A stretch of 64,000 bases of DNA from IMG/VR virus record IMGVR_UViG_3300008110_000023, positions 21,027 to 85,026 of that record. The stretch is one strand, 5' to 3'. The translations under genes and the position numbers were made by a program. The stretch comes from a virus. The notes beneath the pieces were generated by a model. That model had not been told where the DNA came from. It did no database searches and saw only the letters and a list, made by a program, of their open reading frames with translations. Shown here one piece after another: positions 1 to 64,000 of the stretch (the first letter of the stretch is position 1; the number at the start of each line of letters is the position of its first letter).

Positions 1-3000
1 ATTCAATCATTATCAGCGCTTAATTCAGCAGCTGAAGAAAACTTAGAAGGAGATGAGTTAATTGAATGGAATAACTATTATAATAGTATTACATCAGGAA
101 CTACTACTGAAGAAACAACTACTCCAAGTTCAGAAGATACTGCAACAAAAACTTTAAAAGATAACTTTAAAGCTGCTTTTGAAGAGTTTGATATTAATGT
201 ACAACAACAAACTCCTAAAGTTGAAAGAACTGATGATGAAAAATTAAGTGATAGAATACAAGCAGTTCTTGATTTACTTAAAGCTACTAAATTAAATACA
301 GCTACAGTTACTTTAGGACAAATAGTAGAAGAAGTAAACAAATTATTTGATAATGATATTGAGTATACTAAAAAGATATTCAATGACTTAAAGGATATTG
401 TAACTTTACTACAAAAAATGAGAAATAATCCTGAGTATACTTTAACTCCTAATTATACTTTATCTGATGCTGGTATTGTTGAAACAGGTATTACAATAGA
501 ACCTACTATACTCTCTGAAAAAACAAGTAGAGAAGCTAACGTAGAATTAATGTCTAGAGTAAGAGAAAATGATCCTACTCTTAACTTTATTATAGACGGT
601 AAAAAAATTGAAAGTATAGCATCTGTAGCCTCTAAAGCAATATCAGATGAAGGTACTGAAGTAGATGAAACCTTAGGAGTTTTTAGAACTATTTATAATG
701 AAGCTGGTGAATTAATATTTAATCCAAACCAGGACGCTATAGTAGATTCTAATTTTATTACTGAAGGAACTGTTATTACTATTAAAGTAGAAAAAGCTAC
801 AGGTAATATAGAAGAAGATGTTGATACTGCTGAAATAGCAATGTATGTTACTACTCCAGAAGGAGAAAGAAAAATAGGATATATACATTTACCTAGTTAT
901 GCAGGTGTACAAACATTAGCACAAGGAGAGTTATTACCATCTATACAAGAACAACTTACACTTATACAACAACTTAGAAGACAAGTATTAGAAAACCAAG
1001 ATTCTATTCTTACAACTACTGTAACTAAAAGAGGTTTTGGTAATGTAAATAAAAAAGGAAAAGATGCTAATGGTAATATACCAACATCTATCTTAAGTAA
1101 TGCTTTTGCTGGTGACACAAGAGTACATTTAGGTGTAGTAGGGCTTGTTGGTGAAAACAAGAAGATAAATAGAAATGATGAAAGTATTCCTTTATATCAA
1201 GCAACTGATTTAAAAGCAGGGGCATTAGTTATACTTTTACCACATCCAAGTGGAACTGTAGTACCTTACTATGCAATAAGCAATCCAATAGGAGCAGATA
1301 CTGGAGTTACTACTAAAGTAGTAAATACTTTAAAAGACTTCTTAGCACGTAAAATAGATAGAAAACAAACTACTATGGCTATTGAAAGATATGTCTATAC
1401 AGTTCCTGAAGGTAACATAGGCCGTAAAGGTATTGTTATAAAAGAACAAGATGGACAAAGATCTATTATAGTAGATGGTAAAGAAGTTAAAAATGATAAG
1501 AACTTTGCAGAGGTTATAGGTAGTGTATACTTTAACATGAATAAAAGTATCTTAAACTCTAAAGATGGACCTGCTTATGAGAAAGAGATAATGAATTCTA
1601 ACTTAGTGCGTACAGATGTACAAGCTAATCCTGTAACTTATACTAATGAAAGTGGTGAACAAGTAACTGAGAACTCTTATTTCCATCAAGTAACTACAGA
1701 GTTTAGTACTAACTTAAATAAAAGTGCTAAACCAAAAGTACAAACAGAAAGTACTGTATCTGATATAGAAAGAAGAAGACAAGGATTAAAAACTATAAAC
1801 GGCACTTTAAGAGTTGATTTAGGTGGATTTAGTATAGATAATGTATCTAAAGAATTTTATGACAATATACTTCATGCCACAGCAGATCCTTTTTATATAA
1901 ATTTAAAAAAATGGATTAATGAATTTAGAAAAACACAAAAACCATTTGCTGTTATAGATAGTTCTGAAATTATTAATAAATATAATGCAGAATTAGTTGC
2001 ATTAGAAGGTAAACCAGAAGAAACTGGTACTACTACTAAAGAAGAAGCAGAAAGACTTAAAGCTATAGAAGATGCTAAAGCATTTGGTTTTGAAGTAGAT
2101 GATGAATTAGAAGCAGATATTCCTACTATATTTGATACTCAGAATGATTTATCTGCAGAGCAAATAAGTATGATGAAGAATAATCCTACTACTCTATTAG
2201 TACATCCTGAGTTAAATGCAAGTACACAAAATGAAGCTGTATTAAGTATAGCTTATAAAGCATTAACTATAGAACCAGAGACTGAAGAAGTAGAAGGAAA
2301 AGAAGTATTAAAATCTACTAATAAAGAACTAGTTAAAGCTAACTTTATAGAAGGAGCAAGAGTACTTAACAACCTAGCAAAAACTAATCCTACTAATGCT
2401 ACTTATGCTAAAGCAGCTAAGACTATGTCTATAGTAGCAGGAGATGAAGTATTTGAAAAACTCTATGCAAAAGCAACTGAATTTATTAAAGAGATAGGAT
2501 TCTCTACTGAAGAAAGTGGTTTCTATAACCAAATGGAAGCTTTAGATGAAGTAGATGGAGAAGAAGAAAAGATAAATCAATTTATAGATGAAGCAGCTTC
2601 CTATGAAGATAGAAAGACTGGTGCATCTAAAAGATTTAAAAAATTCTTAGCTTTTATTCCAGCAATGGAACTAATAAAAGGAAAAGCAAAGGTATCTAGA
2701 AACTCTTTATTAATGCCTACTTTTAATAACTATGATAGTACTTTTACTATGATAGCTAATATACTTAGTGAGTATAACTACCCTAGTACTGCAGATGGTT
2801 TACAAATGATGATAAACAGACTGACTGCTACAGATATAAAGAATCCAGTTATAAAAGAAGTTGCTGCTAAGTTAGAAAAAGCCCCTCAAAAGATTAAAGT
2901 AGAGTTCTTTAACATCTTTAATCAACAACATGCTAAGTTTAAAACATTAAGACTATACTGGCAAAAAGCTAGAACTTTTAAATATTTCCACCAAGGAATA

Positions 3001-6000
3001 GGAGGAGAAGTAAAAACTAAATACGCTGAAAGATTAAAACCTACTTTAATTAACTCTGATAGAAATAAAGCACAAGAATTAGTAAGAGAAGAAATGCTTA
3101 CTAATTTTAAACAAAAAGGAGTTATTTTAAAAGCTGTTACTAATAAACTAGATAGAAAAACTAATAATACTACTTTAGAAGTTAACACTGAACACAATAA
3201 AGCTATTTATGATGCATTTGTTACTGCACTAAAAGATGATAGTAACTACCAAGTAGATAGTAGAGGTAAAGTAAATACATTATTTTTTACTGAGACTGGT
3301 TTTAAAACTATGTATGACTTACTTAGTAATACAGGTATTAGTATTTCAGAAAATGCATTTGAAGACTTTTTAAATAATCATATAACACAAGATGGTACAA
3401 GAGGTCATAAAGCTATTGCAGGTGAAGTTTTAGGAGTTATCCTAAAAAGTCTTGCTGGAGAAGGTACAGTTATTGATAGTGAAACTGTAGAAAATCCTTT
3501 TGAACTTAATAATCCTTTTTATACAGAAGGAAGTAGTATTAATATCTTAGCTAAGTATGAATACAATACAAGAACAGATGTATTTAGTTCTTCATTTAGA
3601 CATGCTGGTAAAAGTTTCTATACTTTTGTAAGACATACTCCTTTATCTGAATTAGTACTAAAGCTTAAAAATCCTTGGAGAGCTAATAAAAAAGAAAACA
3701 GTTTTATTAGAGGACTTATAACTAGAGATCCATTGTCTAAACATAGTCTGTGGTTAAACAAAATGGTTAATCCTACTAAAAAAGGAGATTCTGTTTTTGC
3801 AGATACATTTAATTTGTTCTATGAAAAAGGATATAGAGATAGTTCTGAAAAAGGATCTACTCCAAAAGACCTTAAGGATTCTATTGAAAAAGAACATGAA
3901 TTAAACAAAATAATTTCTTTCCAAGCACAAGGAAAAGACACTGTTGTATTCCATGCAGATACCCACTCAGATAAAACTACTAAAGCTTTTATACAAGCTA
4001 TTAAACAATCTGTTGATGGTTATACAGGAAATATAGAAGAAGGTATTCAATTATCTGATGATAGTTTAACTGATTTATATAGTTATTTCTTAGCAGAATA
4101 TGATAGGATATTACAAGTAAATGAACAAAATGAAGATCCTAATTTTCCTGCACATAAGAAATTAAAAGGATATCACGGTACTAAAGCAAAACCAGGTTTA
4201 GGAAGTGTATTTAATATGTACCATTTCTTAAACTATGCTGTATTAAAAGACACTAATGCAGATTTAGCAACAATGTTATTTGACTCTGAAGGTAATTTAA
4301 GAAATATACCTAAAGAAGATATGGCAGTAGTCTCTGGAATGGTTAAAGAAGAAATTAACAATAACTTTAATAGACTATTTAAAAAAGTAAAAGAAGACTG
4401 GAGTACTTTAGGTATATTCTTTACAGAAACTAACAAATTAGGGTATACTAGATTGAATATTAACTCCTACATGGATGCTAAATATTATGATAAAGTAGTA
4501 AACACACTTGGTATAGAAAATAAAGCTGTTAAGAAAGTAACAGAGAATTTTAATCAACCAGCAATAGATGCAGAAGTAGCAAAAATACTTGACTATGCTA
4601 TAGTTGATTATGTAGTTAACTACGCTATAGCTACTAATGAAATGCTTATTATAACAGGAGACCCTGCATTACATGGTAAACCTTCTAAAGATAAAGGTAG
4701 TATTAGTAGTAAAAATTGGGTATTAAAGTCTATTGCAGATACATTTATTAACGTAGGTAAACGTAATGCAAGATTACTGGCTTCTGGTAACAAAGGTATG
4801 TTTAGTAAACAAAAGTATAATGTTGCTTTTGTAAATGACATTGAAGAAGTTTCTGAACATGTAAGTGATTATGTATCATGGTTAAAAGAATTTGAACCTG
4901 ATTATATTAAAAAGAAATTTACTTCTAATATGACAGATGCCCAAGAGTTAACTACTGTTGAAGAGCATTTAGAAGTTATGCGTGCTTTTGGTAAAATAAC
5001 TGATAATCAATTTAAAACATTACTAGGTTTATATGATCCAGCTGCTTACAGAGATTTATACAAAGAAGAAGCTCCTGCATATACACAAAAGGAAGTATTA
5101 GAGAATTTAAAAACTGTAATGCAACCTATGAAACCTGTACAAGTACAAAGTGTATTGGACACTGATATTAAAGCTAATGTACAGTATTATATTAAAACAT
5201 CTTCATTCCCTATTATTCCTGCTTTAGTAAAAGGAAAACCTATGGAGTCTGTATTAAAACAAATGAAAGAAGCTAAAGTAGATAGACTTTCATTTGTATC
5301 TGCAGTTAAATTAGGAGAACATGGAGCTAAAAACTTATTTATAGAAGATAAACTTAATACAGAGTTATTTAAAGACAATGTAATTGAATTAGATAGAGAT
5401 GGTTTTAGTATACAGTTAGAAGTACCTTACAAAGAAAACAAAAAAGAAGTAAGAGAAGGTACCCAAAATATGAAACTATTGTTTATGGATTTACCTGATT
5501 CTTTAGAATTAGAATTATCTGAAGGAAACAAAACAGTAGAAGAAGCTAAAAGAGAATATAATAGAATTCATAAAGAAATCATAGATAGCGCTTTAACTAA
5601 GTTATTAGGAGACATAGGAGCAACTGTTACTGAAGATGAAGCAGGATTTAAATCTTATAAAATAAATGATTTTACTAATTTAAGTAAGATACTTAAAGAA
5701 GAAGGAGAATCTAGAGGATATTCAATTAACTCATTACTTGGTCTTGATTTAAATAAAGATGGTCAGTTTAAAATACCATTGACTTTTAACCCAAACTCTG
5801 CACAAATAGAACCTGTTATTACTGCATTATTAAGTAATAGATTAGTTAAACTTAAAATGCCAGGTAAATCCTATGTATTAGGATCTGAAGTTTTAACCTT
5901 AGAACCTTCAATAAATAAAGAAGGAAAACAGACTCAAGCAGATATTAATGTTATTAAAGATATTATATGGGTATCTGATAAATATAAAACACAAGGTAAA

Positions 6001-9000
6001 CTTAAATACTACAGAGAAGAAAACGGTAAACCAGCAATGGCACAAATTATCATGCCTGCTTATTTCTTAGATAAAGAAGGAAAGCAAATAGACATGACTA
6101 AGTTTGTAAAAAATGGTTTTTTAGATACTAGTAAAATAGATAAAGAACTATTACAAATAATGGGCTTTAGGATTCCTACACAAGGACATAACTCCATGAT
6201 GATGTTTGAAGTAGTAGGATTCTTACCTAAAACTAGTGGTGATTTAGTTATAGTTCCTGCAGAAATTGCTGCTCAAATGGGATCTGACTATGACGTAGAT
6301 AAATTATATACTTATCATTATAACTATTATGTAGGTTCAAAATCTGGTAAACTAAAAAAATACAGTAAACCAGGAAATATTAAAACAAAACAAAATAGAT
6401 TGCTTGAAATTCAATCAGCTATTATAATGAATAAAGAAGTAGCGCCTTATATTATGAATCCATTATCTATGGATGATTTAGCAGACGCTATTGTAGAATT
6501 AAATAAAGATAAAAAAGAAGAATGGATAGGTAACTATTCTACTTTATACCAAAGAAATACTTACTTTGATAATGCTGCTGGTAAAATTGGTGTAGGTATA
6601 TCTGCAAATGCTAATACTAATCACGCTGCTTTTCAACAGGCAGGTGTTTATGTTAAAGGAGGAGGCGTTGTATTCTTAAAACCTGACGGTACTCCATATA
6701 GTGATATTGAAAATAATGCTTATGAAAGTAATAGTGTTAGTAAATATAAAGAAGATAAATATACTTATCCTGATCCTTTTAGTGATGATATAATAGACAA
6801 TAAAAAAGATAACAATACTGCTTGGAGATTAGATAAAATATTTACTTTTGATGGTAAACGTATTTCTGATATTATATCTCAATGGCTAGGAGCTTCTGTG
6901 GATAATGCCAAAGAAAAACTACTAGGAGAAGGAGGTATTAATAAGTATAACTTTAATGTGTCTTTGTTAATAGCTAGAACTGGATTTGGTAATAATTGGA
7001 TTATACCTTTTATCAACCAACCTATCTTAAAAGAATATTATGCTATACTACAAAAACTAGAGGATAGTACTGAAAAGTCTTTTGAGGCAGGTAAAAAAGA
7101 AAAAGCAATAGAACAATTATTTAAAAAGTATACAGATTTATATAAAGTTGCAAATCCTAATGAAACTCCTGGAATACAAGGAGTAACATTACTTGAATTA
7201 AAAAGTTCTCTGAATAAGGAAATAAATGCAGATAATGCAGCAGCACAGTTAAATATATTAAAAGCTTTCTTACATTATGAAACTATTAGCTTAGAAGTAG
7301 GTACTGTACAAAAAGCATTAAATACTGATGTTAAGGGATTACCTAAAAATATAGCAGAAACTGCAGAAAAAAGAGATTTTATTAGTGAGCATGGGTATAA
7401 CTCTTCTGTATTAGGAAATGTAGGTAAAATAAGAGAAAAAGTAATATCAGGTGCTTTTATGGAAATACCTAGAATTGCTAGTCAATTATTTAATAGAAAA
7501 ACAGACGGTTCTTATGTATATGCTTATGATAGTTCTGCCTACAAATGGGTTAAAACAGGATTAGCACAAATAGCTAATAAAGAATTTAATACTGAACAAA
7601 TTAATTTAATACATAATAGTTTACAACAGTTTATTTATACTCACCCAGAATTAGGTTTATATGGGGATAATTATGAGGCAGAAAAACAAAGGTTATTATA
7701 CAATGAAAACCTAGCTGATAGATTATTGCAATTACAAGAGAAATACCCAAAAAACTATTTCTTAAGTAAAATAAGTGCTGTAATTGATACTAATGTTAAT
7801 AATCCTAAAAAGATTAAGATAATAAATACTACTGCAGAACAAAAGATCTTTATAGAGAGAATGCAACAAGAATGGGAATCTGCTTTTTATGCAGAACCAG
7901 AACTTGCCAGATTTGCAGAAGATATGGCTAAGTACACAATGATGTTTAATGCTAATCAATTTGGAGCTTCTAACTTAATAAAATACTTACCTTTTAACTA
8001 TCTTAACATTATAGGTGCAGGTAAAGTATTAAATGGTTTAGAATTAGAAGATTCTTTAAGTCTTATAAACTTTATACCACAATTCTTACAGCACAATCCA
8101 GAGTTTGCTCCTTTTGCTAAAGAAAGTAATTTCCTTGAAAATAGCGCAGTTTATAAAAAAGATGCTGATGGTAAAGATACTGATATTATAGAAGGATTTA
8201 AATTACCTAGTTTAGCTTTAGAATTTGATAAAAATGATGCACGTAATTTAATACAAATTATTAAAGTAGAAGGAGAAGAAATACCTGTATATCCAAGTTT
8301 CTTATCTGTATATGGAGGAGCTGAATTAGGAAGATTACTTTTTATAAAAGTAAATGAAGATTTTTATAGAAGAGTAGACACATTAGGAAATACTGATTTT
8401 ACTGAATATAACTTTAGTAAAAATGGTTTAGCTTCTACAATACTAGAAGAGCAAAAAGGTGTTGTAGATATTAACAAAAAAACAAATACTATAGAATCTA
8501 CTACAACTGATTTAGATCAACTTTATTTTACAACTTCAAGTGTTCATTCTTTACTAGAAAATATTGTTATTAGAAATACTTTTGCTACAGATCCTTTAGC
8601 AGAAGCTTATGGTGCCTTAGCAGAAAAACTACTAGAACAACCAGAAAATGGATATAGAGTAGTAGTTGATAATAGTATACCAGCAGTAGGAGCTCATAAT
8701 AGAGTAGAAAAATTAATTAAACTAAATAAAGAAGCTTTATTAAAAAATAATGAATTAGAAATACAACGTGTTATATTACATGAACTTATACACAAAGAAA
8801 CTGTAGCTAAATTAGTAGATAATAAATTCTTAGAAACAAAAGAAGGTCAAGCTATTACTAAAGTATTTAATAGTTTTAAAGAACAACTACAAAATAAAGC
8901 ATTATCTGATACTGAAAAAACTAGGGGTATTCCAAATGAATTCCTAGAAGCAGAAGTATTTAAGTTATTAACTGAGGCTAGTTTTGGAGAAAATAAAAAA

Positions 9001-12000
9001 GATTTAAATATACTATCTTTAAATAGAATTACTAATAGTGATATAAATAGTCCTGCTTTTAAAGAACTTATGAAGTCTTTATCTACTAATCTTGCTAAAG
9101 TAGATAAATTTAAAGCTAGTAGTAAATTAGAACCAGGTACTGAAAGATATGAAGCAGTTGCTAATTATATTAAAGATACTTTTACAGCAAATAATATTAA
9201 GGAATTAAAACCTAAATATTACATGTACACTAGTATTTTAGAGTTTGCTACTGAAGCTTTAACTAATACAAAGACTCAAGAGTATTTAAAAACATTTACT
9301 ACTATTAATCAAAAAGGAGAAAAAGTAAGTTTATGGAAACAGTTTATAGATGCTTTAACTACTTTACTTAAGTTTAATAATGTAAATAGAACATTAGCAG
9401 AAGATGCTATTGAAAGTATTATAGATGTAATTGATTATGGTAAACCAGCTGAGATAATTACTCCACCATCTATTAGTGTTAAAACTTTTGATAAAAAAAA
9501 TCTATTTAAAGTAACACCTATACAAACTGCTGACAAAAAAGCAACTATCAAAGCCAGTATAGCTACTCAATATATTGGTTTTGGTGAAGGCATTGCAGGA
9601 AGTTCTACAGAACTATATAGACAACAAGCTGGAGCTTTAGCTAATACAGGTAACTATTCTGTTAATGATGTAATATTTGTATCTGTTCCTGGTAGAAGAG
9701 GTACTGAAATACAACAAAAAACACAACAAGATAAAACTATTAAAGAAGCTATTAAAGCTGTAGAAGCTGGAGCTACAATCCTTACAGATAATAAAGCTTA
9801 TATTGATTCTAATTCTTATAACACAGGAGAAAAAAGACTTTATAATGCTATGAAAGAACAAGGTTATGACTATTCTGAAATTATAATTGACGGTCAACTT
9901 ATTGGTACTTGGAGTAAACCTACTCAACCAGTTACTGAAGTAGTAGAAACTAAAGAAGTTATAAATAAAATATCAACTCCTATATTAAGTAAAAAATTAG
10001 TATATACTGTATATAATCCTATTAGTGGAAAAAATCAAACTAAAAATGGTTATAAATTAACTATTCCTGAATTTCCAAATTTTGAAGGTTATATTACACA
10101 AGAAGAAATAACACAAGAAAGTAAAGAAGGAAAACCAGAACTTAATAAAAAAACAAAAGAATGGACTATAGAAATAGTACATCCAACTAAAGGAGTACTG
10201 AATTTTCCTGTAGGCTGGGCAAAAACTAAAAAAGAAGTTATAGATACTTTTGTTAATGATATTAATGAAAAACATTCTAAATCAGAAGAAGGTAAAAAAA
10301 TATTGCAAGAAATTGGTATTGATTTTATTGGCATACAACCACAAGTTGAAGTAAAAACAACAGAAGTTATATTAAAATACTATGGTGCTTATTACAAATA
10401 CAATATTGATAAAGATGGTAACCAAGTAGGAGCTTCTTTATATTCTCAAAATGGAGTAGATTATATAAGTACTTCTAGAGATTATGCTTCTATAATAGCA
10501 AGTAATAACTACACTAATGCAACTACTGGTGAAGTATTTGGTAAACCAAAAGAACCTGTAATAATACCTGAAGAAGAAGGAGATAATGCTAAATATGAAT
10601 TGTTTCCTGGAGTATTTGCCAATGAAGGACAGAAAGAAGCTTTAGATAAACTAGATTCTTTTATGGCATCTACAGGTAAAGATAATGAAGCCTTTGTATT
10701 AGTTGGAAGAGGAGGTACTGGTAAGACTACTATTATTAAAAAGATGATAGGTAAATTTCCAAATTTAAGAATAGGAGGAGCAACTGTATCACATGCAGCT
10801 AAAGATATCTTAGGAAATTCTATTGGAAAAGGAAATGCATTTACTTTAGCTAGTTTATTAGGAATAAAATTAGATGAAACTACAGGTAAATTTGAAATTG
10901 ATGGTTTTAGTAGAAGAACAAAAGGAATTCCTATTGAAAAATTAGACATTATTATAATTGATGAATGTTCTATGGTTTCTGATTTATTGTTTGAAGAATT
11001 ATTTAAATATAAAAAACCTAGTGCTAAAATTATCTTTATGGGAGATAATGTCCAATTAGCTCCTGTAGAACAAGAAACAGATTCTATTACTTTTAAAGCT
11101 AATAAAAACCCAAATAATTTTGCTAAGTTAACAGAACCTATGAGATTTAGTGCTGAAAATCCTATTTTTGCATTGTCTTATATAGTAGCAGATAACGTAG
11201 AAGCTCCTGAAAGTAAAGTATATACTATCCCACAATCAAGTAGAGTAACTACTTTAAAAGAAGATACTGGTATTATATTTACTAATAGTGAAGAAACTGC
11301 TTTATCTATGTTGGTAGAAGACATTAAACAAGAACTTGAAAAAGAAGTTCCTAATACAAAAGCAGTAAAAGCAGTTACTTTTAATAATGAATTAAATAAT
11401 GCTACACAATCTGTTAAAAATCTTAATCTTAAAATAAGACAAAAATTATGGGGAGAAGAAGCTAAAAATCAATTTAATATAAATGAACTTTTAACTGCTT
11501 ATTCTACTTTTGGAGGAGAAAATCCTGCCTTTTATAACTCAGAAAACCTTATAGTAAAAGAAGTGTCTGAAGTAAAAGATGTTGAATACAACATAGGTGT
11601 GTTTGATTTTAAATTTAAAACTGTTTATTTAACTTTACAAAAAAGTGATGGTACAATAGTAAGTAATATACCAACAGTTGCCAAAGAAGATTTAGAAAGA
11701 TACAATAAAGAAGTAAAGGCTTTAAAATCAAATCCTGATGGAAGAATAAAATCAATAGGTTTTAAATTATCTGAAGAATTAGCTAATTTACAATATGGCT
11801 ATGCTGTTACTTCTCATAAAGCACAAGGTAGTACTTATACTAATGTATATGTTTTTGAAGACAATATCTTAGGCAATAGTAATTTAAGTGCCCCAAAAGA
11901 TAAAAACAGAGCTTTATATACAGCTATTACTAGAGCTAGTAAAAAACTAGTATTAATGGGTAAGTTTAATATAAACAATGAGATGAATAATCTTAATGAT

Positions 12001-12063
12001 ATTGATATTTTCAGTACCTTTGATGATGAAACACTTGATAAACAAATAAAAGCTTGTGAATAA
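1..12063 (+). CDS. Giant virion RNA polymerase polyprotein (5' partial), fused to metalloprotease-like and SF1 helicase modules
   Basis: The reading frame is open from base 1 to the TAA at 12061-12063. The first ATG (418) is therefore probably internal and the gene starts outside the window; 4020 residues are visible. Counting from base 1, the DYDVD motif at residues 2096-2100 (6286-6300), inside a segment reading GSDYDVDKLY, matches the DxDxD magnesium-binding loop of crAss-like virion RNA polymerases (phi14:2 gp66 family). HELIH at 2927-2931 is an HExxH zinc-protease signature. Residues about 3540-4010 form an SF1 (RecD/Dda-like) helicase: Walker A GRGGTGKTT at 3569-3577, Walker B with DE at 3654-3655, MGDNVQLAP near 3680, SHKAQGS near 3938 and a TAITRA motif near 3974. 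In this family the protein is packaged in the capsid and injected to transcribe early genes. The polymerase call is strong; the roles of the protease and helicase parts are inferred. Confidence 0.88.
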   Translation: MQSLSALNSAAEENLEGDELIEWNNYYNSITSGTTTEETTTPSSEDTATKTLKDNFKAAFEEFDINVQQQTPKVERTDDEKLSDRIQAVLDLLKATKLNTATVTLGQIVEEVNKLFDNDIEYTKKIFNDLKDIVTLLQKMRNNPEYTLTPNYTLSDAGIVETGITIEPTILSEKTSREANVELMSRVRENDPTLNFIIDGKKIESIASVASKAISDEGTEVDETLGVFRTIYNEAGELIFNPNQDAIVDSNFITEGTVITIKVEKATGNIEEDVDTAEIAMYVTTPEGERKIGYIHLPSYAGVQTLAQGELLPSIQEQLTLIQQLRRQVLENQDSILTTTVTKRGFGNVNKKGKDANGNIPTSILSNAFAGDTRVHLGVVGLVGENKKINRNDESIPLYQATDLKAGALVILLPHPSGTVVPYYAISNPIGADTGVTTKVVNTLKDFLARKIDRKQTTMAIERYVYTVPEGNIGRKGIVIKEQDGQRSIIVDGKEVKNDKNFAEVIGSVYFNMNKSILNSKDGPAYEKEIMNSNLVRTDVQANPVTYTNESGEQVTENSYFHQVTTEFSTNLNKSAKPKVQTESTVSDIERRRQGLKTINGTLRVDLGGFSIDNVSKEFYDNILHATADPFYINLKKWINEFRKTQKPFAVIDSSEIINKYNAELVALEGKPEETGTTTKEEAERLKAIEDAKAFGFEVDDELEADIPTIFDTQNDLSAEQISMMKNNPTTLLVHPELNASTQNEAVLSIAYKALTIEPETEEVEGKEVLKSTNKELVKANFIEGARVLNNLAKTNPTNATYAKAAKTMSIVAGDEVFEKLYAKATEFIKEIGFSTEESGFYNQMEALDEVDGEEEKINQFIDEAASYEDRKTGASKRFKKFLAFIPAMELIKGKAKVSRNSLLMPTFNNYDSTFTMIANILSEYNYPSTADGLQMMINRLTATDIKNPVIKEVAAKLEKAPQKIKVEFFNIFNQQHAKFKTLRLYWQKARTFKYFHQGIGGEVKTKYAERLKPTLINSDRNKAQELVREEMLTNFKQKGVILKAVTNKLDRKTNNTTLEVNTEHNKAIYDAFVTALKDDSNYQVDSRGKVNTLFFTETGFKTMYDLLSNTGISISENAFEDFLNNHITQDGTRGHKAIAGEVLGVILKSLAGEGTVIDSETVENPFELNNPFYTEGSSINILAKYEYNTRTDVFSSSFRHAGKSFYTFVRHTPLSELVLKLKNPWRANKKENSFIRGLITRDPLSKHSLWLNKMVNPTKKGDSVFADTFNLFYEKGYRDSSEKGSTPKDLKDSIEKEHELNKIISFQAQGKDTVVFHADTHSDKTTKAFIQAIKQSVDGYTGNIEEGIQLSDDSLTDLYSYFLAEYDRILQVNEQNEDPNFPAHKKLKGYHGTKAKPGLGSVFNMYHFLNYAVLKDTNADLATMLFDSEGNLRNIPKEDMAVVSGMVKEEINNNFNRLFKKVKEDWSTLGIFFTETNKLGYTRLNINSYMDAKYYDKVVNTLGIENKAVKKVTENFNQPAIDAEVAKILDYAIVDYVVNYAIATNEMLIITGDPALHGKPSKDKGSISSKNWVLKSIADTFINVGKRNARLLASGNKGMFSKQKYNVAFVNDIEEVSEHVSDYVSWLKEFEPDYIKKKFTSNMTDAQELTTVEEHLEVMRAFGKITDNQFKTLLGLYDPAAYRDLYKEEAPAYTQKEVLENLKTVMQPMKPVQVQSVLDTDIKANVQYYIKTSSFPIIPALVKGKPMESVLKQMKEAKVDRLSFVSAVKLGEHGAKNLFIEDKLNTELFKDNVIELDRDGFSIQLEVPYKENKKEVREGTQNMKLLFMDLPDSLELELSEGNKTVEEAKREYNRIHKEIIDSALTKLLGDIGATVTEDEAGFKSYKINDFTNLSKILKEEGESRGYSINSLLGLDLNKDGQFKIPLTFNPNSAQIEPVITALLSNRLVKLKMPGKSYVLGSEVLTLEPSINKEGKQTQADINVIKDIIWVSDKYKTQGKLKYYREENGKPAMAQIIMPAYFLDKEGKQIDMTKFVKNGFLDTSKIDKELLQIMGFRIPTQGHNSMMMFEVVGFLPKTSGDLVIVPAEIAAQMGSDYDVDKLYTYHYNYYVGSKSGKLKKYSKPGNIKTKQNRLLEIQSAIIMNKEVAPYIMNPLSMDDLADAIVELNKDKKEEWIGNYSTLYQRNTYFDNAAGKIGVGISANANTNHAAFQQAGVYVKGGGVVFLKPDGTPYSDIENNAYESNSVSKYKEDKYTYPDPFSDDIIDNKKDNNTAWRLDKIFTFDGKRISDIISQWLGASVDNAKEKLLGEGGINKYNFNVSLLIARTGFGNNWIIPFINQPILKEYYAILQKLEDSTEKSFEAGKKEKAIEQLFKKYTDLYKVANPNETPGIQGVTLLELKSSLNKEINADNAAAQLNILKAFLHYETISLEVGTVQKALNTDVKGLPKNIAETAEKRDFISEHGYNSSVLGNVGKIREKVISGAFMEIPRIASQLFNRKTDGSYVYAYDSSAYKWVKTGLAQIANKEFNTEQINLIHNSLQQFIYTHPELGLYGDNYEAEKQRLLYNENLADRLLQLQEKYPKNYFLSKISAVIDTNVNNPKKIKIINTTAEQKIFIERMQQEWESAFYAEPELARFAEDMAKYTMMFNANQFGASNLIKYLPFNYLNIIGAGKVLNGLELEDSLSLINFIPQFLQHNPEFAPFAKESNFLENSAVYKKDADGKDTDIIEGFKLPSLALEFDKNDARNLIQIIKVEGEEIPVYPSFLSVYGGAELGRLLFIKVNEDFYRRVDTLGNTDFTEYNFSKNGLASTILEEQKGVVDINKKTNTIESTTTDLDQLYFTTSSVHSLLENIVIRNTFATDPLAEAYGALAEKLLEQPENGYRVVVDNSIPAVGAHNRVEKLIKLNKEALLKNNELEIQRVILHELIHKETVAKLVDNKFLETKEGQAITKVFNSFKEQLQNKALSDTEKTRGIPNEFLEAEVFKLLTEASFGENKKDLNILSLNRITNSDINSPAFKELMKSLSTNLAKVDKFKASSKLEPGTERYEAVANYIKDTFTANNIKELKPKYYMYTSILEFATEALTNTKTQEYLKTFTTINQKGEKVSLWKQFIDALTTLLKFNNVNRTLAEDAIESIIDVIDYGKPAEIITPPSISVKTFDKKNLFKVTPIQTADKKATIKASIATQYIGFGEGIAGSSTELYRQQAGALANTGNYSVNDVIFVSVPGRRGTEIQQKTQQDKTIKEAIKAVEAGATILTDNKAYIDSNSYNTGEKRLYNAMKEQGYDYSEIIIDGQLIGTWSKPTQPVTEVVETKEVINKISTPILSKKLVYTVYNPISGKNQTKNGYKLTIPEFPNFEGYITQEEITQESKEGKPELNKKTKEWTIEIVHPTKGVLNFPVGWAKTKKEVIDTFVNDINEKHSKSEEGKKILQEIGIDFIGIQPQVEVKTTEVILKYYGAYYKYNIDKDGNQVGASLYSQNGVDYISTSRDYASIIASNNYTNATTGEVFGKPKEPVIIPEEEGDNAKYELFPGVFANEGQKEALDKLDSFMASTGKDNEAFVLVGRGGTGKTTIIKKMIGKFPNLRIGGATVSHAAKDILGNSIGKGNAFTLASLLGIKLDETTGKFEIDGFSRRTKGIPIEKLDIIIIDECSMVSDLLFEELFKYKKPSAKIIFMGDNVQLAPVEQETDSITFKANKNPNNFAKLTEPMRFSAENPIFALSYIVADNVEAPESKVYTIPQSSRVTTLKEDTGIIFTNSEETALSMLVEDIKQELEKEVPNTKAVKAVTFNNELNNATQSVKNLNLKIRQKLWGEEAKNQFNINELLTAYSTFGGENPAFYNSENLIVKEVSEVKDVEYNIGVFDFKFKTVYLTLQKSDGTIVSNIPTVAKEDLERYNKEVKALKSNPDGRIKSIGFKLSEELANLQYGYAVTSHKAQGSTYTNVYVFEDNILGNSNLSAPKDKNRALYTAITRASKKLVLMGKFNINNEMNNLNDIDIFSTFDDETLDKQIKACE

Positions 12064-12064
12064 T

Positions 12065-15000
12065 ATGGATTGTCCCAATTTAAATTTAAAATTCTATAAG
12101 AAGTTAACTTCTCAGTTTGGTAAGAAAACTGCCTATCAATGGCATAATATTATAAAAACTGAGAGGTTTATAACCTGGTTTGGTTTTGGCAAAGTAGATA
12201 GTGAAGGTATGCCTAATATTGACAGGTTTGGTAACATTACTAATGGTAAAAGCCAAACTTATAGGGTATTAGGTAAAAGTAACTTTAACAGTGTTAAGGA
12301 CTTAACTAACTTCTTATCTAGTAATTATACTGAAGGTATTAGATTATATAAAGGTAGTTACTACTTAGCTAAAACTATGGATAGTAGAGAGTATGGTAGA
12401 GCTACTTTAGAAAGTCTAAATAAGCATTATCCAGGACTAATAACTCAATTACCAGTAAGTGATAATGTTTTAAAAGCAGATTATACACACAGACTAGAGA
12501 TCAATAAAAACTATTTTAATAAGCCTAACTTAGAAGAACAATTTGATATAGATGTAGATGCATTACCAGACATGCCAATGCAACTTACTAATATACCTAG
12601 ATTAGAATCTGGAGAAAAAACTATAAGTATAAGACCTACTAATTATAGAACAGGTATATATAAGTATGGAGATAAAGCTTATAAAATAAGTAATAAAGAT
12701 ACATGGAACGTTGATGAATACCTTGATTTTCATAATATTACTTTAGAAGAACTTATAGAAAGATTTTCAGGAGATGATCAAATTAAATATGAACATATAC
12801 AAGATTGGTTACAAGGTAAAGGACCTAAAATGTATGTATATGAAATTAATAGGAATATTGATGAAAATGATGTTAATACATTTACTGATGATCCAAGATA
12901 CACATCTGAGATTAAAAGATTAGAATTATTAGTAATTAAATTAGAAAGAAGAAAAAAACTATCTACTTTATCAGCTAATGAAAAAGAGTCTTTAAGACTA
13001 CAAATTAAAGATTTAAAAGACACAATTAAAGAACTTAAAGATGATGCTAGTAGGAGTTTATCTTTAATAATAAGTAATGCAGAAACACATATAGCACAAG
13101 TAAGAAATATATTAGCTAAAGAAGTTAACTATCATAATGTAACAAGTTCTTTAGAGTTAGTAATGCCCTATATACAACTATTTAATGAATTTACTGAATT
13201 AACAGCAGTAGAACAAAAAAAGGTAGATGCTCTTATTGCTGCTATTAGTAAATTAGAAGCAGAAGCTAAGAAAGCAATGGCTATAAAAGCTAATAGTGTA
13301 GTAAGAAATGTAGTAGGAAAAGAAATTCTAATTAATGGAGTTGCTATTCCAGTTAAAGATGATAATACTATATCAGCATATTCTTTAGGATCTTCTAATT
13401 CTACTAATGCTATAGCTCAGACTATAACTAAAAAGATAAAAGATGTAGAAAATACAGTTGATTCTGAAAACAGATTCTTTTTAGAAGAACATGAAAGACT
13501 TGTACAAGAATTAAAAGAATACCAAAAAGCAAAAGGTATTAAAGAAGAAGACATGTATAGATATATGATACAAGAAGATCATGAAGGAAATCCAAATGGT
13601 CTTTTTGTAGGAGCTTTAAACTCTGGATACTATGAAGCACAAAAAGAAGCTAAAAGTAAAAGTCTTGTTGATTTCTTAAAATTCTTAGGTAAAGAACACA
13701 CTCTTTCTGTAAATGAAGAAAAGTTTGATGCTTATAAAGAAAGTATAAAAAAATGGGCAGATGATCAAACATGGATAGCATCTCCTAAATCAGGAAAAAC
13801 TAATGAAGAATATAAACAAAGTGTAATAACTAAGAAAATAAACCAAGCTAATCCTCAGACTTTAATAAATATTGTTAACAAATTACAAGAGGGAAAAACT
13901 ATTACTTATGGAGAAACAAAGTTTGTAGATCAGTTTTTGAAAAACAATAACATGCGTCTATTAAACAAACAAGCTCATAGTAAATGGAAAGATGGTAAGT
14001 ATGATACTATTATGGAGTTAGATGAAGACAATCCTCTTAAAAAGTTTTATACGCATTTTACTACTAATATAAACAAAGGTAGAAGAGAACTTGGTGAGTT
14101 CTTTGATGAAAGGTATTTACATTACAATTATATTCCAGAAGTAAGTAAAAATAGCAGTTTCTTTAGAGAGATTGGTAATAAACTTAAGAATTCATTCACA
14201 GAGTTTCCTAACCATAGTAGTGTTACTGATACTGATATTATAACAGGAAGAGCAATGCATCAAATACCTGTATGGTCTTTATCTGGTAAAATGGATGCCT
14301 CTCAAAAATCATATGATTTAGGTAATGTACTAAAAGTATTTACAGCTCAGAAGTTTAATAAGATATACAAAGAACAAATACAAGATGATGTTAATTTACT
14401 ACTTACAGTATTAAATGAACAAGAAATGTATGAAACTGATAGTAAAGGTAATATTATTGAACAAATAGTTGGAGGTAAAAAAGTACCTGTAATTAAAAAG
14501 AATCCTAATAGTAATACTTATAAAGCTGCTCAATATTTAGTAGATTCTAATATCTATGAACAAAGACAGAATAAAGATGGTGTATTAATGACTATCTATG
14601 ATAAGGATACTAAAGAAAGATTAGCAGAGTATGTTAAAATACAAAAAGAAAGAGGTTATTCAGATGCTGATATAAATAAAAACAAATATGTTGGTTTAAA
14701 AGAAACTGAAATTAATGAGTATCAAATAATAGAAAAACAATATAAAGAAGTTACTGGTAAAAAGATAGCTAATAACCTTATATATTTAACTACTTTAAAA
14801 GGATTAGCTTTAAATCCATTCTCAGGTATATCAGAGTTTATTCAAGGGTTAACATCTGTATTTACTGAAGCAGCTGGTAATGAATTTTATAGTGATGCTA
14901 ATGCTAAAAGAGCTTTAGGTTTAATACTTCATTCTACTAATCCTAAAATCAATAGAAAGAAAATACAACAACTATTAGGAGTATTTGGCTTAGATGAAGC

Positions 15001-16009
15001 TGTGCATACAGAAGTAGAAACAGACTCTTTATTAGATAAATCTTTTTACTTTTTAAAAGAAGCCAACTACAGAACAAGGGGTTTGAATTTATTAGCTATG
15101 CTAGACGCTGAAATAGTTAAAGATAAAAATGGAGTGGAACATAAACTACTAGATGTAATAGATGTAGAAAAAGGACATGTTGTTTTAAACAGTAATTTTG
15201 ATGAATTGTTTACTACATTTGACGCTGATGGTAAACCTAAGTTAACTGCAGAGTTTAATAAACTACAACAAAAGATAGCTTTTATGACTAAGTCTTTATT
15301 ATCTAGAGATAGTAGTAAAGACCCTATTTTAACAAATAAAAGTGCTATTGGTAGACTACTAGGACAGTTTAGACAGTCTTGGATGTTTGAAGGTATTAAC
15401 AGAAGATTTGGTAAAGAAAAAGATATACCATTATTAGGTAGAAAAACTAAAGGTTACTATGTAAGTGTACTTATTAACAAAGATGGTAAAGTAGACTTTG
15501 GTAGAGCTTTAAGATTACTATGGAGTTATAAGTTTGATAAAGATACTTTAGCCAAAGAAAATCTATCAGATTTAGATGAAGCCAATATTAGAAAAGTACT
15601 AAGAGAGGCCAGTATAGTTGCTTCTACATTAGCTGCTTATGCAATAGCTACTTTAGCATTAATGGGAGATGATGATGATGAAGAAGAGGAAGGTATATTA
15701 TACAGATCAGTATTTACTTATATACTAAACCAATCTTATAGAGTAAATAGAGATTTAACTTTCTACTTAAACCCTGACTCTGCTGCAGAGCTTACTAAAA
15801 ATATAATGCCTGCATTAAAAACAGTTACAGATCTTAAGGATATCTTTGATGCATTTACAAGAACTCTTTTATTTGATCCTTATATATATGAAGGTACTAA
15901 AAAAGAAAGACTAAGATTACTTAAAGAGTTTGAAGAGGCATTTCCTTTTATTAATCAACCAAGGAGAATGTATAAAAAAATATCAGAATCTGATAAGTTT
16001 TTACAATAA
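12065..16009 (+). CDS. Second giant virion (cargo-like) protein, function unknown
   Basis: This 1314-1315 aa protein follows the polymerase gene after one base. The frame also offers a GTG at 12056 overlapping the previous stop, but ATG 12065 is the likelier start. In crAss-like phages the RNA polymerase gene is followed by further very large genes whose products are packaged as injected cargo, and the position suggests the same here. Residues about 260-420 are rich in Lys, Glu and Leu and look helical or coiled-coil. Near the C-terminus there is one hydrophobic helix (around IVASTLAAYAIATLALMG) followed at once by a run of Asp and Glu, then a basic tail. I see no catalytic motif. The helix could be a membrane-insertion segment used in DNA ejection, which is speculation. 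Confidence 0.75.
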   Translation: MDCPNLNLKFYKKLTSQFGKKTAYQWHNIIKTERFITWFGFGKVDSEGMPNIDRFGNITNGKSQTYRVLGKSNFNSVKDLTNFLSSNYTEGIRLYKGSYYLAKTMDSREYGRATLESLNKHYPGLITQLPVSDNVLKADYTHRLEINKNYFNKPNLEEQFDIDVDALPDMPMQLTNIPRLESGEKTISIRPTNYRTGIYKYGDKAYKISNKDTWNVDEYLDFHNITLEELIERFSGDDQIKYEHIQDWLQGKGPKMYVYEINRNIDENDVNTFTDDPRYTSEIKRLELLVIKLERRKKLSTLSANEKESLRLQIKDLKDTIKELKDDASRSLSLIISNAETHIAQVRNILAKEVNYHNVTSSLELVMPYIQLFNEFTELTAVEQKKVDALIAAISKLEAEAKKAMAIKANSVVRNVVGKEILINGVAIPVKDDNTISAYSLGSSNSTNAIAQTITKKIKDVENTVDSENRFFLEEHERLVQELKEYQKAKGIKEEDMYRYMIQEDHEGNPNGLFVGALNSGYYEAQKEAKSKSLVDFLKFLGKEHTLSVNEEKFDAYKESIKKWADDQTWIASPKSGKTNEEYKQSVITKKINQANPQTLINIVNKLQEGKTITYGETKFVDQFLKNNNMRLLNKQAHSKWKDGKYDTIMELDEDNPLKKFYTHFTTNINKGRRELGEFFDERYLHYNYIPEVSKNSSFFREIGNKLKNSFTEFPNHSSVTDTDIITGRAMHQIPVWSLSGKMDASQKSYDLGNVLKVFTAQKFNKIYKEQIQDDVNLLLTVLNEQEMYETDSKGNIIEQIVGGKKVPVIKKNPNSNTYKAAQYLVDSNIYEQRQNKDGVLMTIYDKDTKERLAEYVKIQKERGYSDADINKNKYVGLKETEINEYQIIEKQYKEVTGKKIANNLIYLTTLKGLALNPFSGISEFIQGLTSVFTEAAGNEFYSDANAKRALGLILHSTNPKINRKKIQQLLGVFGLDEAVHTEVETDSLLDKSFYFLKEANYRTRGLNLLAMLDAEIVKDKNGVEHKLLDVIDVEKGHVVLNSNFDELFTTFDADGKPKLTAEFNKLQQKIAFMTKSLLSRDSSKDPILTNKSAIGRLLGQFRQSWMFEGINRRFGKEKDIPLLGRKTKGYYVSVLINKDGKVDFGRALRLLWSYKFDKDTLAKENLSDLDEANIRKVLREASIVASTLAAYAIATLALMGDDDDEEEEGILYRSVFTYILNQSYRVNRDLTFYLNPDSAAELTKNIMPALKTVTDLKDIFDAFTRTLLFDPYIYEGTKKERLRLLKEFEEAFPFINQPRRMYKKISESDKFLQ

Positions 16010-16028
16010 TTGAAGGCGTAGTAAAAAA

Positions 16029-16056
16029 AATCCCCTTAGGAAAACCTAGGGGGATT
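16029..16056. terminator. Bidirectional rho-independent terminator
   Basis: AATCCCC-TTAGG pairs with CCTAG-GGGGATT around an AAAA loop, with an A-run on the left and a T-rich run on the right. It can therefore end transcription from both sides. It lies between the converging ends of the giant plus-strand genes and the minus-strand replication block. Confidence 0.9.
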
Positions 16057-16059
16057 ATT

Positions 16060-16290
16060 TTATTTGTTTGTAATTTCATTAAAATACAGTTTTCTTATAC
16101 TATCATAAGATTCTTCATTGAAATTGTCTATTATTTTACCTTCCTTATCTTGTTTAATAAGTCCTAGTACAAATAATGCTTGACAAAATCTAAGATCCTT
16201 ATTTTTCTCATCTTCAAAAAACTGTCTTAATTTATTGCAAATTTGGACATTAGCTGCTTGTCTTGACATTTCTTCTATATTTAAGTTCAT
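16060..16290 (-). CDS. Small hypothetical protein
   Basis: A helical, charged protein of about 76 aa and the last gene of the leftward block. Several in-frame ATGs exist (16320, 16308, 16305, 16290, 16269). I chose 16290 because the longer forms overlap the upstream gene by more than 50 bases. No recognisable domain; the C-terminus runs into the shared terminator. Confidence 0.6.
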   Translation of the reverse strand: MNLNIEEMSRQAANVQICNKLRQFFEDEKNKDLRFCQALFVLGLIKQDKEGKIIDNFNEESYDSIRKLYFNEITNK

Positions 16291-16702
16291 CTCTAAATAC
16301 TTCATCATAAAAAGGTACATGTCTTACATAATTACCTTCTATGATATTTTCTATATGGTCAGTATCTAGGTCTTTAATATGTTTCCATATAGTACCTTCT
16401 TCTATCCATTTACCTTCTTTGGTATAATTAATTCCCCAGAATAAACATTCTCTTCTAGTCTCATGATTTTCATCATCCATTACAGATAAATCTTCATAGT
16501 CAAAAACATCTGCTGTTCTTCTTAAGTAATTAAGACCTCCATCTACACAATATCTTCTACCATTAGCATCTATATGGCATACATAATCATGCCTATATTT
16601 ACTTACAATAACAGTACCATCTGGAGTTCTAATTGCATTATATAAAATTCTAACTTTATTAGATTCTATTTTTACTTCATAATTTTTTTCACTAGCATCC
16701 AT
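16250..16702 (-). CDS. Hypothetical protein
   Basis: A 150 aa protein with no family I recognise. The N-terminal half alternates beta-strand-like segments (VRILYNAI, GTVIVSKY, YVCHIDANG), and the C-terminal half is acidic. It overlaps the end of the dUTPase gene by 11 bases and the next gene by about 40, so the three are probably translationally coupled. Confidence 0.7.
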   Translation of the reverse strand: MDASEKNYEVKIESNKVRILYNAIRTPDGTVIVSKYRHDYVCHIDANGRRYCVDGGLNYLRRTADVFDYEDLSVMDDENHETRRECLFWGINYTKEGKWIEEGTIWKHIKDLDTDHIENIIEGNYVRHVPFYDEVFRDELKYRRNVKTSS

Positions 16703-17159
16703 GTTCAGGTATATTATTTATTCCAGTACTACCAAAGCCACCATTACCTCTAATAGTGTTATCTAGATCATCTACTTCTTTAAGTACACAACCACTTAAT
16801 TTATTAAAAACTCCTTGTGCTATCCTATCTCCATGGTTTACTACAAATTTGTATTGTCCATGGTTAATTAAGATAATACCAATAGGTCCTCTATAATCAC
16901 AATCTATAGTACCTGGACTATTAAGTACAGTTACTTGATTATTTAATGCTAAACCACTTCTTGGTCTTATTTGTAATTCAGTACCTATTGGTAATTGCAT
17001 AGCTAATCCAGTTGGTATTAACATACTATGGCCAGGTTCTAATACTACAAAGTCTTTTTCTGCATCTAAGCATGCATATAAGTCAAACCCAGCTGCGCCA
17101 GGAGTGGCATATTCTGGGATTTGTGCAAACTTACTTAACTTCTTTACTTTTATTCTCAT
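16692..17159 (-). CDS. dut: dUTP diphosphatase (dUTPase)
   Basis: Hydrolyses dUTP to dUMP and pyrophosphate, keeping uracil out of phage DNA and feeding dTMP synthesis. All five motifs of the trimeric dUTPase family are present in order in 155 aa: PGAAGFDLYA near residues 20-29, IRPRSGLAL, GTIDCDYRGPIG with the catalytic Asp, RIAQGVF, and the P-loop-like C-terminal GNGGFGSTG. Length is normal. It follows the DNA ligase gene in the same direction with an 18-base gap. Confidence 0.95.
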   Translation of the reverse strand: MRIKVKKLSKFAQIPEYATPGAAGFDLYACLDAEKDFVVLEPGHSMLIPTGLAMQLPIGTELQIRPRSGLALNNQVTVLNSPGTIDCDYRGPIGIILINHGQYKFVVNHGDRIAQGVFNKLSGCVLKEVDDLDNTIRGNGGFGSTGINNIPEHGC

Positions 17160-17177
17160 GTGTTTTAGTTTTAAATG

Positions 17178-18257
17178 TTATTTATCTAGCCTTATACCTA
17201 CCATTACTGGAAATCTTGGTAATCCATCATCTGTATACTCAAAGAATCTTATCTCTGCAGTTTTACCAATATAGTCTTGTTTATTAATTAATAGATCTTT
17301 TCTTTCATCATGTGACAACTTAGTTCCTGCTCTAAATGTACCTTGAGGTATATTTAATACAGGAATACCCCATTCTGGTCTAGCTTCTGCAGGTATAATA
17401 TCTATAACTTCAGCTGTAATATCTTGAAAGTCTTTGTACTTTAATAAATTACTAGATCTAGCATCTACTTTATAGTTTGTATTACCATGTCTAAGAATAG
17501 TACCTTCATAACCTTCTTTAATAAACTGCATATGATATTGCTTTAATTCTTTCTCTGAGTTAATCTTGTAAGTTGTTACCAATAACAAAGAATTACTATT
17601 AATAGTCTCTACTATCTTGTTTAACTTAGACAATCTTTCTATGTATGGTAGTTGTTCAACTAAGTCATACACATGTAGAACAACTGTCTCACTTTTGGCG
17701 GGATTATACTTTTTAATGAGACTCATGTTCTCCTGGAAAGTATTACCATGTGCGTATAACTCACCGTCTAAGATAACATCATCTGCTAAGTTACTTAAGA
17801 TAGCTTTAATATGATCCATGTTCTTTATCTGCTCTCCTTGTCTAGAAATAAGCTGTACTTCTCCATTAACTTTATAAGCAAGACATCTCATACCATCTAA
17901 CTTAGGTTGTACACAAACAAATGCATTCCAATCTACTTTTTTAGCCTCTTTATTATAATCTTTAGCTAACATAGGTAAGATAACCTCTTTAGTTTGTGCT
18001 TCTTGTTCTGTGTAGAAATAACCCTCTGTTAATTTTTCAGCTAACTTAGAACTCATTTCTAACAGTGCTTGTTCTTGTGGTGTAGTAACATTACTTTTAC
18101 CTACATTCTTACTTGTACAAACTTTCCTATGGAAAATGGGATTTTCTGTATTTACAACACCAGATTCTTGTATAAAACAATCTCCTTCAGCGCTAAGTAC
18201 TACATATCTTATTTTACCTTTAGTATCTTTCTTATAAAGTGTTACTGTTGATTCCAT
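17178..18257 (-). CDS. ATP-dependent DNA ligase
   Basis: Seals nicks during phage DNA replication and repair. The 359 aa protein has motif I KLDGMR (the Lys accepts AMP) after a VQP stretch near residue 117, motif III around ILDGELYA, motif IIIa/IV region YEGTILRHG, and motif V LLKYKDF. A C-terminal OB-like domain follows. Residues 1-100 form an extension before the nucleotidyltransferase core. Size fits small phage ligases. It overlaps the short upstream Cys-containing gene by 26 bases. Confidence 0.92.
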   Translation of the reverse strand: MESTVTLYKKDTKGKIRYVVLSAEGDCFIQESGVVNTENPIFHRKVCTSKNVGKSNVTTPQEQALLEMSSKLAEKLTEGYFYTEQEAQTKEVILPMLAKDYNKEAKKVDWNAFVCVQPKLDGMRCLAYKVNGEVQLISRQGEQIKNMDHIKAILSNLADDVILDGELYAHGNTFQENMSLIKKYNPAKSETVVLHVYDLVEQLPYIERLSKLNKIVETINSNSLLLVTTYKINSEKELKQYHMQFIKEGYEGTILRHGNTNYKVDARSSNLLKYKDFQDITAEVIDIIPAEARPEWGIPVLNIPQGTFRAGTKLSHDERKDLLINKQDYIGKTAEIRFFEYTDDGLPRFPVMVGIRLDK

Positions 18258-18429
18258 CTTTAATAATTTTAATTAAATTTATATCTAAAAAATAATCACA
18301 ATGATTAATAGCATAATCAAATGGTTGATTATTAAAGAATAATTTTTTTTCTAAGTTTTCAACATCAGTGTACCTAAGACATTTTAACTTCTTAGGACAC
18401 TCATGATCATTGCATAATGTATACTTCAT
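18232..18429 (-). CDS. Small cysteine-containing protein
   Basis: A 65 aa protein beginning MKYTLCNDHECPKKLKCLRY. The ATG at 18429 lies just past the stop of the sigma-like gene, which favours it over an upstream start at 18474 that would overlap. Three Cys and one His near the N-terminus could bind a metal, and a fourth Cys lies further on. Function unknown. Confidence 0.6.
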   Translation of the reverse strand: MKYTLCNDHECPKKLKCLRYTDVENLEKKLFFNNQPFDYAINHCDYFLDINLIKIIKDGINSNTL

Positions 18430-18430
18430 A

Positions 18431-19195
18431 TTAAATATGTTTCCATAAATCTTTTCTAACAATCTTATGTACATGGCCTTTAGTTATTCCATACTTAGCT
18501 ACTAACTCAGGAATTGTATATCCTTGTTCTCTAAGTTTTCTTAATTCAAGTACTTGTTCTTCATTGATTTTAGAAAATCTGTTTTTACTGCCTGTTAATT
18601 GTGCTCTCTTTTGAACTATCCTATTTATTACAACAGCCTTTCTATCTTCTTCAAAGTCTTTTCTAATATCTTTTCTAATTCTTGTTAGCCATTCTCTGAT
18701 AGTCTTTTCTTTACCACTTGTTATTTCAACAACTTCAAGAGTATTATAACCTTGTATATACAATTTCAAAATTGTAGATTGATTTTTATTTTTATGGTTA
18801 TCAATATACTCTGTTAAGTCTTTTGCAAATAATCTACTTTCTGGAGTATCCAATGAAGGTATTTGGTAAAAGATATTATTAACTTCAGTATCATCATTCT
18901 CATGTTCTTCTGTAATAAAATCAGAAAATGGTAATTCTACTCCTCTTATTCTTGCTATGGAAGCCACTCTATGTTTTAATCTAAAAGCTCTATGTTTAGC
19001 TATTTTAACTAAAAAGGCTTTTAGTGCTTGTACGGATAAAAATTCATTAGTTGTGTTCTTAACATACTTATGAAATTCAATATAAGCTTCTTGAATGGCA
19101 TCTTCACATAAATTAAATTCATATTTACTATTAAGTAGACAAGTCATTAAATATGTCCTGTACTTATTAAAATCATAAATGTTAGCTTCTATCAT
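18431..19195 (-). CDS. Sigma-70-family-like transcription factor with C-terminal HTH
   Basis: This 254 aa protein resembles an ECF-type sigma factor. Residues about 20-75 (EDAIQEAYIEFHKYV, then ALKAFLVKIAKHRAFRLKHR) look like region 2. After a linker, residues about 140-185 (LYIQGYNTLEVVEITSGKEK followed by IREWLTRIRKDIRKDF) look like the region 4 helix-turn-helix. A second HTH follows near the C-terminus (LRKLREQGYTIPELVAKYGI then TKGHVHKIVR). It may direct host RNA polymerase to later phage promoters. A plain DNA-binding protein derived from a sigma factor is the alternative. Confidence 0.65.
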   Translation of the reverse strand: MIEANIYDFNKYRTYLMTCLLNSKYEFNLCEDAIQEAYIEFHKYVKNTTNEFLSVQALKAFLVKIAKHRAFRLKHRVASIARIRGVELPFSDFITEEHENDDTEVNNIFYQIPSLDTPESRLFAKDLTEYIDNHKNKNQSTILKLYIQGYNTLEVVEITSGKEKTIREWLTRIRKDIRKDFEEDRKAVVINRIVQKRAQLTGSKNRFSKINEEQVLELRKLREQGYTIPELVAKYGITKGHVHKIVRKDLWKHI

Positions 19196-19196
19196 A

Positions 19197-19442
19197 TTAT
19201 TGCATTATTTCATCAATGTTAATATTATTTTCATCATATAAATTCATTATCTTTTGAAATACAATATCTAATACTTCATATGGATTAGTTATAGTAGATG
19301 TTTCTATTTCACTTTCAAGAGTTCTTTTAAGGTTATATTGTACTTGAAATAGTACACAAGCCATATCTAATGCTTTTAAGCATCTTAAATGTTCCATTCT
19401 CTCTTCTGGTTCATTTAAATCAAATTCTATTTTTGCTATCAT
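19197..19442 (-). CDS. Small hypothetical protein
   Basis: 81 aa, acidic and helical, with no recognised motif. It lies one base upstream of the sigma-like gene and overlaps the preceding gene by four bases, so it belongs to the same operon. Confidence 0.65.
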   Translation of the reverse strand: MIAKIEFDLNEPEERMEHLRCLKALDMACVLFQVQYNLKRTLESEIETSTITNPYEVLDIVFQKIMNLYDENNINIDEIMQ

Positions 19443-19747
19443 TTGTCTAGTTCTTTATAAATTAATCTTAAAATATCTTTAGCTAAATCACCTGCAGATT
19501 TGCCACCATGTTCTTGGTTATGCATTATATACTTAGCTACCTGATCATCTAAAGACATTATCTTTATTAAATTAGGTAACTTAATATATGATACATTTAA
19601 ATCACCTAACCAATAAGGTATACTAGTTCCTCTTTCACCATGAGGTACTTTTTGTGTGTACCATAAGCCATAAGGGATATCTTTGGGCACACTTGTTCCA
19701 ACGGCTATATACCTACCGTTTGGTTTTCTTCTGTATAAAGTTTCCAT
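19439..19747 (-). CDS. Conserved phage hypothetical protein (YRRKPNGRY N-terminus)
   Basis: 102 aa starting METLYRRKPNGRYIAVG, a style of N-terminus that recurs in phages of Bacteroidota as far as I recall. The first half is beta-like with Gly, Pro and aromatics (YGLWYTQKVPHGERGTSIPY); the second half is helical. No function is known to me. Overlaps the following gene by four bases. Confidence 0.65.
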   Translation of the reverse strand: METLYRRKPNGRYIAVGTSVPKDIPYGLWYTQKVPHGERGTSIPYWLGDLNVSYIKLPNLIKIMSLDDQVAKYIMHNQEHGGKSAGDLAKDILRLIYKELDK

Positions 19748-19954
19748 TTACTGAGTTATGTAGTGATTAATAACTATATCCAAAGCCATGTTGTAGAGTT
19801 GTAGTCTTAATAAATCTTGTATAGTATGATTAAGATGTACTTCTACATCTTTTTGTTCTTTAATATACTGAGCTATAAGACCACAACCTACAGGTATTGG
19901 AATATCCATTACCCCATCTTTAGTATAACTTTCAATGATTTCTTTAGGAGTCAT
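19748..19954 (-). CDS. Small hypothetical protein
   Basis: 68 aa, helical, no recognised domain. It abuts the next gene and overlaps the previous one by 11 bases within the same leftward operon. Confidence 0.6.
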   Translation of the reverse strand: MTPKEIIESYTKDGVMDIPIPVGCGLIAQYIKEQKDVEVHLNHTIQDLLRLQLYNMALDIVINHYITQ

Positions 19955-20213
19955 GTTTTAAATGTAAATTATTAAACCTTTCTAAAGCTCTATCATAATC
20001 CATTATACACCATGCATATTTACCAAATGCAGTACTTTTAGGATAAGACTCACAATCATATCTTTTATTGATTTTCTTTTTAAATACTTCATAGTGAGTT
20101 ATTCCTTCATGTTCTACTTTGTAAATAAAACCATGTTCATTCTTGTCTAATTGTGTAAAGAGAAAGCCTTTAACTTCCCCTCTACCAACAAACTCTTTCT
20201 CTAATAGTTTCAT
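19944..20213 (-). CDS. Small hypothetical protein
   Basis: 89 aa with mixed strands and helices and several Tyr, Phe and His (MKLLEKEFVGRGEV start). No family recognised. It overlaps the exonuclease gene stop by four bases, so it is probably coupled to it. Confidence 0.6.
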   Translation of the reverse strand: MKLLEKEFVGRGEVKGFLFTQLDKNEHGFIYKVEHEGITHYEVFKKKINKRYDCESYPKSTAFGKYAWCIMDYDRALERFNNLHLKHDS

Positions 20214-20965
20214 TGTCTACTTTTTTTATACGCAGTTACACTTACACTGAAATATTTAGTACAATCAAGACATTTCATTTTCTTCTTAATAGTACCTAAT
20301 GCAGCTACTATATTACCATTAGAAATTGTATTATCTGATGCACAATAAGGACAACTACAAGCATCTTTACCTTTTAATACACCAACATGAGTTTTAGGTT
20401 TACCATAACCTTGTAGTTTTTGAAATACTTGTTCAAGTAGTAATACATCTTGTTTACAGTAAGTAACCATTTTATGCATTGCTTCTGCATTATTAAAGAT
20501 ACAAATATCTTTCCATAAGCCAAAGCCACCAGTCTCTAATTTTTGTCCAAGTCCTAAGAATTTACCAATGTAGTCAAGTTTATTAGAGTTAAATCTAAAT
20601 CCTTTTCTTGCCAGTTTTAGAGTATCTATTGATTTTATATCTGGTAAGCTAGGAACCCCATGAAATAGGGCCCTAGTCTTAAACCATTTAATATCATAGT
20701 TATCTCCATTATGACCAATAACTTCATCAGCTTTTAATATAACTTTTAAAAACTTAGTAATAAGAGATTTATCATCACCTCTTTTCCACTCTAATGAGTG
20801 TACTGTATCTTCACCTTCCCACTTATAACATATACAAATAACAGCTCTTTCTTTTAAGATGTTGTCATGTCCTATTTGTAATTTATACCCAACATTCCAT
20901 GAAAATACTATGTTTGGAGATGTTTCTATATCAAAAAATAATCTCTTAATTTTTACTGGTTTCAT
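20210..20965 (-). CDS. DEDD-family 3'-5' exonuclease with C-terminal zinc ribbon
   Basis: A DnaQ/RNase H-like exonuclease of 251 aa. Exo I is FFDIETSPN (Asp, Glu) near residue 10-18, Exo II is GHNGDNYDIKW near 79-89, and Exo III is YCKQDVLLL near 168-176, a DEDDy arrangement. A zinc ribbon follows: CSCPYC then a second Cys pair KCLDC close to the end. It likely trims 3' ends in recombination or replication, in addition to the proofreading domain already in the phage polymerase. Neighbours are a flap nuclease and a resolvase. Confidence 0.85.
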   Translation of the reverse strand: MKPVKIKRLFFDIETSPNIVFSWNVGYKLQIGHDNILKERAVICICYKWEGEDTVHSLEWKRGDDKSLITKFLKVILKADEVIGHNGDNYDIKWFKTRALFHGVPSLPDIKSIDTLKLARKGFRFNSNKLDYIGKFLGLGQKLETGGFGLWKDICIFNNAEAMHKMVTYCKQDVLLLEQVFQKLQGYGKPKTHVGVLKGKDACSCPYCASDNTISNGNIVAALGTIKKKMKCLDCTKYFSVSVTAYKKSRQ

Positions 20966-20967
20966 AA

Positions 20968-21543
20968 CTAAAATTCTTCACTTGGTTTTATAGCTTCTTT
21001 CTTTACTTCTTTGAAAGATTCCTGATATGTTTCTAATGCCATATCTGGAGGTGAACTCACCTCTGCTTTTCTGTCTATTTTAACATTCAATTCCTTTTCC
21101 CAATATTGATATCTCTCTTCTGCTCTTGTTAAAGTTTGCATTACAGGATGATTTTCACCAATACTATGAAATCTCATTAAATGTAATTTATATTCATTGT
21201 TAAATTTACTATACCTACCCATCTTATAGTTATCAAAATCTACTTTATGTTCCATAGGAATACTAAATACAAACATTGTATGCATGTAATCAGGTTCATA
21301 GGACTCTATAAAATATGGATTTAGTTTTAATCTTTCCTCAAACATCAAAAAAGTAGTGTCTGCAGAAAATTCATATAACAAAAACAAATGTTCTGTAAAT
21401 TCTGGTTTATCAGAAGATGCAATATATGCATTTCTAAATTGCTTTGGCCCACCTGATTTACCCATAAATTCTGTTATATGATTACCAATCATTGGTAATA
21501 TATAAGAAGTAGATTTATTAAATTTCTTTGGTCTTTCCATCAC
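20968..21543 (-). CDS. Hypothetical protein in nuclease operon
   Basis: 191 aa, starting MMERPKKFNKSTSY; a second ATG follows immediately. I do not recognise the family. The middle alternates hydrophobic and aromatic residues, suggesting a compact beta-alpha fold, and the C-terminus is acidic and probably disordered. It overlaps the flap nuclease gene by 26 bases and lies between two DNA nucleases, so a DNA-processing role is possible but unproven. Confidence 0.7.
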   Translation of the reverse strand: MMERPKKFNKSTSYILPMIGNHITEFMGKSGGPKQFRNAYIASSDKPEFTEHLFLLYEFSADTTFLMFEERLKLNPYFIESYEPDYMHTMFVFSIPMEHKVDFDNYKMGRYSKFNNEYKLHLMRFHSIGENHPVMQTLTRAEERYQYWEKELNVKIDRKAEVSSPPDMALETYQESFKEVKKEAIKPSEEF

Positions 21544-22267
21544 TTATCTCCCCTACTAAGTTTAATATTGGATATTCAAATCCAAATTCTAATTCATCAA
21601 TCAATTTAACTAGCCTATAATTAAGACAGAATTCTATAATACCTTTATGTACACCTAGAGTTTCTACATATGCATTAAATACTATATCATATAACTTACT
21701 ATCTTCAGTTATATTCTCAAATAGTCCTTCTACATATTTAGGTCCTTTACGTGGAATACCTTTGATATTATCAGTACTATCACCAGTAATTACTTGTTTC
21801 CACAATAACAAATCAGCTTCAGATTTTGTAACATCTTTAACTTGTTTTGTTTTTGGATTAAAATGTAATCCTGGTATTTGCTGTAAATCTTTATCCATAC
21901 TGCAAATCATTGCTTCTGGATGTTTGCGTGCAATAATACTAATAATATCATCAGCTTCCAAGCCAGGATGATGTACAAAAAGCCATTTATTTATAAGATA
22001 ATCCCTTAATTCATTAAAGAATGCAGGTTTCTCTAGTCCTTTTCTATTAGCTTTATAAGCAGGATATATATCATATCTAAAACATTTTCCTATAGTAAGT
22101 GCTCCTATATAAGATTGAGCTCCTGTACTATCTAAAATGTCTAAAATCATATTATCTGCAAATTCACATACTTCTTCAAAAGTTTTTATTTCTTCATCTT
22201 TCTTGTTGTGTGTGGCTACAAATAATAGAAAATCTGCATCTATTAATGTTATGTTATTTTGTTCCAT
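21518..22267 (-). CDS. 5'-3' exonuclease / flap endonuclease
   Basis: A FEN/T5-exonuclease-like enzyme of 249 aa that would remove RNA primers and flaps. Metal-binding acidic clusters are visible: LIDADFLLF at residues 8-16, GLEADDIIS near 102-110, SMDKDLQQIPG near 121-131 and TGDSTDNIKGIPRKGPK near 160-176, the last being the helix-hairpin-helix region. The order and spacing fit the family. It lacks an attached polymerase; the phage polymerase gene is separate at 33639-35612. Confidence 0.92.
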   Translation of the reverse strand: MEQNNITLIDADFLLFVATHNKKDEEIKTFEEVCEFADNMILDILDSTGAQSYIGALTIGKCFRYDIYPAYKANRKGLEKPAFFNELRDYLINKWLFVHHPGLEADDIISIIARKHPEAMICSMDKDLQQIPGLHFNPKTKQVKDVTKSEADLLLWKQVITGDSTDNIKGIPRKGPKYVEGLFENITEDSKLYDIVFNAYVETLGVHKGIIEFCLNYRLVKLIDELEFGFEYPILNLVGEISDGKTKEI

Positions 22268-22676
22268 GTAGTAATTTTATAAATTCATAAAAAGTATCTT
22301 TTGTCATAATTACCAATTCACCTTCTCCCTTCTTTTTATGAAATATAACATTAGGAAATGGCAATCTTTCTGGCATATTCTTTCCTAATAATTCTACCAT
22401 ACTGTCAAAGATCTCTTTATACTTTACACCTGATTGTACATTCTTTGCTTGTACATTATAAGGAATACCATATAAATCTACTTTACAGTCATCTAATAAT
22501 TTACTAGCTTGCCTACTTGTTTTGCAATAAGGATAGCCTAAGTCTCTGAACTCTTTTGCTAGTTGTCTCTCATAATTTTGACCAGCAGTTCTATTCCTTT
22601 TTCCAGTATTTTTATACTTAGGCTTTGCAGCAGGTAATTCATTTTTATTCTTCACAGATCTTCCCCTCTTTCTCAC
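22254..22676 (-). CDS. Holliday junction resolvase-like PD-(D/E)XK nuclease
   Basis: 140 aa with a basic N-terminus and a nuclease core: GQNYERQLAKEF (catalytic Glu near residue 35), then DDCKVDLYGI and the VQAKNVQSG motif (Asp, then Gln-Ala-Lys), as in archaeal Hjc-like and phage recombination endonucleases. It would cut branched intermediates during replication or packaging. Its stop overlaps the flap nuclease start by 14 bases, suggesting coupled synthesis. Confidence 0.85.
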   Translation of the reverse strand: MRKRGRSVKNKNELPAAKPKYKNTGKRNRTAGQNYERQLAKEFRDLGYPYCKTSRQASKLLDDCKVDLYGIPYNVQAKNVQSGVKYKEIFDSMVELLGKNMPERLPFPNVIFHKKKGEGELVIMTKDTFYEFIKLLHGTK

Positions 22677-22684
22677 TATTTATG

Positions 22685-22906
22685 TTATTTTACAAGTGTA
22701 AATGCTTCTGCTGGCCACCAGGCTGACTTATCATTTTCTTGTGTAATCTTTACAGTATAATCTGCATCATTAATATCTTCTACATAATAGAATTTATCTT
22801 TAACTAACTCATTTCTAAGAGTTTGGCCAATAAATTTAATTTTACTATCTAGATTAAATGGTACAAATTCTACTTTTGTTTTAGATTTTCTTACTGTCTT
22901 ATTCAT
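22685..22906 (-). CDS. Small hypothetical protein, first gene of the nuclease operon
   Basis: 73 aa if started at the ATG at 22906 (MNKTVRKSKTKVEF). A longer form would begin with a TTG at 22930 lying inside the -7 promoter box, so it is rejected. Basic N-terminus, then beta-like segments. No family recognised. It heads the operon running to 16060. Confidence 0.65.
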   Translation of the reverse strand: MNKTVRKSKTKVEFVPFNLDSKIKFIGQTLRNELVKDKFYYVEDINDADYTVKITQENDKSAWWPAEAFTLVK

Positions 22907-22927
22907 AAAATAGTTTTTTTGGTTATG

Positions 22928-22959
22928 CAAATATATAAAAAAGAGAGGAATTTTTCAAC
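22928..22959 (-). promoter_or_regulatory. Bacteroidota-type promoter for nuclease operon
   Basis: On the minus strand GTTG (22959-22956), exactly 20 bases, then TATATTTG (22935-22928). This fits the Bacteroidota pattern TTTG-N19-21-TAnnTTTG. The GTTG lies in the loop of the terminator hairpin of the preceding operon. Confidence 0.75.
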
Positions 22960-22968
22960 CCCTCTCTA
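22942..22968 (-). terminator. Rho-independent terminator, end of primase/MoxR operon
   Basis: AGAGAGG and CCTCTCT pair (plus-strand coordinates 22942-22948 and 22962-22968), followed on the minus strand by TTTTTTAT. It overlaps the next promoter. Confidence 0.85.
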
Positions 22969-22978
22969 ATTTATGTTA

Positions 22979-23251
22979 TTATGCGTTAAATGTATAATCA
23001 TTTTCTGGCCTTACTTCAGGAGTTTCCTCTACAGAAGGTACTGTATTAATCTCAGCAACGTCATCCATTAATCTGATAGTATACTTTGCAGTACTTGCGC
23101 CATTTCTTTTCTTGATTAAACCAAAAGTTTCTAAAGCTTCAATAGCTTCTTTCTTACTAATGTTATACTTTAAGGCAATATCTTCATTTGATTTACCTAA
23201 ACCATATTTCATAGTCAACAATTCACTTTTTTTAATTACAATCTCATTCAT
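22979..23251 (-). CDS. Small HTH-like DNA-binding protein
   Basis: 90 aa. Residues about 7-50 (LLTMKYGLGKSNEDIALKY, then ISKKEAIEALETFGLIKKR) read as a winged or simple helix-turn-helix. An acidic Pro-rich tail follows. It is the last gene before the operon terminator, so it could be a regulator; its target is unknown. Confidence 0.6.
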   Translation of the reverse strand: MNEIVIKKSELLTMKYGLGKSNEDIALKYNISKKEAIEALETFGLIKKRNGASTAKYTIRLMDDVAEINTVPSVEETPEVRPENDYTFNA

Positions 23252-23282
23252 AGTTTTAAATTTTTAAGGTTAGTTATTATTA

Positions 23283-24317
23283 TTAAGAATTAATTATTTC
23301 TTCTGTTTCTTCTTTTTGTTCAACAATTTGTGGTTTTCTTATAATCTGATCTTCATTAATATTTAATTTAAACTTAAAATCAGTTAACACATAACCATCT
23401 TTTCCCATTGTAAAAGTAGATTTGATTTCTTCAGATACTAAAGCATTAATATAATTAAAATCATCTTCTAATATTAAAGCTTTTGGATTAGTTAAAAACT
23501 CACTTACAATAGCATTTACACCATGATTTTGAAAATTCTCAAAATAATTATGAGTAATTTGTCTAAATTTATCCCTAAAAGATTTAAAATTAGTAGAAGA
23601 CCAATAGTTATTAAATCTCATATTATTTGCACAATCATTTGCAATCAATAGAAGATGTAATAAACTTGCTTCTAAATCATAATTAGTAATCATTTCCATA
23701 CCTAACTTAACAGTTTCCTGATCATTAGACTTAAGCAATGGAGTTAATTGTTGTACTATATCAGCAGTTAATGGACCATTTTGATTGTTAATTACACTAT
23801 TTAAATCAAATACATTAATTATCTTAGTTCCTGCAAACTCATTATAAGCTTGTACTATAGTTTCTAAAATAGTTTTAGTATTACCATAACAGTGAACATA
23901 AACATATCTATTTAAATTAGGCGCAGAATTTAAATCAGTTTCATTTGAAAACTGTATATATTCATTCTTTTCATCTACAGTAACACCAATATGTTGTAAA
24001 ACTCTAGTATGAAGTCTTCCATTTAAAAAACTTATCCATTCTTTTACATCAATTACTACTGCATCTGCATAAGCTGTTGTTCTAGTAGTTTGTACAATAT
24101 TATTATTGTTTCTACCATAATCAGTAAACTTATATCTAGGAAAAGTAACATCTTTCATAAAGAATACTTTGCCTGCAAAGCCATTAAAAGAAGTTTGATT
24201 ACTTTCTAACCATTTAATAATAGTATTTTTTTCAGCCTCTGTTATACCAGAATATATTTGAGTACTATCTCCCCAATTATTTTTTGTTTTTACCTGAAAT
24301 TCTTGTATCTGTATCAT
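23283..24317 (-). CDS. Hypothetical protein linked to MoxR-VWA pair
   Basis: 344 aa, no recognised family. It begins MIQIQEFQVKTKNNWG; the middle is alpha-helical with Asn-rich patches and the C-terminus is acidic. The start ATG shares one base with the stop of the MoxR-like ATPase gene, which is strong evidence for coupled synthesis. It is a candidate third subunit or substrate of the ATPase/VWA machine. Confidence 0.7.
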   Translation of the reverse strand: MIQIQEFQVKTKNNWGDSTQIYSGITEAEKNTIIKWLESNQTSFNGFAGKVFFMKDVTFPRYKFTDYGRNNNNIVQTTRTTAYADAVVIDVKEWISFLNGRLHTRVLQHIGVTVDEKNEYIQFSNETDLNSAPNLNRYVYVHCYGNTKTILETIVQAYNEFAGTKIINVFDLNSVINNQNGPLTADIVQQLTPLLKSNDQETVKLGMEMITNYDLEASLLHLLLIANDCANNMRFNNYWSSTNFKSFRDKFRQITHNYFENFQNHGVNAIVSEFLTNPKALILEDDFNYINALVSEEIKSTFTMGKDGYVLTDFKFKLNINEDQIIRKPQIVEQKEETEEIINS

Positions 24318-25501
24318 TATGCTATAATGTATTTAGTTAAAGTTTGTCTTAATGTTAACATTTTAAATTTTTGACCACATGCAAATAGTGATTTAACCAT
24401 ATGATAGTTAAGATCTGCTCCAAAATAATCTTCCATAATAAGCATTTCTATTCTATCTAAATAGTCTTTCTCTATTTTGTTTTTCTCTGAGAAAGTTACA
24501 GAGTAGTTTATTGCTCTAGTACATAATACAGATGCAATATCTGCTCTATAAGTACCTAGATTAGTACTACCTACTAATTCTCTTAGTTTAGTTCTTAAAG
24601 TATCCTCTGCTGCAGAAAACATTTCTTTTGGTGTGATTAGTTTATCTAATCTATTATTGATAAAACTAACAAACATACCAGAAGTTGCACTTCCAACACA
24701 GCCTTCACCTATCATTTGTATAAGAGGTAAATTGTTTTCAAAGTCTTTAATAGAACTAATTGCATTAAAGAAAGTAACTATACTTCTAGGATTTACTTTG
24801 CTATTTACAACTTCAGGATTAAGTAGTAAGAAGTTAATACATCTACCATCAATACCTTCTGCCTCAGCCCATTTAGCCCACTCTTGTACATCAAAAGTTA
24901 ACTCTACACTGATATACCTAGTTTGAACTGCCTCATCTATTTCAGTAACAGTATATTTACCGTTAGCAGGATTAGCACTTAGTACTATATGCCAGTTCTT
25001 AGGTAGTTTCCAAGAGATATATTCTTGTCTATCTATTAATTCCATACATGCTTGGATAAAACGCTGATCTGCTCTAGTCCAGTCATCTAATAATAGAATA
25101 CCTCCTTCAGTCTTATCTGCAATCCATTCTGGTGCTGCATAAGACATTCTTTTCTTACCTGTTAGTCTATATCCTTCTTTCTCATAAGAAGCAATAGCTA
25201 CTTCATCTACCCAGTTAACTTCAGGTATAACATCTTCTGTTACTTTAGCCATTTGGAATTGCTTAACTGGAAAACCAACTAAGTCACCTAATTCCTCTAT
25301 TTGTGCTAAGTTTAATTTAACAAAGTCAAGTTGTAGTTCTTTAGCTAATTGTTGTATACTACTAGTTTTACCTAAACCAGCTTCACCAATAACTTCTACA
25401 GCTACTGTTTTCTTACCTTCTTTTTGAAGGTCTTGGTTATTGCTTATAATATGTTTTAAGAAATCTTTTACTTCAGTTGATTTTAACTTAATATGACTCA
25501 T
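24317..25501 (-). CDS. MoxR-like AAA+ ATPase
   Basis: 394 aa with Walker A GEAGLGKTS at residues 39-47 and Walker B ILLLDDW near 137-143, followed by a sensor region around LSANPANGKY near 173-182 and a conserved Arg (TRYISVEL). This pattern fits MoxR-family AAA+ proteins, which typically act as chaperones with a VWA-domain partner to insert cofactors or remodel complexes. The VWA gene lies directly upstream with a 21-base gap, which supports that pairing. The substrate is unknown. Confidence 0.85.
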   Translation of the reverse strand: MSHIKLKSTEVKDFLKHIISNNQDLQKEGKKTVAVEVIGEAGLGKTSSIQQLAKELQLDFVKLNLAQIEELGDLVGFPVKQFQMAKVTEDVIPEVNWVDEVAIASYEKEGYRLTGKKRMSYAAPEWIADKTEGGILLLDDWTRADQRFIQACMELIDRQEYISWKLPKNWHIVLSANPANGKYTVTEIDEAVQTRYISVELTFDVQEWAKWAEAEGIDGRCINFLLLNPEVVNSKVNPRSIVTFFNAISSIKDFENNLPLIQMIGEGCVGSATSGMFVSFINNRLDKLITPKEMFSAAEDTLRTKLRELVGSTNLGTYRADIASVLCTRAINYSVTFSEKNKIEKDYLDRIEMLIMEDYFGADLNYHMVKSLFACGQKFKMLTLRQTLTKYIIA

Positions 25502-25522
25502 TGTTAAGGTTTTTTAAATGTT

Positions 25523-26668
25523 TTAGTTTAATTGAATTTTATAACCAGGAAGACTTTCATTTATAGGTGAAACTGTACTGTGTACCCAAAGCATTTTACC
25601 TCTAGGTTGTATACTACAATTACATTCACCATCTGTTAAATAAATAAGACTGCAATACTTGCCATAGTTATCATTATAATACTCTATAACAGGATCAAAT
25701 TCAGTCCCACCTCTTCCTTTTATTTCTATTTGAGGATTTCCCTTGTATTCCTCTACCCCACGTATTTTGGCATCACATTGAATGATTGTAACTTTTGTAT
25801 CTGTTTTATAAATATGATGAATTTCATTCATAAATTCACTTAATTCACCATCACTTACAGATCCACTAGTATCTATTGCTACTAAGATATGCCGTTTACT
25901 TTTAATCTTTAGCGCAGGATTGCCTGGATATCTCCTAGAATCTTTTTTACGTGTTTTGATAGTATATATCTTATTACTACCACCTGCAAATCTTCTAAGA
26001 TAACTTCTCCAATTAAACTTAGCTGGTTCTGGATTTAATAGTCTATCTAAAAATCCTTTTAATTCTCCTGGTACATTACCTTTGTTTTTAACAGCTTCAT
26101 AAGTAGCTTTCATTTGATATTCTACTTGTCTATCTATTAATTGTCTTTCTGCATCACTTAATTTACTAAACTGGTCCCAAGTTGCATGTTCTTTTGCAAA
26201 CTCTGGATCTGCTAGCATATTCTTAAGTGTTTCACTCTTGTCTTTATCCTTCAATAATTTCTTATAGTAATAATCTGTATCCTTTAAAGGCTCTAGAACT
26301 ATTTCAGGAAAACTTTGTATATGCAAAAAGTCAGAGGTTTTATACTTAGGATCTATTAACTGATTGATTGCAATATCTGCAGCTATATTAAACAATAGTT
26401 TATCACTATACTTATCTCTCAATGTTAAATGAAAGAAACATATATGCAATAACTCATGCTTAAGAACTCCATACTTTGTATTCTCAGTTAAACCTTCCCA
26501 AAATGTAGGATTAACTACTAATTCTGTATTAATACCTTGCTTTCCTACTCCAGCAGTTGGTACTCTAGGATCTACTTTTTTATTTAAGGTGCTCATAAAT
26601 ACACCATAAAAAGGCTCATTAATCATTAATGCCCTACTTATCTTGCTTACGCTCTGTAATACATCCAT
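25523..26668 (-). CDS. VWA-domain protein with N-terminal metallopeptidase-like domain
   Basis: 381 aa. Residues 71-75 are HELLH, an HExxH zinc motif, in a domain resembling the putative metallopeptidase domain of the DUF2201/VWA-like family. The C-terminal half carries a VWA fold with an intact MIDAS start DTSGS at 266-270 and a downstream TDGE element near 345. Such proteins pair with MoxR ATPases, whose gene is next. The start overlaps the upstream small gene by 35 bases. Whether the protease centre is active is unknown. Confidence 0.85.
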   Translation of the reverse strand: MDVLQSVSKISRALMINEPFYGVFMSTLNKKVDPRVPTAGVGKQGINTELVVNPTFWEGLTENTKYGVLKHELLHICFFHLTLRDKYSDKLLFNIAADIAINQLIDPKYKTSDFLHIQSFPEIVLEPLKDTDYYYKKLLKDKDKSETLKNMLADPEFAKEHATWDQFSKLSDAERQLIDRQVEYQMKATYEAVKNKGNVPGELKGFLDRLLNPEPAKFNWRSYLRRFAGGSNKIYTIKTRKKDSRRYPGNPALKIKSKRHILVAIDTSGSVSDGELSEFMNEIHHIYKTDTKVTIIQCDAKIRGVEEYKGNPQIEIKGRGGTEFDPVIEYYNDNYGKYCSLIYLTDGECNCSIQPRGKMLWVHSTVSPINESLPGYKIQLN

Positions 26669-26903
26669 TTGTTTTTAATATTTCATAAGCTAATTGTCTG
26701 TCTATTATATTATCACTATACATCATATGTAAAATAGTATCTTTATTCTCTAATAAGTCTAAATCTACATAATGTAGAGTAGTTATATTTGTATAAAATA
26801 CATACTCTCTTTTTATACTATCTTTATAAAAATAACGTAATTCATTATCATCAACAGAAGTTTTTGCATAGTGATATATTGCATATTTATCTTCTACATA
26901 CAT
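26634..26903 (-). CDS. Small hypothetical protein
   Basis: 89 aa, rich in Tyr and Asp (MYVEDKYAIYHYAKTS start). No recognised domain. Overlaps the primase gene end by 10 bases and the VWA gene start by 35, so it is part of the primase operon. Confidence 0.65.
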   Translation of the reverse strand: MYVEDKYAIYHYAKTSVDDNELRYFYKDSIKREYVFYTNITTLHYVDLDLLENKDTILHMMYSDNIIDRQLAYEILKTNGCITERKQDK

Positions 26904-27859
26904 TGTATCAATTTATTAATAGTGTTTATTACTACTTCTCTTCCTTGATTTTTATACAAATCACTTGGATCTTTATCTTTAAAACAAATAGGATGATAGA
27001 TATAAGGTAGTTGATATTGTTCACTTGCTACTTTAGCTAAATTTAAACCTGGATTATCATTGTCATAGTATATATAGATCTTTTCAAATCTTATCTTTAA
27101 CTCTTTAATAATCTTATCTGGTATTAATGTAGATTCTGAGGCAGGAGCAACAGCTAGATAACCTAACTCTTTAAGAGTCATTACATCTTTTAAACTTGAT
27201 GTTATAAATAATAATTCACCATCAAAAGGCAATTGTTTATATCCTTGTACTACATCTGCTTTGATATTACCAATCCATTTCCACTCTGTGTTATATGGTT
27301 GATATATCTTATACAAATAGTTACCATAAGAATAAGCATAAACATATTCATCTTTAACATGAAATCTATTTCCTTCTACCCAATAGTATTCTAATGACTT
27401 AACATTATATAAGTCTAATGTGGCTTTTGTAATACCAAACTTATTCCAGAATGCTATGTCTTTAGTAGTATGTTCTTTAGATTTAACTTTGATGTCTACA
27501 TTCTTCTTTCTTATTCTTTTGATTACATTATCAGGATCTAATAACTTACCTTTCTTGTCTGTACTAAAGTCAAGATTAAAGTCAGAAGCTACTTTATTTA
27601 AACATTCTCCAAAGTTGTATGAATACTTTTTCATTACATACTGAAAACAACCATAGAATTCTCCTGTAGCAAAATCTTTATAATAAACACCTCTGTCTAG
27701 TTCTGTAACTCTACAAGTTGGTTTTTCATCATTTCTTAATTCACTACAAAAAGCTTCATCTAAGTTCTTTAAACTTGGAATATAATATCTAAATATGTCT
27801 TCTTCTGACACTCTTAATAGAATGTCTTCTATTGTTATTACCCGTCTTACCTCAATCAT
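26894..27859 (-). CDS. DNA primase (Toprim domain)
   Basis: 321 aa. The first half (SELRNDEKPTCRV, then YYKDFATGEFYG) resembles the N-terminal part of phage DnaG-like primases without a clear CHC2 zinc finger. The second half is a Toprim domain: FITSSLKDVMTLKELG, then YIYYDNDNPG with the DxD metal pair. The usual Glu of the first Toprim motif is absent (TSSLKDV in its place). It would make primers for the DnaB-like helicase and family A polymerase. Confidence 0.85.
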   Translation of the reverse strand: MIEVRRVITIEDILLRVSEEDIFRYYIPSLKNLDEAFCSELRNDEKPTCRVTELDRGVYYKDFATGEFYGCFQYVMKKYSYNFGECLNKVASDFNLDFSTDKKGKLLDPDNVIKRIRKKNVDIKVKSKEHTTKDIAFWNKFGITKATLDLYNVKSLEYYWVEGNRFHVKDEYVYAYSYGNYLYKIYQPYNTEWKWIGNIKADVVQGYKQLPFDGELLFITSSLKDVMTLKELGYLAVAPASESTLIPDKIIKELKIRFEKIYIYYDNDNPGLNLAKVASEQYQLPYIYHPICFKDKDPSDLYKNQGREVVINTINKLIQCM

Positions 27860-27890
27860 ACTACACTTTATTAAGAGTTAAAGCTAAAAA

Positions 27891-27919
27891 AAGTGGATAA
27901 AGATTAACTCTATCCACTT
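27891..27919 (-). terminator. Terminator of the polymerase-to-SSB operon
   Basis: AAGTGGATA pairs with TATCCACTT around an 11-base loop; on the minus strand it is followed by TTTTTTTA. It lies between the SSB-like gene and the primase gene. Confidence 0.85.
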
Positions 27920-27945
27920 ATTAGCTTGGCCTATACTACTAAATA

Positions 27946-28725
27946 CTAACCAAAGATAGCAGTTATAGGATCAACACCACCAATAGCATCTTTCTCAGGT
28001 GCTACAATAGTTCCAGTATATTCAGCTAAATCCAAATCAGAATTAAACTCAGATTTAAATTGACCATACTCATCATTTAATGCTTTGATAAATGCATTAT
28101 TAGATTTCTGATAAGTTCTCTCAATATGTCTAGTATAAACATCTTGATATTTACCATCTTTAACACCTAATAAAACTCTTACTCCATTGTGTGGAATAGC
28201 TTTTAAGATGTTTTTAAGCTCAGAGAAATCTCCTTTAAAGAACTTAGCAGTATCAGGCAATATAGTAGAATACTTTTTAGCAGCAGTATTATACTCTGCA
28301 TTTACCCAGTTACGGATAAAAGTATCAACTATACCTTCCTCACCATCATAAGCTTTTCTAGTACCTTCATTAACATAATACTCATTAGCATCTAATGCTT
28401 CTGCATCAACAGCCCAAGCAGTTTTACCATATTTGTTAATATACTGAGTTTTACCAGATTTAGAAACTCTTTGTTTATCTTTTAACCAATAAACAATTTT
28501 AGTGTTAATATTCTTCTCTGGGTTTCTTAAATGGAATTCAATCCTTGCAGATGTAGTTCCATCTTGTTCAGTTACATAAATAGGTTCTTGTTGCATTCTT
28601 ATACCTAATCCTGCAGCTTCTTCCATAGTTGGATTAACTGCTACTACTAGCATATTAGTAATACCTGAATACAATTTTTTAACTGCAATTACTTCTTTCT
28701 CACTTGTGTTAAATTCAATAGCCAT
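27946..28725 (-). CDS. Putative single-stranded DNA-binding protein
   Basis: 259 aa, beginning MAIEFNTSEKEVIAVKK. The N-terminal 110 residues alternate beta strands as in an OB fold and include basic and aromatic residues (KIVYWLKDKQR, INKYGKTAW). The C-terminus ends DPITAIFG. Position directly after the Sak4-like recombinase gene and as last gene of the replication operon fits an SSB, since Sak4-type proteins are often paired with SSBs. The call rests on context and fold impression rather than a clear motif. Confidence 0.5.
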   Translation of the reverse strand: MAIEFNTSEKEVIAVKKLYSGITNMLVVAVNPTMEEAAGLGIRMQQEPIYVTEQDGTTSARIEFHLRNPEKNINTKIVYWLKDKQRVSKSGKTQYINKYGKTAWAVDAEALDANEYYVNEGTRKAYDGEEGIVDTFIRNWVNAEYNTAAKKYSTILPDTAKFFKGDFSELKNILKAIPHNGVRVLLGVKDGKYQDVYTRHIERTYQKSNNAFIKALNDEYGQFKSEFNSDLDLAEYTGTIVAPEKDAIGGVDPITAIFG

Positions 28726-28767
28726 AATTTGTTTTTTTTTAAGTTGTTTTTAATGTTGTTTTATTAA

Positions 28768-29460
28768 TTAATCAATATAAATTTTTTCCCATGCAAACTC
28801 AAATGTTTGACCTTTTAAGTGCTCACATCTAGAGCCACATGTAATCTCTTCTTTAGACTCAAAAGTAATTTTCATACCTTCTGCTTCTCTATAAAGATAG
28901 CCAATTGCATCTGCATTTTGACAGATAATATTTTTAATTTTACCTGTAAAATCTAAATCCTTAGCACTTACTTCTTTACCTTTTAGTTCAGTAAATTTAT
29001 CTTTAAGATGTGCTACAAGAATAATGTTATCAGCAAGAGTATAGATTTTATCAATCCAATCTTTCATTGCCAATCTTAAATGCAGATAACCAGCACCATT
29101 AGGTAATTCTAGTACAGAGTTACCTTGAAAGTTTTTACCAATTGCACTTGCTTTATACTTAACAGTTGCTTCTGCTTCTGCCCATTCCTCTAATTTAGTA
29201 GCAGTATCTATTGCTACATATTTATAAGGTCTTTTAGCAGCATGAATAGCTTTACCAATTTCTGTTAACTCAGCAAGATTATTAGCTTTAACTTTTAATG
29301 CATCTAAATACTTACTACCATCTTCTAAATCAATAATTAAACAATTATCTAATTTAGATAATAATGTAGTCTTCCCAGTTTTGGGAAGAGAATACATTAT
29401 AAACACTTTAGGACTTAGTCTCTCTGCAGCCACTTTAGCAGTAGGTAGTGTAATTGCCAT
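28768..29460 (-). CDS. Sak4-like RecA-family ATPase (recombinase)
   Basis: 230 aa, a minimal RecA-core ATPase. Walker A SLPKTGKTT is at residues 24-32, followed by the CLIIDLEDG segment, Walker B-like YVAIDTATKLEEW near 97-109, and NIILVAHLKDKF near 146-157. This matches Sak4-type phage single-strand annealing/recombination ATPases. It would help recombination-dependent replication with the SSB-like protein encoded 42 bases downstream. Confidence 0.85.
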   Translation of the reverse strand: MAITLPTAKVAAERLSPKVFIMYSLPKTGKTTLLSKLDNCLIIDLEDGSKYLDALKVKANNLAELTEIGKAIHAAKRPYKYVAIDTATKLEEWAEAEATVKYKASAIGKNFQGNSVLELPNGAGYLHLRLAMKDWIDKIYTLADNIILVAHLKDKFTELKGKEVSAKDLDFTGKIKNIICQNADAIGYLYREAEGMKITFESKEEITCGSRCEHLKGQTFEFAWEKIYID

Positions 29461-29462
29461 AA

Positions 29463-29732
29463 TTAAGCTAATGTTTGAATGTACTTTTTAGAAATCTCTT
29501 TTATTGCTCCTAGTTCTTCTTGACTAAATAAACTTAGTTCAGTAGAACCAATAATATAAGGTTGTTTACTTCCATGATTCTGAGACCATTTAGGTAATGT
29601 AAACTTACTATTAGCAATATTAGCCAATGCAGTTAATGCAGCAATTGCTTCTGCTCTTTCTTCTACAGAATAAATTCTAGTAACCTCTTCCGTCTGTCCA
29701 ATTTGTTCCTGGTTGTTCTCTTCTTTCTTCAT
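29463..29732 (-). CDS. Small hypothetical protein in recombination operon
   Basis: 89 aa with a charged N-terminus (MKKEENNQEQIGQTEEV) and an Ala-rich helix near residues 28-40. No family recognised. It overlaps the MazZ-like gene by 56 bases and ends two bases before the Sak4-like gene. Confidence 0.6.
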   Translation of the reverse strand: MKKEENNQEQIGQTEEVTRIYSVEERAEAIAALTALANIANSKFTLPKWSQNHGSKQPYIIGSTELSLFSQEELGAIKEISKKYIQTLA

Positions 29733-30165
29733 CTTTTTGTTTGTTTAATTGTTGTTTAAAATAAAAATCTGATTGTATTCCTTCCTTTTGTTCATTTAAC
29801 ATGCATAATTGAGCGCCAAATATGATAGCTGATAAATGGTCTTCTGATCTATCTCCTTCCATAAATGCAGCTAGATGTCTATCTAAAGACTCTAATGCTA
29901 CTTCTGTTGGAATTCCTTTTAAGAAGTTACCATCACCGTATTTTGCACTGCCTAAGTTAGTATGATAACCATATCTCTGTCTAGTGTATCCTTTTAAGTT
30001 ATGGATAAATGGTTTATTACTATTACTATCTCTCTTAGCACCAGTTTCAAATACACGTGATATACTTTCATCACTACATAATTGTTCTAATTTATCTGCA
30101 TAAGTTACATTTGTATTAGAAGGATTAATTATAATCACATTGTCTAATTCTTTTCTCTTTACCAT
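29677..30165 (-). CDS. MazZ-like dATP/dGTP diphosphohydrolase (DUF5664)
   Basis: 162 aa. The segment KYGDGNFLKGIP, then ALESLDRHLAAFMEGDRSED and HLSAIIFGAQLCML matches the DUF5664 helical core with its acidic and His metal ligands. In phages that use 2-aminoadenine this family removes dATP and dGTP; related proteins occur elsewhere as all-alpha NTP pyrophosphatases that trim nucleotide pools. No purZ is in the window, so the modified-base link is only a possibility. It lies between DnaB-like helicase and recombination genes. Confidence 0.7.
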   Translation of the reverse strand: MVKRKELDNVIIINPSNTNVTYADKLEQLCSDESISRVFETGAKRDSNSNKPFIHNLKGYTRQRYGYHTNLGSAKYGDGNFLKGIPTEVALESLDRHLAAFMEGDRSEDHLSAIIFGAQLCMLNEQKEGIQSDFYFKQQLNKQKDEERREQPGTNWTDGRGY

Positions 30166-30166
30166 A

Positions 30167-31243
30167 CTATTTACCTAATTTAATTAAACCATCATAATGT
30201 AAGTCTGTCATTTGATCTGCTCTTGGTAATTCTTTAAATACACCTGATTCACCTAAATAACCTAAGCCTACTCTTGTACCTATACCACCATCTCTGCCTT
30301 TAAGTATTTCTAATGATCTAAACCTATCTTTCAATTTCTCTACATTATAACCTGCAAAGTTTTGAATATCAAAAGTCATAGGACTAAATAAACTTAATAC
30401 ATAATTGGCATCTCTAGTAGTATACTTAGAATCACCAAAATCAGATAACATAGGAGTTAATCTGTTAGTTTTAGCTCTCATAGGATCATTGATATCATAG
30501 TTTAACTGCTGAACAACTACTGGTATAATGTTAAAGTTATTTCTTAGTAGTACAAGATATTGAGACATCTTATCTATTAATTGCTTTGTATTATATCCAC
30601 GTTCTTCTGGTAATAAACTAATATGGTCAATGATTACTATATGATACCTATTTTTATCAAAAGGCTCATACCTATCAAATACATCAAACTTTACAGTATG
30701 TCCATTCTCATCTAATTTCTCTACTTGTTTTCTATATACTTTACCAAACTTCTCAGCTTTACGGTATAAGTATTTATTAATACCTGTAGGATTTTCTGGC
30801 ATATCAAAGACTGTAAGACTGCTTTCTAATTTCTCAAAGTAATCTCTACATTCCATTACTTTGTCATAGATTTCTTGACTTACTCTATGTTCACCTCTTG
30901 ATAAAATATAATTAACATCAGCTACTATTTTATATTTATTAAATAGTTGTCTACTAACACCCTTAGTTATCTTAGTTATCTTATCAATCTCAAATGAGAA
31001 ATAATCTATATCTAAAGTAAACTCACAATCAGGTGTGTTATTTATATACTCAAAAGGTTCATACATAAACATTTGATCTACTAAAGTTGTTTTACCACAA
31101 CCAGTAGATGCGCCTACAAGATAATAAGTTTTTTGTTGTACGTTAGGTAAAAATTGGGAGAGCTTTGTTAGTCCATGAGGCAATCCTTTGTTTAATCCCT
31201 CTTGACCTCTTTTGATTTCTTCTAATACATTGTCAAATATCAT
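30167..31243 (-). CDS. DnaB-like replicative helicase
   Basis: 358 aa RecA-fold helicase. Walker A GASTGCGKT at residues 44-52, Walker B IVIIDHISLL, then the VVVQQLNYD motif H3 and a basic Arg-containing end (DRFRSLEILKGRDGG) typical of DnaB family motif H4. It lacks the usual N-terminal DnaB collar domain, so it is a short form. It starts 10 bases before the end of the loader-like gene, consistent with a helicase and loader pair. Confidence 0.85.
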   Translation of the reverse strand: MIFDNVLEEIKRGQEGLNKGLPHGLTKLSQFLPNVQQKTYYLVGASTGCGKTTLVDQMFMYEPFEYINNTPDCEFTLDIDYFSFEIDKITKITKGVSRQLFNKYKIVADVNYILSRGEHRVSQEIYDKVMECRDYFEKLESSLTVFDMPENPTGINKYLYRKAEKFGKVYRKQVEKLDENGHTVKFDVFDRYEPFDKNRYHIVIIDHISLLPEERGYNTKQLIDKMSQYLVLLRNNFNIIPVVVQQLNYDINDPMRAKTNRLTPMLSDFGDSKYTTRDANYVLSLFSPMTFDIQNFAGYNVEKLKDRFRSLEILKGRDGGIGTRVGLGYLGESGVFKELPRADQMTDLHYDGLIKLGK

Positions 31244-31790
31244 TGCTAAAACCTTCCATCTCTACGTCTCTTACTCCTATGTATTTCTCCCAAGTTGCTT
31301 GGTTTAAAAATACTTCCACACCCTGAAGGTATTGCATTTTTGATCTATACTCTGTTAAATAACTATTCAAACCTTCTATAATTTGTTTATGTTTACCAGG
31401 TTTTTTAATTATTCTTAGATACTTTTCTTTTACTTTTTCTGCTGATTGAGAATTAGGATCCTTAGCTCTTAATATTCTATATCCACCTGCTCCATTAGGA
31501 ACTTTCATTGGATATGTACTCCAGAATTCATAAAATAGTTTATGTTCTGGTGTTTCTTTGAATAAATTATTAGCTGGTTCTCTTAATACAAAATCAAGTA
31601 AAGAACCATTAGTAATCTTAATAAGCCCAAGACCTTCTAATTTAATTAGATCATTCTTATTAATATTAAGTGCTGTTACTAATGTGTGATCAAGTATATT
31701 ACTGTTGTGATACTTTAAATATAAAAGAAGATATTGAGTAGGATTTATTTTCAAACCCAATATCTCTTCTAAATTTATTTTAATTTCCAT
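31233..31790 (-). CDS. Replication initiation / helicase-loader-like protein
   Basis: 185 aa. Residues 1-60 form a helix-turn-helix-like domain (NPTQYLLLYLKYHNSN, then LVTALNINKNDLIKLEGLGL). The C-terminal part (FYEFWSTYPMKVPNG, PGKHKQIIEGLNSYL, FLNQATWEKY) is a segment I recall from phage replication proteins placed next to DnaB genes. It likely helps load the helicase. Overlap with the helicase gene supports this. Confidence 0.65.
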   Translation of the reverse strand: MEIKINLEEILGLKINPTQYLLLYLKYHNSNILDHTLVTALNINKNDLIKLEGLGLIKITNGSLLDFVLREPANNLFKETPEHKLFYEFWSTYPMKVPNGAGGYRILRAKDPNSQSAEKVKEKYLRIIKKPGKHKQIIEGLNSYLTEYRSKMQYLQGVEVFLNQATWEKYIGVRDVEMEGFSNDI

Positions 31791-31801
31791 ATGTTTTATT
31801 A

Positions 31802-31984
31802 TTAGGTAAACAAGTTATTACTATCTTCAAACTCTTCATCTTCTATAACTATCAGATTTCCATGTCCATCACATTCAGGGCACTTAATGTAATCTGCTTT
31901 GTTTTCATCCTCACCTTCAAAAATATAACCACTACCTAAACAAGTAAAACATTCTACTTCCTTAAAACTAAAATTCTTTTTCAT
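31802..31984 (-). CDS. Small DnaJ-type zinc-finger protein
   Basis: 60 aa with CFTCLGSGYIFEGED near residues 13-27 and CPECDGHGNL near 37-46, i.e. two CxxCxGxG repeats as in the Cys-rich domain of DnaJ. There is no J domain. Probably a small zinc-binding adaptor; the role is unknown. Confidence 0.75.
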   Translation of the reverse strand: MKKNFSFKEVECFTCLGSGYIFEGEDENKADYIKCPECDGHGNLIVIEDEEFEDSNNLFT

Positions 31985-32193
31985 AAAATATGTTTGTAAA
32001 TCAATCTATAATCTTCTTCATCCATAGATAATTCTCTAGTATACTGTATGATATCTTTTAATTCTAATTCCCACTCATATTCTGAGTTTAAAATATCCAA
32101 TAACATACTAGGATCTGTAAATATTACAGAATCATATGCTATTCTAGTTAAATTGATAGCCAATTCTATCTCTTGTTTTGAAGGCTTGTTCAT
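31981..32193 (-). CDS. Small hypothetical protein
   Basis: 70 aa, acidic and helical, starting MNKPSKQEIELAINL. No recognised domain. It overlaps the zinc-finger gene by four bases and follows the SF2 helicase gene closely. Confidence 0.6.
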   Translation of the reverse strand: MNKPSKQEIELAINLTRIAYDSVIFTDPSMLLDILNSEYEWELELKDIIQYTRELSMDEEDYRLIYKHIL

Positions 32194-32197
32194 AAGT

Positions 32198-33448
32198 TTA
32201 GGATTTTTTAATTAATGATATACAATCTTGTACACTATAACAATGTTTAACAGTACTTAAATCCATACCAGACATCATGTCTAAATACCATTTCTCTTCT
32301 TGTGTACCTTGAGTACAAAAGATAATGATATTACCTACAAAATTTTCCCTAAACCTTAATCTTCCTGTTCTTTGTACAATATCTTTTTCTTTAGAATAAT
32401 AAGACATTAATACAACACAATCAAGATCAGGTAAATTAGCACCTTGTTTTAACTTTTTAAAAGAACCTACAGTATTTATCTTACCAGTTGTAAAGTTATT
32501 CTTGATAACTTCATTGTCTACGTCTGTTTGTGCACTGCCAGTATCATCTTTACTAGCTACTACATTAGAAGTAACTTGATGTAATGCATTTAGACTGTTT
32601 CCAAAGATAATATTACGTAAATTTAATGCTTCTAATTCTCTTATCAAAGTTTTTGTACTATTTATTTTACTAGGTAATTCATAGAGTAATTTAGCTCTAC
32701 TGGCACTAGCTGCTCTGATTTTAATCTCTCTTAATTTGAGATCTCTTACAAACATTGCTTGCTGAAATAACTTACTTTTATAAGCATATGCAGCTGCTTC
32801 TGTTTGCATAAATGGTTTAAGTTTACTACCTGCTTTAATAGTAGCATTTGAACTATCTAGTTTATTATGTATAACATAGATATTAACTGGTGGTAATACT
32901 CCTTCTGTTCTTGCTTGTTCAGCTGTATAAGTAAAACATACAGGAAAATGTTGATTTAATAAATCTCCTTTAAGTACACTACCGTCTTCATTTACTTTAG
33001 CTTTTATGTCTACTGTAGCACTTAATCCTACTATGTAGTCATAAGTATTGTTTTCATAGAAAGTACTGTATTTAAGACTTAAGGAATCATGTACTTCATC
33101 AGCACCTACTATTTTCCAATTCTTGTTTTGCCATTTATAAGCTGATTGATAACAAGCAAATTCAAAGTTAAAATCTGATAAAACATCTAACTTAAATAAC
33201 TGTTTAAACTTAGCAGCATCATCCCTAATAGTTTGTTCTCTGTCTGTTACTTCAGCTAAGAACAATACACTATCTTTTTTCTTAATCCATTTCTTCTCTT
33301 TTGCTTTGTACAAACACTTAAAGAATGTCATTGTTTTACCAGTACCAGTTGCTAATTCTAATGTACCTCTACCACCAGAATTAATCCAGGCAGTAGAAGC
33401 ATCATCTTGCATTTTATTGAGCTTTACTGCTCTGGTTAAATCTGTCAT
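32198..33448 (-). CDS. SF2 DNA/RNA helicase (DEVH box)
   Basis: 416 aa. Walker A ATGTGKT at residues 33-39, Walker B/DEAH-type box ADEVHDS near 116, motif III LSATVD near 141, and a second RecA domain with GSFKKLKQGANLPDLD and the motif VI-like QRTGRLRF near 375. This resembles UvsW/restriction-enzyme-type SF2 helicases of phages, which reverse forks and resolve recombination intermediates. Located in the polymerase operon. Confidence 0.9.
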   Translation of the reverse strand: MTDLTRAVKLNKMQDDASTAWINSGGRGTLELATGTGKTMTFFKCLYKAKEKKWIKKKDSVLFLAEVTDREQTIRDDAAKFKQLFKLDVLSDFNFEFACYQSAYKWQNKNWKIVGADEVHDSLSLKYSTFYENNTYDYIVGLSATVDIKAKVNEDGSVLKGDLLNQHFPVCFTYTAEQARTEGVLPPVNIYVIHNKLDSSNATIKAGSKLKPFMQTEAAAYAYKSKLFQQAMFVRDLKLREIKIRAASASRAKLLYELPSKINSTKTLIRELEALNLRNIIFGNSLNALHQVTSNVVASKDDTGSAQTDVDNEVIKNNFTTGKINTVGSFKKLKQGANLPDLDCVVLMSYYSKEKDIVQRTGRLRFRENFVGNIIIFCTQGTQEEKWYLDMMSGMDLSTVKHCYSVQDCISLIKKS

Positions 33449-33450
33449 AA

Positions 33451-33615
33451 TTACTTAATAGAATCAATGATTACTGTATCTTTAACTATACTATCTACTA
33501 CTGTAGAATCATTAGATACTGCTTTTTCTTCATGTGATACATTACCACAACTAGACAATACTGCTAGTGTAAATAAAATTGATGCTCCTAAGAATACTGT
33601 TACTTTTGTTTTCAT
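33451..33615 (-). CDS. Small predicted lipoprotein
   Basis: 54 aa, read directly from the minus strand. MKTKVTVFLGASILFTLAVL is a signal peptide followed by a lipobox SSC at Cys23, then GNVSHEEKAVSNDS and a short acidic mature part of about 30 residues. A lipid-anchored protein at the cell surface would suit superinfection exclusion, which is inferred. It is wedged between the polymerase and SF2 helicase genes in the same operon. Confidence 0.75.
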   Translation of the reverse strand: MKTKVTVFLGASILFTLAVLSSCGNVSHEEKAVSNDSTVVDSIVKDTVIIDSIK

Positions 33616-33638
33616 TTGTTTTTGTTTTTAGTTATTAA

Positions 33639-35612
33639 TTATTTGGACCAATTGTTGGCTATTACGGGCTCTGCAATCATAGGAACAGTACTACAAAATA
33701 GTTTACCTGCTTCTACCATTAGTTCAGAACATTTCTTAGCAACTTCTTCAGCAACAGATTCCTCTGCCACTATATTTACCTCATCATGCACACAATTAAC
33801 TAGTTGTGCATCTACTTTACTATCAATAAAATACTGTCTAATAAGACATAAAGCTTTCTTAGTCATTAATGCTGCAGTACCTTGAATAGGGTAATTCTGT
33901 GCATTTCTACTAATACTACCTTTAGCTTTATAATAGACTCTTCTTTCCTCTGCAGAAGCACTTTCATAATCAAAGTCTTTCATAATATCATAATCATTAA
34001 TAAAAGTCTTAGATCTTAATACAGGATCTATTAGTATATAACCTGTGTTTAAGCTCTCTTTAATCTTTTGTTGAAAGTATTGTTCTTTCTTAGGAAATCT
34101 TTCTTTAATAGCATCTATAAATGCTTGTGCTTCTTCTTGTGATACACCTAAATCATCTTTAACTGTGAATGCTGTTTTACCATAATCTAAGCCTAGATTT
34201 ATCATTTTACCTACATCTCTATAAGTCATTTTAAATCTGTCAGAATATGGATTATTCTTCTTAGTTACTACTATCTCTTTACCTTCTATTTTAGAAAAGA
34301 TTGCAGACGCAATTAAACTATGAGAATCACCATCACCATTAAGTACAAAGTCCATTAACTTAGGATCTTGACAATAATGTGCTGTTAATCTTGGCTCTTG
34401 TTGAGAATAATCTAGTGTAATATACTTATAACCTTTTGGCGCTACAAAATACTTACGTAGATCTTGTGGTATATTCTGAGTATTAGGATAACCTTGTTTG
34501 GTATCACCACTACTAACTCTACCTGTGTCTCTTATTTGCCAGAAACTAGTTCTTACTTTACCATCTGCTTGTTGATATTGGTCTATAAAACCTTTACCAT
34601 AAGTAGATATAGCCTTAGCTAGTTCTCTATGTTCAATTAATAATGTAACTAATTTAGGTTTGTTCTTTACTTTCAATAGATAATTAGAATTAGTAGTTTC
34701 TTTACCTTCTTTATCTACTACAACTAGATTTAATACTTCTTTGAATATCTTTTTAACTTGTGTGTCACTAGTCCATAGTACATTGGTAAGTCTTTCTGGT
34801 TCCTTATCTGGCTCAAATAAATCATAATTGAAGCTCACTAATTTAGTTTTCCCTTTACTTTGGATAGTAGAACAATTATACTTATAACTCTTATCCAAAT
34901 TAAGTAACTCATTATCAAGACTCTTTTCTAGTTCATTAAGTTTATCTTCATTCTCAAAAGTATTCTTAACCCAACCTTTTGCATCTACTAGCATACCATT
35001 ATACTCTATATCAGCTAATGGTTTTATTGCCTCAAACTCAAATACAATATATTCTACTAAACCTTTTGCTATAGCATCTTTGTATTGCAATTCTGCTATT
35101 TGATGAAGGTATGCAACATCTAATGCTGCGTATTCTATTTGATCATCTGTAAATGGTTGTGAATCTAGTTTAAAGAATTCTCCTCTTGTTGTTTTGTTTA
35201 AATCTACATTAAGATATCTTTTAGCAATATCAAGTAAACCATAACCATGATGTTCATAACCTCTATATAGACAACATTCTGCTATCATAGTATCCCAGAC
35301 CTTTTCTATATTAATACCTGCATGTTTAAAGAATTTATAATCAAATTTAAAGTTCTGAAATAAACATACTTTAGATTCTAATAAGTTCTTAAACAACTTA
35401 ATATTAATACATCTGACATCTATTACATATTGTCTGTCTTTATCTCCTATTTGGATACATATAATAGGTTTATCATGAGGATCTCTACCTTTAGTTTCTG
35501 TATCTACTGCTATAGATTTGTGTGCTTTAAAATATTCTAAGCATTCTTCTACTGTACTGTATTGAAATAGCGTACTATCAATCAGTCTCTTCTCCCCAAT
35601 AAAATAAATCAT
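33639..35612 (-). CDS. polA: DNA polymerase I family A with 3'-5' exonuclease domain
   Basis: 657 aa, the phage replicase. Exonuclease domain: VDTETKG (Asp37, Glu39), then NFKFD and the YAALDVAYLH exo III motif near 161-170. Polymerase motif A DYSQQEPRL starts at Asp401; motif B R465-x3-K469-x7-Y477-G478; motif C HDE at 609-611. There is no N-terminal flap nuclease domain, which is encoded separately. The residue equivalent to E. coli Phe762 is Leu473. It is the first large gene after promoter 35749-35718. Confidence 0.96.
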   Translation of the reverse strand: MIYFIGEKRLIDSTLFQYSTVEECLEYFKAHKSIAVDTETKGRDPHDKPIICIQIGDKDRQYVIDVRCINIKLFKNLLESKVCLFQNFKFDYKFFKHAGINIEKVWDTMIAECCLYRGYEHHGYGLLDIAKRYLNVDLNKTTRGEFFKLDSQPFTDDQIEYAALDVAYLHQIAELQYKDAIAKGLVEYIVFEFEAIKPLADIEYNGMLVDAKGWVKNTFENEDKLNELEKSLDNELLNLDKSYKYNCSTIQSKGKTKLVSFNYDLFEPDKEPERLTNVLWTSDTQVKKIFKEVLNLVVVDKEGKETTNSNYLLKVKNKPKLVTLLIEHRELAKAISTYGKGFIDQYQQADGKVRTSFWQIRDTGRVSSGDTKQGYPNTQNIPQDLRKYFVAPKGYKYITLDYSQQEPRLTAHYCQDPKLMDFVLNGDGDSHSLIASAIFSKIEGKEIVVTKKNNPYSDRFKMTYRDVGKMINLGLDYGKTAFTVKDDLGVSQEEAQAFIDAIKERFPKKEQYFQQKIKESLNTGYILIDPVLRSKTFINDYDIMKDFDYESASAEERRVYYKAKGSISRNAQNYPIQGTAALMTKKALCLIRQYFIDSKVDAQLVNCVHDEVNIVAEESVAEEVAKKCSELMVEAGKLFCSTVPMIAEPVIANNWSK

Positions 35613-35717
35613 CTGTGTCTATTGTTAAGTCTGGAGTCTTTATAAACTCTTGGAATTCTCTGCTAGATTGTATTAGTTTGTCTAAATACACATCTAATTC
35701 TGTGGCTACATTAATCA

Positions 35718-35749
35718 CAAATATACAAATTTAAAGTTAATAAATCAAT
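35718..35749 (-). promoter_or_regulatory. Promoter of the DNA polymerase operon
   Basis: Minus strand ATTG (35749-35746), 20 bases, TATATTTG (35725-35718). Same layout as the promoters at 22928-22959 and 45051-45082. Leaves a leader of about 100 bases before the polymerase ATG at 35612. Confidence 0.75.
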
Positions 35750-35760
35750 GATAAAAATAA

Positions 35761-35786
35761 AGAGAGGGCTTCCCAGTTCCCTCTCT
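35761..35786 (-). terminator. Terminator upstream of polymerase operon
   Basis: AGAGAGGG pairs with CCCTCTCT around a 10-base loop; on the minus strand it is followed by TTTATTTTTAT. It ends transcription of the gene at 35874-36101, twelve bases before the polymerase promoter begins. Confidence 0.8.
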
Positions 35787-35873
35787 TATAACCTTGCCTT
35801 GTCTTATTTTTTGTTGAATATCAGTAAATTAAACTAAGTTTTTTACTACTTTGTTATTAAATTTGGTTAATAA

Positions 35874-36101
35874 TTAGTTTAATGTTACTCCATTTTTACC
35901 AATTTTTACAGTATACTTACCGTATTTAATGGTAGTTGGTTTGTCTAATACAAGAACATTACTTCTTGATTTAACTTTAGCTACTGATTTATCAGTTACT
36001 TTAGTTGCTACAACTTTCTTTTTAGTAGAATTAGACTTAGTTGTAGGCTTTACTGCAGTCTTTGCTGCTCTCTTAATCATTTTTTGAAATTGGTTTTTCA
36101 T
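35874..36101 (-). CDS. Small highly basic protein
   Basis: 75 aa. The first 50 residues are Lys, Ala, Thr and Val rich (MIKRAAKTAVKPTTK, STKKKVVATKV), like histone H1-type tails, and the rest is a short beta-like segment (TIKYGKYTVKIGKNG). Likely binds nucleic acid by charge. It has its own terminators on both sides, so it is probably a single-gene unit. Confidence 0.65.
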   Translation of the reverse strand: MKNQFQKMIKRAAKTAVKPTTKSNSTKKKVVATKVTDKSVAKVKSRSNVLVLDKPTTIKYGKYTVKIGKNGVTLN

Positions 36102-36156
36102 TTTTATTTATTTATTTAATTGGTTACAAATTATTGTTATGTGTATATAAAAAATA

Positions 36157-36180
36157 AAGGCAGGCTATGAACCCTGCCCT
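36157..36180 (-). terminator. Rho-independent terminator
   Basis: AAGGCAGG and CCTGCCCTT pair around an 8-base loop; the minus strand continues with TTTATTTTTTAT. Lies between the small membrane gene at 36231 and the basic protein gene. Confidence 0.8.
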
Positions 36181-36230
36181 TATAAAACACACAAATCTCT
36201 GTTATTAGCCCCACAGAGAAGGGTAATTTC

Positions 36231-36338
36231 TTAATTATTTTCTTCTATTTCATCAGCTTCCCTGAACATCTTGTTCATTGAATGTCCCATGTATAGAACT
36301 ACTATTATCAGTATTACTATTATTGTCAAAATCATCAT
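36231..36338 (-). CDS. Tiny single-pass membrane protein
   Basis: 35 aa, starting MMILTIIVILIIVVLY and ending with a polar acidic tail (EADEIEENN). It overlaps the 50 aa ORF 36253-36405 in another frame of the same strand. The clean hydrophobic helix plus charged tail is hard to get by chance in an out-of-frame ORF. Confidence 0.5.
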   Translation of the reverse strand: MMILTIIVILIIVVLYMGHSMNKMFREADEIEENN

Positions 36339-36405
36339 CTGGATTATTAAATAAGTAAATAAATTTAGTTAATTCATACATACTAGGTGCTCCTATATCT
36401 TCCAT
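36253..36405 (-). CDS. Small acidic hypothetical protein
   Basis: 50 aa starting MEDIGAPSMYELTKF, then a disordered Asp, Asn and Ser-rich stretch. It overlaps the gene at 36393-36596 by 13 bases and the tiny membrane ORF in another frame. One or both of the overlapping pair are real. Confidence 0.5.
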   Translation of the reverse strand: MEDIGAPSMYELTKFIYLFNNPDDDFDNNSNTDNSSSIHGTFNEQDVQGS

Positions 36406-36596
36406 TTTCTTATTAGTTTTAATATGTTATCCATTATAAGACCAACAAGATAAGATATCCACATAGGAGAGAATACTTTTATCCAAGACCATTGACCAAT
36501 AATTCCTGTATCTGTCATTTTAAGTACAAAGAATATTAATGTTATTGCTACTGGTAAACTTACTTTGTATGGTCTGCTTTCATAATCTGGTTCCAT
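36393..36596 (-). CDS. Small membrane protein (two helices)
   Basis: 67 aa. Two hydrophobic segments are visible, VSLPVAITLIFFVLKM near residues 12-27 and SPMWISYLVGLIMDNIL near 43-59, with a basic C-terminus. No family recognised. Confidence 0.65.
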   Translation of the reverse strand: MEPDYESRPYKVSLPVAITLIFFVLKMTDTGIIGQWSWIKVFSPMWISYLVGLIMDNILKLIRKWKI

Positions 36597-36599
36597 ATA

Positions 36600-36821
36600 C
36601 TATTGATTAAATGTGTGACCACATGAAGGACATACTAAATATTGTTCTTCATCTTCTTCTAATATACTATAATAGTCTTCTGTAGTACAATTACCACAAT
36701 TTTGACATACTATTTGGTCATCTTCATATTCATTATCATCATAATCTAATGAATCCAAATATTTATCTAATTCTTTTTCCCAGTATTGATCCATTGGGTC
36801 ATTGCCATATATACCTGCCAT
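36600..36821 (-). CDS. Small zinc-ribbon protein
   Basis: 73 aa from ATG 36821 (MAGIYGNDPMDQYW); the frame extends to 36845, which would overlap the preceding gene. CQNCGNC near residue 41 and CPSCGHTF near 65 form a four-Cys zinc ribbon separated by an acidic stretch. Function unknown. Confidence 0.65.
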   Translation of the reverse strand: MAGIYGNDPMDQYWEKELDKYLDSLDYDDNEYEDDQIVCQNCGNCTTEDYYSILEEDEEQYLVCPSCGHTFNQ

Positions 36822-36832
36822 AGTTTTAAGTT

Positions 36833-37015
36833 TTATGAACCACAATTAAGACAGCCTTCATCATTATCTTCTTCAGGATGCTCTGCAATTCTAGGGTTAA
36901 GTATTTTCTTTAATTCATATATCTCTTGTTGGATTTCTCCATCTTGAAATAAATTACCTGTCAATTGAGATTTTAAATCTCCAATCTTTTTTCTTATTTG
37001 ATCTTCTAAATCCAT
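36833..37015 (-). CDS. Small coiled-coil protein with Cys pair
   Basis: 60 aa, helical and charged, ending CLNCGS. The single CxxC pair resembles half of the zinc ribbon in the next gene. Function unknown. Confidence 0.6.
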   Translation of the reverse strand: MDLEDQIRKKIGDLKSQLTGNLFQDGEIQQEIYELKKILNPRIAEHPEEDNDEGCLNCGS

Positions 37016-37016
37016 G

Positions 37017-37367
37017 TTATTTGTTTTTAATAAGTTCTATTAGTTTATTTATACAAGCAGATTCTGCTTCTTCATAAGTTGTGAACATACCACTAAGTTC
37101 ACAATCTCCACTTTCCTCTGAATCACATATATGAGTCCCACCTCTTTCTTTATTATAGTGTAATTCCCAAATGTAACCACTTGCATTTGAGTATACAGTA
37201 TGCACTATATTGTGCCCATCTCTAAACCATCTAAATGCTTGTTGGAATAGTGGTATTTGTATAAGACTTTCTCCATTGTTCATATCTCTAGAAGACATAC
37301 AAGGTTCATCAAACCCTAATTTTTTAAGAGCTAAAGCTTGTTGGTATGTTACAAACTCTTTTTCCAT
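37017..37367 (-). CDS. Conserved phage hypothetical protein
   Basis: 116 aa. The pattern YQQALALKKLGFDEPC, then PLFQQAFRWFRDGHNI and a C-terminal TYEEAESACINKLIELI belongs to a small protein I recall as frequent in phages of Bacteroidota, with no known role. It follows the 56 aa gene after one base. Confidence 0.75.
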   Translation of the reverse strand: MEKEFVTYQQALALKKLGFDEPCMSSRDMNNGESLIQIPLFQQAFRWFRDGHNIVHTVYSNASGYIWELHYNKERGGTHICDSEESGDCELSGMFTTYEEAESACINKLIELIKNK

Positions 37368-37368
37368 T

Positions 37369-37539
37369 TTAATGTATTGTTAGTTTAAGTTCATCTATTA
37401 CCATATAAGTACAAGAGTTAGGATTATGTCCTTTAGATTTAATAAAGTTTTCCATTTCCTTTTCTCTTAAATAAAATTTATAGATATGTACTTCTTCAGT
37501 AAGCATATCTAATACTGCTACATATCCTTTTTCTATCAT
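37369..37539 (-). CDS. Small hypothetical protein
   Basis: 56 aa, read directly: MIEKGYVAVLDMLTEEVHIY and on to a C-terminus ending DELKLTIH. It fills the space between the genes at 37017-37367 and 37549-38406, with a two-base gap to the former. No domain recognised. Confidence 0.55.
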   Translation of the reverse strand: MIEKGYVAVLDMLTEEVHIYKFYLREKEMENFIKSKGHNPNSCTYMVIDELKLTIH

Positions 37540-37548
37540 AATTTTGTA

Positions 37549-38406
37549 TTAAAAAATGTATCTTATTGTATTCCATGGAATGATTTCATCATGCAATTTA
37601 GTAAAAGAATTAATAAAATCATTCTTTAAATTGTATTTATATCTTATATTCTTACCACCATACTGAGATATTTTAGCCTCTTGTATTGTAGGAACCCATA
37701 GATATTCTTGTTCTCCTGGAATATTATTGTCTAAATTATACTTGTGTTTATTTTCATTGTGAGTTAAGAATATAACTTCTGCTTTTACCACATCTTTATA
37801 ATCTACATAATCATTAACCATTTGAAATAGATATTTATAGTCTTTTAACCAGTCTCCATAAACTAATACTGGACTGAAATTAATATGTACATCATATCCT
37901 GCATCTATAAATGCATCAATAGCTTTTATCCTATCTATTATCTTAGATGTATTAGGCTCTAATTTATCAGATACATTCTGTGGCATTAGACTAAATCTTA
38001 TTCTTATTTTACCTTCAGGATCATAGTTTATTAGATTTACATTAACATATTTAGTTGCAAAACTACCCATAGCTATAGGATGTTGTTTAAAGAAATCAAA
38101 TATCTTTTCCCACTGATGGTATTTAGCATGAAGTGCAAAGTCTTCATTACAAGATATATCATAAGTAATATATTCTTTATGTGTCTGATTTGGTTTATCT
38201 ACATGAGTAAAGAATACATGGTTATTAATTGCAGTTAAGATATCTCCTGTATTAACAGCAATATCTAAACCTTCTGGTTTATGTCTTTTCATATAACAAT
38301 AACCACAATTATATAAACAGCCATGACCAAAACTAGGACTAATAAAGTCTGTAGATCTTCCACTTGGTCTAATGACCATTGATTTTCTATTTACTTTTTC
38401 TATCAT
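37549..38406 (-). CDS. Radical SAM protein, spore photoproduct lyase-like
   Basis: 285 aa from ATG 38406 (MIEKVNRKSM); a TTG at 38457 extends the frame but is a poor start. The iron-sulfur motif C30-x3-C34-x2-C37 (GCLYNCGYCYMK) is intact, and the following TIM-barrel-like part resembles the SPL/DNA repair photolyase branch. It could repair or modify phage DNA, or alter another substrate. The leader carries the AAAACACATT element shared with nearby small genes. Confidence 0.8.
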   Translation of the reverse strand: MIEKVNRKSMVIRPSGRSTDFISPSFGHGCLYNCGYCYMKRHKPEGLDIAVNTGDILTAINNHVFFTHVDKPNQTHKEYITYDISCNEDFALHAKYHQWEKIFDFFKQHPIAMGSFATKYVNVNLINYDPEGKIRIRFSLMPQNVSDKLEPNTSKIIDRIKAIDAFIDAGYDVHINFSPVLVYGDWLKDYKYLFQMVNDYVDYKDVVKAEVIFLTHNENKHKYNLDNNIPGEQEYLWVPTIQEAKISQYGGKNIRYKYNLKNDFINSFTKLHDEIIPWNTIRYIF

Positions 38407-38458
38407 AATGTGTTTTAAAAGTATCAAAAATGCATGTTTTTGTACATTATATGACAAG

Positions 38459-38653
38459 TTATTTAACTATATCAAAAGTACCATTTTCATGTATTTTTAT
38501 TTGATCAGTCCTGTAATGTCTTACTATACCTGTATTACAATGAACAATACACCATATATCATTTTCAAAAGTACCACTATTTGAAACATATATGGCGTAT
38601 CCTTCTTTGTTTTCTTCTACAATAACTGGTATTGGAGTCTTAAATTGCATCAT
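38459..38653 (-). CDS. Small hypothetical protein
   Basis: 64 aa, mainly beta-like (IPVIVEENKEGYAIYVSN). No domain recognised. A second ATG lies one codon later. Its start overlaps the stop of the upstream gene. Confidence 0.6.
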   Translation of the reverse strand: MMQFKTPIPVIVEENKEGYAIYVSNSGTFENDIWCIVHCNTGIVRHYRTDQIKIHENGTFDIVK

Positions 38654-38883
38654 AGATTATCCAATTCTTGTTTAACATCTTCATAATACTTCTTTAAAGT
38701 AAGTATGTTGTTATCTGTATGTAATAACATGATAGTTTCTATACTATCTAAAATATCATTAACAGATATCAATGCACATTCCTTTGCTGTAGGATACTCT
38801 ATTACAGAGTAATCAGATAACTTAAGTACCTTAATATGTAAATACTTATTAATGAATTGTTTTGCTTTGTCTTTTGCTGTCAT
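38650..38883 (-). CDS. Small hypothetical protein
   Basis: 77 aa, starting MTAKDKAKQFINKYLHI, alpha-helical. No domain recognised. Overlaps the next gene by four bases. Confidence 0.6.
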   Translation of the reverse strand: MTAKDKAKQFINKYLHIKVLKLSDYSVIEYPTAKECALISVNDILDSIETIMLLHTDNNILTLKKYYEDVKQELDNL

Positions 38884-38888
38884 AGTTT

Positions 38889-39011
38889 CTATTTTATTAT
38901 GTTTGCGATTAAACTTATAATTGATATTATTAAAGAAAAATATGCTATTATTAAAGCATGTGTACTTCTTTTACTATACATTCTCATATTATTTCTTTTT
39001 AAATTTGACAT
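38889..39011 (-). CDS. Tiny single-pass membrane protein
   Basis: 40 aa. A basic N-terminus (MSNLKRNNMRMYSKRS) is followed by one hydrophobic helix ending in SLIANIIK. It lies five bases upstream of the gene ending at 38650-38883 and just downstream of the tRNA-like gene. Confidence 0.55.
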   Translation of the reverse strand: MSNLKRNNMRMYSKRSTHALIIAYFSLIISIISLIANIIK

Positions 39012-39043
39012 TGTATTAACACTGTATTGACACTGTATTTTAG

Positions 39044-39119
39044 CAGTCAGGGCAGGATTTGAACCTGCATATTAGAGCGACCTGTTAAGGCAACTTGTAT
39101 TCCAATCTACCACCTGACT
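39044..39119 (-). tRNA. tRNA-like gene with non-canonical anticodon arm
   Basis: Acceptor AGTCAGG/CCTGACT (7 bp, perfect), D arm GTAG-ATTGGA-ATAC with the GG pair, and T arm GCAGG-TTCAAAT-CCTGC (5 bp, perfect) with discriminator G; total 76 nt. CCA is not encoded (CTA follows). The 28 bases between the D and T stems do not form a normal 5-bp anticodon stem. The best fit pairs GTTGCC with GGTCGC with a mismatch around TTAACA. If a CTTAACA loop is assumed the anticodon is UAA (Leu, codon UUA), but identity is uncertain. It may be a degenerate tRNA. Confidence 0.65.
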
Positions 39120-39126
39120 ATTGTTA

Positions 39127-39309
39127 TTAAATAAAGAATATCCAGAATATACCTTTAACTTCAGATATAATAGGTCCAAATATTGCTATTTGTAACATAC
39201 TATCTGTTTCTTTAGCATATTCAATCCAGAATTTTATAGTCATTATTTGACTTACTATGAAGTATATTAGTAATATCCAATATAATACTCCTTTAGAACT
39301 TGTTTCCAT
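39127..39309 (-). CDS. Small membrane protein
   Basis: 60 aa with two hydrophobic stretches (VLYWILLIYFIVSQIMTI near residues 8-25, and the C-terminal IFGPIISEVKGIFWIFFI). No family recognised. Last protein gene before the tRNA-like gene in this leftward string. Confidence 0.6.
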   Translation of the reverse strand: METSSKGVLYWILLIYFIVSQIMTIKFWIEYAKETDSMLQIAIFGPIISEVKGIFWIFFI

Positions 39310-39311
39310 AA

Positions 39312-39539
39312 TTAATCTTGTTTGTTTAGTGAGTTAAATTCTTTTACCCAATCAATACCACTATTAATTGGTCTATGGTTATTTCTTAATTGATAACCAT
39401 ATTCAATGGCTTTTTTTAAATCTTCTTCACTATACATTCTTTCAGCTTGCCAGTTAGCACCTTCAATAAATGCTAATTTTTCTCTTCTATCCCAATCATC
39501 TGGATATAATTTTAATGCAGCTTCTTCTATTGTTTTCAT
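39312..39539 (-). CDS. Conserved phage hypothetical protein
   Basis: 75 aa. The pattern YPDDWDRREKLAFIEGANW, then AERMYSEEDLKKAIEYG resembles small proteins common in phages of Bacteroidota, without a known function. Helical and acidic. Confidence 0.7.
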   Translation of the reverse strand: MKTIEEAALKLYPDDWDRREKLAFIEGANWQAERMYSEEDLKKAIEYGYQLRNNHRPINSGIDWVKEFNSLNKQD

Positions 39540-39540
39540 A

Positions 39541-39657
39541 TTAATCTTTTTTAAATGGATGAATAATAAATGACAATATTATTACAGGTACACACAATAA
39601 CACTAATATAACTGCTATTGTATGTACCCATATATTTCTTAATAATTGTTTAATCAT
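39541..39657 (-). CDS. Tiny single-pass membrane protein
   Basis: 38 aa, MIKQLLRNIWVHTIAVILVL then a continuing hydrophobic helix and FKKD end. It abuts both neighbours with one base between, a typical tight operon arrangement. Confidence 0.6.
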   Translation of the reverse strand: MIKQLLRNIWVHTIAVILVLLCVPVIILSFIIHPFKKD

Positions 39658-39658
39658 T

Positions 39659-39781
39659 TTAATTAACATAATAAGTGAATGTATTACCAGTCTCTGAATT
39701 AAATATTACAGCTGCAAATCTAAATTCAGGATTTAATTTCCCATATTCAAAGAAATCAAACTCTAAGAAACAACCTATCAT
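39659..39781 (-). CDS. Tiny hypothetical protein
   Basis: 40 aa, MIGCFLEFDFFEYGKLNPEF and on to TYYVN. The ATG overlaps the upstream stop as ATGA, evidence of translational coupling. No domain recognised. Confidence 0.55.
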   Translation of the reverse strand: MIGCFLEFDFFEYGKLNPEFRFAAVIFNSETGNTFTYYVN

Positions 39782-39933
39782 AATCTAGCTCCTTTAATGA
39801 ATAAATTAAACGGGCCCCATTCTATTATTAATCTATTCATAAACATATCTATTTTAACATTAGGCAAAAAAGCAAATGTTCTTAAGTTAGTTTCTAGATT
39901 AAACATAATATATATTGTTTTAGATGTTTTCAT
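39778..39933 (-). CDS. Tiny hypothetical protein
   Basis: 51 aa, MKTSKTIYIMFNLETNLRTF and ending FIKGARL. The leader contains TTAAAAACACACATT just before the ATG, the element shared by other small genes in this region. Coupled to the next gene by an ATGA overlap. Confidence 0.55.
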   Translation of the reverse strand: MKTSKTIYIMFNLETNLRTFAFLPNVKIDMFMNRLIIEWGPFNLFIKGARL

Positions 39934-39952
39934 AATGTGTGTTTTTAAGTTA

Positions 39953-40054
39953 TTATTTGTTTTTAATTAGTCTAACTTGTTCTTTGATATATTGTTGCCA
40001 AGATACAAAATTTAATGGCTTAGATGGAGTTACTGTTTTTAGTGTAGCTTTCAT
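39953..40054 (-). CDS. Tiny basic protein
   Basis: 33 aa, MKATLKTVTPSKPLNFVSWQ then QYIKEQVRLIKNK. Overlaps the upstream gene by 35 bases. Support is only the ORF, its A-rich leader and its fit in the operon. Confidence 0.4.
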   Translation of the reverse strand: MKATLKTVTPSKPLNFVSWQQYIKEQVRLIKNK

Positions 40055-40208
40055 AGTCTTTAATTATTGCGTTTAATTCATCATTATATCTTTGTAATTC
40101 ATCTGTATATTCTAACAGTTGATTTACTAAATTAATATACTTATACCTAGCATTGTCCATATCACATTCTAGATCATCTAGATTAAATCTTATTGAGTCT
40201 ATATCCAT
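40020..40208 (-). CDS. Small coiled-coil protein
   Basis: 62 aa, acidic, with a heptad-like helix (YINLVNQLLEYTDELQRYND). No family recognised. It begins one base after the lipoprotein gene stop. Confidence 0.6.
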   Translation of the reverse strand: MDIDSIRFNLDDLECDMDNARYKYINLVNQLLEYTDELQRYNDELNAIIKDYESYTKNSNSI

Positions 40209-40209
40209 C

Positions 40210-40404
40210 TTATTTGTTTTTTAAGATTAATGTATTGTTTTGTTGTATTAAGATATACTTAGTTGTATCATATACAATATGAAAGTTATTATCTTTTGTT
40301 GTAGTAATAAAACAAACAAAGTTATGTTTGTCATATACCTTGTCTGTATTAACTGGAGCCTTACTACAACTAAGTAATAAGACTCCTATTATTAACCATT
40401 TCAT
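40210..40404 (-). CDS. Small predicted lipoprotein
   Basis: 64 aa. MKWLIIGVLLLSCSK is a short signal peptide with a lipobox LLSC (Cys13), then a beta-rich mature domain of about 50 residues. It is the second phage lipoprotein in the window after 33451-33615. A role in superinfection exclusion is plausible but inferred. Confidence 0.7.
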   Translation of the reverse strand: MKWLIIGVLLLSCSKAPVNTDKVYDKHNFVCFITTTKDNNFHIVYDTTKYILIQQNNTLILKNK

Positions 40405-40607
40405 TACTCAAAGTATTCAATAGTTCCTGGTTTACCAGTAATCTTCTTGTATGCTATTTGTTTAGCAAAGATATTAGTAATTGCTGACGCACCTTTGATA
40501 CAAAGATTTACCTCTGTCTTATCAGCTTTCTTGTTCTTTAAATCTACTAATGTTTGAGCTAGCATATCTGCCACTCCTGAACATGTTTTTAAGTCTTGTT
40601 TTTTCAT
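40404..40607 (-). CDS. Small conserved hypothetical protein
   Basis: 67 aa, helical (SGVADMLAQTLVDLKNKKAD, then NLCIKGASAITNIFAKQ). The style recurs in phages of Bacteroidota, with no function known to me. Shares its stop/start bases with both neighbours. Confidence 0.65.
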   Translation of the reverse strand: MKKQDLKTCSGVADMLAQTLVDLKNKKADKTEVNLCIKGASAITNIFAKQIAYKKITGKPGTIEYFE

Positions 40608-41302
40608 AATTTATTAAGTTTAGGATAAAGTTCTCTTTTTAATTTAACTTGTTCTCTTTTTAATTGTATTAATTCTTGTGGTAAATGTACTTCTCTAGAT
40701 TTTAATTTATGACTTTTACTAAACAAAAATTTAATATACCCATCTGTTAAATAATCACATTTAAATTTATCTTTTTCATAAAGACGTTGTTTATTTTTAT
40801 CTGCATAATCTAAACTATATTGTCTTCTATACTTTACAAAATTAGGATCTGTGATGTTTTTAGTATAATGTAATTTAGATGTTATAATTCTTAACATTTT
40901 TTTTGAAAGAGCTTGTAATTCAGAAGATTCATAATTATAATTACAAGAATTAGAATTACTATGACAAGCTTTACATTTAGATAAAATATATGCTATTTTA
41001 TCTTTAAAATAATTTAACACCCAATTTTTATTACATATTATAACACCACATTGTACACAAGGCCTTCCTTCTAATCTTGCTTTTCTTTTTCCTCTTCCAG
41101 TTTTTTTAAAATTTCTTAATCTAGTATTTATATTACGTGACATTCTATTTGCAAATAGATTTAATTCTAAAGAATTATAATTATAATCACAAGATTTTGT
41201 TTTTGTTGAACAAGATTTACATTTTTTTACTATATATTTTCCACATATAAACCAATTCTTTTCACATAATATTACTCCACATTGTATACAAGTTTTTTCC
41301 AT
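40604..41302 (-). CDS. Tandem zinc-finger protein, possibly homing-endonuclease-related
   Basis: 232 aa built of two copies of one module: CIQCGVILCEKNWF...CKSC near residues 5-31 and CVQCGVIICNKNWV...CKAC near 82-113, each followed by a CDYNY/CNYNY segment and a helix. The C-terminus (LTDGYIKFLFSKSHK, then LPQELIQLKREQ) is a tail I recall from phage zinc-finger and HNH-associated proteins. No HNH or GIY-YIG centre is visible, so it may be a DNA-binding remnant or regulator. Confidence 0.65.
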   Translation of the reverse strand: MEKTCIQCGVILCEKNWFICGKYIVKKCKSCSTKTKSCDYNYNSLELNLFANRMSRNINTRLRNFKKTGRGKRKARLEGRPCVQCGVIICNKNWVLNYFKDKIAYILSKCKACHSNSNSCNYNYESSELQALSKKMLRIITSKLHYTKNITDPNFVKYRRQYSLDYADKNKQRLYEKDKFKCDYLTDGYIKFLFSKSHKLKSREVHLPQELIQLKREQVKLKRELYPKLNKL

Positions 41303-41316
41303 AAGAATAGTATTAA

Positions 41317-41338
41317 AAGAGAGTATTTCTACTCTCTT
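41317..41338 (-). terminator. Hairpin terminator containing a stop codon
   Basis: AAGAGAGT pairs with ACTCTCTT; minus strand continues TTTTAATA. The TAG stop of the gene 41329-41541 lies in its loop. One of several AGAGAG/CTCTCT hairpins in the window. Confidence 0.7.
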
Positions 41339-41541
41339 AAATTGTTTCTATAATTATCTAACCAAGTTGCATCTTCCTCATGCTTGAATGTAAGCTGAGG
41401 TTTCTTGATTTCTTCTTTAATACCTAATTCTGTTTTGATTAAATTAAGTCTGGCATTAATAGACTTAACATAAATTGGTAAACTATTGTGTTTATTAATC
41501 ATAGGTTTACCACTCTTAGTTGTTTTTTGAAATGAGTTCAT
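41329..41541 (-). CDS. Small basic hypothetical protein
   Basis: 70 aa, starting MNSFQKTTKSGKPMINKHNS. Basic, mostly helical in the second half. The ATG is preceded by AAACACACAAAACT, the shared leader element. Ends within a hairpin terminator. No domain recognised. Confidence 0.65.
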   Translation of the reverse strand: MNSFQKTTKSGKPMINKHNSLPIYVKSINARLNLIKTELGIKEEIKKPQLTFKHEEDATWLDNYRNNLRE

Positions 41542-41562
41542 AGTTTTGTGTGTTTTTAATTA

Positions 41563-41904
41563 TTAATGATAAATATGTGGATTAGACATTTCTAAGATAA
41601 AAGAATACTTCTTATCTAATTTATCCATAGCAACTTCTCTTAATACTCTATAGATATTAAGTGCTTCTTGTGTAAAGAAACTATAATCTGTAGATAAAAG
41701 ATTGATTTCTAAATAATTTTGAACTATTTTGTTTTCAGTATGTTTATATTTTTTTAAAGCTGTTACTTTAATAGGATTTAAATCATACTTATTACATATA
41801 TTTAAATTAGTTTCATTATCCAATACTCTAACTCTAAAGTAATGAATATGGATACCATTAAAAACAATAGTACCTCTTCCAAATTTGCTTATTACACTTT
41901 GCAT
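41563..41904 (-). CDS. Hypothetical protein
   Basis: 113 aa, mixed alpha/beta (MQSVISKFGRGTIVFNGIHI start). No family recognised. Leader AATTAAACACACAACT precedes the ATG. Confidence 0.65.
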   Translation of the reverse strand: MQSVISKFGRGTIVFNGIHIHYFRVRVLDNETNLNICNKYDLNPIKVTALKKYKHTENKIVQNYLEINLLSTDYSFFTQEALNIYRVLREVAMDKLDKKYSFILEMSNPHIYH

Positions 41905-41922
41905 AGTTGTGTGTTTAATTGT

Positions 41923-42021
41923 TTATAATATGTTATACAATGTAGAAGCAAGTAATACACTAGCTCCTACTACTAAAAATGCTATTGTTGCAATAGCTGC
42001 AATGTTAAATATCTTTTCCAT
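41923..42021 (-). CDS. Tiny single-pass membrane protein
   Basis: 32 aa, MEKIFNIAAIATIAFLVVGA followed by SVLLASTLYNIL: one hydrophobic helix. The leader TTAAACACACATAAAACT directly before the ATG is almost the same as those of the genes starting at 42238 and 41541, which supports it as a real gene. Confidence 0.6.
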   Translation of the reverse strand: MEKIFNIAAIATIAFLVVGASVLLASTLYNIL

Positions 42022-42052
42022 AGTTTTATGTGTGTTTAATTAGTTAAATAAA

Positions 42053-42077
42053 AAGAGAGTGCTAGTGCATCTCTCTT
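42053..42077 (-). terminator. Hairpin terminator containing a stop codon
   Basis: AAGAGAG (42053-42059) pairs with CTCTCTT (42071-42077); minus strand continues TTTTTATTT. The TAG stop of the gene 42062-42238 lies in the loop. Confidence 0.75.
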
Positions 42078-42238
42078 AATTCATTAGCTCTTGACATATG
42101 AGCAAGTTTAATTTCTGTCAAGATTTTATTCATTGCTATACCAAGTACAGCATAAGACTCTTCTATGTTTTCAACATTATCATTGTTGTCAACAATAGCG
42201 TTAGCTAATTGTATAGCTAGCATTTCTATTTTTCCCAT
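42062..42238 (-). CDS. Small hypothetical protein
   Basis: 58 aa, helical: MGKIEMLAIQLANAIVDNND and ending SRANELREMH. Leader TTAAAACACATAAAACT before the ATG, and stop codon inside a terminator hairpin, so it appears to be a self-contained one-gene unit. No domain recognised. Confidence 0.6.
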   Translation of the reverse strand: MGKIEMLAIQLANAIVDNNDNVENIEESYAVLGIAMNKILTEIKLAHMSRANELREMH

Positions 42239-42282
42239 AGTTTTATGTGTTTTAAGTTAGTTATTAATTATCACTCTGCATT

Positions 42283-42392
42283 CAGTTGTAATAAAAAAGC
42301 TACTTCAAACAGGTCCTTACATGAATACTATCAAAGCCTATTATTATGCCTACTTTTATTTTTTTTTGTTACCTATTCAGGTATTACAACTG
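42283..42392. ncRNA. Candidate structured RNA closed by an 11-bp stem
   Basis: CAGTTGTAATA (42283-42293) and TATTACAACTG (42382-42392) are perfectly complementary and enclose about 88 bases with no ORF. Next to the 3' strand is the short hairpin ACCT-ATTC-AGGT (42371-42382). The region 42239-42439 has no gene. Strand and function are unknown; leftward transcription of the neighbours suggests the minus strand. Confidence 0.4.
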
Positions 42393-42429
42393 CTAGTCCT
42401 TGTGAAACTAGATTGATGCATTAATAAAA

Positions 42430-42456
42430 AAAGAGAGTACTATTGTTCCTCTCTTT
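42430..42456 (-). terminator. Hairpin terminator containing a stop codon
   Basis: AAAGAGAG (42430-42437) pairs with CTCTCTTT (42449-42456); minus strand continues with a T-run. The TAG stop of the gene 42440-42646 is in the loop. Confidence 0.75.
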
Positions 42457-42646
42457 TAAAGTAGGTTATCTCCACAAGAAGTCTTGCAACTCTTGCATGT
42501 CCCATAGCAAAGGCTAACTTTGCATGAGGATGCATTTGTTTAAGTAACTTCTCAAATGGACCAACTCTTTTGAATCCCATATATTCTGCTATTGTACAGA
42601 ATCTTATGGAAAACCTCTCATTGGTAATCTTTTTGTGCGTATACAT
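42440..42646 (-). CDS. Small basic hypothetical protein
   Basis: 68 aa, His and Arg rich (MYTHKKITNERFSIRFCTIA, then KLLKQMHPHAKLAFAMGHAR). No domain recognised. The leader TTAAAATACAAACT resembles those of its neighbours, and it ends inside a hairpin terminator. Confidence 0.6.
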   Translation of the reverse strand: MYTHKKITNERFSIRFCTIAEYMGFKRVGPFEKLLKQMHPHAKLAFAMGHARVARLLVEITYFKREEQ

Positions 42647-42680
42647 AGTTTGTATTTTAATTAATTAATAATAAGAAAAA

Positions 42681-42793
42681 ATAACAAGCAGGTGTATGTC
42701 CATCCAATACATACACTCTCTACAACCCGTTGGCATTCAAGGTAATTACTCCTCAAACGTAGATTAGTTAGTACAATGTACTCTGCTTGTTAT
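42681..42793. ncRNA. Candidate branched structured RNA
   Basis: ATAACAAGCAG (42681-42691) pairs perfectly with CTGCTTGTTAT (42783-42793). Directly inside are GTGTATGT/ACATACAC (42692-42699 with 42709-42716) and AGTAC-AAT-GTACT (42770-42782), both flush against the closing stem, giving a multi-arm junction of 113 bases. No ORF of note overlaps it. Function and strand unknown. Confidence 0.5.
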
Positions 42794-42820
42794 AATAAGA
42801 TAATAATTTAAAAAGAATGG

Positions 42821-43039
42821 AAAGGGTAGAACATTTCTGATACATCAGACAATATGAATGTTGACTATTATTCCCTAACTCACCCTAGTGTACTCTTACA
42901 AGGTTGCAACCCTTGATTTCCCTATTGGAAGATGAATAATACATCAATCTTCTGGTGTTAATACCTGCTTGGATAAGAGTAATTATTAGCTATATTAAAT
43001 ATAATATAACTATATTTTGAGAAAACCAAATGTTTGGTT
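42821..43039. other. Stem-rich non-coding region
   Basis: No gene is visible here. Stems include AACATT/AATGTT (42830-42835 with 42857-42862) with CTGA/TCAG nested inside, the palindrome GGTTGCAACC (42902-42911), GAAGAT/ATCTTC (42928-42933 with 42947-42952) and AACCAAA-TG-TTTGGTT (43024-43039). It continues the structured stretch that starts at 42681. Confidence 0.4.
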
Positions 43040-43192
43040 AAAGTGTTTGTGAGATGTAGTTAACCACATCAATACACATAAAACATTCAGAGTCTATTTT
43101 TATTAAGCCTCATTAAAAAATATCCCGTATGTCCATACAGAATGTCCACAAAGAGTAGACATAAAGTATAGACACACAGGATAGCCCCATAG

Positions 43193-43561
43193 TTATGGAA
43201 CCAGTGCTTCCGCACTGTTCTTTTCTGCAGGTTCCACAAGTGGCTCTGCAACAGCTTGCTTACGCAAGGTAACCCCAGCTTGCTCCGCAGCAAACTCCAC
43301 GCTTTCTCCGTGCATAATGCACAAAGAAATGGTGTTCACGGTGTTGTCCCCAATCTTGTAATCCTCTGTTTGTACTTTTTGTACACGGATTAATGGGTAC
43401 TCACTCCCTACTTTGTACAGCTTGTACATCATAGGTTTCATTAAGCGGGTAACGCAAACACCTGTATTAGGGTCAGCGAAAGTAACTTGTGAGCTTGTGA
43501 AGACACTCCCATCTTCATTTGTAAACTCAACAGCTTCAGCACTTAGACATATAGTAGCCAT
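43193..43561 (-). CDS. Hypothetical protein of foreign base composition
   Basis: 122 aa from ATG 43561 (MATICLSAEAVEFTNEDGSV). Base composition is near half GC by eye, far above the neighbours, and codons such as GCC, CTC and GTG are common, so it looks recently acquired. The first 95 residues alternate strands as in a small beta-barrel; the tail is Ala, Pro and Glu rich and may be disordered. An OB-fold nucleic-acid binder from a small ssDNA phage or plasmid is one possibility; I do not recognise the family. Confidence 0.65.
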   Translation of the reverse strand: MATICLSAEAVEFTNEDGSVFTSSQVTFADPNTGVCVTRLMKPMMYKLYKVGSEYPLIRVQKVQTEDYKIGDNTVNTISLCIMHGESVEFAAEQAGVTLRKQAVAEPLVEPAEKNSAEALVP

Positions 43562-43574
43562 AATAAAACAACGG

Positions 43575-43583
43575 TTATCCACA
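43575..43583 (+). promoter_or_regulatory. DnaA box
   Basis: TTATCCACA is a perfect match to the DnaA-box consensus TTATNCACA. A one-mismatch copy TTAACCACA lies at 43060-43068. A very AT-rich stretch follows at about 43683-43760, as in an unwinding element. Part of a candidate replication origin. Confidence 0.5.
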
Positions 43584-43766
43584 CACCGTCAAGACGTTAG
43601 TTTAAGCTGGCACTGGGGCATCCGCCCCGCCAAAACTTAGTAGGGGTTAACAACTAGGGTGATACCCACACAGCTACATATGCTATGTTTGAAAATATTT
43701 TTTATAAAATTTTTTTTGAAAACACATTTTTAGCTATATGGATATGAAAATAATTTTCACATTTCT

Positions 43767-43798
43767 CTTGCTTTTTAAATTCTTATTATATAGTTTTG
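43767..43798 (+). promoter_or_regulatory. Rightward promoter for the late block
   Basis: CTTG (43767-43770), 20 bases, TAGTTTTG (43791-43798), matching the Bacteroidota TTTG-N19-21-TAnnTTTG pattern. Transcription would start near 43805, ahead of the first plus-strand gene. Confidence 0.7.
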
Positions 43799-43804
43799 CA
43801 TCCG

Positions 43805-44090
43805 TAGTATTGTTTACCACAATATCAGTTCTGAGGCACAACTTGTATTAGGAACTTAGACATAGGGTTAGTATCTATAAATAATAGAAAGGTTGTCCCC
43901 TGTAACTACAAAACAGACTTCTAAAAGTAAAGTAAACTGGAAGGGAATAATAGTAGGTAAAACTACCCTTGTAGGCTAAAGACGGCAGTTGAAAATTACT
44001 TAGGAGTTAAAATCGCAGTTAAGCAATTAACTGTCAGCAAAATCAAGGGGATAGTTATGTTCAATTATAAACAAAATTACAATTAATGAA
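43805..44090 (+). ncRNA. Structured 5' leader of the rightward block
   Basis: About 290 bases without a gene between promoter and first ORF. Hairpins: TATTGT-TTACC-ACAATA (43808-43824) and CAGTTAA-GCAA-TTAACTG (44016-44033, a GNRA-type tetraloop on a 7-bp stem). Could be an attenuator, riboswitch-like leader or packaged RNA; no known class recognised. Confidence 0.4.
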
Positions 44091-44102
44091 GTGGAAGAAT
44101 CA

Positions 44103-44339
44103 ATGTTAGAATATATAACTAACTATGTTGAAGAGGAGTTATATAAGAAACCAAAAACTAAGGTATTAAGTATAAACCTAACTCCTTTAGAATATAAAGA
44201 ATTAGTAGAAGAATTAAGTGAGTTTAGTGATATACATAGTGATACTATATTGAATGAAATTAGAGTTAATGGTATTAAGGTAATACTATTGGTCTATAAT
44301 AAGGTAGTAGGGTATGAACCAGATTATCTTGTAGCGTAA
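44103..44339 (+). CDS. Small hypothetical protein
   Basis: 78 aa from ATG 44103 (MLEYITNYVEEELYKKP); a GTG at 44091 would add four residues. Acidic, alpha/beta. First gene of the rightward block. No family recognised. Confidence 0.65.
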   Translation: MLEYITNYVEEELYKKPKTKVLSINLTPLEYKELVEELSEFSDIHSDTILNEIRVNGIKVILLVYNKVVGYEPDYLVA

Positions 44340-44362
44340 TAAACAATTAATAAATTAAATAA

Positions 44363-44986
44363 ATGGCAATGGACAAAGAGCTTCTTAAAGCTTTAACAAC
44401 AACAATGAAAAACAGTGCTAGTACTGGAACACCTAGTATAGCTACTCCAAGTAAAGGAGCTACTACAGCAGTACCTTCTAAGAAAACTATGAATCCACTT
44501 ATTACTGAGGATATGGTAGATTTTCTTAACTACAGAATACAACAAGAAGAGTACTCTAGTAGAGTATACAAAGCAATGGCTATGTACCTAAGTAATAAAG
44601 GATATGTTAATGCTTCTAAATTATGGGATAAATACTCTGATGAAGAAATGGCACATGCAGACTTTGCAAGAACTTATATTCTTTCTTTTGGTATACAACC
44701 AGTAACTCCTAGGTTAGATCAACCACAACAGGATTTTACAGGACTGCCTCAGATTATACAAATGTCTTTTGATCATGAAGTAGAAGTAAGTACTCAATGT
44801 AAGAAGTTAGCTGATGCTGCATTTAAAAAAGCAGATCATATGTTATATGAGTTAGCTCTTAAGTATCTAAAGGAACAAGTAGAAGAGCATGATAAAATGC
44901 AAAACTGGGTAGACCAATTAGAAGCTTTTGGTACTGACAAAATTGCAATGAGGTTATTAGACCATGAAATGAAAGATTATCTATAG
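44363..44986 (+). CDS. Ferritin-like protein with N-terminal extension
   Basis: 207 aa. Residues 1-48 are low-complexity Ser, Thr and Pro. From 50 on it is a four-helix ferritin fold with the di-iron ligand pattern: Glu62/63 (QQEEY), Glu95 and His98 (EEMAH), Glu139/141 (HEVEV), and the EQVEEH helix at 171-176. Ferritins oxidise and store iron or protect DNA. In a phage it might protect against oxidation, take host iron, or be a virion part, given its place at the head of the structural block; the extension could be a targeting peptide. Confidence 0.85.
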   Translation: MAMDKELLKALTTTMKNSASTGTPSIATPSKGATTAVPSKKTMNPLITEDMVDFLNYRIQQEEYSSRVYKAMAMYLSNKGYVNASKLWDKYSDEEMAHADFARTYILSFGIQPVTPRLDQPQQDFTGLPQIIQMSFDHEVEVSTQCKKLADAAFKKADHMLYELALKYLKEQVEEHDKMQNWVDQLEAFGTDKIAMRLLDHEMKDYL

Positions 44987-45050
44987 TAGTATTTTAACAT
45001 ATTTAGTATCAGTTGATTAGTACTTTAATCATAAAATAACCTTCCAAATT

Positions 45051-45082
45051 GTTGCAGAAATGATTTATCCTACCTATTTTTG
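45051..45082 (+). promoter_or_regulatory. Promoter of the structural/packaging operon
   Basis: GTTG (45051-45054), exactly 20 bases, TATTTTTG (45075-45082). Lies 25 bases before the ATG at 45108. Same form as the promoter at 22959-22928. Confidence 0.75.
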
Positions 45083-45107
45083 TATACAATAAACTAAATA
45101 TAAGACT

Positions 45108-45455
45108 ATGTTAAAAGAACTTTATAATAGTGATGTTTTAGAGGTAGTAATAATATCTGATATTTATGATTCTAAGGATGAAGAAATAGATGGTATTCTT
45201 ACTACCAAAGAAACACTAGTAAAGAAGAACGCTAAAAGAAAGGAAACTATTTACATAGAAGATATTAGAAGTGTAGGACAAGTATGGTCAGATACTGGAA
45301 CTGTATTAAGAAATACTACTTGCTTATACCATAGAGATCATGGTAAGATATATGTAAAAGGTAAGTATGATGATTATAAAGAATTAAAGTTTGGTAAGTT
45401 AATCCATAAACAAGAAACTATGGGATTCCAAGCTAGTAAATTAATTAATAAATAA
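45108..45455 (+). CDS. Hypothetical protein
   Basis: 115 aa, strand-rich with charged turns (MLKELYNSDVLEVVIISDIY, then ETIYIEDIRSVGQVW). No family recognised. First gene after promoter 45051-45082, so it may belong to the packaging or head module. Confidence 0.65.
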   Translation: MLKELYNSDVLEVVIISDIYDSKDEEIDGILTTKETLVKKNAKRKETIYIEDIRSVGQVWSDTGTVLRNTTCLYHRDHGKIYVKGKYDDYKELKFGKLIHKQETMGFQASKLINK

Positions 45456-45461
45456 GAACCA

Positions 45462-45680
45462 ATGAAAACAACAAAAGTGAAGTTGACTGTAGAGGAGTTG
45501 AATAATGCATACAACCACATTAACAGTGAAAGCAAAGTAGAAAAGATAAACAAAAAGTTTCCTACTATCTATACACCAAGTGACCAAAGTTATGACTTAG
45601 AGTTTAAATTCTTTCCAGATATGGGATCCAGAGGAGCTTGGATATGTACTACAGATGTAGAAGTTTTAGATAAAGAATAA
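45462..45680 (+). CDS. Small hypothetical protein
   Basis: 72 aa; N-terminal helix (VKLTVEELNNAYNHINS) then a beta segment (YDLEFKFFPDMGSRGAW). No family recognised. Six bases after the previous stop. Confidence 0.6.
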   Translation: MKTTKVKLTVEELNNAYNHINSESKVEKINKKFPTIYTPSDQSYDLEFKFFPDMGSRGAWICTTDVEVLDKE

Positions 45681-45710
45681 TATAACAATAAACAATAGGA
45701 GATAAGTGAG

Positions 45711-45983
45711 ATGGAAAACAAAATTAAATACAGACCAGCAAGTAAGTCATTTGTAATTGGAGAAGAAGAAACTGAATCAGGTATTCTACTTTCAATGGAT
45801 ATGCAAATTCAACAATCAGACAGATCTTTTAAAATATTAGCAATATCTGAAGACTGCTCTTTTGCTAAAGTAGGAATGAGAGTTCTACTTAGAGATAAAC
45901 CTAATACAGTAATGTTTAAACTAGATGGTAAGTCATACTTCCAAATAAGTGAAGGTTATATCCTAGGAGAAATAGTTGAGTAA
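45711..45983 (+). CDS. GroES-like co-chaperonin
   Basis: 90 aa, close to GroES length. The N-terminal part (ASKSFVIGEEETESGILLS) fits the first strands and the end of the mobile loop; the C-terminal half (FKILAISEDC, AKVGMRVLLRDKPN, FKLDGKSYFQISEGYILGEI) follows the classic GroES order of strands ending in a final Glu/Val-rich strand. As with T4 gp31, it may work with host GroEL to fold the capsid protein, encoded downstream. The match is by eye. Confidence 0.7.
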   Translation: MENKIKYRPASKSFVIGEEETESGILLSMDMQIQQSDRSFKILAISEDCSFAKVGMRVLLRDKPNTVMFKLDGKSYFQISEGYILGEIVE

Positions 45984-45984
45984 T

Positions 45985-46344
45985 ATGGATATCAAGATAA
46001 ATACAGATAGAGATAAGGTATATAAACAATACCTTTCTCTGTTAAACCCAGTACTTGGGCCTAATAAGTTAGATCCAACAGAAATAGAAGTATTAAGTAA
46101 TATCTTATATATAGACTGGTTATACAAGCATTTATCTAAAGAACAAAGAGATAAAATTATCTTTAATCCTGTAACCAAAGCTAAAATAACTACGTTATTG
46201 GGTATATCAAAAGCACAGTTTAACAACAACATGCTTAGATTGCGTAGAAAGAAGTTTATTACTAAGAATAGTTTGATACTTAAATTAGAAGAGGTTGACA
46301 ATAAACTAAATATTAACTATACTTTAGACATTGGTAGAAGGTAA
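45985..46344 (+). CDS. Winged-helix-like hypothetical protein
   Basis: 119 aa from ATG 45985 (MDIKINTDRDKVYKQY); a TTG at 45976 would overlap the previous gene. The middle (VTKAKITTLLGISKAQFNNN, then MLRLRRKKFITKN) reads as a helix-turn-helix with a wing. Possibly a regulator or packaging DNA-binding protein. Confidence 0.65.
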   Translation: MDIKINTDRDKVYKQYLSLLNPVLGPNKLDPTEIEVLSNILYIDWLYKHLSKEQRDKIIFNPVTKAKITTLLGISKAQFNNNMLRLRRKKFITKNSLILKLEEVDNKLNINYTLDIGRR

Positions 46345-46369
46345 TTATAAATATGAATATAATGATCTT

Positions 46370-46516
46370 ATGGAAGTTATTAAACTCCATATAGCCTACA
46401 AGAACTTACTTGTTAAGTTTGTAAAGCACCATCCTCAATATACATATGAAATAATACTTACACCTGGAGACCATGAACATAAGTTAGAAATATTTATAAA
46501 AGAATGCTATGAGTGA
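46370..46516 (+). CDS. Small hypothetical protein
   Basis: 48 aa from ATG 46370 (MEVIKLHIAYKNLLVKF); the frame can be extended to a TTG at 46331, giving 61 aa and a 14-base overlap with the previous gene. Start uncertain. No domain recognised. Confidence 0.5.
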   Translation: MEVIKLHIAYKNLLVKFVKHHPQYTYEIILTPGDHEHKLEIFIKECYE

Positions 46517-46745
46517 TCCTACTTTAAATAAGTTTATAAAACAATTATCAGATAAATACAAACTACCTGAGATAGTAATAGAGTTAATAGTACAAAGTCA
46601 ATTTACTTTTACTAGAGAAATAATTAAGAAAGGTGAACTTAAGAATGTAAGATTGCCTGACTTAGGTATATTTGCTATCTCAGAAAGAAAAGTAAATCAT
46701 TATAAAAGAAAGAAAGAAGAAGAGGAAAGTAATGAGACTATTTGA
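46509..46745 (+). CDS. HU/IHF-like DNA-binding protein
   Basis: 78 aa. The order helix, helix, then VRLPDLGIFAISERKVNHY matches the HU/IHF family core (the usual motif is a Gly-Phe-Gly-x-Phe turn; here LGIF). The basic tail KRKKEEEES ends it. crAss-like phages commonly carry such proteins near the packaging genes. Likely bends DNA for packaging or transcription. Overlaps the previous and next genes by 8 and 14 bases. Confidence 0.7.
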   Translation: MSDPTLNKFIKQLSDKYKLPEIVIELIVQSQFTFTREIIKKGELKNVRLPDLGIFAISERKVNHYKRKKEEEESNETI

Positions 46746-47280
46746 TTTAGTTAATAACCAACCTATAGTAAATGCAGAGTGTTTACTTATAGACCAATTT
46801 AATGCAATTGTACAAAGAGACAAAACCAAAGATAAAAGTATCTCTACTAAAGAACTTGCGTATGTATATTTTAGTACAGATTATAAGTCATTATATAAGA
46901 CATACCCTGAAGAAATAAGGAGTAAATCTATCATAGAAGATCTTAAGTTGCCTACCAGTTGGTTACCAGATGATGTAATCTACAAGGCTTGTGATAAATA
47001 CAAAGAGTTACAAAAAACTCCAACATTAGGATTCTTAGAAGATGCACTTAAAGGATTAGATGCTACACGTAAATACTTTGCTAATGTAGATTATACTTTA
47101 AAAGACAGAATGGGTAAACCTATTTATGATATTACTAAAGTAATGAATGCATTATCTAATTGTAGTAAAGTAGTAGACTCTGTAGAAAAACTAAAAGAAA
47201 AAGTAGAAAAAGAACAATCCATTAATGAGAACATTAGAGGTGGTGGACGTGGTGGTGAATTAGAATTTGATGGTATTTAA
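46732..47280 (+). CDS. Putative small terminase subunit
   Basis: 182 aa, mostly helical with a C-terminal coiled coil (VVDSVEKLKEKVEKEQS) and a Gly/Arg-rich end (RGGGRGGE). I do not recognise a TerS motif; the call rests on its location two bases before the large terminase gene, its size and predicted coiled coil. A different head-assembly protein is possible. Confidence 0.45.
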   Translation: MRLFDLVNNQPIVNAECLLIDQFNAIVQRDKTKDKSISTKELAYVYFSTDYKSLYKTYPEEIRSKSIIEDLKLPTSWLPDDVIYKACDKYKELQKTPTLGFLEDALKGLDATRKYFANVDYTLKDRMGKPIYDITKVMNALSNCSKVVDSVEKLKEKVEKEQSINENIRGGGRGGELEFDGI

Positions 47281-47282
47281 TT

Positions 47283-49295
47283 ATGAGATTTAATAAAGAC
47301 ATACTAGAGTTTACAGCTACACGTCAACACTTTGATGAGTTTGGTGTATACACTAAATTAGCTTTAAACACTACACAATGGAAAGCATTTTGGGCAGAAG
47401 AAAAGCGTAGATGTCTAGAAGGATATCATACAGGTTCTGACTTTATACCAGGATACTTTTACTTCTACCTTAACTATAGTAGAATTAGGTTAACTACACC
47501 AAAAGAAGGTAATCAAAATAGTGCTGCAGTAGATAGGATAGAAGCATTCCCTGAATTCTGGGATGGAGATTATGATTTCTTTCATTATTTAGATGAAGCA
47601 GAGAATAGTGGTAATCATGCTATGATGTTAGCGTCAAGGGGTAAAGGTAAATCATTTAAAGGTGGCAGTATGCTTAATAGAAACTACTTTCTTATACCTA
47701 ACTCTACTAGTTTTGCATTTGCTGCATCAGAACAATACCTTACTGGTGATGGTTTAATTACCAAAGCATGGAATATAATGGATTTTATTGACCAAAATAC
47801 ACCATGGGCTAAGAGAAGACAGTTTAAAAATACTGACTTACACAGAAGAGCTTCAGTACAATCTAATGAAAATGGTATTAAAACAGAGAAAGGTTTTAAA
47901 TCTGAGATAATTGGAGTAACAGTTGGAGATAATATCAACAAACTTAGGGGTAAAAGGGGTAAGTTAATGATACTAGAGGAGATAGGTTCCTTTCCTAAAT
48001 CACATACTGGTTGGAATATACTAAGACCTTCAGTAGAACAAGGTAATAAAACCTTTGGTTTATTACTAGCATTTGGTACAGGTGGTGAAGAAGGCGCTGC
48101 ATTTGATGGAGCAGAGGAGTTATTCAAGAATCCACAAGCATACAAGATACATCCAGTAACTAATAAGTGGGATGAAGGTATGGAAAGTACACAATGTTCT
48201 TACTTTTGGTCTGCAGCACAAAACTTTGCAGGAGCTTATGATAAATGGGGTAATTCTGACATACTTGTAGCTAAGAAACTTATAGAAGAAGACCGTGCTA
48301 ATGTAAAAAAAGGTTCTGACCCACATGCATTAACAAGAAGAATGGCTGAGTTACCTCTAAATCCTAGAGAAGCCATGATGAAAATCACTGGAACTCAATT
48401 TCCTGTAGCAGATATAAGAGCACAAGAAGCAGAAATAGAAAGTAAACCACATTTATACAAGAATGCAGACTATGTAGGTAGATTTGAGCTTAACCAAACT
48501 ACACAAAGGTTTGAATTTATATATGATAGTACCTTAACACCAATATATAAGTCAGGATTTGTAGATAATAAGAATAAACCTGGTGCAATTGTACTATATG
48601 AACTAGCAAAAACAGATGATCAAAAAGAAGTACCTACTAATAGGTATGTTGCAGGCATTGACTCCTATGACTTTGATGAAAGTACTACTAATTCCTTAGG
48701 AAGTTGCTTTGTATTTGATAGTTGGACTAAGCAATGTGTAGCAGAATACACTGGTAGACCAACAGCATTTGATTTCTATGAGAATTGTAGAAGATTATTA
48801 CTATATTACAATGCCAAAGTAAATATAGAGAATGCAAATAAGGGTATATTTGACTACTTTGACAACAAAAATTGTGGTTATTTAATCTGTGAAGAACCTA
48901 GAATAGCAAGAGAAGCTTTAGCAGAAACAGTAAAAGGCGGATCTAGAAGAAGAGGTACTACACCAAGTACTAGATTAAATGCTTATGCTAGAGGATTAAT
49001 AGCAAGATGGTTATTAGAACCTACTAATAATCCAGATAAACCAGAAGAAATGCAAGTACATAAGTTTAGATGTTTACCTGCATTACAAGAGTTGGCAGTA
49101 TGGAATATAGATGGTAACTTTGATAGGGTTTCTGCACTTGGTATGGCTATGTTGTTAATGCAAGATAGAGAAAAGTACAATGTAGAAACAATGTCAGTAA
49201 AAGAAAAGCCAGATCCATTTTGGGATAGGCATTTTAAAAAGAAAAGCTATAGTGGGTACAGAAATTTTTTAACTGACGGTGTACAATTTAAATAA
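47283..49295 (+). CDS. terL: Terminase large subunit
   Basis: 670 aa. The ATPase domain has Walker A ASRGKGKS at residues 117-124 and Walker B around MILEEIG near 229-235. The nuclease domain starts with GIDSYDFDE (Asp460 is the likely first metal ligand), followed by a central ICEEPRIA segment near 540. It drives packaging of phage DNA into the prohead through the portal, encoded next. Length fits crAss-like TerL. Confidence 0.95.
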   Translation: MRFNKDILEFTATRQHFDEFGVYTKLALNTTQWKAFWAEEKRRCLEGYHTGSDFIPGYFYFYLNYSRIRLTTPKEGNQNSAAVDRIEAFPEFWDGDYDFFHYLDEAENSGNHAMMLASRGKGKSFKGGSMLNRNYFLIPNSTSFAFAASEQYLTGDGLITKAWNIMDFIDQNTPWAKRRQFKNTDLHRRASVQSNENGIKTEKGFKSEIIGVTVGDNINKLRGKRGKLMILEEIGSFPKSHTGWNILRPSVEQGNKTFGLLLAFGTGGEEGAAFDGAEELFKNPQAYKIHPVTNKWDEGMESTQCSYFWSAAQNFAGAYDKWGNSDILVAKKLIEEDRANVKKGSDPHALTRRMAELPLNPREAMMKITGTQFPVADIRAQEAEIESKPHLYKNADYVGRFELNQTTQRFEFIYDSTLTPIYKSGFVDNKNKPGAIVLYELAKTDDQKEVPTNRYVAGIDSYDFDESTTNSLGSCFVFDSWTKQCVAEYTGRPTAFDFYENCRRLLLYYNAKVNIENANKGIFDYFDNKNCGYLICEEPRIAREALAETVKGGSRRRGTTPSTRLNAYARGLIARWLLEPTNNPDKPEEMQVHKFRCLPALQELAVWNIDGNFDRVSALGMAMLLMQDREKYNVETMSVKEKPDPFWDRHFKKKSYSGYRNFLTDGVQFK

Positions 49296-49334
49296 ACATA
49301 AGTATATTTGTTAATTCCATTTTAATATAAAAAA

Positions 49335-51821
49335 ATGTTTTTTAATACAACTAACGTACCAAGATATTTTCCCAGTCAAAAGAAGTCCACTAAAGAAAAA
49401 ACTGAAGAGTGGTGCAAACAATGCGTATTGGCTGGTGAGCAAATTCTGTTATATAGTGATCCTACTATTAGACAGACTAGATTAAATAAGAAAACTAATT
49501 ATAACTTATACAATGATATCTTAGATGTAGGTGATTTAGAAACTGTATTAAATCCTATGGGATTAGATAGAAATAGTTTCCCTGCTACTTTGAGAAATTA
49601 TCCTATAGCCAATCCTAAAATAAATAGGTTATCAGGAGAAGAGTTAACAAGACCATTTGACTTTAGAGTTATGGTACTTAATGAGGATGCTATCTCACAA
49701 AAAGAGCAAGAAAAGAAAGAAATTATAATGCAATCTTTGCAAAATATCTTATTAGCAGATATGCCAGAGTTGCAAGATCCAAAACAACAAGAAGCTTATA
49801 TACAAGAGAAATTAAAAGAAACTGAAAAGTATCTTAATTTTGAATGGCAAGAAAAAAGAGAACTAGGTGGTACATGGATATTACAACATTACTACTTAGA
49901 ATTAGACCTTAAGACAGCTTTCAATAGAGGTTTCCATGATGCATTAATTGCAGGAGAAGAAATCTATTGTATAGATGAAGTAAGTGGTGAACCCGTTGTC
50001 AGGAGATGTAATCCTTTAAATACATACGCACTAATGGAACCAGATACATTGTACTGGGATGAGGCAGATATGATATTAGAGGAAGGTTATAGAAGTATAG
50101 GTTATGTAATTGACTTATACCATGACTATCTTACTCCTGACAATATAGAATTTTTAGAGAAAGGTTATAAGTACCAATATTCACAGTATGGTACTCCTAA
50201 GTTTTCCACAGATGAATATCTACAAGCAATTGGTGAAACAAGAAACTTAATAGATATTGCAGATACAAGACCAGGTTTTGGAGGTATGTTTGATACAGAT
50301 GGTAACGTAAGAGTTATTAGACTTGTATGGAAATCCAGACGTAAAATAGGAAAGTTAAAGTACTATGATGAACAAGGAGAACCACAAGAAACTTGGGTAG
50401 ATGAATTATACAAAGCTGATAAATCATTAGGTGAAGAAATAGAATGGCTTTGGATAAATGAATATTGGGAAGGTACTAAGATAGCAAATGATATATTTGT
50501 TAAAATGCAACCTAGACCTATTCAGTTTAGAAGAATGTCTAATCCATCTAGATGTAAATCAGGTTATGTAGGAACACAATACATGACAGGTGTTGGTAAA
50601 GCAATGTCTTTAATGGATAGAATTAAACCTTATCAGTATTTGTATAATATATACATGTACAGACTAGAGTTATTATTTGCTAAAAATAAAGGTGTTATTG
50701 GTGAATTAGATTTAGCTAAAGTACCTGATGGTTGGGAAATAGATAAATGGATGCACTATGCTGAAGTACATGGTTGGGCTATTGTAGATTCTTTTAAAGA
50801 AGCTAAGAAAGGTGCCGCTACTGGTAAACTGGCAGGTAACTTTAATACTACAGGAAGAGTACTTAATATGGAAGTAGGACAATCAATCCAACAACATATT
50901 AATATGCTTGACTTTATTAAGAATGAGATAGGAGAGATTACAGGTATATCTAGACAAAGAGAAGGAGATATTGCTCAATCTGCAGGTTTAGGTACTACAC
51001 AACAAGCTATAATGAACTCTGCTCAGATTACAGAACCTTGGTTTTATTTACATGAAAGAACTAAGTTACGTGTAATGGATACTTTACTTGATACAGCTAA
51101 ATATTGTATTAGTACAGGTAAAGCTAAGAAGATGCAACATATTTTAGATGATATGACTATTGTAACTTACCAGTTAGATCCAGAACAGTTTTGTGAAGCA
51201 GAGTATGGTATAATGACAACTAACTCAGCTAATGATAGACAACTATATGAAGCACTTAAACAGTTAGCACATGCAGGTATACAAAATGATAAGATTAACT
51301 TTAGTCAGTTAATGGATATCTATACTACTACTAGCTTAAGTTCTATAAGACGTAAGATAGAAAAAGCAGAACAAGATAAACAAAAACTTGCTCAGCAAAA
51401 TGCAGAAGCAGATAGACAAACTCAATTAGAAGCACAAAAAATGCAGTCTGCAGAGAATGAAGCTGAGAGAGAAATGACTAGATATAAAATAGATTCTGAT
51501 AATGAGACAAGAATAAGAGTTGCTGAAATGCAAGTTTATTCACGTCAACAAGAATTAGATCAAAATAACAATGGTATTCCTGATCCTATGGAAATTGCAG
51601 GACAAGCAATGGAAGAAAGAAAATATGCTTCCAATGAGTTGTCTAATAACCTAGATAGAATACTTAAAGATAAAGAAATACAGAATAAATCTAATTTAGA
51701 AAAAGAAAAGTTAGCAACACAAAAAGAAATAGCTAAGATGAAAGCAGATGCTGAAAAATATAAAGCAGATAATGCACTTAAAATAGCTAAAGAGAATAAG
51801 AATAAATTTGACAAAAAGTAA
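49335..51821 (+). CDS. Portal protein
   Basis: 828 aa, next to TerL as is usual. The N-terminal 500 residues are mixed alpha/beta with aromatic-rich segments (the wing and clip region), e.g. DRIKPYQYLYNIYM near 435. The last 200 residues are a long charged helix rich in Gln, Glu and Lys, fitting a barrel or coiled-coil crown. No motif is diagnostic; gene order, length and layout support the call. A weak TATATTTG box at 49303-49310 lies just upstream. Confidence 0.85.
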   Translation: MFFNTTNVPRYFPSQKKSTKEKTEEWCKQCVLAGEQILLYSDPTIRQTRLNKKTNYNLYNDILDVGDLETVLNPMGLDRNSFPATLRNYPIANPKINRLSGEELTRPFDFRVMVLNEDAISQKEQEKKEIIMQSLQNILLADMPELQDPKQQEAYIQEKLKETEKYLNFEWQEKRELGGTWILQHYYLELDLKTAFNRGFHDALIAGEEIYCIDEVSGEPVVRRCNPLNTYALMEPDTLYWDEADMILEEGYRSIGYVIDLYHDYLTPDNIEFLEKGYKYQYSQYGTPKFSTDEYLQAIGETRNLIDIADTRPGFGGMFDTDGNVRVIRLVWKSRRKIGKLKYYDEQGEPQETWVDELYKADKSLGEEIEWLWINEYWEGTKIANDIFVKMQPRPIQFRRMSNPSRCKSGYVGTQYMTGVGKAMSLMDRIKPYQYLYNIYMYRLELLFAKNKGVIGELDLAKVPDGWEIDKWMHYAEVHGWAIVDSFKEAKKGAATGKLAGNFNTTGRVLNMEVGQSIQQHINMLDFIKNEIGEITGISRQREGDIAQSAGLGTTQQAIMNSAQITEPWFYLHERTKLRVMDTLLDTAKYCISTGKAKKMQHILDDMTIVTYQLDPEQFCEAEYGIMTTNSANDRQLYEALKQLAHAGIQNDKINFSQLMDIYTTTSLSSIRRKIEKAEQDKQKLAQQNAEADRQTQLEAQKMQSAENEAEREMTRYKIDSDNETRIRVAEMQVYSRQQELDQNNNGIPDPMEIAGQAMEERKYASNELSNNLDRILKDKEIQNKSNLEKEKLATQKEIAKMKADAEKYKADNALKIAKENKNKFDKK

Positions 51822-51860
51822 ACTTTAGCTATACTGAGTTTTAACTAAAGATTAAAAAGT

Positions 51861-51893
51861 TTTGTATATTTGTTTTATTAATACATAAATTTG
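51861..51893 (+). promoter_or_regulatory. Candidate promoter before the scaffold/capsid genes
   Basis: TTTG (51861-51864), 21 bases, TAAATTTG (51886-51893). An overlapping TATATTTG (51865-51872) is also present without a good upstream box. Would boost capsid gene expression. Confidence 0.6.
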
Positions 51894-51909
51894 TAAACAA
51901 TAAATTATT

Positions 51910-53079
51910 ATGAGTAAAGAATCAATATTTGAGGGGTTAGACATAGCAGCGTTAGGAACTAATAATGATGCACTTATAGACTTATCTAACACAGAGGGTA
52001 CTACAAATACTAGTACTTCAAATGAAGGAAATACAGAAGAAACTGGTAATTTAATAGACATCTCTGCCTTAGGTACAATACCTAAAGAAGATGAAACTGC
52101 AAAAATTACAGATAGTAATATCACTGATAGTGATGATACTACAGAGACTGCCATAGAAACAGAAGAAGCTGTTGACGCAGATAGTTCTGGAGAATTGTTT
52201 AAAGCATTTGGTTCTACATTAGTAGAAAAAGGTGTATTCTCAGAAGAATTGTTTAAAGATTTTGATGGTACTATTGATGGTTTAGTTACTGCAGTAGACA
52301 GAGAGATTGGTTATGGTATTGAATCTTATAAAGAATCTTTACCTGATGTTCTTAAGGAATTAATAGATAACTATGAAGAAGGTGTTCCTTTAGATCAGTT
52401 AATAGCTACTAAGTCAAGAGAGATTTCTTTTAATAATATTACTGATAGTAAATTAGAAGAAGATACTGAATTACAAAAAGAAATAGTAAGACAATATCTA
52501 GAATCAACTGGTCTTAAAGAAAATAAGATTAAAAAACTTATAGAGACTTATGAAGATACAGATGAATTATTTAGTGAAGCTAAAGATGCTCTTGGAGAAA
52601 TAAAAGATATTCTTAAAAAAGAAGAAGCTTATATTAAGAAACAACAAGAAGAAGAAAGAAAAGTAGCTGAACAAAGAACAAAAGAATTACTTAATACTGT
52701 AGAAACAACTATCAGCAAAACTGAAGAAATTGTGCCAGGTATTAAATTAAATGATAAAGTAAGAAAAGAAATATATAGTTCTATGACACAACCTACTGGC
52801 AGAGATGCAGAAGGTAATCCAATTAATAAAGTAATGGAGATTAGAGCTAAAGACCCTATTAAATTTGAAATGACATTACATTACTTAGCTTCATTAGGAA
52901 TATTTGAAGGTAAATGGGATAAAGTAATAAGTACTGCAAAGACTAGTAGTGTTAAAGAATTAGAGAAATTGATTAAATCAAATGATAATAAATTCAGTGG
53001 TTCTGGAAAAGCATCTATCCCAGCTTCTAAAAGCTCCACTGACTTATTGAGTGCAATAAAAAATAAATACAGTAAATAA
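51910..53079 (+). CDS. Putative head scaffolding protein
   Basis: 389 aa, strongly acidic N-terminal third (Thr, Asp and Glu rich, probably disordered) and a long Glu/Lys-rich coiled coil around residues 190-260, with a basic C-terminal end (SDNKFSGSGKASIPASKS region). Acidic coiled-coil protein placed between portal and capsid genes is the standard place of a scaffold. It has no catalytic motif. Confidence 0.65.
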   Translation: MSKESIFEGLDIAALGTNNDALIDLSNTEGTTNTSTSNEGNTEETGNLIDISALGTIPKEDETAKITDSNITDSDDTTETAIETEEAVDADSSGELFKAFGSTLVEKGVFSEELFKDFDGTIDGLVTAVDREIGYGIESYKESLPDVLKELIDNYEEGVPLDQLIATKSREISFNNITDSKLEEDTELQKEIVRQYLESTGLKENKIKKLIETYEDTDELFSEAKDALGEIKDILKKEEAYIKKQQEEERKVAEQRTKELLNTVETTISKTEEIVPGIKLNDKVRKEIYSSMTQPTGRDAEGNPINKVMEIRAKDPIKFEMTLHYLASLGIFEGKWDKVISTAKTSSVKELEKLIKSNDNKFSGSGKASIPASKSSTDLLSAIKNKYSK

Positions 53080-53098
53080 CTAAAAAACAAACCTTAAA

Positions 53099-54550
53099 AT
53101 GCTAATATCAGAATTACAGATGTTTGAACCTAAGGATTTTTCTGGCCTAGTTACAGATAATCACTTAGGAGCTATGTACGCTACACAACCTATTGTAGTG
53201 TCAAATTTAATTGAACAAATTTACAAAGTTAACTTAGGAGAAGACTTATTGTCTTTTATGGACCAATTTTCTACTTTAGAAATTGATGATGATCTTCCTT
53301 TTGAGTGGTGGTTGCAAGGTGCTGAAAACAAAAACTATCCATTAGTATCAGCTACTTATACTGGTGTTAAACCAGGTATTGGTGTAACTAGATTTACATT
53401 AACTTTTGCTGAAAGAGCTTTTGAAGCTTCTGACGTTATAGTAGGTGAAGAAACTGAAACTTACTTTTTACGTGTTACTAAAGATCCAGAACCAAATGGT
53501 ACTAACTGGGATTTTGAAGTAGAATTAGTAACTGGTGATGTTAACTTGTTTATTCCAATTGAAGAACTTGCTGCTGGAAAAAGATTCTCTAAAGAGTATT
53601 CTTTAGTAGAACAAACTCTTTCTAAAAGAGGTGGAACTGTTTATCATACATCTCCTTTCAAAATGCAAAATACTTGTTCTTTTATCCGTAAGGAATATGA
53701 AGTACCAGGTAACATGATTAAAAAAGGTGTTAACAGACCATTGGCTTTTGCTTTCAAAGATGCTGCAGGTAAAACTCAAACTACTTGGATTAAAAAACTA
53801 GATTGGGATTTTATGAAAGAATTCCGTAGAGAAAAAGCTTTATTAGCTATGTACGGACAACCAAATAAAACTTCTCAAGGTACTTACTTGAATAAAGGTG
53901 AATCTGGATATGAGATCAGACAAGGTGCTGGTTTAATGGCACAAGTTGCTCCAGCTAACGTATACTACTACAATACTTTCTCTTTAGATTATTTATTTGA
54001 AGTATTAATGTCATTGTCAGTTGGTAAATTACCTGAAGATTCCCGTAAATTTGTACTAGGTACAGGTGAATATGGTTTTGTACAATTCCACAAAGCTGTA
54101 GATGCTAAAGGTGCTAACTTCTCTTACAACAACGCTGGTAACCGTATTACTGGAACTGGTGATAACCTAAGATTAGGAGGACAATTTAAGTCTTACGGTT
54201 TCTTAAATGGTATTGAAATTACCTTGATTAAAATACCTCATTTTGATGATATCACTAGGGAGAAAGCAATGCATCCAGAAGGTGGTACTGTAAAATCTAG
54301 AGAATATTTGATCATGGATTTTGGTACTCAATCAGGTGTTGATAACATTCAAAAAGTAGTTGTTAAAGGTGAAGCAGATATGTTCCGTTACCTACCAGGT
54401 TTAAGAGATCCATTCTCTGCTCAAGGTGGTTTAACTCCAGGTCTTACTGCATCTACTGTAGATGGTTACAAAGTAATGAAAGGCTCTATCATGGGTGTTA
54501 AAGTTCATAACCCAATGAGATTAGCTAGATTTATCCCAAACATTGGATAA
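53099..54550 (+). CDS. Major capsid protein
   Basis: 483 aa. Position after portal and scaffold-like genes, soluble alpha/beta layout and codon choice close to that of highly expressed genes (GGT, GCT, ACT) fit an HK97-fold capsid protein of crAss-like phages. The C-terminal part around LRDPFSAQGGLTPG and SIMGVKVHNPMRLARF looks like the P and A domain ends. Not proven by motif, but the gene order leaves little choice. Confidence 0.85.
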   Translation: MLISELQMFEPKDFSGLVTDNHLGAMYATQPIVVSNLIEQIYKVNLGEDLLSFMDQFSTLEIDDDLPFEWWLQGAENKNYPLVSATYTGVKPGIGVTRFTLTFAERAFEASDVIVGEETETYFLRVTKDPEPNGTNWDFEVELVTGDVNLFIPIEELAAGKRFSKEYSLVEQTLSKRGGTVYHTSPFKMQNTCSFIRKEYEVPGNMIKKGVNRPLAFAFKDAAGKTQTTWIKKLDWDFMKEFRREKALLAMYGQPNKTSQGTYLNKGESGYEIRQGAGLMAQVAPANVYYYNTFSLDYLFEVLMSLSVGKLPEDSRKFVLGTGEYGFVQFHKAVDAKGANFSYNNAGNRITGTGDNLRLGGQFKSYGFLNGIEITLIKIPHFDDITREKAMHPEGGTVKSREYLIMDFGTQSGVDNIQKVVVKGEADMFRYLPGLRDPFSAQGGLTPGLTASTVDGYKVMKGSIMGVKVHNPMRLARFIPNIG

Positions 54551-54581
54551 TAATTAATTAATAAAACAATAAAAGAAGATT

Positions 54582-55436
54582 ATGAGTGAAGTTGGATTTG
54601 AAAAAGGAAGTTCTATTCTCTTAAATAAAAAGGTTGATGTCAAGCCAATTATTAGAAATAATAGTTGGCTAGGCAAAGGCCATGATGGAGAATTCATGTA
54701 TACAGGTACTTTTAAAGGATTCTGTGTACCAATGGATAAAAACACTGGTCAACTAAAGCACTTCTTGAATAAAGATGAGCAAAAGTTCTTTGAAAAAGAA
54801 ATGGAATTACAAGAAGGTGCATTATCTTTCTATGATAAAAATAATGAATTTTGGAGTAGATTTGTAGTTAAAATAGATAAGAATGGTATTTCACTAGACT
54901 TAAATAATACACTAGACAATTTGAAATGGAGAATGCTTTTAGCTAATGTTAAGAAAATAGCTCCAAATCCAGAGTCTAGGTTTGACTTACCTACTTATGA
55001 ATTCATGATAGTAGATAGAGACTATGAAGTTGAAGAAAGAGTTAAGAAATCATCTAGGGTAAAAGAAGCTTATAGAGCTTTTGGTAAACTAGAAGTATCT
55101 GAAACTAAAATGAAAGACTTCTTAAGAGTATATGGTAAAAGACCTTCAGCAAATGCAACTAGAGAATTCTTAATCTCTGAAATAGATAGAATTATTGAAG
55201 CTGATACAGATGGTTTCTTGAATATTACTGAAGATCAAAACTATGAACTTAAATTGTTTATAGAAGATGCAATTGATGCTAAAGCAATTATTAAATCTGG
55301 TAAAACAGGTTACGCACTTCCAGGTGGAGACATCATAGGAAATACACAAGCAGCAGCATTAACTTGGTTAAAAGATCCTAGGAATTCTGAAGAGAAATTA
55401 ACTATACAAGCTAAAGTAGACAAATTTAAAAAATAA
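54582..55436 (+). CDS. Virion protein of the head module
   Basis: 284 aa, starting MSEVGFEKGSSILLNKKVDV. Mixed alpha/beta then helical, with no known family to me. Located between capsid and connector genes in the same direction, so it is likely a head or head-tail junction part. Confidence 0.65.
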   Translation: MSEVGFEKGSSILLNKKVDVKPIIRNNSWLGKGHDGEFMYTGTFKGFCVPMDKNTGQLKHFLNKDEQKFFEKEMELQEGALSFYDKNNEFWSRFVVKIDKNGISLDLNNTLDNLKWRMLLANVKKIAPNPESRFDLPTYEFMIVDRDYEVEERVKKSSRVKEAYRAFGKLEVSETKMKDFLRVYGKRPSANATREFLISEIDRIIEADTDGFLNITEDQNYELKLFIEDAIDAKAIIKSGKTGYALPGGDIIGNTQAAALTWLKDPRNSEEKLTIQAKVDKFKK

Positions 55437-55440
55437 CTAA

Positions 55441-56175
55441 ATGACTAATCAACAGTTCTTTGACCTTTTTCAATTTAGAATGGATAAAATAGCTACACTA
55501 GCTTTGGGTTCTTTTACGCAAGTAGAAGTAACTGCCTTAGCTAATGAAGCTCAAGAAGAACTTGTATTACAAAGATTTGATCACAAGTTAAATAAAATAA
55601 ATGAAGGATTTGAGTCCACTGAAAAGAGGGCCCAAGATTTGGCAGAGTTGGTAAGATACAAAAATATCACTACCTTTACTAACGGATTTTTTCCAAATAG
55701 TAAGTATGCTGCTCTGCCAGATACTCTTCTTAATAATGTGACTGATTATTCTGACGTTCATTGGTTTACTATATTTGAAGATGCTACTGTAAACTTAGAT
55801 GATTGTGGTAAAGTTACTACAGACCCAACTAAGTATACTAATATACCAGTATACAGAGCACCTAACCAAGCTTTAAACACTTTCTTTTCAGATCCTTTTA
55901 ATAAGCCTACAAAAGATAGAGTTTATAGATTAACAACAGAAGGTCATAAATGTTTACTACTTCATGCATCTGGATTATCTTTAATATCTTATAATATAGG
56001 ATATGTAAGAAAACCTAAGCCAATTGATTTAGTAACTGGAGTTACATTAAATGAAGCAGTTTCTGAACTTTCAGACCATATGCATAATCAACTACTAAAT
56101 AAAACAGTAGAATTAGCATTGAAAAATATTGAAAGTGATAGATTTAATACAGAATATCAAATTAGTAAACATTAA
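55441..56175 (+). CDS. Putative head-tail connector / ring protein
   Basis: 244 aa. The N-terminal helical region (VEVTALANEAQEELVLQRF near residues 26-44) resembles adaptor proteins that bind below the portal in podoviruses; the C-terminal part is beta-rich then helical (HMHNQLLNKTVELALKN). The call rests on gene order and the helical start. Four bases after the previous stop. Confidence 0.6.
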   Translation: MTNQQFFDLFQFRMDKIATLALGSFTQVEVTALANEAQEELVLQRFDHKLNKINEGFESTEKRAQDLAELVRYKNITTFTNGFFPNSKYAALPDTLLNNVTDYSDVHWFTIFEDATVNLDDCGKVTTDPTKYTNIPVYRAPNQALNTFFSDPFNKPTKDRVYRLTTEGHKCLLLHASGLSLISYNIGYVRKPKPIDLVTGVTLNEAVSELSDHMHNQLLNKTVELALKNIESDRFNTEYQISKH

Positions 56176-56209
56176 CAATTAATAATAAATCAATTAAACA
56201 AATAATAAA

Positions 56210-57463
56210 ATGCAAAAGAATAATAATATATTAAACTCAATTATAGCTGCAGCTGTTGCTAGAACTTCATCTGTACAAATTACAGAACCTACTGCAGCTA
56301 GTTATATTAAAGCTGGTGAAGTAGTTGCTACTGCATTAGATGGAACTGTACTTACTGCTACTACTGCTGCTTCTGCAACTGAACTAGTTTTAGTACAAGG
56401 TCAAGGTGCTGGTCTTCCTCTTATTAAATCAGCAGTTATTAAAAAAGCTAACGTAACTAAAGTTGCTTCTAAAGCTTATGCTGCTCCTCTTGAGCAAATT
56501 TCTTACTTTGGATACAATGGTTCTGCTGGAAACATTGACGCTATTAACTCTAATGAGTATGTATTGCGTGTAACTTTCCAAGAAGATACTAAAACTTTTG
56601 GAGATAAAATGAATACAATCATTGCTGATTATATCTCTGATTCTTCTACAACTGCTTCTGAAGTTGCTCTTGGTTTAGCTTCTAACATTAACAAATCTGC
56701 TTCTTTGTATGCTGATGTTCCTGTTAAAGCTGAAGTTATCACTGCTGGTGGTACTCCAACTACTTCTGCACAAGCTGTGTCTGTAGTTAATGGTTCTAAA
56801 ACTATTACTTATGCTGCTGCTCCAACTGGTGTTGCTATTGGTTCTTTAGTTTATTTAGCTGGTGCTACTTATTTAGTTACTAATTTAGTTGGCGCTGTTG
56901 CTACTTTAAATATGCCATTCCAAGGTGCTACTAACGCTGCTCTTGCTGCTGGTACTACTTATGCTTCTCAAAATGGTTACTTAGCTGCTACTCCTTCTAA
57001 CGTAGGTATTAAAATTACTGGTTTAGTAAGAAGATTTAGAGCTGGTGTTTGGGTTTATACTAAAGTAAGATTTGTATTAACTGCTAAAAATGCAGGTTCT
57101 ACTAACTTAACTAATGCTCAAGCTGCTTACAAAGGTATTGGAGATGGTAAAGAAGTTCAAGAAATTGAATGGGAAACTGTAGGAAATGAGGGTGCATTCT
57201 TGCGTACTCCTGCTCCAGGTTCTCCAGTTCCAGTATTAAGATTGAACTCTAAAGAGGCTTCAACTTATGGAATTTACAATATCCAATTCTTTGACCAAAA
57301 TGGTACAGGTGTAGTTGCTGCTCCAGTTCCTTCTTACAAACAATTAATCATTGCTGCTGAGAATGTTACTGCAGGTTCTGGTACTTATGCTGGTACTATT
57401 TCTGATGCAACTAATGGTCTTAGTGCAGTATTAAATGCTTTCTTAGGAACTGCTATTGCATAA
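56210..57463 (+). CDS. Abundant virion structural protein
   Basis: 417 aa, extremely rich in Ala, Thr, Val and Gly with beta-sandwich-like repeats, few charged residues and strong bias to GCT and ACT codons, which signals very high expression. It has its own terminator right after the stop (57483-57510). An auxiliary capsid, head-fibre or tail protein are candidates; which one cannot be told from sequence. Confidence 0.7.
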   Translation: MQKNNNILNSIIAAAVARTSSVQITEPTAASYIKAGEVVATALDGTVLTATTAASATELVLVQGQGAGLPLIKSAVIKKANVTKVASKAYAAPLEQISYFGYNGSAGNIDAINSNEYVLRVTFQEDTKTFGDKMNTIIADYISDSSTTASEVALGLASNINKSASLYADVPVKAEVITAGGTPTTSAQAVSVVNGSKTITYAAAPTGVAIGSLVYLAGATYLVTNLVGAVATLNMPFQGATNAALAAGTTYASQNGYLAATPSNVGIKITGLVRRFRAGVWVYTKVRFVLTAKNAGSTNLTNAQAAYKGIGDGKEVQEIEWETVGNEGAFLRTPAPGSPVPVLRLNSKEASTYGIYNIQFFDQNGTGVVAAPVPSYKQLIIAAENVTAGSGTYAGTISDATNGLSAVLNAFLGTAIA

Positions 57464-57482
57464 TTACTATTGATAATTACAG

Positions 57483-57510
57483 AAAGGCAGTAGTTAATTC
57501 TGCTGCCTTT
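57483..57510 (+). terminator. Rho-independent terminator
   Basis: AAAGGCAG (57483-57490) pairs with CTGCCTTT (57503-57510), followed by a further run of T. It ends the capsid operon before the appendage genes. Confidence 0.9.
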
Positions 57511-57542
57511 TTTTTAATAATTTTAAAAATTAATTATCAATT

Positions 57543-58115
57543 ATGGCATTACAACCTAACTTTACCCTTTGCTTAGACAAAGGTTGTTCTACGTTTACTT
57601 TTACGGATACAACGGGAACTTATGATGAAATTCTTAATCCAGGAGGCTATGGTGCTCCTAATGGAACTGTTGAAAATATAGTTAGTGCTTCTATATTATT
57701 TGAGTTTAATGGATTATCTATACAAAAAACATTTACTCTTAGTGACCCTCCAGTAATAGAAGACTTAACAGGTATTGAATTTACTGCAGAAGATTTAGGT
57801 ACTGAAATAGTAGATGGTATTTATACTTTAACTTATACAGTTGCATACTCAGGTTCTTTCTATACTAAAAAACAACAAATGTTTTTTGCATGTAATGCAG
57901 AATGTTGTGTATATAAAATGTCTACTAAAGTTACTTTAGAAGATTGTTCTTGTGAAAATCCCGCTTTAAATAACTTCTTAAATGCATATACTTATTTACA
58001 AGTATTAAAAAATGCAGCTAGAGCAGGTCAAAATACTAAATTTACTAATACATTAACTTTACTAAACAAACTATGTACAGCCTCTGGTTGTGGATGTGGT
58101 TGTGGTGGATGTTAA
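57543..58115 (+). CDS. Cysteine-tailed virion appendage protein
   Basis: 190 aa, beta-rich first half, then a helix (NNFLNAYTYLQVLKNAAR). It has Cys-rich places: NAECCVYK, EDCSCENP and the terminal SGCGCGCGGC. The Cys clusters may bind metal or form disulfides that tie appendages together; the next two genes start with related Cys motifs. Function in the virion is inferred from context. Confidence 0.65.
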   Translation: MALQPNFTLCLDKGCSTFTFTDTTGTYDEILNPGGYGAPNGTVENIVSASILFEFNGLSIQKTFTLSDPPVIEDLTGIEFTAEDLGTEIVDGIYTLTYTVAYSGSFYTKKQQMFFACNAECCVYKMSTKVTLEDCSCENPALNNFLNAYTYLQVLKNAARAGQNTKFTNTLTLLNKLCTASGCGCGCGGC

Positions 58116-58134
58116 TTAACAATATATAAAATAT

Positions 58135-58650
58135 ATGAGTTGTAATTGTGATGAAAATCCATTAATACTTCCTATTGGTCCTCAAGGTGAACAAGGCCCT
58201 GTTGGACCTACTGGACCTGCTGGCCCCATAGGACCACAAGGAATACAAGGACCTGCAGGAATAGTTGGAGGAACTTTAGAATACAGTTATAATTATGGAA
58301 ATATAGTAGGAAATGGAGAAGGAGATGCAAGTAATATAAATGTTGCTTATTTTAGATTTCCAGGTACAGTTAGTTTTGGTACTCCTTCTTCTGTAAAAGT
58401 AGTAGTATCTGGGGAAATGATCCCTCCAGATGATGTAAATATCATTGTAAGAGATGTTACTAATAATGTGATAGTAGCAGCTACATACGGTATTGTACCT
58501 TCATTTGCTCCTAGTGTAGTAAATGTTCCTATTATATCAGGTACTTTTTCTACCTCAGAAGTAGTATTTAGATTAGAATATTCTATTTCTAGTGGAAATC
58601 CTTACTTACCAAGTATTGCATACATTCACTCTTTAGATATAACAATATAA
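58135..58650 (+). CDS. Collagen-like tail appendage protein
   Basis: 171 aa. The N-terminus MSCNCDENPLILPIG is followed by about nine Gly-x-y triplets (GPQGEQGPVGPTGPAGPIG...) that form a collagen-type triple helix, then a beta-rich C-terminal domain of about 125 residues. Such proteins form trimeric fibres or spikes. The first 15 residues are shared with the next gene, so they are probably a docking tag. Confidence 0.75.
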   Translation: MSCNCDENPLILPIGPQGEQGPVGPTGPAGPIGPQGIQGPAGIVGGTLEYSYNYGNIVGNGEGDASNINVAYFRFPGTVSFGTPSSVKVVVSGEMIPPDDVNIIVRDVTNNVIVAATYGIVPSFAPSVVNVPIISGTFSTSEVVFRLEYSISSGNPYLPSIAYIHSLDITI

Positions 58651-58662
58651 TAAAAAATAATT

Positions 58663-59253
58663 ATGAGTTGTAGTTGTGATAATAATCCATTGATATTACC
58701 AGTAGGTGCTACTGGACCACAAGGCCCTAAAGGAGATCCAGGTTTTGGATTTGAACATTATATAGGAGAAGAATTTGGTGGTGGAGTAGTATTTCATGTA
58801 TATAGAGACAGTGATGGTACTGAACATGGTTTAATAATTAGTATAGAAGATCAATCAATTTCTAAAGTACAATATAGTAATATAGTAAGTACTTCTATAG
58901 GAATTTCTGCATTAGAAAGTAAATGGAATGGGACAGAAAATACTAACTTAATGAAAACTCAAAGTGGGGCTATTGACGGAGCCTGGAAGCTTTGTGATGA
59001 CTACAGTAATGACGGCTTTTCAGATTGGTATTTGCCAAGTGTAACTGAAATGGCTTTAATATATCAAAATAGATTTAATATATATAAAACATTTTCAAAT
59101 ATAACAGGCGCTGATTTTATTCAAGATGAATATTATTGGACAAGTACAGAAAGAAGTAGCACAAATGCAAATACTTTTGAATTTACTACAGGTTTTGCAG
59201 GTAATACATCAAAAGGAAGTACTTATTATGTAAGAGCAATACGTAAATTTTAA
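58663..59253 (+). CDS. Tail fibre protein with DUF1566/Lcl-type head
   Basis: 196 aa. MSCSCDNNPLILPVG docking tag, a short collagen stretch (GPQGPKGDPG), then a lectin-like DUF1566/Lcl C-terminal domain: IGEEFGGGVVFHVYRD, GAWKLCDDYSNDG, WYLPSVTEM and YWTSTE, ending VRAIRKF. Likely a receptor-binding tip. It is a paralog of 59987-60598 but keeps an A-rich sequence in the last segment. Confidence 0.8.
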   Translation: MSCSCDNNPLILPVGATGPQGPKGDPGFGFEHYIGEEFGGGVVFHVYRDSDGTEHGLIISIEDQSISKVQYSNIVSTSIGISALESKWNGTENTNLMKTQSGAIDGAWKLCDDYSNDGFSDWYLPSVTEMALIYQNRFNIYKTFSNITGADFIQDEYYWTSTERSSTNANTFEFTTGFAGNTSKGSTYYVRAIRKF

Positions 59254-59256
59254 TAT

Positions 59257-59985
59257 ATGGCATCTACACAATTTGATCATACAGTAAGATTATACAGAAT
59301 AATTCAAAAAATAGTTGAATTAGGAGATGAATTATCTGCTAAAATACTTAAAGGTAATAAGTGTAAAGAAGAGCAAACTTCTCTTAACTTATTAGTTGCA
59401 TTTTTAGATGTATTAAAAGGACATGTTCCTGGTTCTTACAACTCTATTGCTTCTTTTAGATTATATAAATTAACTGAAGATTTACTTACTGTACCACAAA
59501 GTATAGAAATATATGCAGGAGATTTACTTGTAGTTAATATACCTGCATTACCTAGTAACAGTATTATTACAAATGTTCAGTATATTGCTGATCAAATTAA
59601 TCTTACTTCTACTGACTTTGTAGCAACTGCAGATGATGATAGGTTATTTATTAATTCAACAATACCTGGAGATACTTTAAATGGTCAGTTTTTAACTGTT
59701 ATTACAGATACAGATTATCTTAATACTTTAGATTCTTATGCATTCCAATTTGGACAAACTGCATTACCTGAAGGAGATAACTGTTTAACTCAAGAAGAAG
59801 TAGATGCTTTATTCTATTTAATAGAACAAAAGTATTGTATGGATTTTGGAGTTTATGGACAAGTAAATCCAGTAACAATTGAGAATCCAAGTTTAACCCC
59901 TACTCCACCAAGTAATTATTTAAAACAAGAAGACAACTTCTATATCTTATTAGAAGATGGATTTAAAATAAAACTAGAAGACTAA
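59257..59985 (+). CDS. Appendage/structural hypothetical protein
   Basis: 242 aa. N-terminal helical part (VRLYRIIQKIVELGDELSAK), then a beta-rich middle and a Pro-rich linker (SLTPTPPSNY) to a short hydrophobic end. No known family. Located between two fibre genes with 1-3 base gaps, so it is probably part of the same appendage. Confidence 0.6.
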   Translation: MASTQFDHTVRLYRIIQKIVELGDELSAKILKGNKCKEEQTSLNLLVAFLDVLKGHVPGSYNSIASFRLYKLTEDLLTVPQSIEIYAGDLLVVNIPALPSNSIITNVQYIADQINLTSTDFVATADDDRLFINSTIPGDTLNGQFLTVITDTDYLNTLDSYAFQFGQTALPEGDNCLTQEEVDALFYLIEQKYCMDFGVYGQVNPVTIENPSLTPTPPSNYLKQEDNFYILLEDGFKIKLED

Positions 59986-59986
59986 A

Positions 59987-60598
59987 ATGGCAAATAAAAA
60001 GATATCAGAATTAACAACTTTTACAACTGCTTTAGGTACAGACCAAATTCCAGTAAATAGATCTGGAATGAATGGTAAATTAGCTTTAAGTAGTTTAAGT
60101 AGTTTAAGTACTACTCATTATATTGGTGAGTTTTTTGGCGGAGGAGTTGTTTTTCATGTATACAAAGATAGTTTAGGAGTTGAACATGGACTAATTGTGA
60201 GTATTGTTAACTTAGCAAATGCACAATATAGTAATATAGTTAATCTTGTTTCTAGTGCAACTAGTACTTGGAATGGACAAGGAAATACTAATTTATTAAA
60301 AGCACAATCTGGGGCTACTTCAGGGGCTTGGAAACTTTGTGATGATTATAGCAATGGAGGTTTTACAGACTGGTATTTACCAAGTGTAGATGAGTGGAAT
60401 TTATTATGGAATAATAGATTTAATGTAAATAAAACTTTAACAAATATTGTAGGAGCTGCACAAATAGGATATGATACATATTGGAGTAGTTCTGAAGGAA
60501 ACATTGTCAGTGCCTATGTTTTCTATGCTAATCTTGGGTCTGCTAGCAGCCTTTCTAAGTCTACTGCTTACTCTGTACGTGCAATAAGACAATTTTAA
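59987..60598 (+). CDS. Fibre protein with DUF1566/Lcl head and candidate DGR variable region
   Basis: 203 aa. N-terminal module KKISELTTFTTALGTDQIPV (docking, shared with the next gene), then the lectin-like DUF1566/Lcl domain: IGEFFGGGVVFHVYKD, GAWKLCDDYSNGG, WYLPSVDEW, YWSSSE, ending VRAIRQF. Such C-terminal folds are frequent targets of diversity-generating retroelements. The last 29 codons (60497-60583) are depleted of A and raised in GC compared with the paralog at 58663-59253. Likely receptor-binding. Confidence 0.8.
   Translation: MANKKISELTTFTTALGTDQIPVNRSGMNGKLALSSLSSLSTTHYIGEFFGGGVVFHVYKDSLGVEHGLIVSIVNLANAQYSNIVNLVSSATSTWNGQGNTNLLKAQSGATSGAWKLCDDYSNGGFTDWYLPSVDEWNLLWNNRFNVNKTLTNIVGAAQIGYDTYWSSSEGNIVSAYVFYANLGSASSLSKSTAYSVRAIRQF
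60497..60583 (+). other. Candidate DGR variable repeat
   Basis: In 87 bases I count 17 A (20%) and 38 G+C (44%), against an A-rich, GC-poor surrounding. It codes from GNIVSAYVFYANLG to VRA at the end of a DUF1566/Lcl fold, the usual place of retroelement variable regions. No template repeat or reverse transcriptase is visible in the window. Confidence 0.5.
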
Positions 60599-60612
60599 TA
60601 TATATATATAAA

Positions 60613-62580
60613 ATGGCAGATAAAAAAATATCCCAATTAACAAGTTTAGCACCCGCTTTAAACACAGATGAATTACCTATTAATAGAAGTAATGCATCTG
60701 GTAAATTAACTGTAGCTGATATATTAAGTCCTGAAGCTACTATTAGAGCTGCTAAAGACGGTGATTTAACTACACTTAATACTACTGATAAATCAAATTT
60801 AGTAAGTGCTATTAATGAAGTAAATACTGGATTAGCAAGTAAAGTCCCTTCTTCTTATTTAGATACAGATACTACTTTAGCTGCTAATTCTGATAGTAAA
60901 ATTGCTACACAAAAAGCTACTAAAGCTTATGTATTAGCTAATGTAACTCCTTCAGCTACGGAAACTGTACAAGGTAAAGCAGAGATAGCTACACAAGCAG
61001 AAACTAATACTGGTACAGATGATACTAGATTTGTTACTCCTTTAAAGTTAAAAACTAATTTAGATAGTAAAGGATATTTAACTGGAACTGGTACTGCTAA
61101 TGCTTTTCCTAGATATACTGCAGGAACTACTTTAGGAACTTCAGCTATTGCACAATCTGCAGCAGGTAATAGAATATTAGTTAATGGAGTTACTGATGAT
61201 CTTGGCACTGCACTACAAGTAAGTGGGTCTATAAGACAAACTGCAATAACTTCTGTTTTAGGAGCAGTAGATTCTAATGGTAAAATAGTAAGTGGAGGTT
61301 CTGGTACTAGTGGGCGTATACCTGTATTTTATGGTAGTACTTCTTTTTTAGCTAATTCTCTTATAAGAGATGATAGTTCTACTGTTTCTATAGGAGTAGC
61401 AACTGACGCTGGTTCTAAATTATATGTTCCAACTTCAGATACTACTACTAGCATTAGAAGTAGTAATTCTTCTCTTTTTCCTGCTACTACTTATAGTCTT
61501 GTTGGTAATACTTCAGGAACTAAAGCAGGATCAAATATAGGAGTTTATGGAATTGCATCAGGATCTACTATTAGCAATATTGCAATGTATGGTGACTCTT
61601 CTGGTGCTACATCTCCTCTTAATATAGGAGGTTGGTTTTCTGCAACAGGGGGTACTACTAATTATTCATTACAATTAACTGATGGTACTCAAGCTACAGG
61701 TAAGTTTTTAAAATCAATTACATCAGATGGTAAAGCTAACTGGGCAAATATTACTACTGCTGATATTACTTCTGGATTTGCTGGGGCCGCATTAAATAAT
61801 GTACCTAGGTATGGAACTCTTACTACTTTTTCACCTTCTACTATTTATGATAATGGAAGTAATACAGGTATAGGAAATGCTCCTTTATCAAATTCTAAGT
61901 TATTTGTAGCTACTAGTAGTGTTAATATTTACACTATAAATGCTAGTAATAGTACTGCCACTGGTATTACTTATGCATTAATTGGTAATACTTCAGGTGC
62001 AAAATCTTCTCAAAATGTAGGAGCAGCAGGTTATGCTTTAAATTCCACTACTGAGAATACAGGAGTACTTGGAAGTGCAGTAATTGCTACTACTGGTAAA
62101 AATGTTGGAGGATCTTTTTTAGCTGCTCTTGGAGCAACTAACTATGCAGTACAATTAAAAGATGGTACTGAGGCTGCTGGAAAAGTATTACAATGTATGG
62201 ATTCCAATGGTTATGCTAATTGGGGATTTGATTATAATGGTCAAACTATTTTAGTTAACACAACATTTACTAATGAGCCTATAAGTATTAATTTTAATTT
62301 AGGTAATTACGTAGTATTAGATTATTCTTCTACAATTGCTACAGCAACTAGTGTTAATGCAGTTTCTTTTAGTAATATGAAACAAGGTAGAATATATAAA
62401 ATAAAAGTTAAACAAGGGCCTAGTCCTGCTGGTGAAACTTATACTCCTACATTTGCTGGTATGAAATGGCCTGGAGGAACAGCTTTTACTCCAACAACTG
62501 GAACAGGTAAAATTGACTTTATTGAAGTATGGTATGATGGAATTGCTTACTATGGAGATTTCATTAAAAACTATGTATAA
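60613..62580 (+). CDS. Long tail fibre protein with two internal repeats
   Basis: 655 aa. N-terminal docking module KKISQLTSLAPALNTDELPI matches that of the previous gene. Two tandem repeats of about 112 aa follow: residues 267-378 and 427-538, each with SKL(Y/F)V, then NTSG(T/A)K, NVGG/NIGG and LKDGT/LTDGT then a xANW end. The C-terminus (GETYTPTFAGMKWPGG, then FIEVWYDGIAYYG) resembles phage fibre tips. Probably a trimeric fibre. Confidence 0.8.
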   Translation: MADKKISQLTSLAPALNTDELPINRSNASGKLTVADILSPEATIRAAKDGDLTTLNTTDKSNLVSAINEVNTGLASKVPSSYLDTDTTLAANSDSKIATQKATKAYVLANVTPSATETVQGKAEIATQAETNTGTDDTRFVTPLKLKTNLDSKGYLTGTGTANAFPRYTAGTTLGTSAIAQSAAGNRILVNGVTDDLGTALQVSGSIRQTAITSVLGAVDSNGKIVSGGSGTSGRIPVFYGSTSFLANSLIRDDSSTVSIGVATDAGSKLYVPTSDTTTSIRSSNSSLFPATTYSLVGNTSGTKAGSNIGVYGIASGSTISNIAMYGDSSGATSPLNIGGWFSATGGTTNYSLQLTDGTQATGKFLKSITSDGKANWANITTADITSGFAGAALNNVPRYGTLTTFSPSTIYDNGSNTGIGNAPLSNSKLFVATSSVNIYTINASNSTATGITYALIGNTSGAKSSQNVGAAGYALNSTTENTGVLGSAVIATTGKNVGGSFLAALGATNYAVQLKDGTEAAGKVLQCMDSNGYANWGFDYNGQTILVNTTFTNEPISINFNLGNYVVLDYSSTIATATSVNAVSFSNMKQGRIYKIKVKQGPSPAGETYTPTFAGMKWPGGTAFTPTTGTGKIDFIEVWYDGIAYYGDFIKNYV

Positions 62581-62588
62581 TACAATAG

Positions 62589-62619
62589 TTTACTTTATAA
62601 AAAATAAATAGTATCTTTA
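62589..62619 (+). promoter_or_regulatory. Candidate promoter
   Basis: TTTA (62589-62592), 19 bases, TATCTTTA (62612-62619), one base off the TAnnTTTG box. It lies 25 bases before the ATG at 62644. Confidence 0.4.
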
Positions 62620-62643
62620 CACAAAATTTAAAAAATATAAACA

Positions 62644-62973
62644 ATGGCAATATTTAATAATGATGATCTTTTAAGAGCACTTGCTAAGAACTTTAAGGCA
62701 TTTGCTTATGAAAAGATAACAATAAATTCTACTATAAAAACACTTACAATACCTAAAGAAGCTAAATACGCATTATTATCTTTTGAGTCTGATGCATCTG
62801 GTATTGCAGCTAGATTTTTAGAAACTAATTCTGTACCTGTTACTTCAGCAAATGGTATTGCTTTATCACATTTAGATAGAGTAGATTTAACAGACCAAGT
62901 TAACTTAGAAGGATTTCAAATAATTCAAGCACAATCAGGTATTCATACTTTACATGTACAATATTACTACTAA
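62644..62973 (+). CDS. Hypothetical appendage protein
   Basis: 109 aa, N-terminal helix then beta-rich (MAIFNNDDLLRALAKNFKAF start). No family recognised. Follows the fibre gene and a candidate promoter; likely a virion or fibre-associated protein. Confidence 0.6.
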   Translation: MAIFNNDDLLRALAKNFKAFAYEKITINSTIKTLTIPKEAKYALLSFESDASGIAARFLETNSVPVTSANGIALSHLDRVDLTDQVNLEGFQIIQAQSGIHTLHVQYYY

Positions 62974-62975
62974 TT

Positions 62976-63236
62976 ATGGCAATAATAGTTAGAAATAAAA
63001 AATTATTTACAGGTCTTGGAGGAGGTGGTGGTGCTACTTATATAAGAAGACATGATTATGTTGCAGGAACTCCTGCATATGATTATTGTGGTATTGCACC
63101 TCCTAGTACTTTAGAAACTACTGCTAAATGGACTGTAACTAAAATTACTATAGCAGCAGATGGGACAACTACTCAAGAAGTAGCTTATAATATAGCTTGG
63201 ACTGATAGAACAACTGCTACTTATACACCAATTTAA
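62976..63236 (+). CDS. Small hypothetical appendage protein
   Basis: 86 aa, MAIIVRNKKLFTGLGGGGGA start with a Gly run, then a beta-rich part. Two bases after the previous stop. No family recognised. Confidence 0.6.
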   Translation: MAIIVRNKKLFTGLGGGGGATYIRRHDYVAGTPAYDYCGIAPPSTLETTAKWTVTKITIAADGTTTQEVAYNIAWTDRTTATYTPI

Positions 63237-63257
63237 TAATACTTAAAACTTAATAAA

Positions 63258-63440
63258 ATGATAGATTATAAATATGCCTTTGTTTGTAATGAGATAACTA
63301 ATAATTTATATGCATTAGTAATGTCTTGTTGGTATACAGATGAAGAAGGTAATAGAGTAGATGTTAAGTCTGAAACAAAATTAAATTTAAACTTACAAGA
63401 ATGTTTTGATCTAGCTCAAGCATTTGTAATACCTGAATAA
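63258..63440 (+). CDS. Small hypothetical protein
   Basis: 60 aa, MIDYKYAFVCNEITNNLYAL start; mixed alpha/beta. No family recognised. Two bases before the last gene. Confidence 0.55.
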   Translation: MIDYKYAFVCNEITNNLYALVMSCWYTDEEGNRVDVKSETKLNLNLQECFDLAQAFVIPE

Positions 63441-63442
63441 TT

Positions 63443-64000
63443 ATGGCAGTAAGATTTGCAGTTTCTTCAACAGCTTGGAATACTCCTTCTACTTGGGATA
63501 ACGGAGCAGTACCTGTTCCTGGAGATACAGTTTACCCAAATGGATTTACAGTTACTATTGATACAGATATTGATGTTGCATCATTAAATACTAATGTCAG
63601 TCCTGTTTATTTGCCTAATATGAATATTCCTGCTATGACAGGTAATACTCAACCCAGTGGAATAGTTGATTCAAGTGGTTATGCAATTAGTTATCCTCCA
63701 TATCAAGTATTTGACCAAAATTCAGGTACAAGTTATGGAAGTAATACTAATAATACCTGTTGGATTACTTATGAATATCCATCTGCAAGATTGATAAAAA
63801 GATATTATTTAAGGTCTATTGTCGTTGGTGGATATGGTCAGCCATCTGCTTGGATTTTTGAAGGTTGGAATGGTAGTTCATGGGATCCTTTAGAAATGAA
63901 AACAGGTATGGGAACATCTACTACAACAGGTTATTTAAGTCCTGTTTTAACTCATACAACTCTTTATTCTAAATATAGATTAAATGTTACAGCAGGTAGT
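63443..64000 (+). CDS. Tail fibre/spike protein with discoidin-like domain (3' partial)
   Basis: The frame runs from ATG 63443 (MAVRFAVSSTAWNTPSTWDN) to the window end without a stop, at least 186 codons. Residues about 95-180 (SARLIKRYYLRSI, PSAWIFEGWNGSSWDPLE, YSKYRLNV) read like an F5/8 type C (discoidin) carbohydrate-binding domain. It is probably a receptor-binding appendage that continues to the right. Confidence 0.7.
   Translation, partial: MAVRFAVSSTAWNTPSTWDNGAVPVPGDTVYPNGFTVTIDTDIDVASLNTNVSPVYLPNMNIPAMTGNTQPSGIVDSSGYAISYPPYQVFDQNSGTSYGSNTNNTCWITYEYPSARLIKRYYLRSIVVGGYGQPSAWIFEGWNGSSWDPLEMKTGMGTSTTTGYLSPVLTHTTLYSKYRLNVTAGS

Follow-up and report, generated by a model that had tools for sequence, protein, structure and literature searches.

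A gene assigned to a crassvirus encodes, in one chain of 4,765 amino acids, a virion-type RNA polymerase (RNAP), a zincin-like metallopeptidase domain and an SF1 helicase, and all three modules are real. The giant protein is very probably an injected, multi-bead machine for early transcription, in which the zincin would dock on or regulate the polymerase and the helicase would clear or open the template. Each of the three modules belongs to a known family, and crassviruses are characterised by giant virion RNAPs (vRNAPs). The open literature searched (accessible text) yielded no description of: (i) the order RNAP-zincin-helicase in one chain; (ii) its frequency; (iii) the repeated exchange of the helicase; (iv) the sharing of the zincin with phage N4.

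The gene and its genomic context

The window, i.e., the whole stretch of 64,000 nucleotides analysed here, opens mid-gene; in its virus record of 85,026 bp it occupies positions 21027-85026. An uninterrupted frame leads from its first base to a stop at 12061-12063 and comprises 4,020 residues, which the first-pass annotation had given as a minimum. The upstream sequence was examined and the full-length gene recovered (18792-33089 of the record): it starts 2,235 bases upstream of the window, at base 18792, and its 4,765-residue product is free of internal stops. The part inside the window (1..12063, + strand) encodes residues 746-4765; adding 745 to a window residue number gives the number in the full protein. 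Hydropathy reveals no strong transmembrane helix in the N-terminal region.

The motifs noticed at the outset are correctly placed (DYDVD at 2096-2100, HELIH at 2927-2931, helicase motifs from 3569). By composition, a protein of such length is expected to contain by chance ~0.035 HExxH and ~0.03 DxDxD-type motifs. The homology evidence for the modules far outweighs this argument and settles the question.

Matches to crassvirus ring protein 1, muzzle protein and cargo protein 1 are found just upstream of the giant gene. Downstream are the crassvirus major capsid protein (53099..54550, + strand; PF23898, E 8e-120), which places the phage, ring protein 3/4 and a family A DNA polymerase. Judged by these capsid, ring, muzzle and cargo-1 families (PF23898, PF25710, PF24228, PF25731, PF25725), the phage is a member of Crassvirales. 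The giant gene lies directly behind the cargo genes, i.e., at the usual place of crassvirus vRNAP genes. Its stop is overlapped by the start of the next gene (12056..16009, + strand), which encodes a partner protein of 1,317 aa; the C-terminal part of this partner is homologous to residues 973-1410 of phi14:2 gp65 and to the crAss001-type RNAP-associated subunit.

RNA polymerase, zincin and helicase modules

The RNAP region (4516..7485, + strand; window residues 1506-2495) is homologous to phi14:2 gp66 (PDB 6vr4; phmmer E 3e-19), and its relatives are encoded on at least 529 viral contigs. The DYDVD metal-binding motif (6286..6300, + strand; residues 2096-2100) was aligned with gp66 and with 69 sequences: D591, D593 and D595 are invariant in 69/69, the DxDxD is also kept in the gp66 alignment, and K206, K227, K265, Q300, Q317 and R552 are likewise invariant. 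The AlphaFold2 model of the region (pLDDT 83.5, pTM 0.85) matches 6vr4 with a Foldseek E of 1.9e-36 and a VIA Z of 30.1 over 829 aligned residues. The next structural matches by VIA are QDE-1 and RDR2 (Z 16-17), then P23-45 gp96 (~10), and the DxDxD region is a local match to the cellular RNAP large subunit (beta-prime type). Structure prediction had been proposed as the check on the initial reading of DYDVD as a crAss-type polymerase motif, the absence of a double-psi barrel counting against it; the barrel fold was found. The region is thus a two-barrel RNAP of the crAss-phage type (gp66 family). In the accessible text on phi14:2, gp66 is described as the virion RNAP transcribing the early genes. 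The giant's RNAP would in the same way transcribe early genes independently of the host RNAP, as demonstrated for gp66.

The zincin-like domain (8506..9375, + strand; residues ~2836-3125) is modelled by AlphaFold2 with a pLDDT of ~90 over the core, pLDDT being low in the linker and in the adjoining family-less domain. The model contains three strands (model residues 111-114, 122-125 and 130-133), the active-site HExxH helix (143-164) and a second helix (304-313) bearing E3081. HELIH (8779..8793, + strand; residues 2927-2931) provides the predicted first two zinc ligands and catalytic Glu, and E3081 (9241..9243, + strand; within ILEFATEAL) is the predicted third ligand. In the alignment of 48 zincins, E2928, H2931 and E3081 are invariant (48/48), and the first His, H2927, is kept in 42/48. 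The segment first described as metalloprotease-like therefore has both a zincin fold and a third ligand, whose absence from the predicted structure had been set as the argument against it. The domain is present in 61 loci according to an iterated profile, mostly in the same ORF and just C-terminal of the RNAP; in phi14:2 it lies in gp65, whose gene adjoins that of gp66. A tblastn with the isolated HELIH region gave no match in phage records, and the homologues surfaced with profiles.

The best structural match of the zincin is the C1 domain of the N4 vRNAP (residues 2124-2365, VIA Z 8.4), followed by selecase and Spartan. The profile comparison agrees (hhalign against N4 gp50: 96%, E 4.6e-9), and 25 of the 48 zincin members match phrog_2206, «virion RNA polymerase». 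The zincin also resembles the ejected internal virion proteins 9sfn (E 9e-17) and 8vb2 (E 7e-8). By contrast with the zincins, the RNAP alignment compared with the N4 RNAP region gives 0.5%, i.e., no similarity of the polymerase cores. One zincin family thus accompanies two unrelated injected polymerases, the T7-like one of N4 and the two-barrel one of crAss-like phages. Fusions of N4-type RNAP and zincin are described in the accessible portions of Iyer et al. (PMC5512222); the profile and structural link between the N4 and crAss-phage zincins is a result of the present analysis. Since the zincin directly follows the polymerase in both, its role is probably one that injected polymerases share, be it packaging, threading, docking or early take-over. 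It would most likely dock on or regulate the polymerase or, at entry, act on a target of the host or of the phage.

Several variants were observed among the zincins. The six RNAP-linked members without the first His read KExxH (L028, L038, L047) or EExxH (L023, L040, L072) and retain the Glu, the second His and the downstream Glu; the KExxH members form one clade, with helicases fused. L018 has the RNAP closest to that of the window (45%); its giant ORF ends just after HEFLH and the remaining zincin, including the third-ligand EF, lies in an overlapping frame (L018:14440-15141), which may be a frameshift, a split gene or a sequencing error. A second type of zincin (YHEAFH...EVEExLAExF) closes the gp67-type part ahead of the RNAP in L006, L007, L010, L011, L012 and L013 (delta and other crassviruses). 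It was considered as the same domain; the profile comparison covers the HExxH helix only (33%), and it is regarded as a different type.

Between zincin and helicase lies a domain of ~124 aa without family (9550..9921, + strand), common to L070, L082, L059 and hypothetical proteins of Vibrio phages, the latter match being weak. It is N-terminal in L070 and, in L059 and L082, lies in a separate helicase ORF. It looked by eye like DprA/SLOG, and this assignment was rejected, no match being found in Pfam, PHROG, NCBIfam or PDB.

The helicase (10594..11973, + strand; residues 3532-3991) is of the SF1B Dda/RecD2-like type. The complete set of SF1 motifs announced by the first-pass annotation is present and extends to motifs Q, I, II, III, IV, V and VI, with Walker A at 3569, DECS at 3654, GDNVQL at 3681, HKAQGS at 3939 and TAITRA at 3974. 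Conserved columns of the helicase alignment are Q23, GxxGTGK, DE-S, GD..Q, R194, K.QG and Y.A..R. Domain matches are AAA_30 (6e-17) and UvrD_C_2 (1e-11); profile matches are the Dda-like helicase phrog_325 (7e-66), Dda (1e-61) and Deep-Sea Helicase 9 (4e-70).

Module exchange, virion location and alternative readings

A first protein scan for close relatives returned the same virus only, and the relatives emerged from an alignment scan. When slices of the chain are mapped onto phi14:2 and other crassviruses, gp67 is matched by its first 330 residues, gp66 by residues 1915-3250 and gp65 by the zincin, the remaining C-terminal part of gp65 sitting in the 1,317-aa partner. Among 63 complete related ORFs (2,420-6,259 aa), 43 have RNAP and zincin: 14 with the helicase, 29 without. 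On a tree of 77 RNAPs, obtained by a short search without bootstrap, the helicase state changes 16 times, at least 14 of these changes being forced by supported branches; a single origin of the fusion, which was considered, is not supported by this tree. The tree of the helicases has long branches and is resolved only in part. For the helicase of the window, the nearest counterpart is that of L055 (46%). For its RNAP, L018 (45%) and L021 (40%) are closer than L055 (29%), i.e., the modules recombine independently of one another. To judge from the RNAP tree, the helicase is a swapped module and not a one-off, and its recurrent attachment points to a functional coupling of unwinding and virion transcription. 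As a side observation, the giant RNAP gene of L008 (cr130_1) contains 74 in-frame TAG and its next gene 31, with no other stops, which is consistent with TAG being read as an amino acid.

The protein had been called a virion polypeptide from the start. Its only support is homology and gene order: for phi14:2 gp65/66/67, the annotation gives detection by MS/MS, and crAss001 gp47/49/50 were detected in virions (PMC10172136). The giant protein is thus inferred to be in the virion, and the packaging of its helicase likewise; the helicase could also be cut off and never packaged. In crAss001, the virion contains three RNAP-related cargo proteins, ejected of necessity partly unfolded (PMC10172136). 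In N4, the vRNAP consists of domains flexibly strung together, and its C-terminal part, to which the HExxH domain belongs, is inhibitory to the polymerase (PMC12633501). By analogy with these virion homologues, the giant would be packaged with the genome and ejected whole, its small domains passing the tail one after another, before the DNA or together with it (a route proposed for N4 and crAss001); it would then refold in the cell and start early transcription, the next gene supplying the remainder of the gp65-type partner. The tethered helicase would most likely open the entering DNA or remove roadblocks, and the initial suggestion that it clears DNA ahead of the polymerase is plausible. It may perhaps serve replication later, since a search of the genome found no other SF1 helicase. 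A more specific version is tentative, though worth considering: polymerase and covalently attached SF1 motor would act together to draw in or open the genome on entry and to strip it of proteins in the first round of transcription, and the zincin would be a module for docking or entry of which two unrelated injected polymerases make use.

The helicase might instead be a replication helicase that merely shares the vRNAP gene and acts after late synthesis or after release, outside the injected polymerase. We consider this unlikely. It agrees with the lack of another SF1 copy in the giant's genome, with the standalone Dda-like helicases of other crassviruses, encoded close to genes for polymerase, UDG and SSB, and with the fact that fused and standalone copies seldom occur together (11 genomes with a fused copy, 11 with a standalone one, 1 with both); mutual exclusion of the two forms is a trend only, however (Fisher p 0.06), the related genomes being non-independent. 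Against it, 13 genomes have neither copy, so that replication can do without this helicase; in cultured crassviruses, vRNAP genes are expressed late (PMC10136315); and an internal start for a separate helicase was sought without success, the nearest ATG being at full-protein residues 4029 and 4300 and none just upstream. The sole genome with both copies among 34 searched, G022 (record of L081), has a giant with an additional zincin N-terminal to the RNAP.

It is somewhat less likely still that the chain is a self-processing polyprotein, its zincin releasing polymerase, zincin and helicase as separate proteins, whether before packaging or afterwards. The first-pass annotation had proposed a possible protease for self-cleavage, and this was not borne out. 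The N4 vRNAP, with the same domain, is packaged unprocessed according to the accessible portions of PMC5512222, and the structure of the recombinant full-length protein was solved uncleaved, without degradation (PMC12633501); the first His is lost in 6/48 relatives, and the 29 complete RNAP-zincin relatives without helicase have none to release. The separate genes of phi14:2 can be read both ways: its modules, gp65 and gp66 among them, are made as distinct proteins. The frame break inside the L018 zincin would fit self-processing, as would autoproteolysis, proposed in the same portions of Iyer et al. for some polyvalent proteins, e.g., P1 DdrB. HExxH and Glu are intact in the giant of the window; because most members keep all the residues of catalysis, a real protease role, self-cleavage included, may still be envisaged, although it is a weaker reading than that of a zincin which docks on or regulates the polymerase. 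Finally, a chance fusion or an assembly artefact, conceivable for a metagenome contig, is ruled out: an assembly join is unlikely because a second contig (IMGVR 3300008267_000304) has the same ORF at 99.99% identity (2 mismatches in 18,701 bases, ~18.7 kb), 14 complete relatives bear all three modules, and the published genomes cr118_1 and cr50_1 likewise fuse RNAP and SF1 helicase.

Comparison with known systems

The reading of the giant as an injected transcription machine can be compared with six systems. In Cellulophaga phage phi14:2, gp67, gp66 and gp65 are the counterparts of its N-terminal, RNAP and zincin modules, and gp66 has the same RNAP fold and catalytic residues; phi14:2, however, has three separate polypeptides and no helicase, in contrast to the single helicase-bearing chain of 4,765 aa and its partner of 1,317 aa. 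Coliphage N4 gp50 (Schitoviridae; PDB 9pnr) is likewise a giant single-chain injected RNAP, with the same order (N-terminal domain, RNAP, zincin C1) and a homologous zincin. It differs by its T7-like single-subunit RNAP, unrelated to the two-barrel RNAP, by the lack of a helicase and by another C-terminal region (C2).

The polyvalent proteins, as presented in the accessible portions of Iyer et al. (2017), carry several enzymatic domains per DNA-delivered protein, with zincin as a hub domain. The giant chain combines at least two distinct effector domains and would be delivered with the DNA. The RNAPs treated in those portions are N4-type rather than two-barrel; the helicases there belong to SWI2/SNF2-type SF2 or UvrD-like SF1. 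In P23-45 gp96 (PMC10770324), a two-barrel vRNAP is also fused to a giant virion protein, in this case the tail tape measure, zincin and helicase being unreported in the accessible text.

The Fipvunavirus giants FpV4 and Fpv1 have RNAP then the same zincin in one chain, as in the window, whereas their helicase is a separate gene. In Suoliviridae (delta crAss), cr118_1 gp14 and cr50_1 gp059 join, like the giant, RNAP and C-terminal SF1 helicase in a chain of 4.8-4.9 kaa; their zincin (YHEAFH) is of the different type and N-terminal to the RNAP, while that of the giant is C-terminal to it. The claims of a shared zincin and of helicase coupling are testable in cultured Crassvirales or with recombinant protein. 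The deposited giants of cr118_1 and cr50_1, annotated as «exonuclease V» and «DNA helicase», respectively, are virion RNAPs.

Follow-up and report, generated by a model that had tools for sequence, protein, structure and literature searches.

Among the described systems that resemble the locus analyzed here, Bacteroides phage F2 (MT806186; B. uniformis phages, PMC8143477) also carries a DUF1566-type DGR target, with the variable region (VR) placed at the end of the gene. Its VR and template lie beside an annotated Avd gene and a reverse transcriptase (RT); the template is located 704 bases downstream of the VR, differs from it over 50 bases by 12 mismatches at A and 0 at non-A positions, and reads AAC or AAT where codons of the GSARSLTKAT motif vary, with AAY becoming NNY in the VR. 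Within the crAss-like phages, crAssphage LMMB possesses both RT and template, and incomplete cassettes or only some of the DGR elements were reported in 66 of 91 genomes or fragments of AlphacrAssvirinae genus I, which means that phages of this type are already known to carry VR-type targets lacking a full DGR (PMC7290462). In Epsilon crAss-like phages, the RT is fragmented or deleted and the VR-bearing receptor-binding protein has been retained, in a genus that includes members with complete cassettes; the myDGR program also misses divergent crAss RTs that have a GxxxSP motif (PMC11054128). RT-less VR-like sites have been described in Nanoarchaeota, where the authors read them as fossils or remote targets (PMC4372165), and remote targets were outside the reach of a large metagenome survey (PMC8144416).

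The window (the whole stretch of DNA analyzed here, 64,000 nucleotides) comprises bases 21027-85026 of an 85,026-base IMG/VR record. The ends of the record are identical over 114 bases, which is most simply explained by a complete circular genome of ca. 84.9 kb, and it is on this terminal overlap that the completeness of the record rests. The major capsid protein, the terminase (phrog_6681), and the portal (phrog_6547) all assign the phage to the crAss-like phages (Crassvirales), as are its closest GenBank relatives, with a capsid identity of ca. 35%. Two fragments from other metagenomes, L029 (99% identical, metagenome 3300033571) and L030 (96.5%, 3300032239), come from this phage or from one very close to it and span only genes of the terminase-end, portal, and capsid region. 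The right edge of the window falls within a gene (63443 onward), which runs on into the first 1470 bases of the record. Window positions 1-12063 form a single open frame of 4020 codons or more; such a length would suit the giant virion RNA polymerase proteins that crAss-like phages encode, for which the frame is a candidate. The features used below are the following.

53099..54550, plus strand: major capsid protein (PF23898 Crass_capsid, E value of 8.2e-120), which puts the phage among the crAss-like phages
58663..59253, plus strand: paralogous Lcl_C head with a collagen-like start and without VR signature (Pfam E value of 3e-10, 40.9 bits, above the gathering score; 55% identity)
59987..60598, plus strand: small fibre or receptor-binding gene of 203 amino acids, with an N-terminal docking part and an Lcl_C/DUF1566 C-type-lectin-like head
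59987..60112, plus strand: docking part, residues 1-42 (MANKKISEL...); homology to L034-L036 begins only at residue 43/44
60113..60598, plus strand: lectin head module, common by homology search to otherwise unrelated phages
60497..60574, plus strand: VR-like segment, candidate orphan DGR variable region, A-poor and with NNY codons
60575..60589, plus strand: GTACGTGCAATAAGA (VRAIR), the place where the initiation-of-mutagenic-homing site would sit
60613..62580, plus strand: neighbouring tail-fibre protein (phrog_972, tail fiber), whose docking start (MADKKISQL...) is akin to that of the 59987-60598 gene
63887..64000, plus strand: right copy of the perfect 114-base terminal direct repeat, the left copy being record positions 1-114, outside the window

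The product of the 59987-60598 gene matches Pfam Lcl_C (PF07603) with an E value of 6.8e-8 and 33.2 bits, just below the gathering score of 34.9. Its best solved fold is the C-terminal domain of Legionella Lcl (8q4e; E value of 1.5e-7, TM score of 0.75 normalized by target length), as found with an AlphaFold2 model that has a pLDDT of 69 overall and of 82 to 94 across most of residues 131-203, and sequence profiles agree with this assignment. By both profile and fold, the protein thus contains an Lcl_C/DUF1566 domain and has the type of ligand-binding fold (C-type lectin or similar) expected of a DGR target. In Legionella Lcl, a collagen-like part is joined to the head, as is also the case in the window paralog; Lcl binds host glycosaminoglycans (PMC11162425). 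The target in LMMB has been described as a tail-collar fibre protein of 486 aa and of the CLec3 class, which sets it apart from the 203-aa Lcl_C gene of the window.

The sequence-only reading had proposed the adenine-depleted end of this gene, at 60497-60583, as a DGR variable region. Its base counts were exact: these 87 bases hold 17 A and 38 G+C (44% G+C), while A makes up 35.5% of the remainder of the gene and 36.5% of the record. In the plus-strand structural region, only 0.5% of the 87-base windows have 17 A or fewer, and 0.08% combine this with 38 or more G+C. The proposed start holds, but the anomalous block is best bounded at 60497-60574 instead of running on to 60583. In these 78 bases there are 15 A, and 23 of the 26 codons have C or T as their last base, with 7 of 26 (27%) ending in C, compared with 6% of codons genome-wide; counted from 60500, the values are 23/25 and 7/25, where 16 structural ORFs give 53% and 7%. 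As had also been pointed out, the equivalent place in the 58663-59253 paralog is A-rich, with 31 A in 78 bases and a single C-ending codon in 26.

When the amino acids were held fixed and codons were sampled from the usage of the phage itself, 7 C-ending codons (P = 0.002), 23 pyrimidine-ending codons (P = 0.004), and 15 or fewer A (P = 0.002) were each rare, and the joint log-likelihood of codon choice in the segment gave a P value of 4e-5. Rare synonymous codons contribute to the segment, namely, AGC twice, GTC, GCC, and GGG. A synonymous z-score of ca. -5 is also reached by a few other windows among the ORFs tested, so this score by itself is not unique to the segment, and the stretch at 56774-56924 is equally A-poor without an excess of C-ending codons, which makes the A count insufficient as an argument by itself. 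However, across the 22,622 windows of 26 codons in the 56 kept ORFs of the whole genome, the segment is the sole place with at least 7 C-ending codons and at most 16 A. The strength of the signal lies in the combination of these measures and in the position of the segment.

That position is the one occupied by the VR in phage F2, and the segment aligns to the F2 VR nearly free of gaps, with GSASSLSKST of the window falling on GSARSLTKAT of F2 (a GSAxSLxKxT-like motif). A profile-guided search recovered 80 viral relatives of the head, and a second search gave 39 hits, many of them overlapping with the first. About 10 relatives have clear VR codons, with 42 to 65% ending in C, compared with 2 to 7% over the remaining gene; signature-bearing relatives include L037 (twice), L038, L043, L067, L125, and L130, and more weakly L127, L128, and L131. 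The window segment stands at the weak end of this group, and several relatives are intermediate between clear VR and non-VR groups, so that composition by itself does not cleanly separate the two. The alignment of the segment to the L043 VR is gap-free, with the GGG, AAG, TTC, and CGT codons co-placed. L037 is a 7-kb contig with tandem lectin heads (1486-1962 and 2072-2644), both with VR-type codons.

Among the relatives themselves, L043 and L067 are 96% identical upstream of the VR (14 differences in 393 bases), while 29 of the 78 VR bases differ, with 15, 12, and 2 differences at codon positions 1, 2, and 3. The target genes of L127 and L128 are near-identical, yet a comparison of L127 positions 1069-1118 with L128 positions 6528-6577 shows 6 of 12 bases differing at the 3' end of the VR, beside a conserved GTGCGTGCTGT; this is what would be expected from a short retrohoming tract and suggests a recent VR change. 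Both pairs carry the marks of mutagenic retrohoming. The closest homologs of the window head, L034-L036 (52 to 59% identical), are signature-free, and their loop varies strongly with normal codon use. Immediately after the VR, the window carries GCAATAAGACAATTT, as in these signature-free homologs, where the signature-bearing relatives share GTGCGTGCTGT. At the candidate IMH/IMH* position, the window has GTACGTGCAAT in place of GTGCGTGCTGT, and no template repeat was found to set beside it.

An RVT_1 search of the whole 85,026-base record, with stops read through, gave no candidate even at an E value of 10 or less, in a setting in which the RT of crAssphage LMMB was recovered at 3e-19. No template/variable repeat pair was found in the record by targeted or all-against-all scans on both strands, the latter looking for 50-base pairs that differ almost only at A and recovering the F2 pair as a control. 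The genome therefore lacks a detectable DGR-type RT and any near-copy of the segment, as the sequence-only reading had stated for the window; its suggestion that they could reside elsewhere in the genome is excluded by the terminal overlap and these null scans. Phage F2 has template, Avd gene, and RT and LMMB has RT and template, whereas the window genome is devoid of all of them. The codon signature of A mutagenesis is present, but establishing the direction of change needs a template, so A-directed change is not demonstrable at any base of the segment. In public collections, searched with exact degenerate patterns only, patterns allowing the VR base or A gave just poly-A matches in IMG/VR, a codon-anchored pattern matched nothing in IMG/VR and nothing among 84,980 species genomes, and a template pattern predicted from L038, L043, and L067 had none in IMG/VR. 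The target protein had no relative in the species genomes, the DNA-level search of phages and plasmids returned chance matches only, and the target gene did not turn up in a copy from any other strain.

The surroundings of the head differ strongly between phages. In the stretches compared, L034-L036 share the head with the window and none of the terminase, portal, or capsid genes, and L038, L043, and L067 share ca. 500 bases at ca. 90% DNA identity within largely different genomes. A second circular genome, G013 (L043-L046; 61,130 bases, with ends overlapping by 240 bases with one mismatch and bridged by L046), has, on both sides of its head gene, direct repeats of 97 bases that consist of docking-part sequence and are 92% identical; in the window, the gene after the 59987-60598 gene opens with the docking start again, and starts like MANKKISEL are also found in L008 and L009. 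Such docking repeats would permit head swaps by homologous recombination, and from these comparisons, the lectin head is a module that moves between unrelated phages. The VR signature of G013 is strong, and scans of this genome for an RT and for a template found neither. Four contigs, each from a different metagenome and 99.97 to 100% identical elsewhere, all carry this VR unchanged, and an unchanging VR is the expected look of a frozen one.

We consider it probable that a DGR acted on the segment at some stage, and our best account, to which we give an even chance, is that it is now an orphan VR of DGR origin, frozen and carried on a fibre head that can be exchanged. What stands of the original proposal is that fold, position, and codon signature are like those of genuine VRs; what does not stand is an operating DGR of this phage. 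An orphan VR is favored by a genome-unique signature exactly at the VR position of the same fold, by the gap-free register with the VRs of relatives, by the close correspondence to the F2 VR and template, and by the VR-type hypervariation among relatives, with circular G013 as a precedent for the frozen case. The null RT and template scans of a complete genome, with their positive controls, and the head-only homology to otherwise unrelated phages also speak for it. Against it are the signature-free state of the closest head homologs, a C-ending excess (27%) weaker than that of clear VRs (50 to 65%), a presumed homing-site sequence unlike that of signature-bearing relatives and like that of signature-free ones, and the lack of a template repeat by which A-directed change could be demonstrated. 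Retention of a VR-bearing receptor-binding protein after RT loss is known from the Epsilon phages, although their genus includes complete-cassette members and none is known for the window lineage; the Nanoarchaeota sites are likewise VR traces without RT, but in cellular genomes and in unrelated target proteins. The lectin head would then be a receptor-binding module passed among Bacteroidetes-type phages by recombination, and adenine-directed retrohoming, in which AAY codons of a template give rise to NNY, may have rewritten its ligand-binding loop while the head was still in an ancestor or donor. The variable loop would have arrived, or been kept, together with the head, leaving the crAss-like phage with one frozen product, without RT or template, in which diversification has presumably stopped and the loop would at present evolve by ordinary mutation.

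The same segment could have arisen by ordinary evolution and never have been touched by a DGR, either through diversifying selection for small or polar residues or through recombination from a phage of somewhat higher G+C content. The strong loop variation of L034-L036 with normal codon use, their similar VRAIR end, the other genome windows that attain a similar synonymous z-score, and the relatives intermediate between VR and non-VR groups all fit this, but selection on amino acids leaves the rare synonymous codons unexplained, and chance is unlikely to have placed them just at the VR position, so we regard it as an unlikely origin that still carries some weight. Action in trans, in which a host or co-resident element would supply RT and template to a phage that holds only the target, seems to us rather improbable. 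It would account for the absence of an RT from all of the ca. 10 distinct signature-bearing contigs, including circular G013 and L127 (more than 10 kb past the VR), and for VR ends that differ between L127 and L128 with no RT seen in either record; nor was an RT found in any of the records of 100 relatives. However, most relatives are fragments beyond which an RT may lie, the exact degenerate patterns met no template-like match in the 84,980 species genomes or IMG/VR, and the G013 VR is unchanged across four metagenomes. Hypermutated loci can break assemblies, and a cis-acting DGR might in principle have been overlooked in this way. It might also have escaped profile searches, as the GxxxSP RTs escape myDGR (PMC11054128). 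Yet the 114 identical bases at the record ends and the null RVT_1 and repeat scans, with the LMMB and F2 controls positive, rule it out on this assembly, and we hold it to be highly improbable.

Incomplete DGR cassettes in crAss-like phages have already been published, so the novelty of the window case is modest; the more interesting by-product is the group of RT-less, signature-bearing phages. It is a long shot that this Bacteroidetes-type group, the window phage included, holds only DGR targets that are diversified in trans by the RT and template of a host or partner, but if true, the receptor-binding heads that phages exchange would have a mutator in common. If the head module ferries diversified loops among phages, the community that benefits from DGRs may extend beyond their owners. 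The codon test needs no template, and it would make the footprint of retroelement mutagenesis recognizable in a complete phage genome without the element.

Upstream and within the fibre region, other arrangements were observed. The adjacent genes at 58135-58650 and 58663-59253 have in common an MSC-C-D-NPLILP start and collagen-like Gly-X-Y stretches, followed by differing heads, and this start represents a second docking type besides MA(N/D)KKIS. Upstream of the fibre genes, 57543-58115 codes for a 190-aa protein with a Cys/Gly-rich C-terminal tail (CTASGCGCGCGGC).
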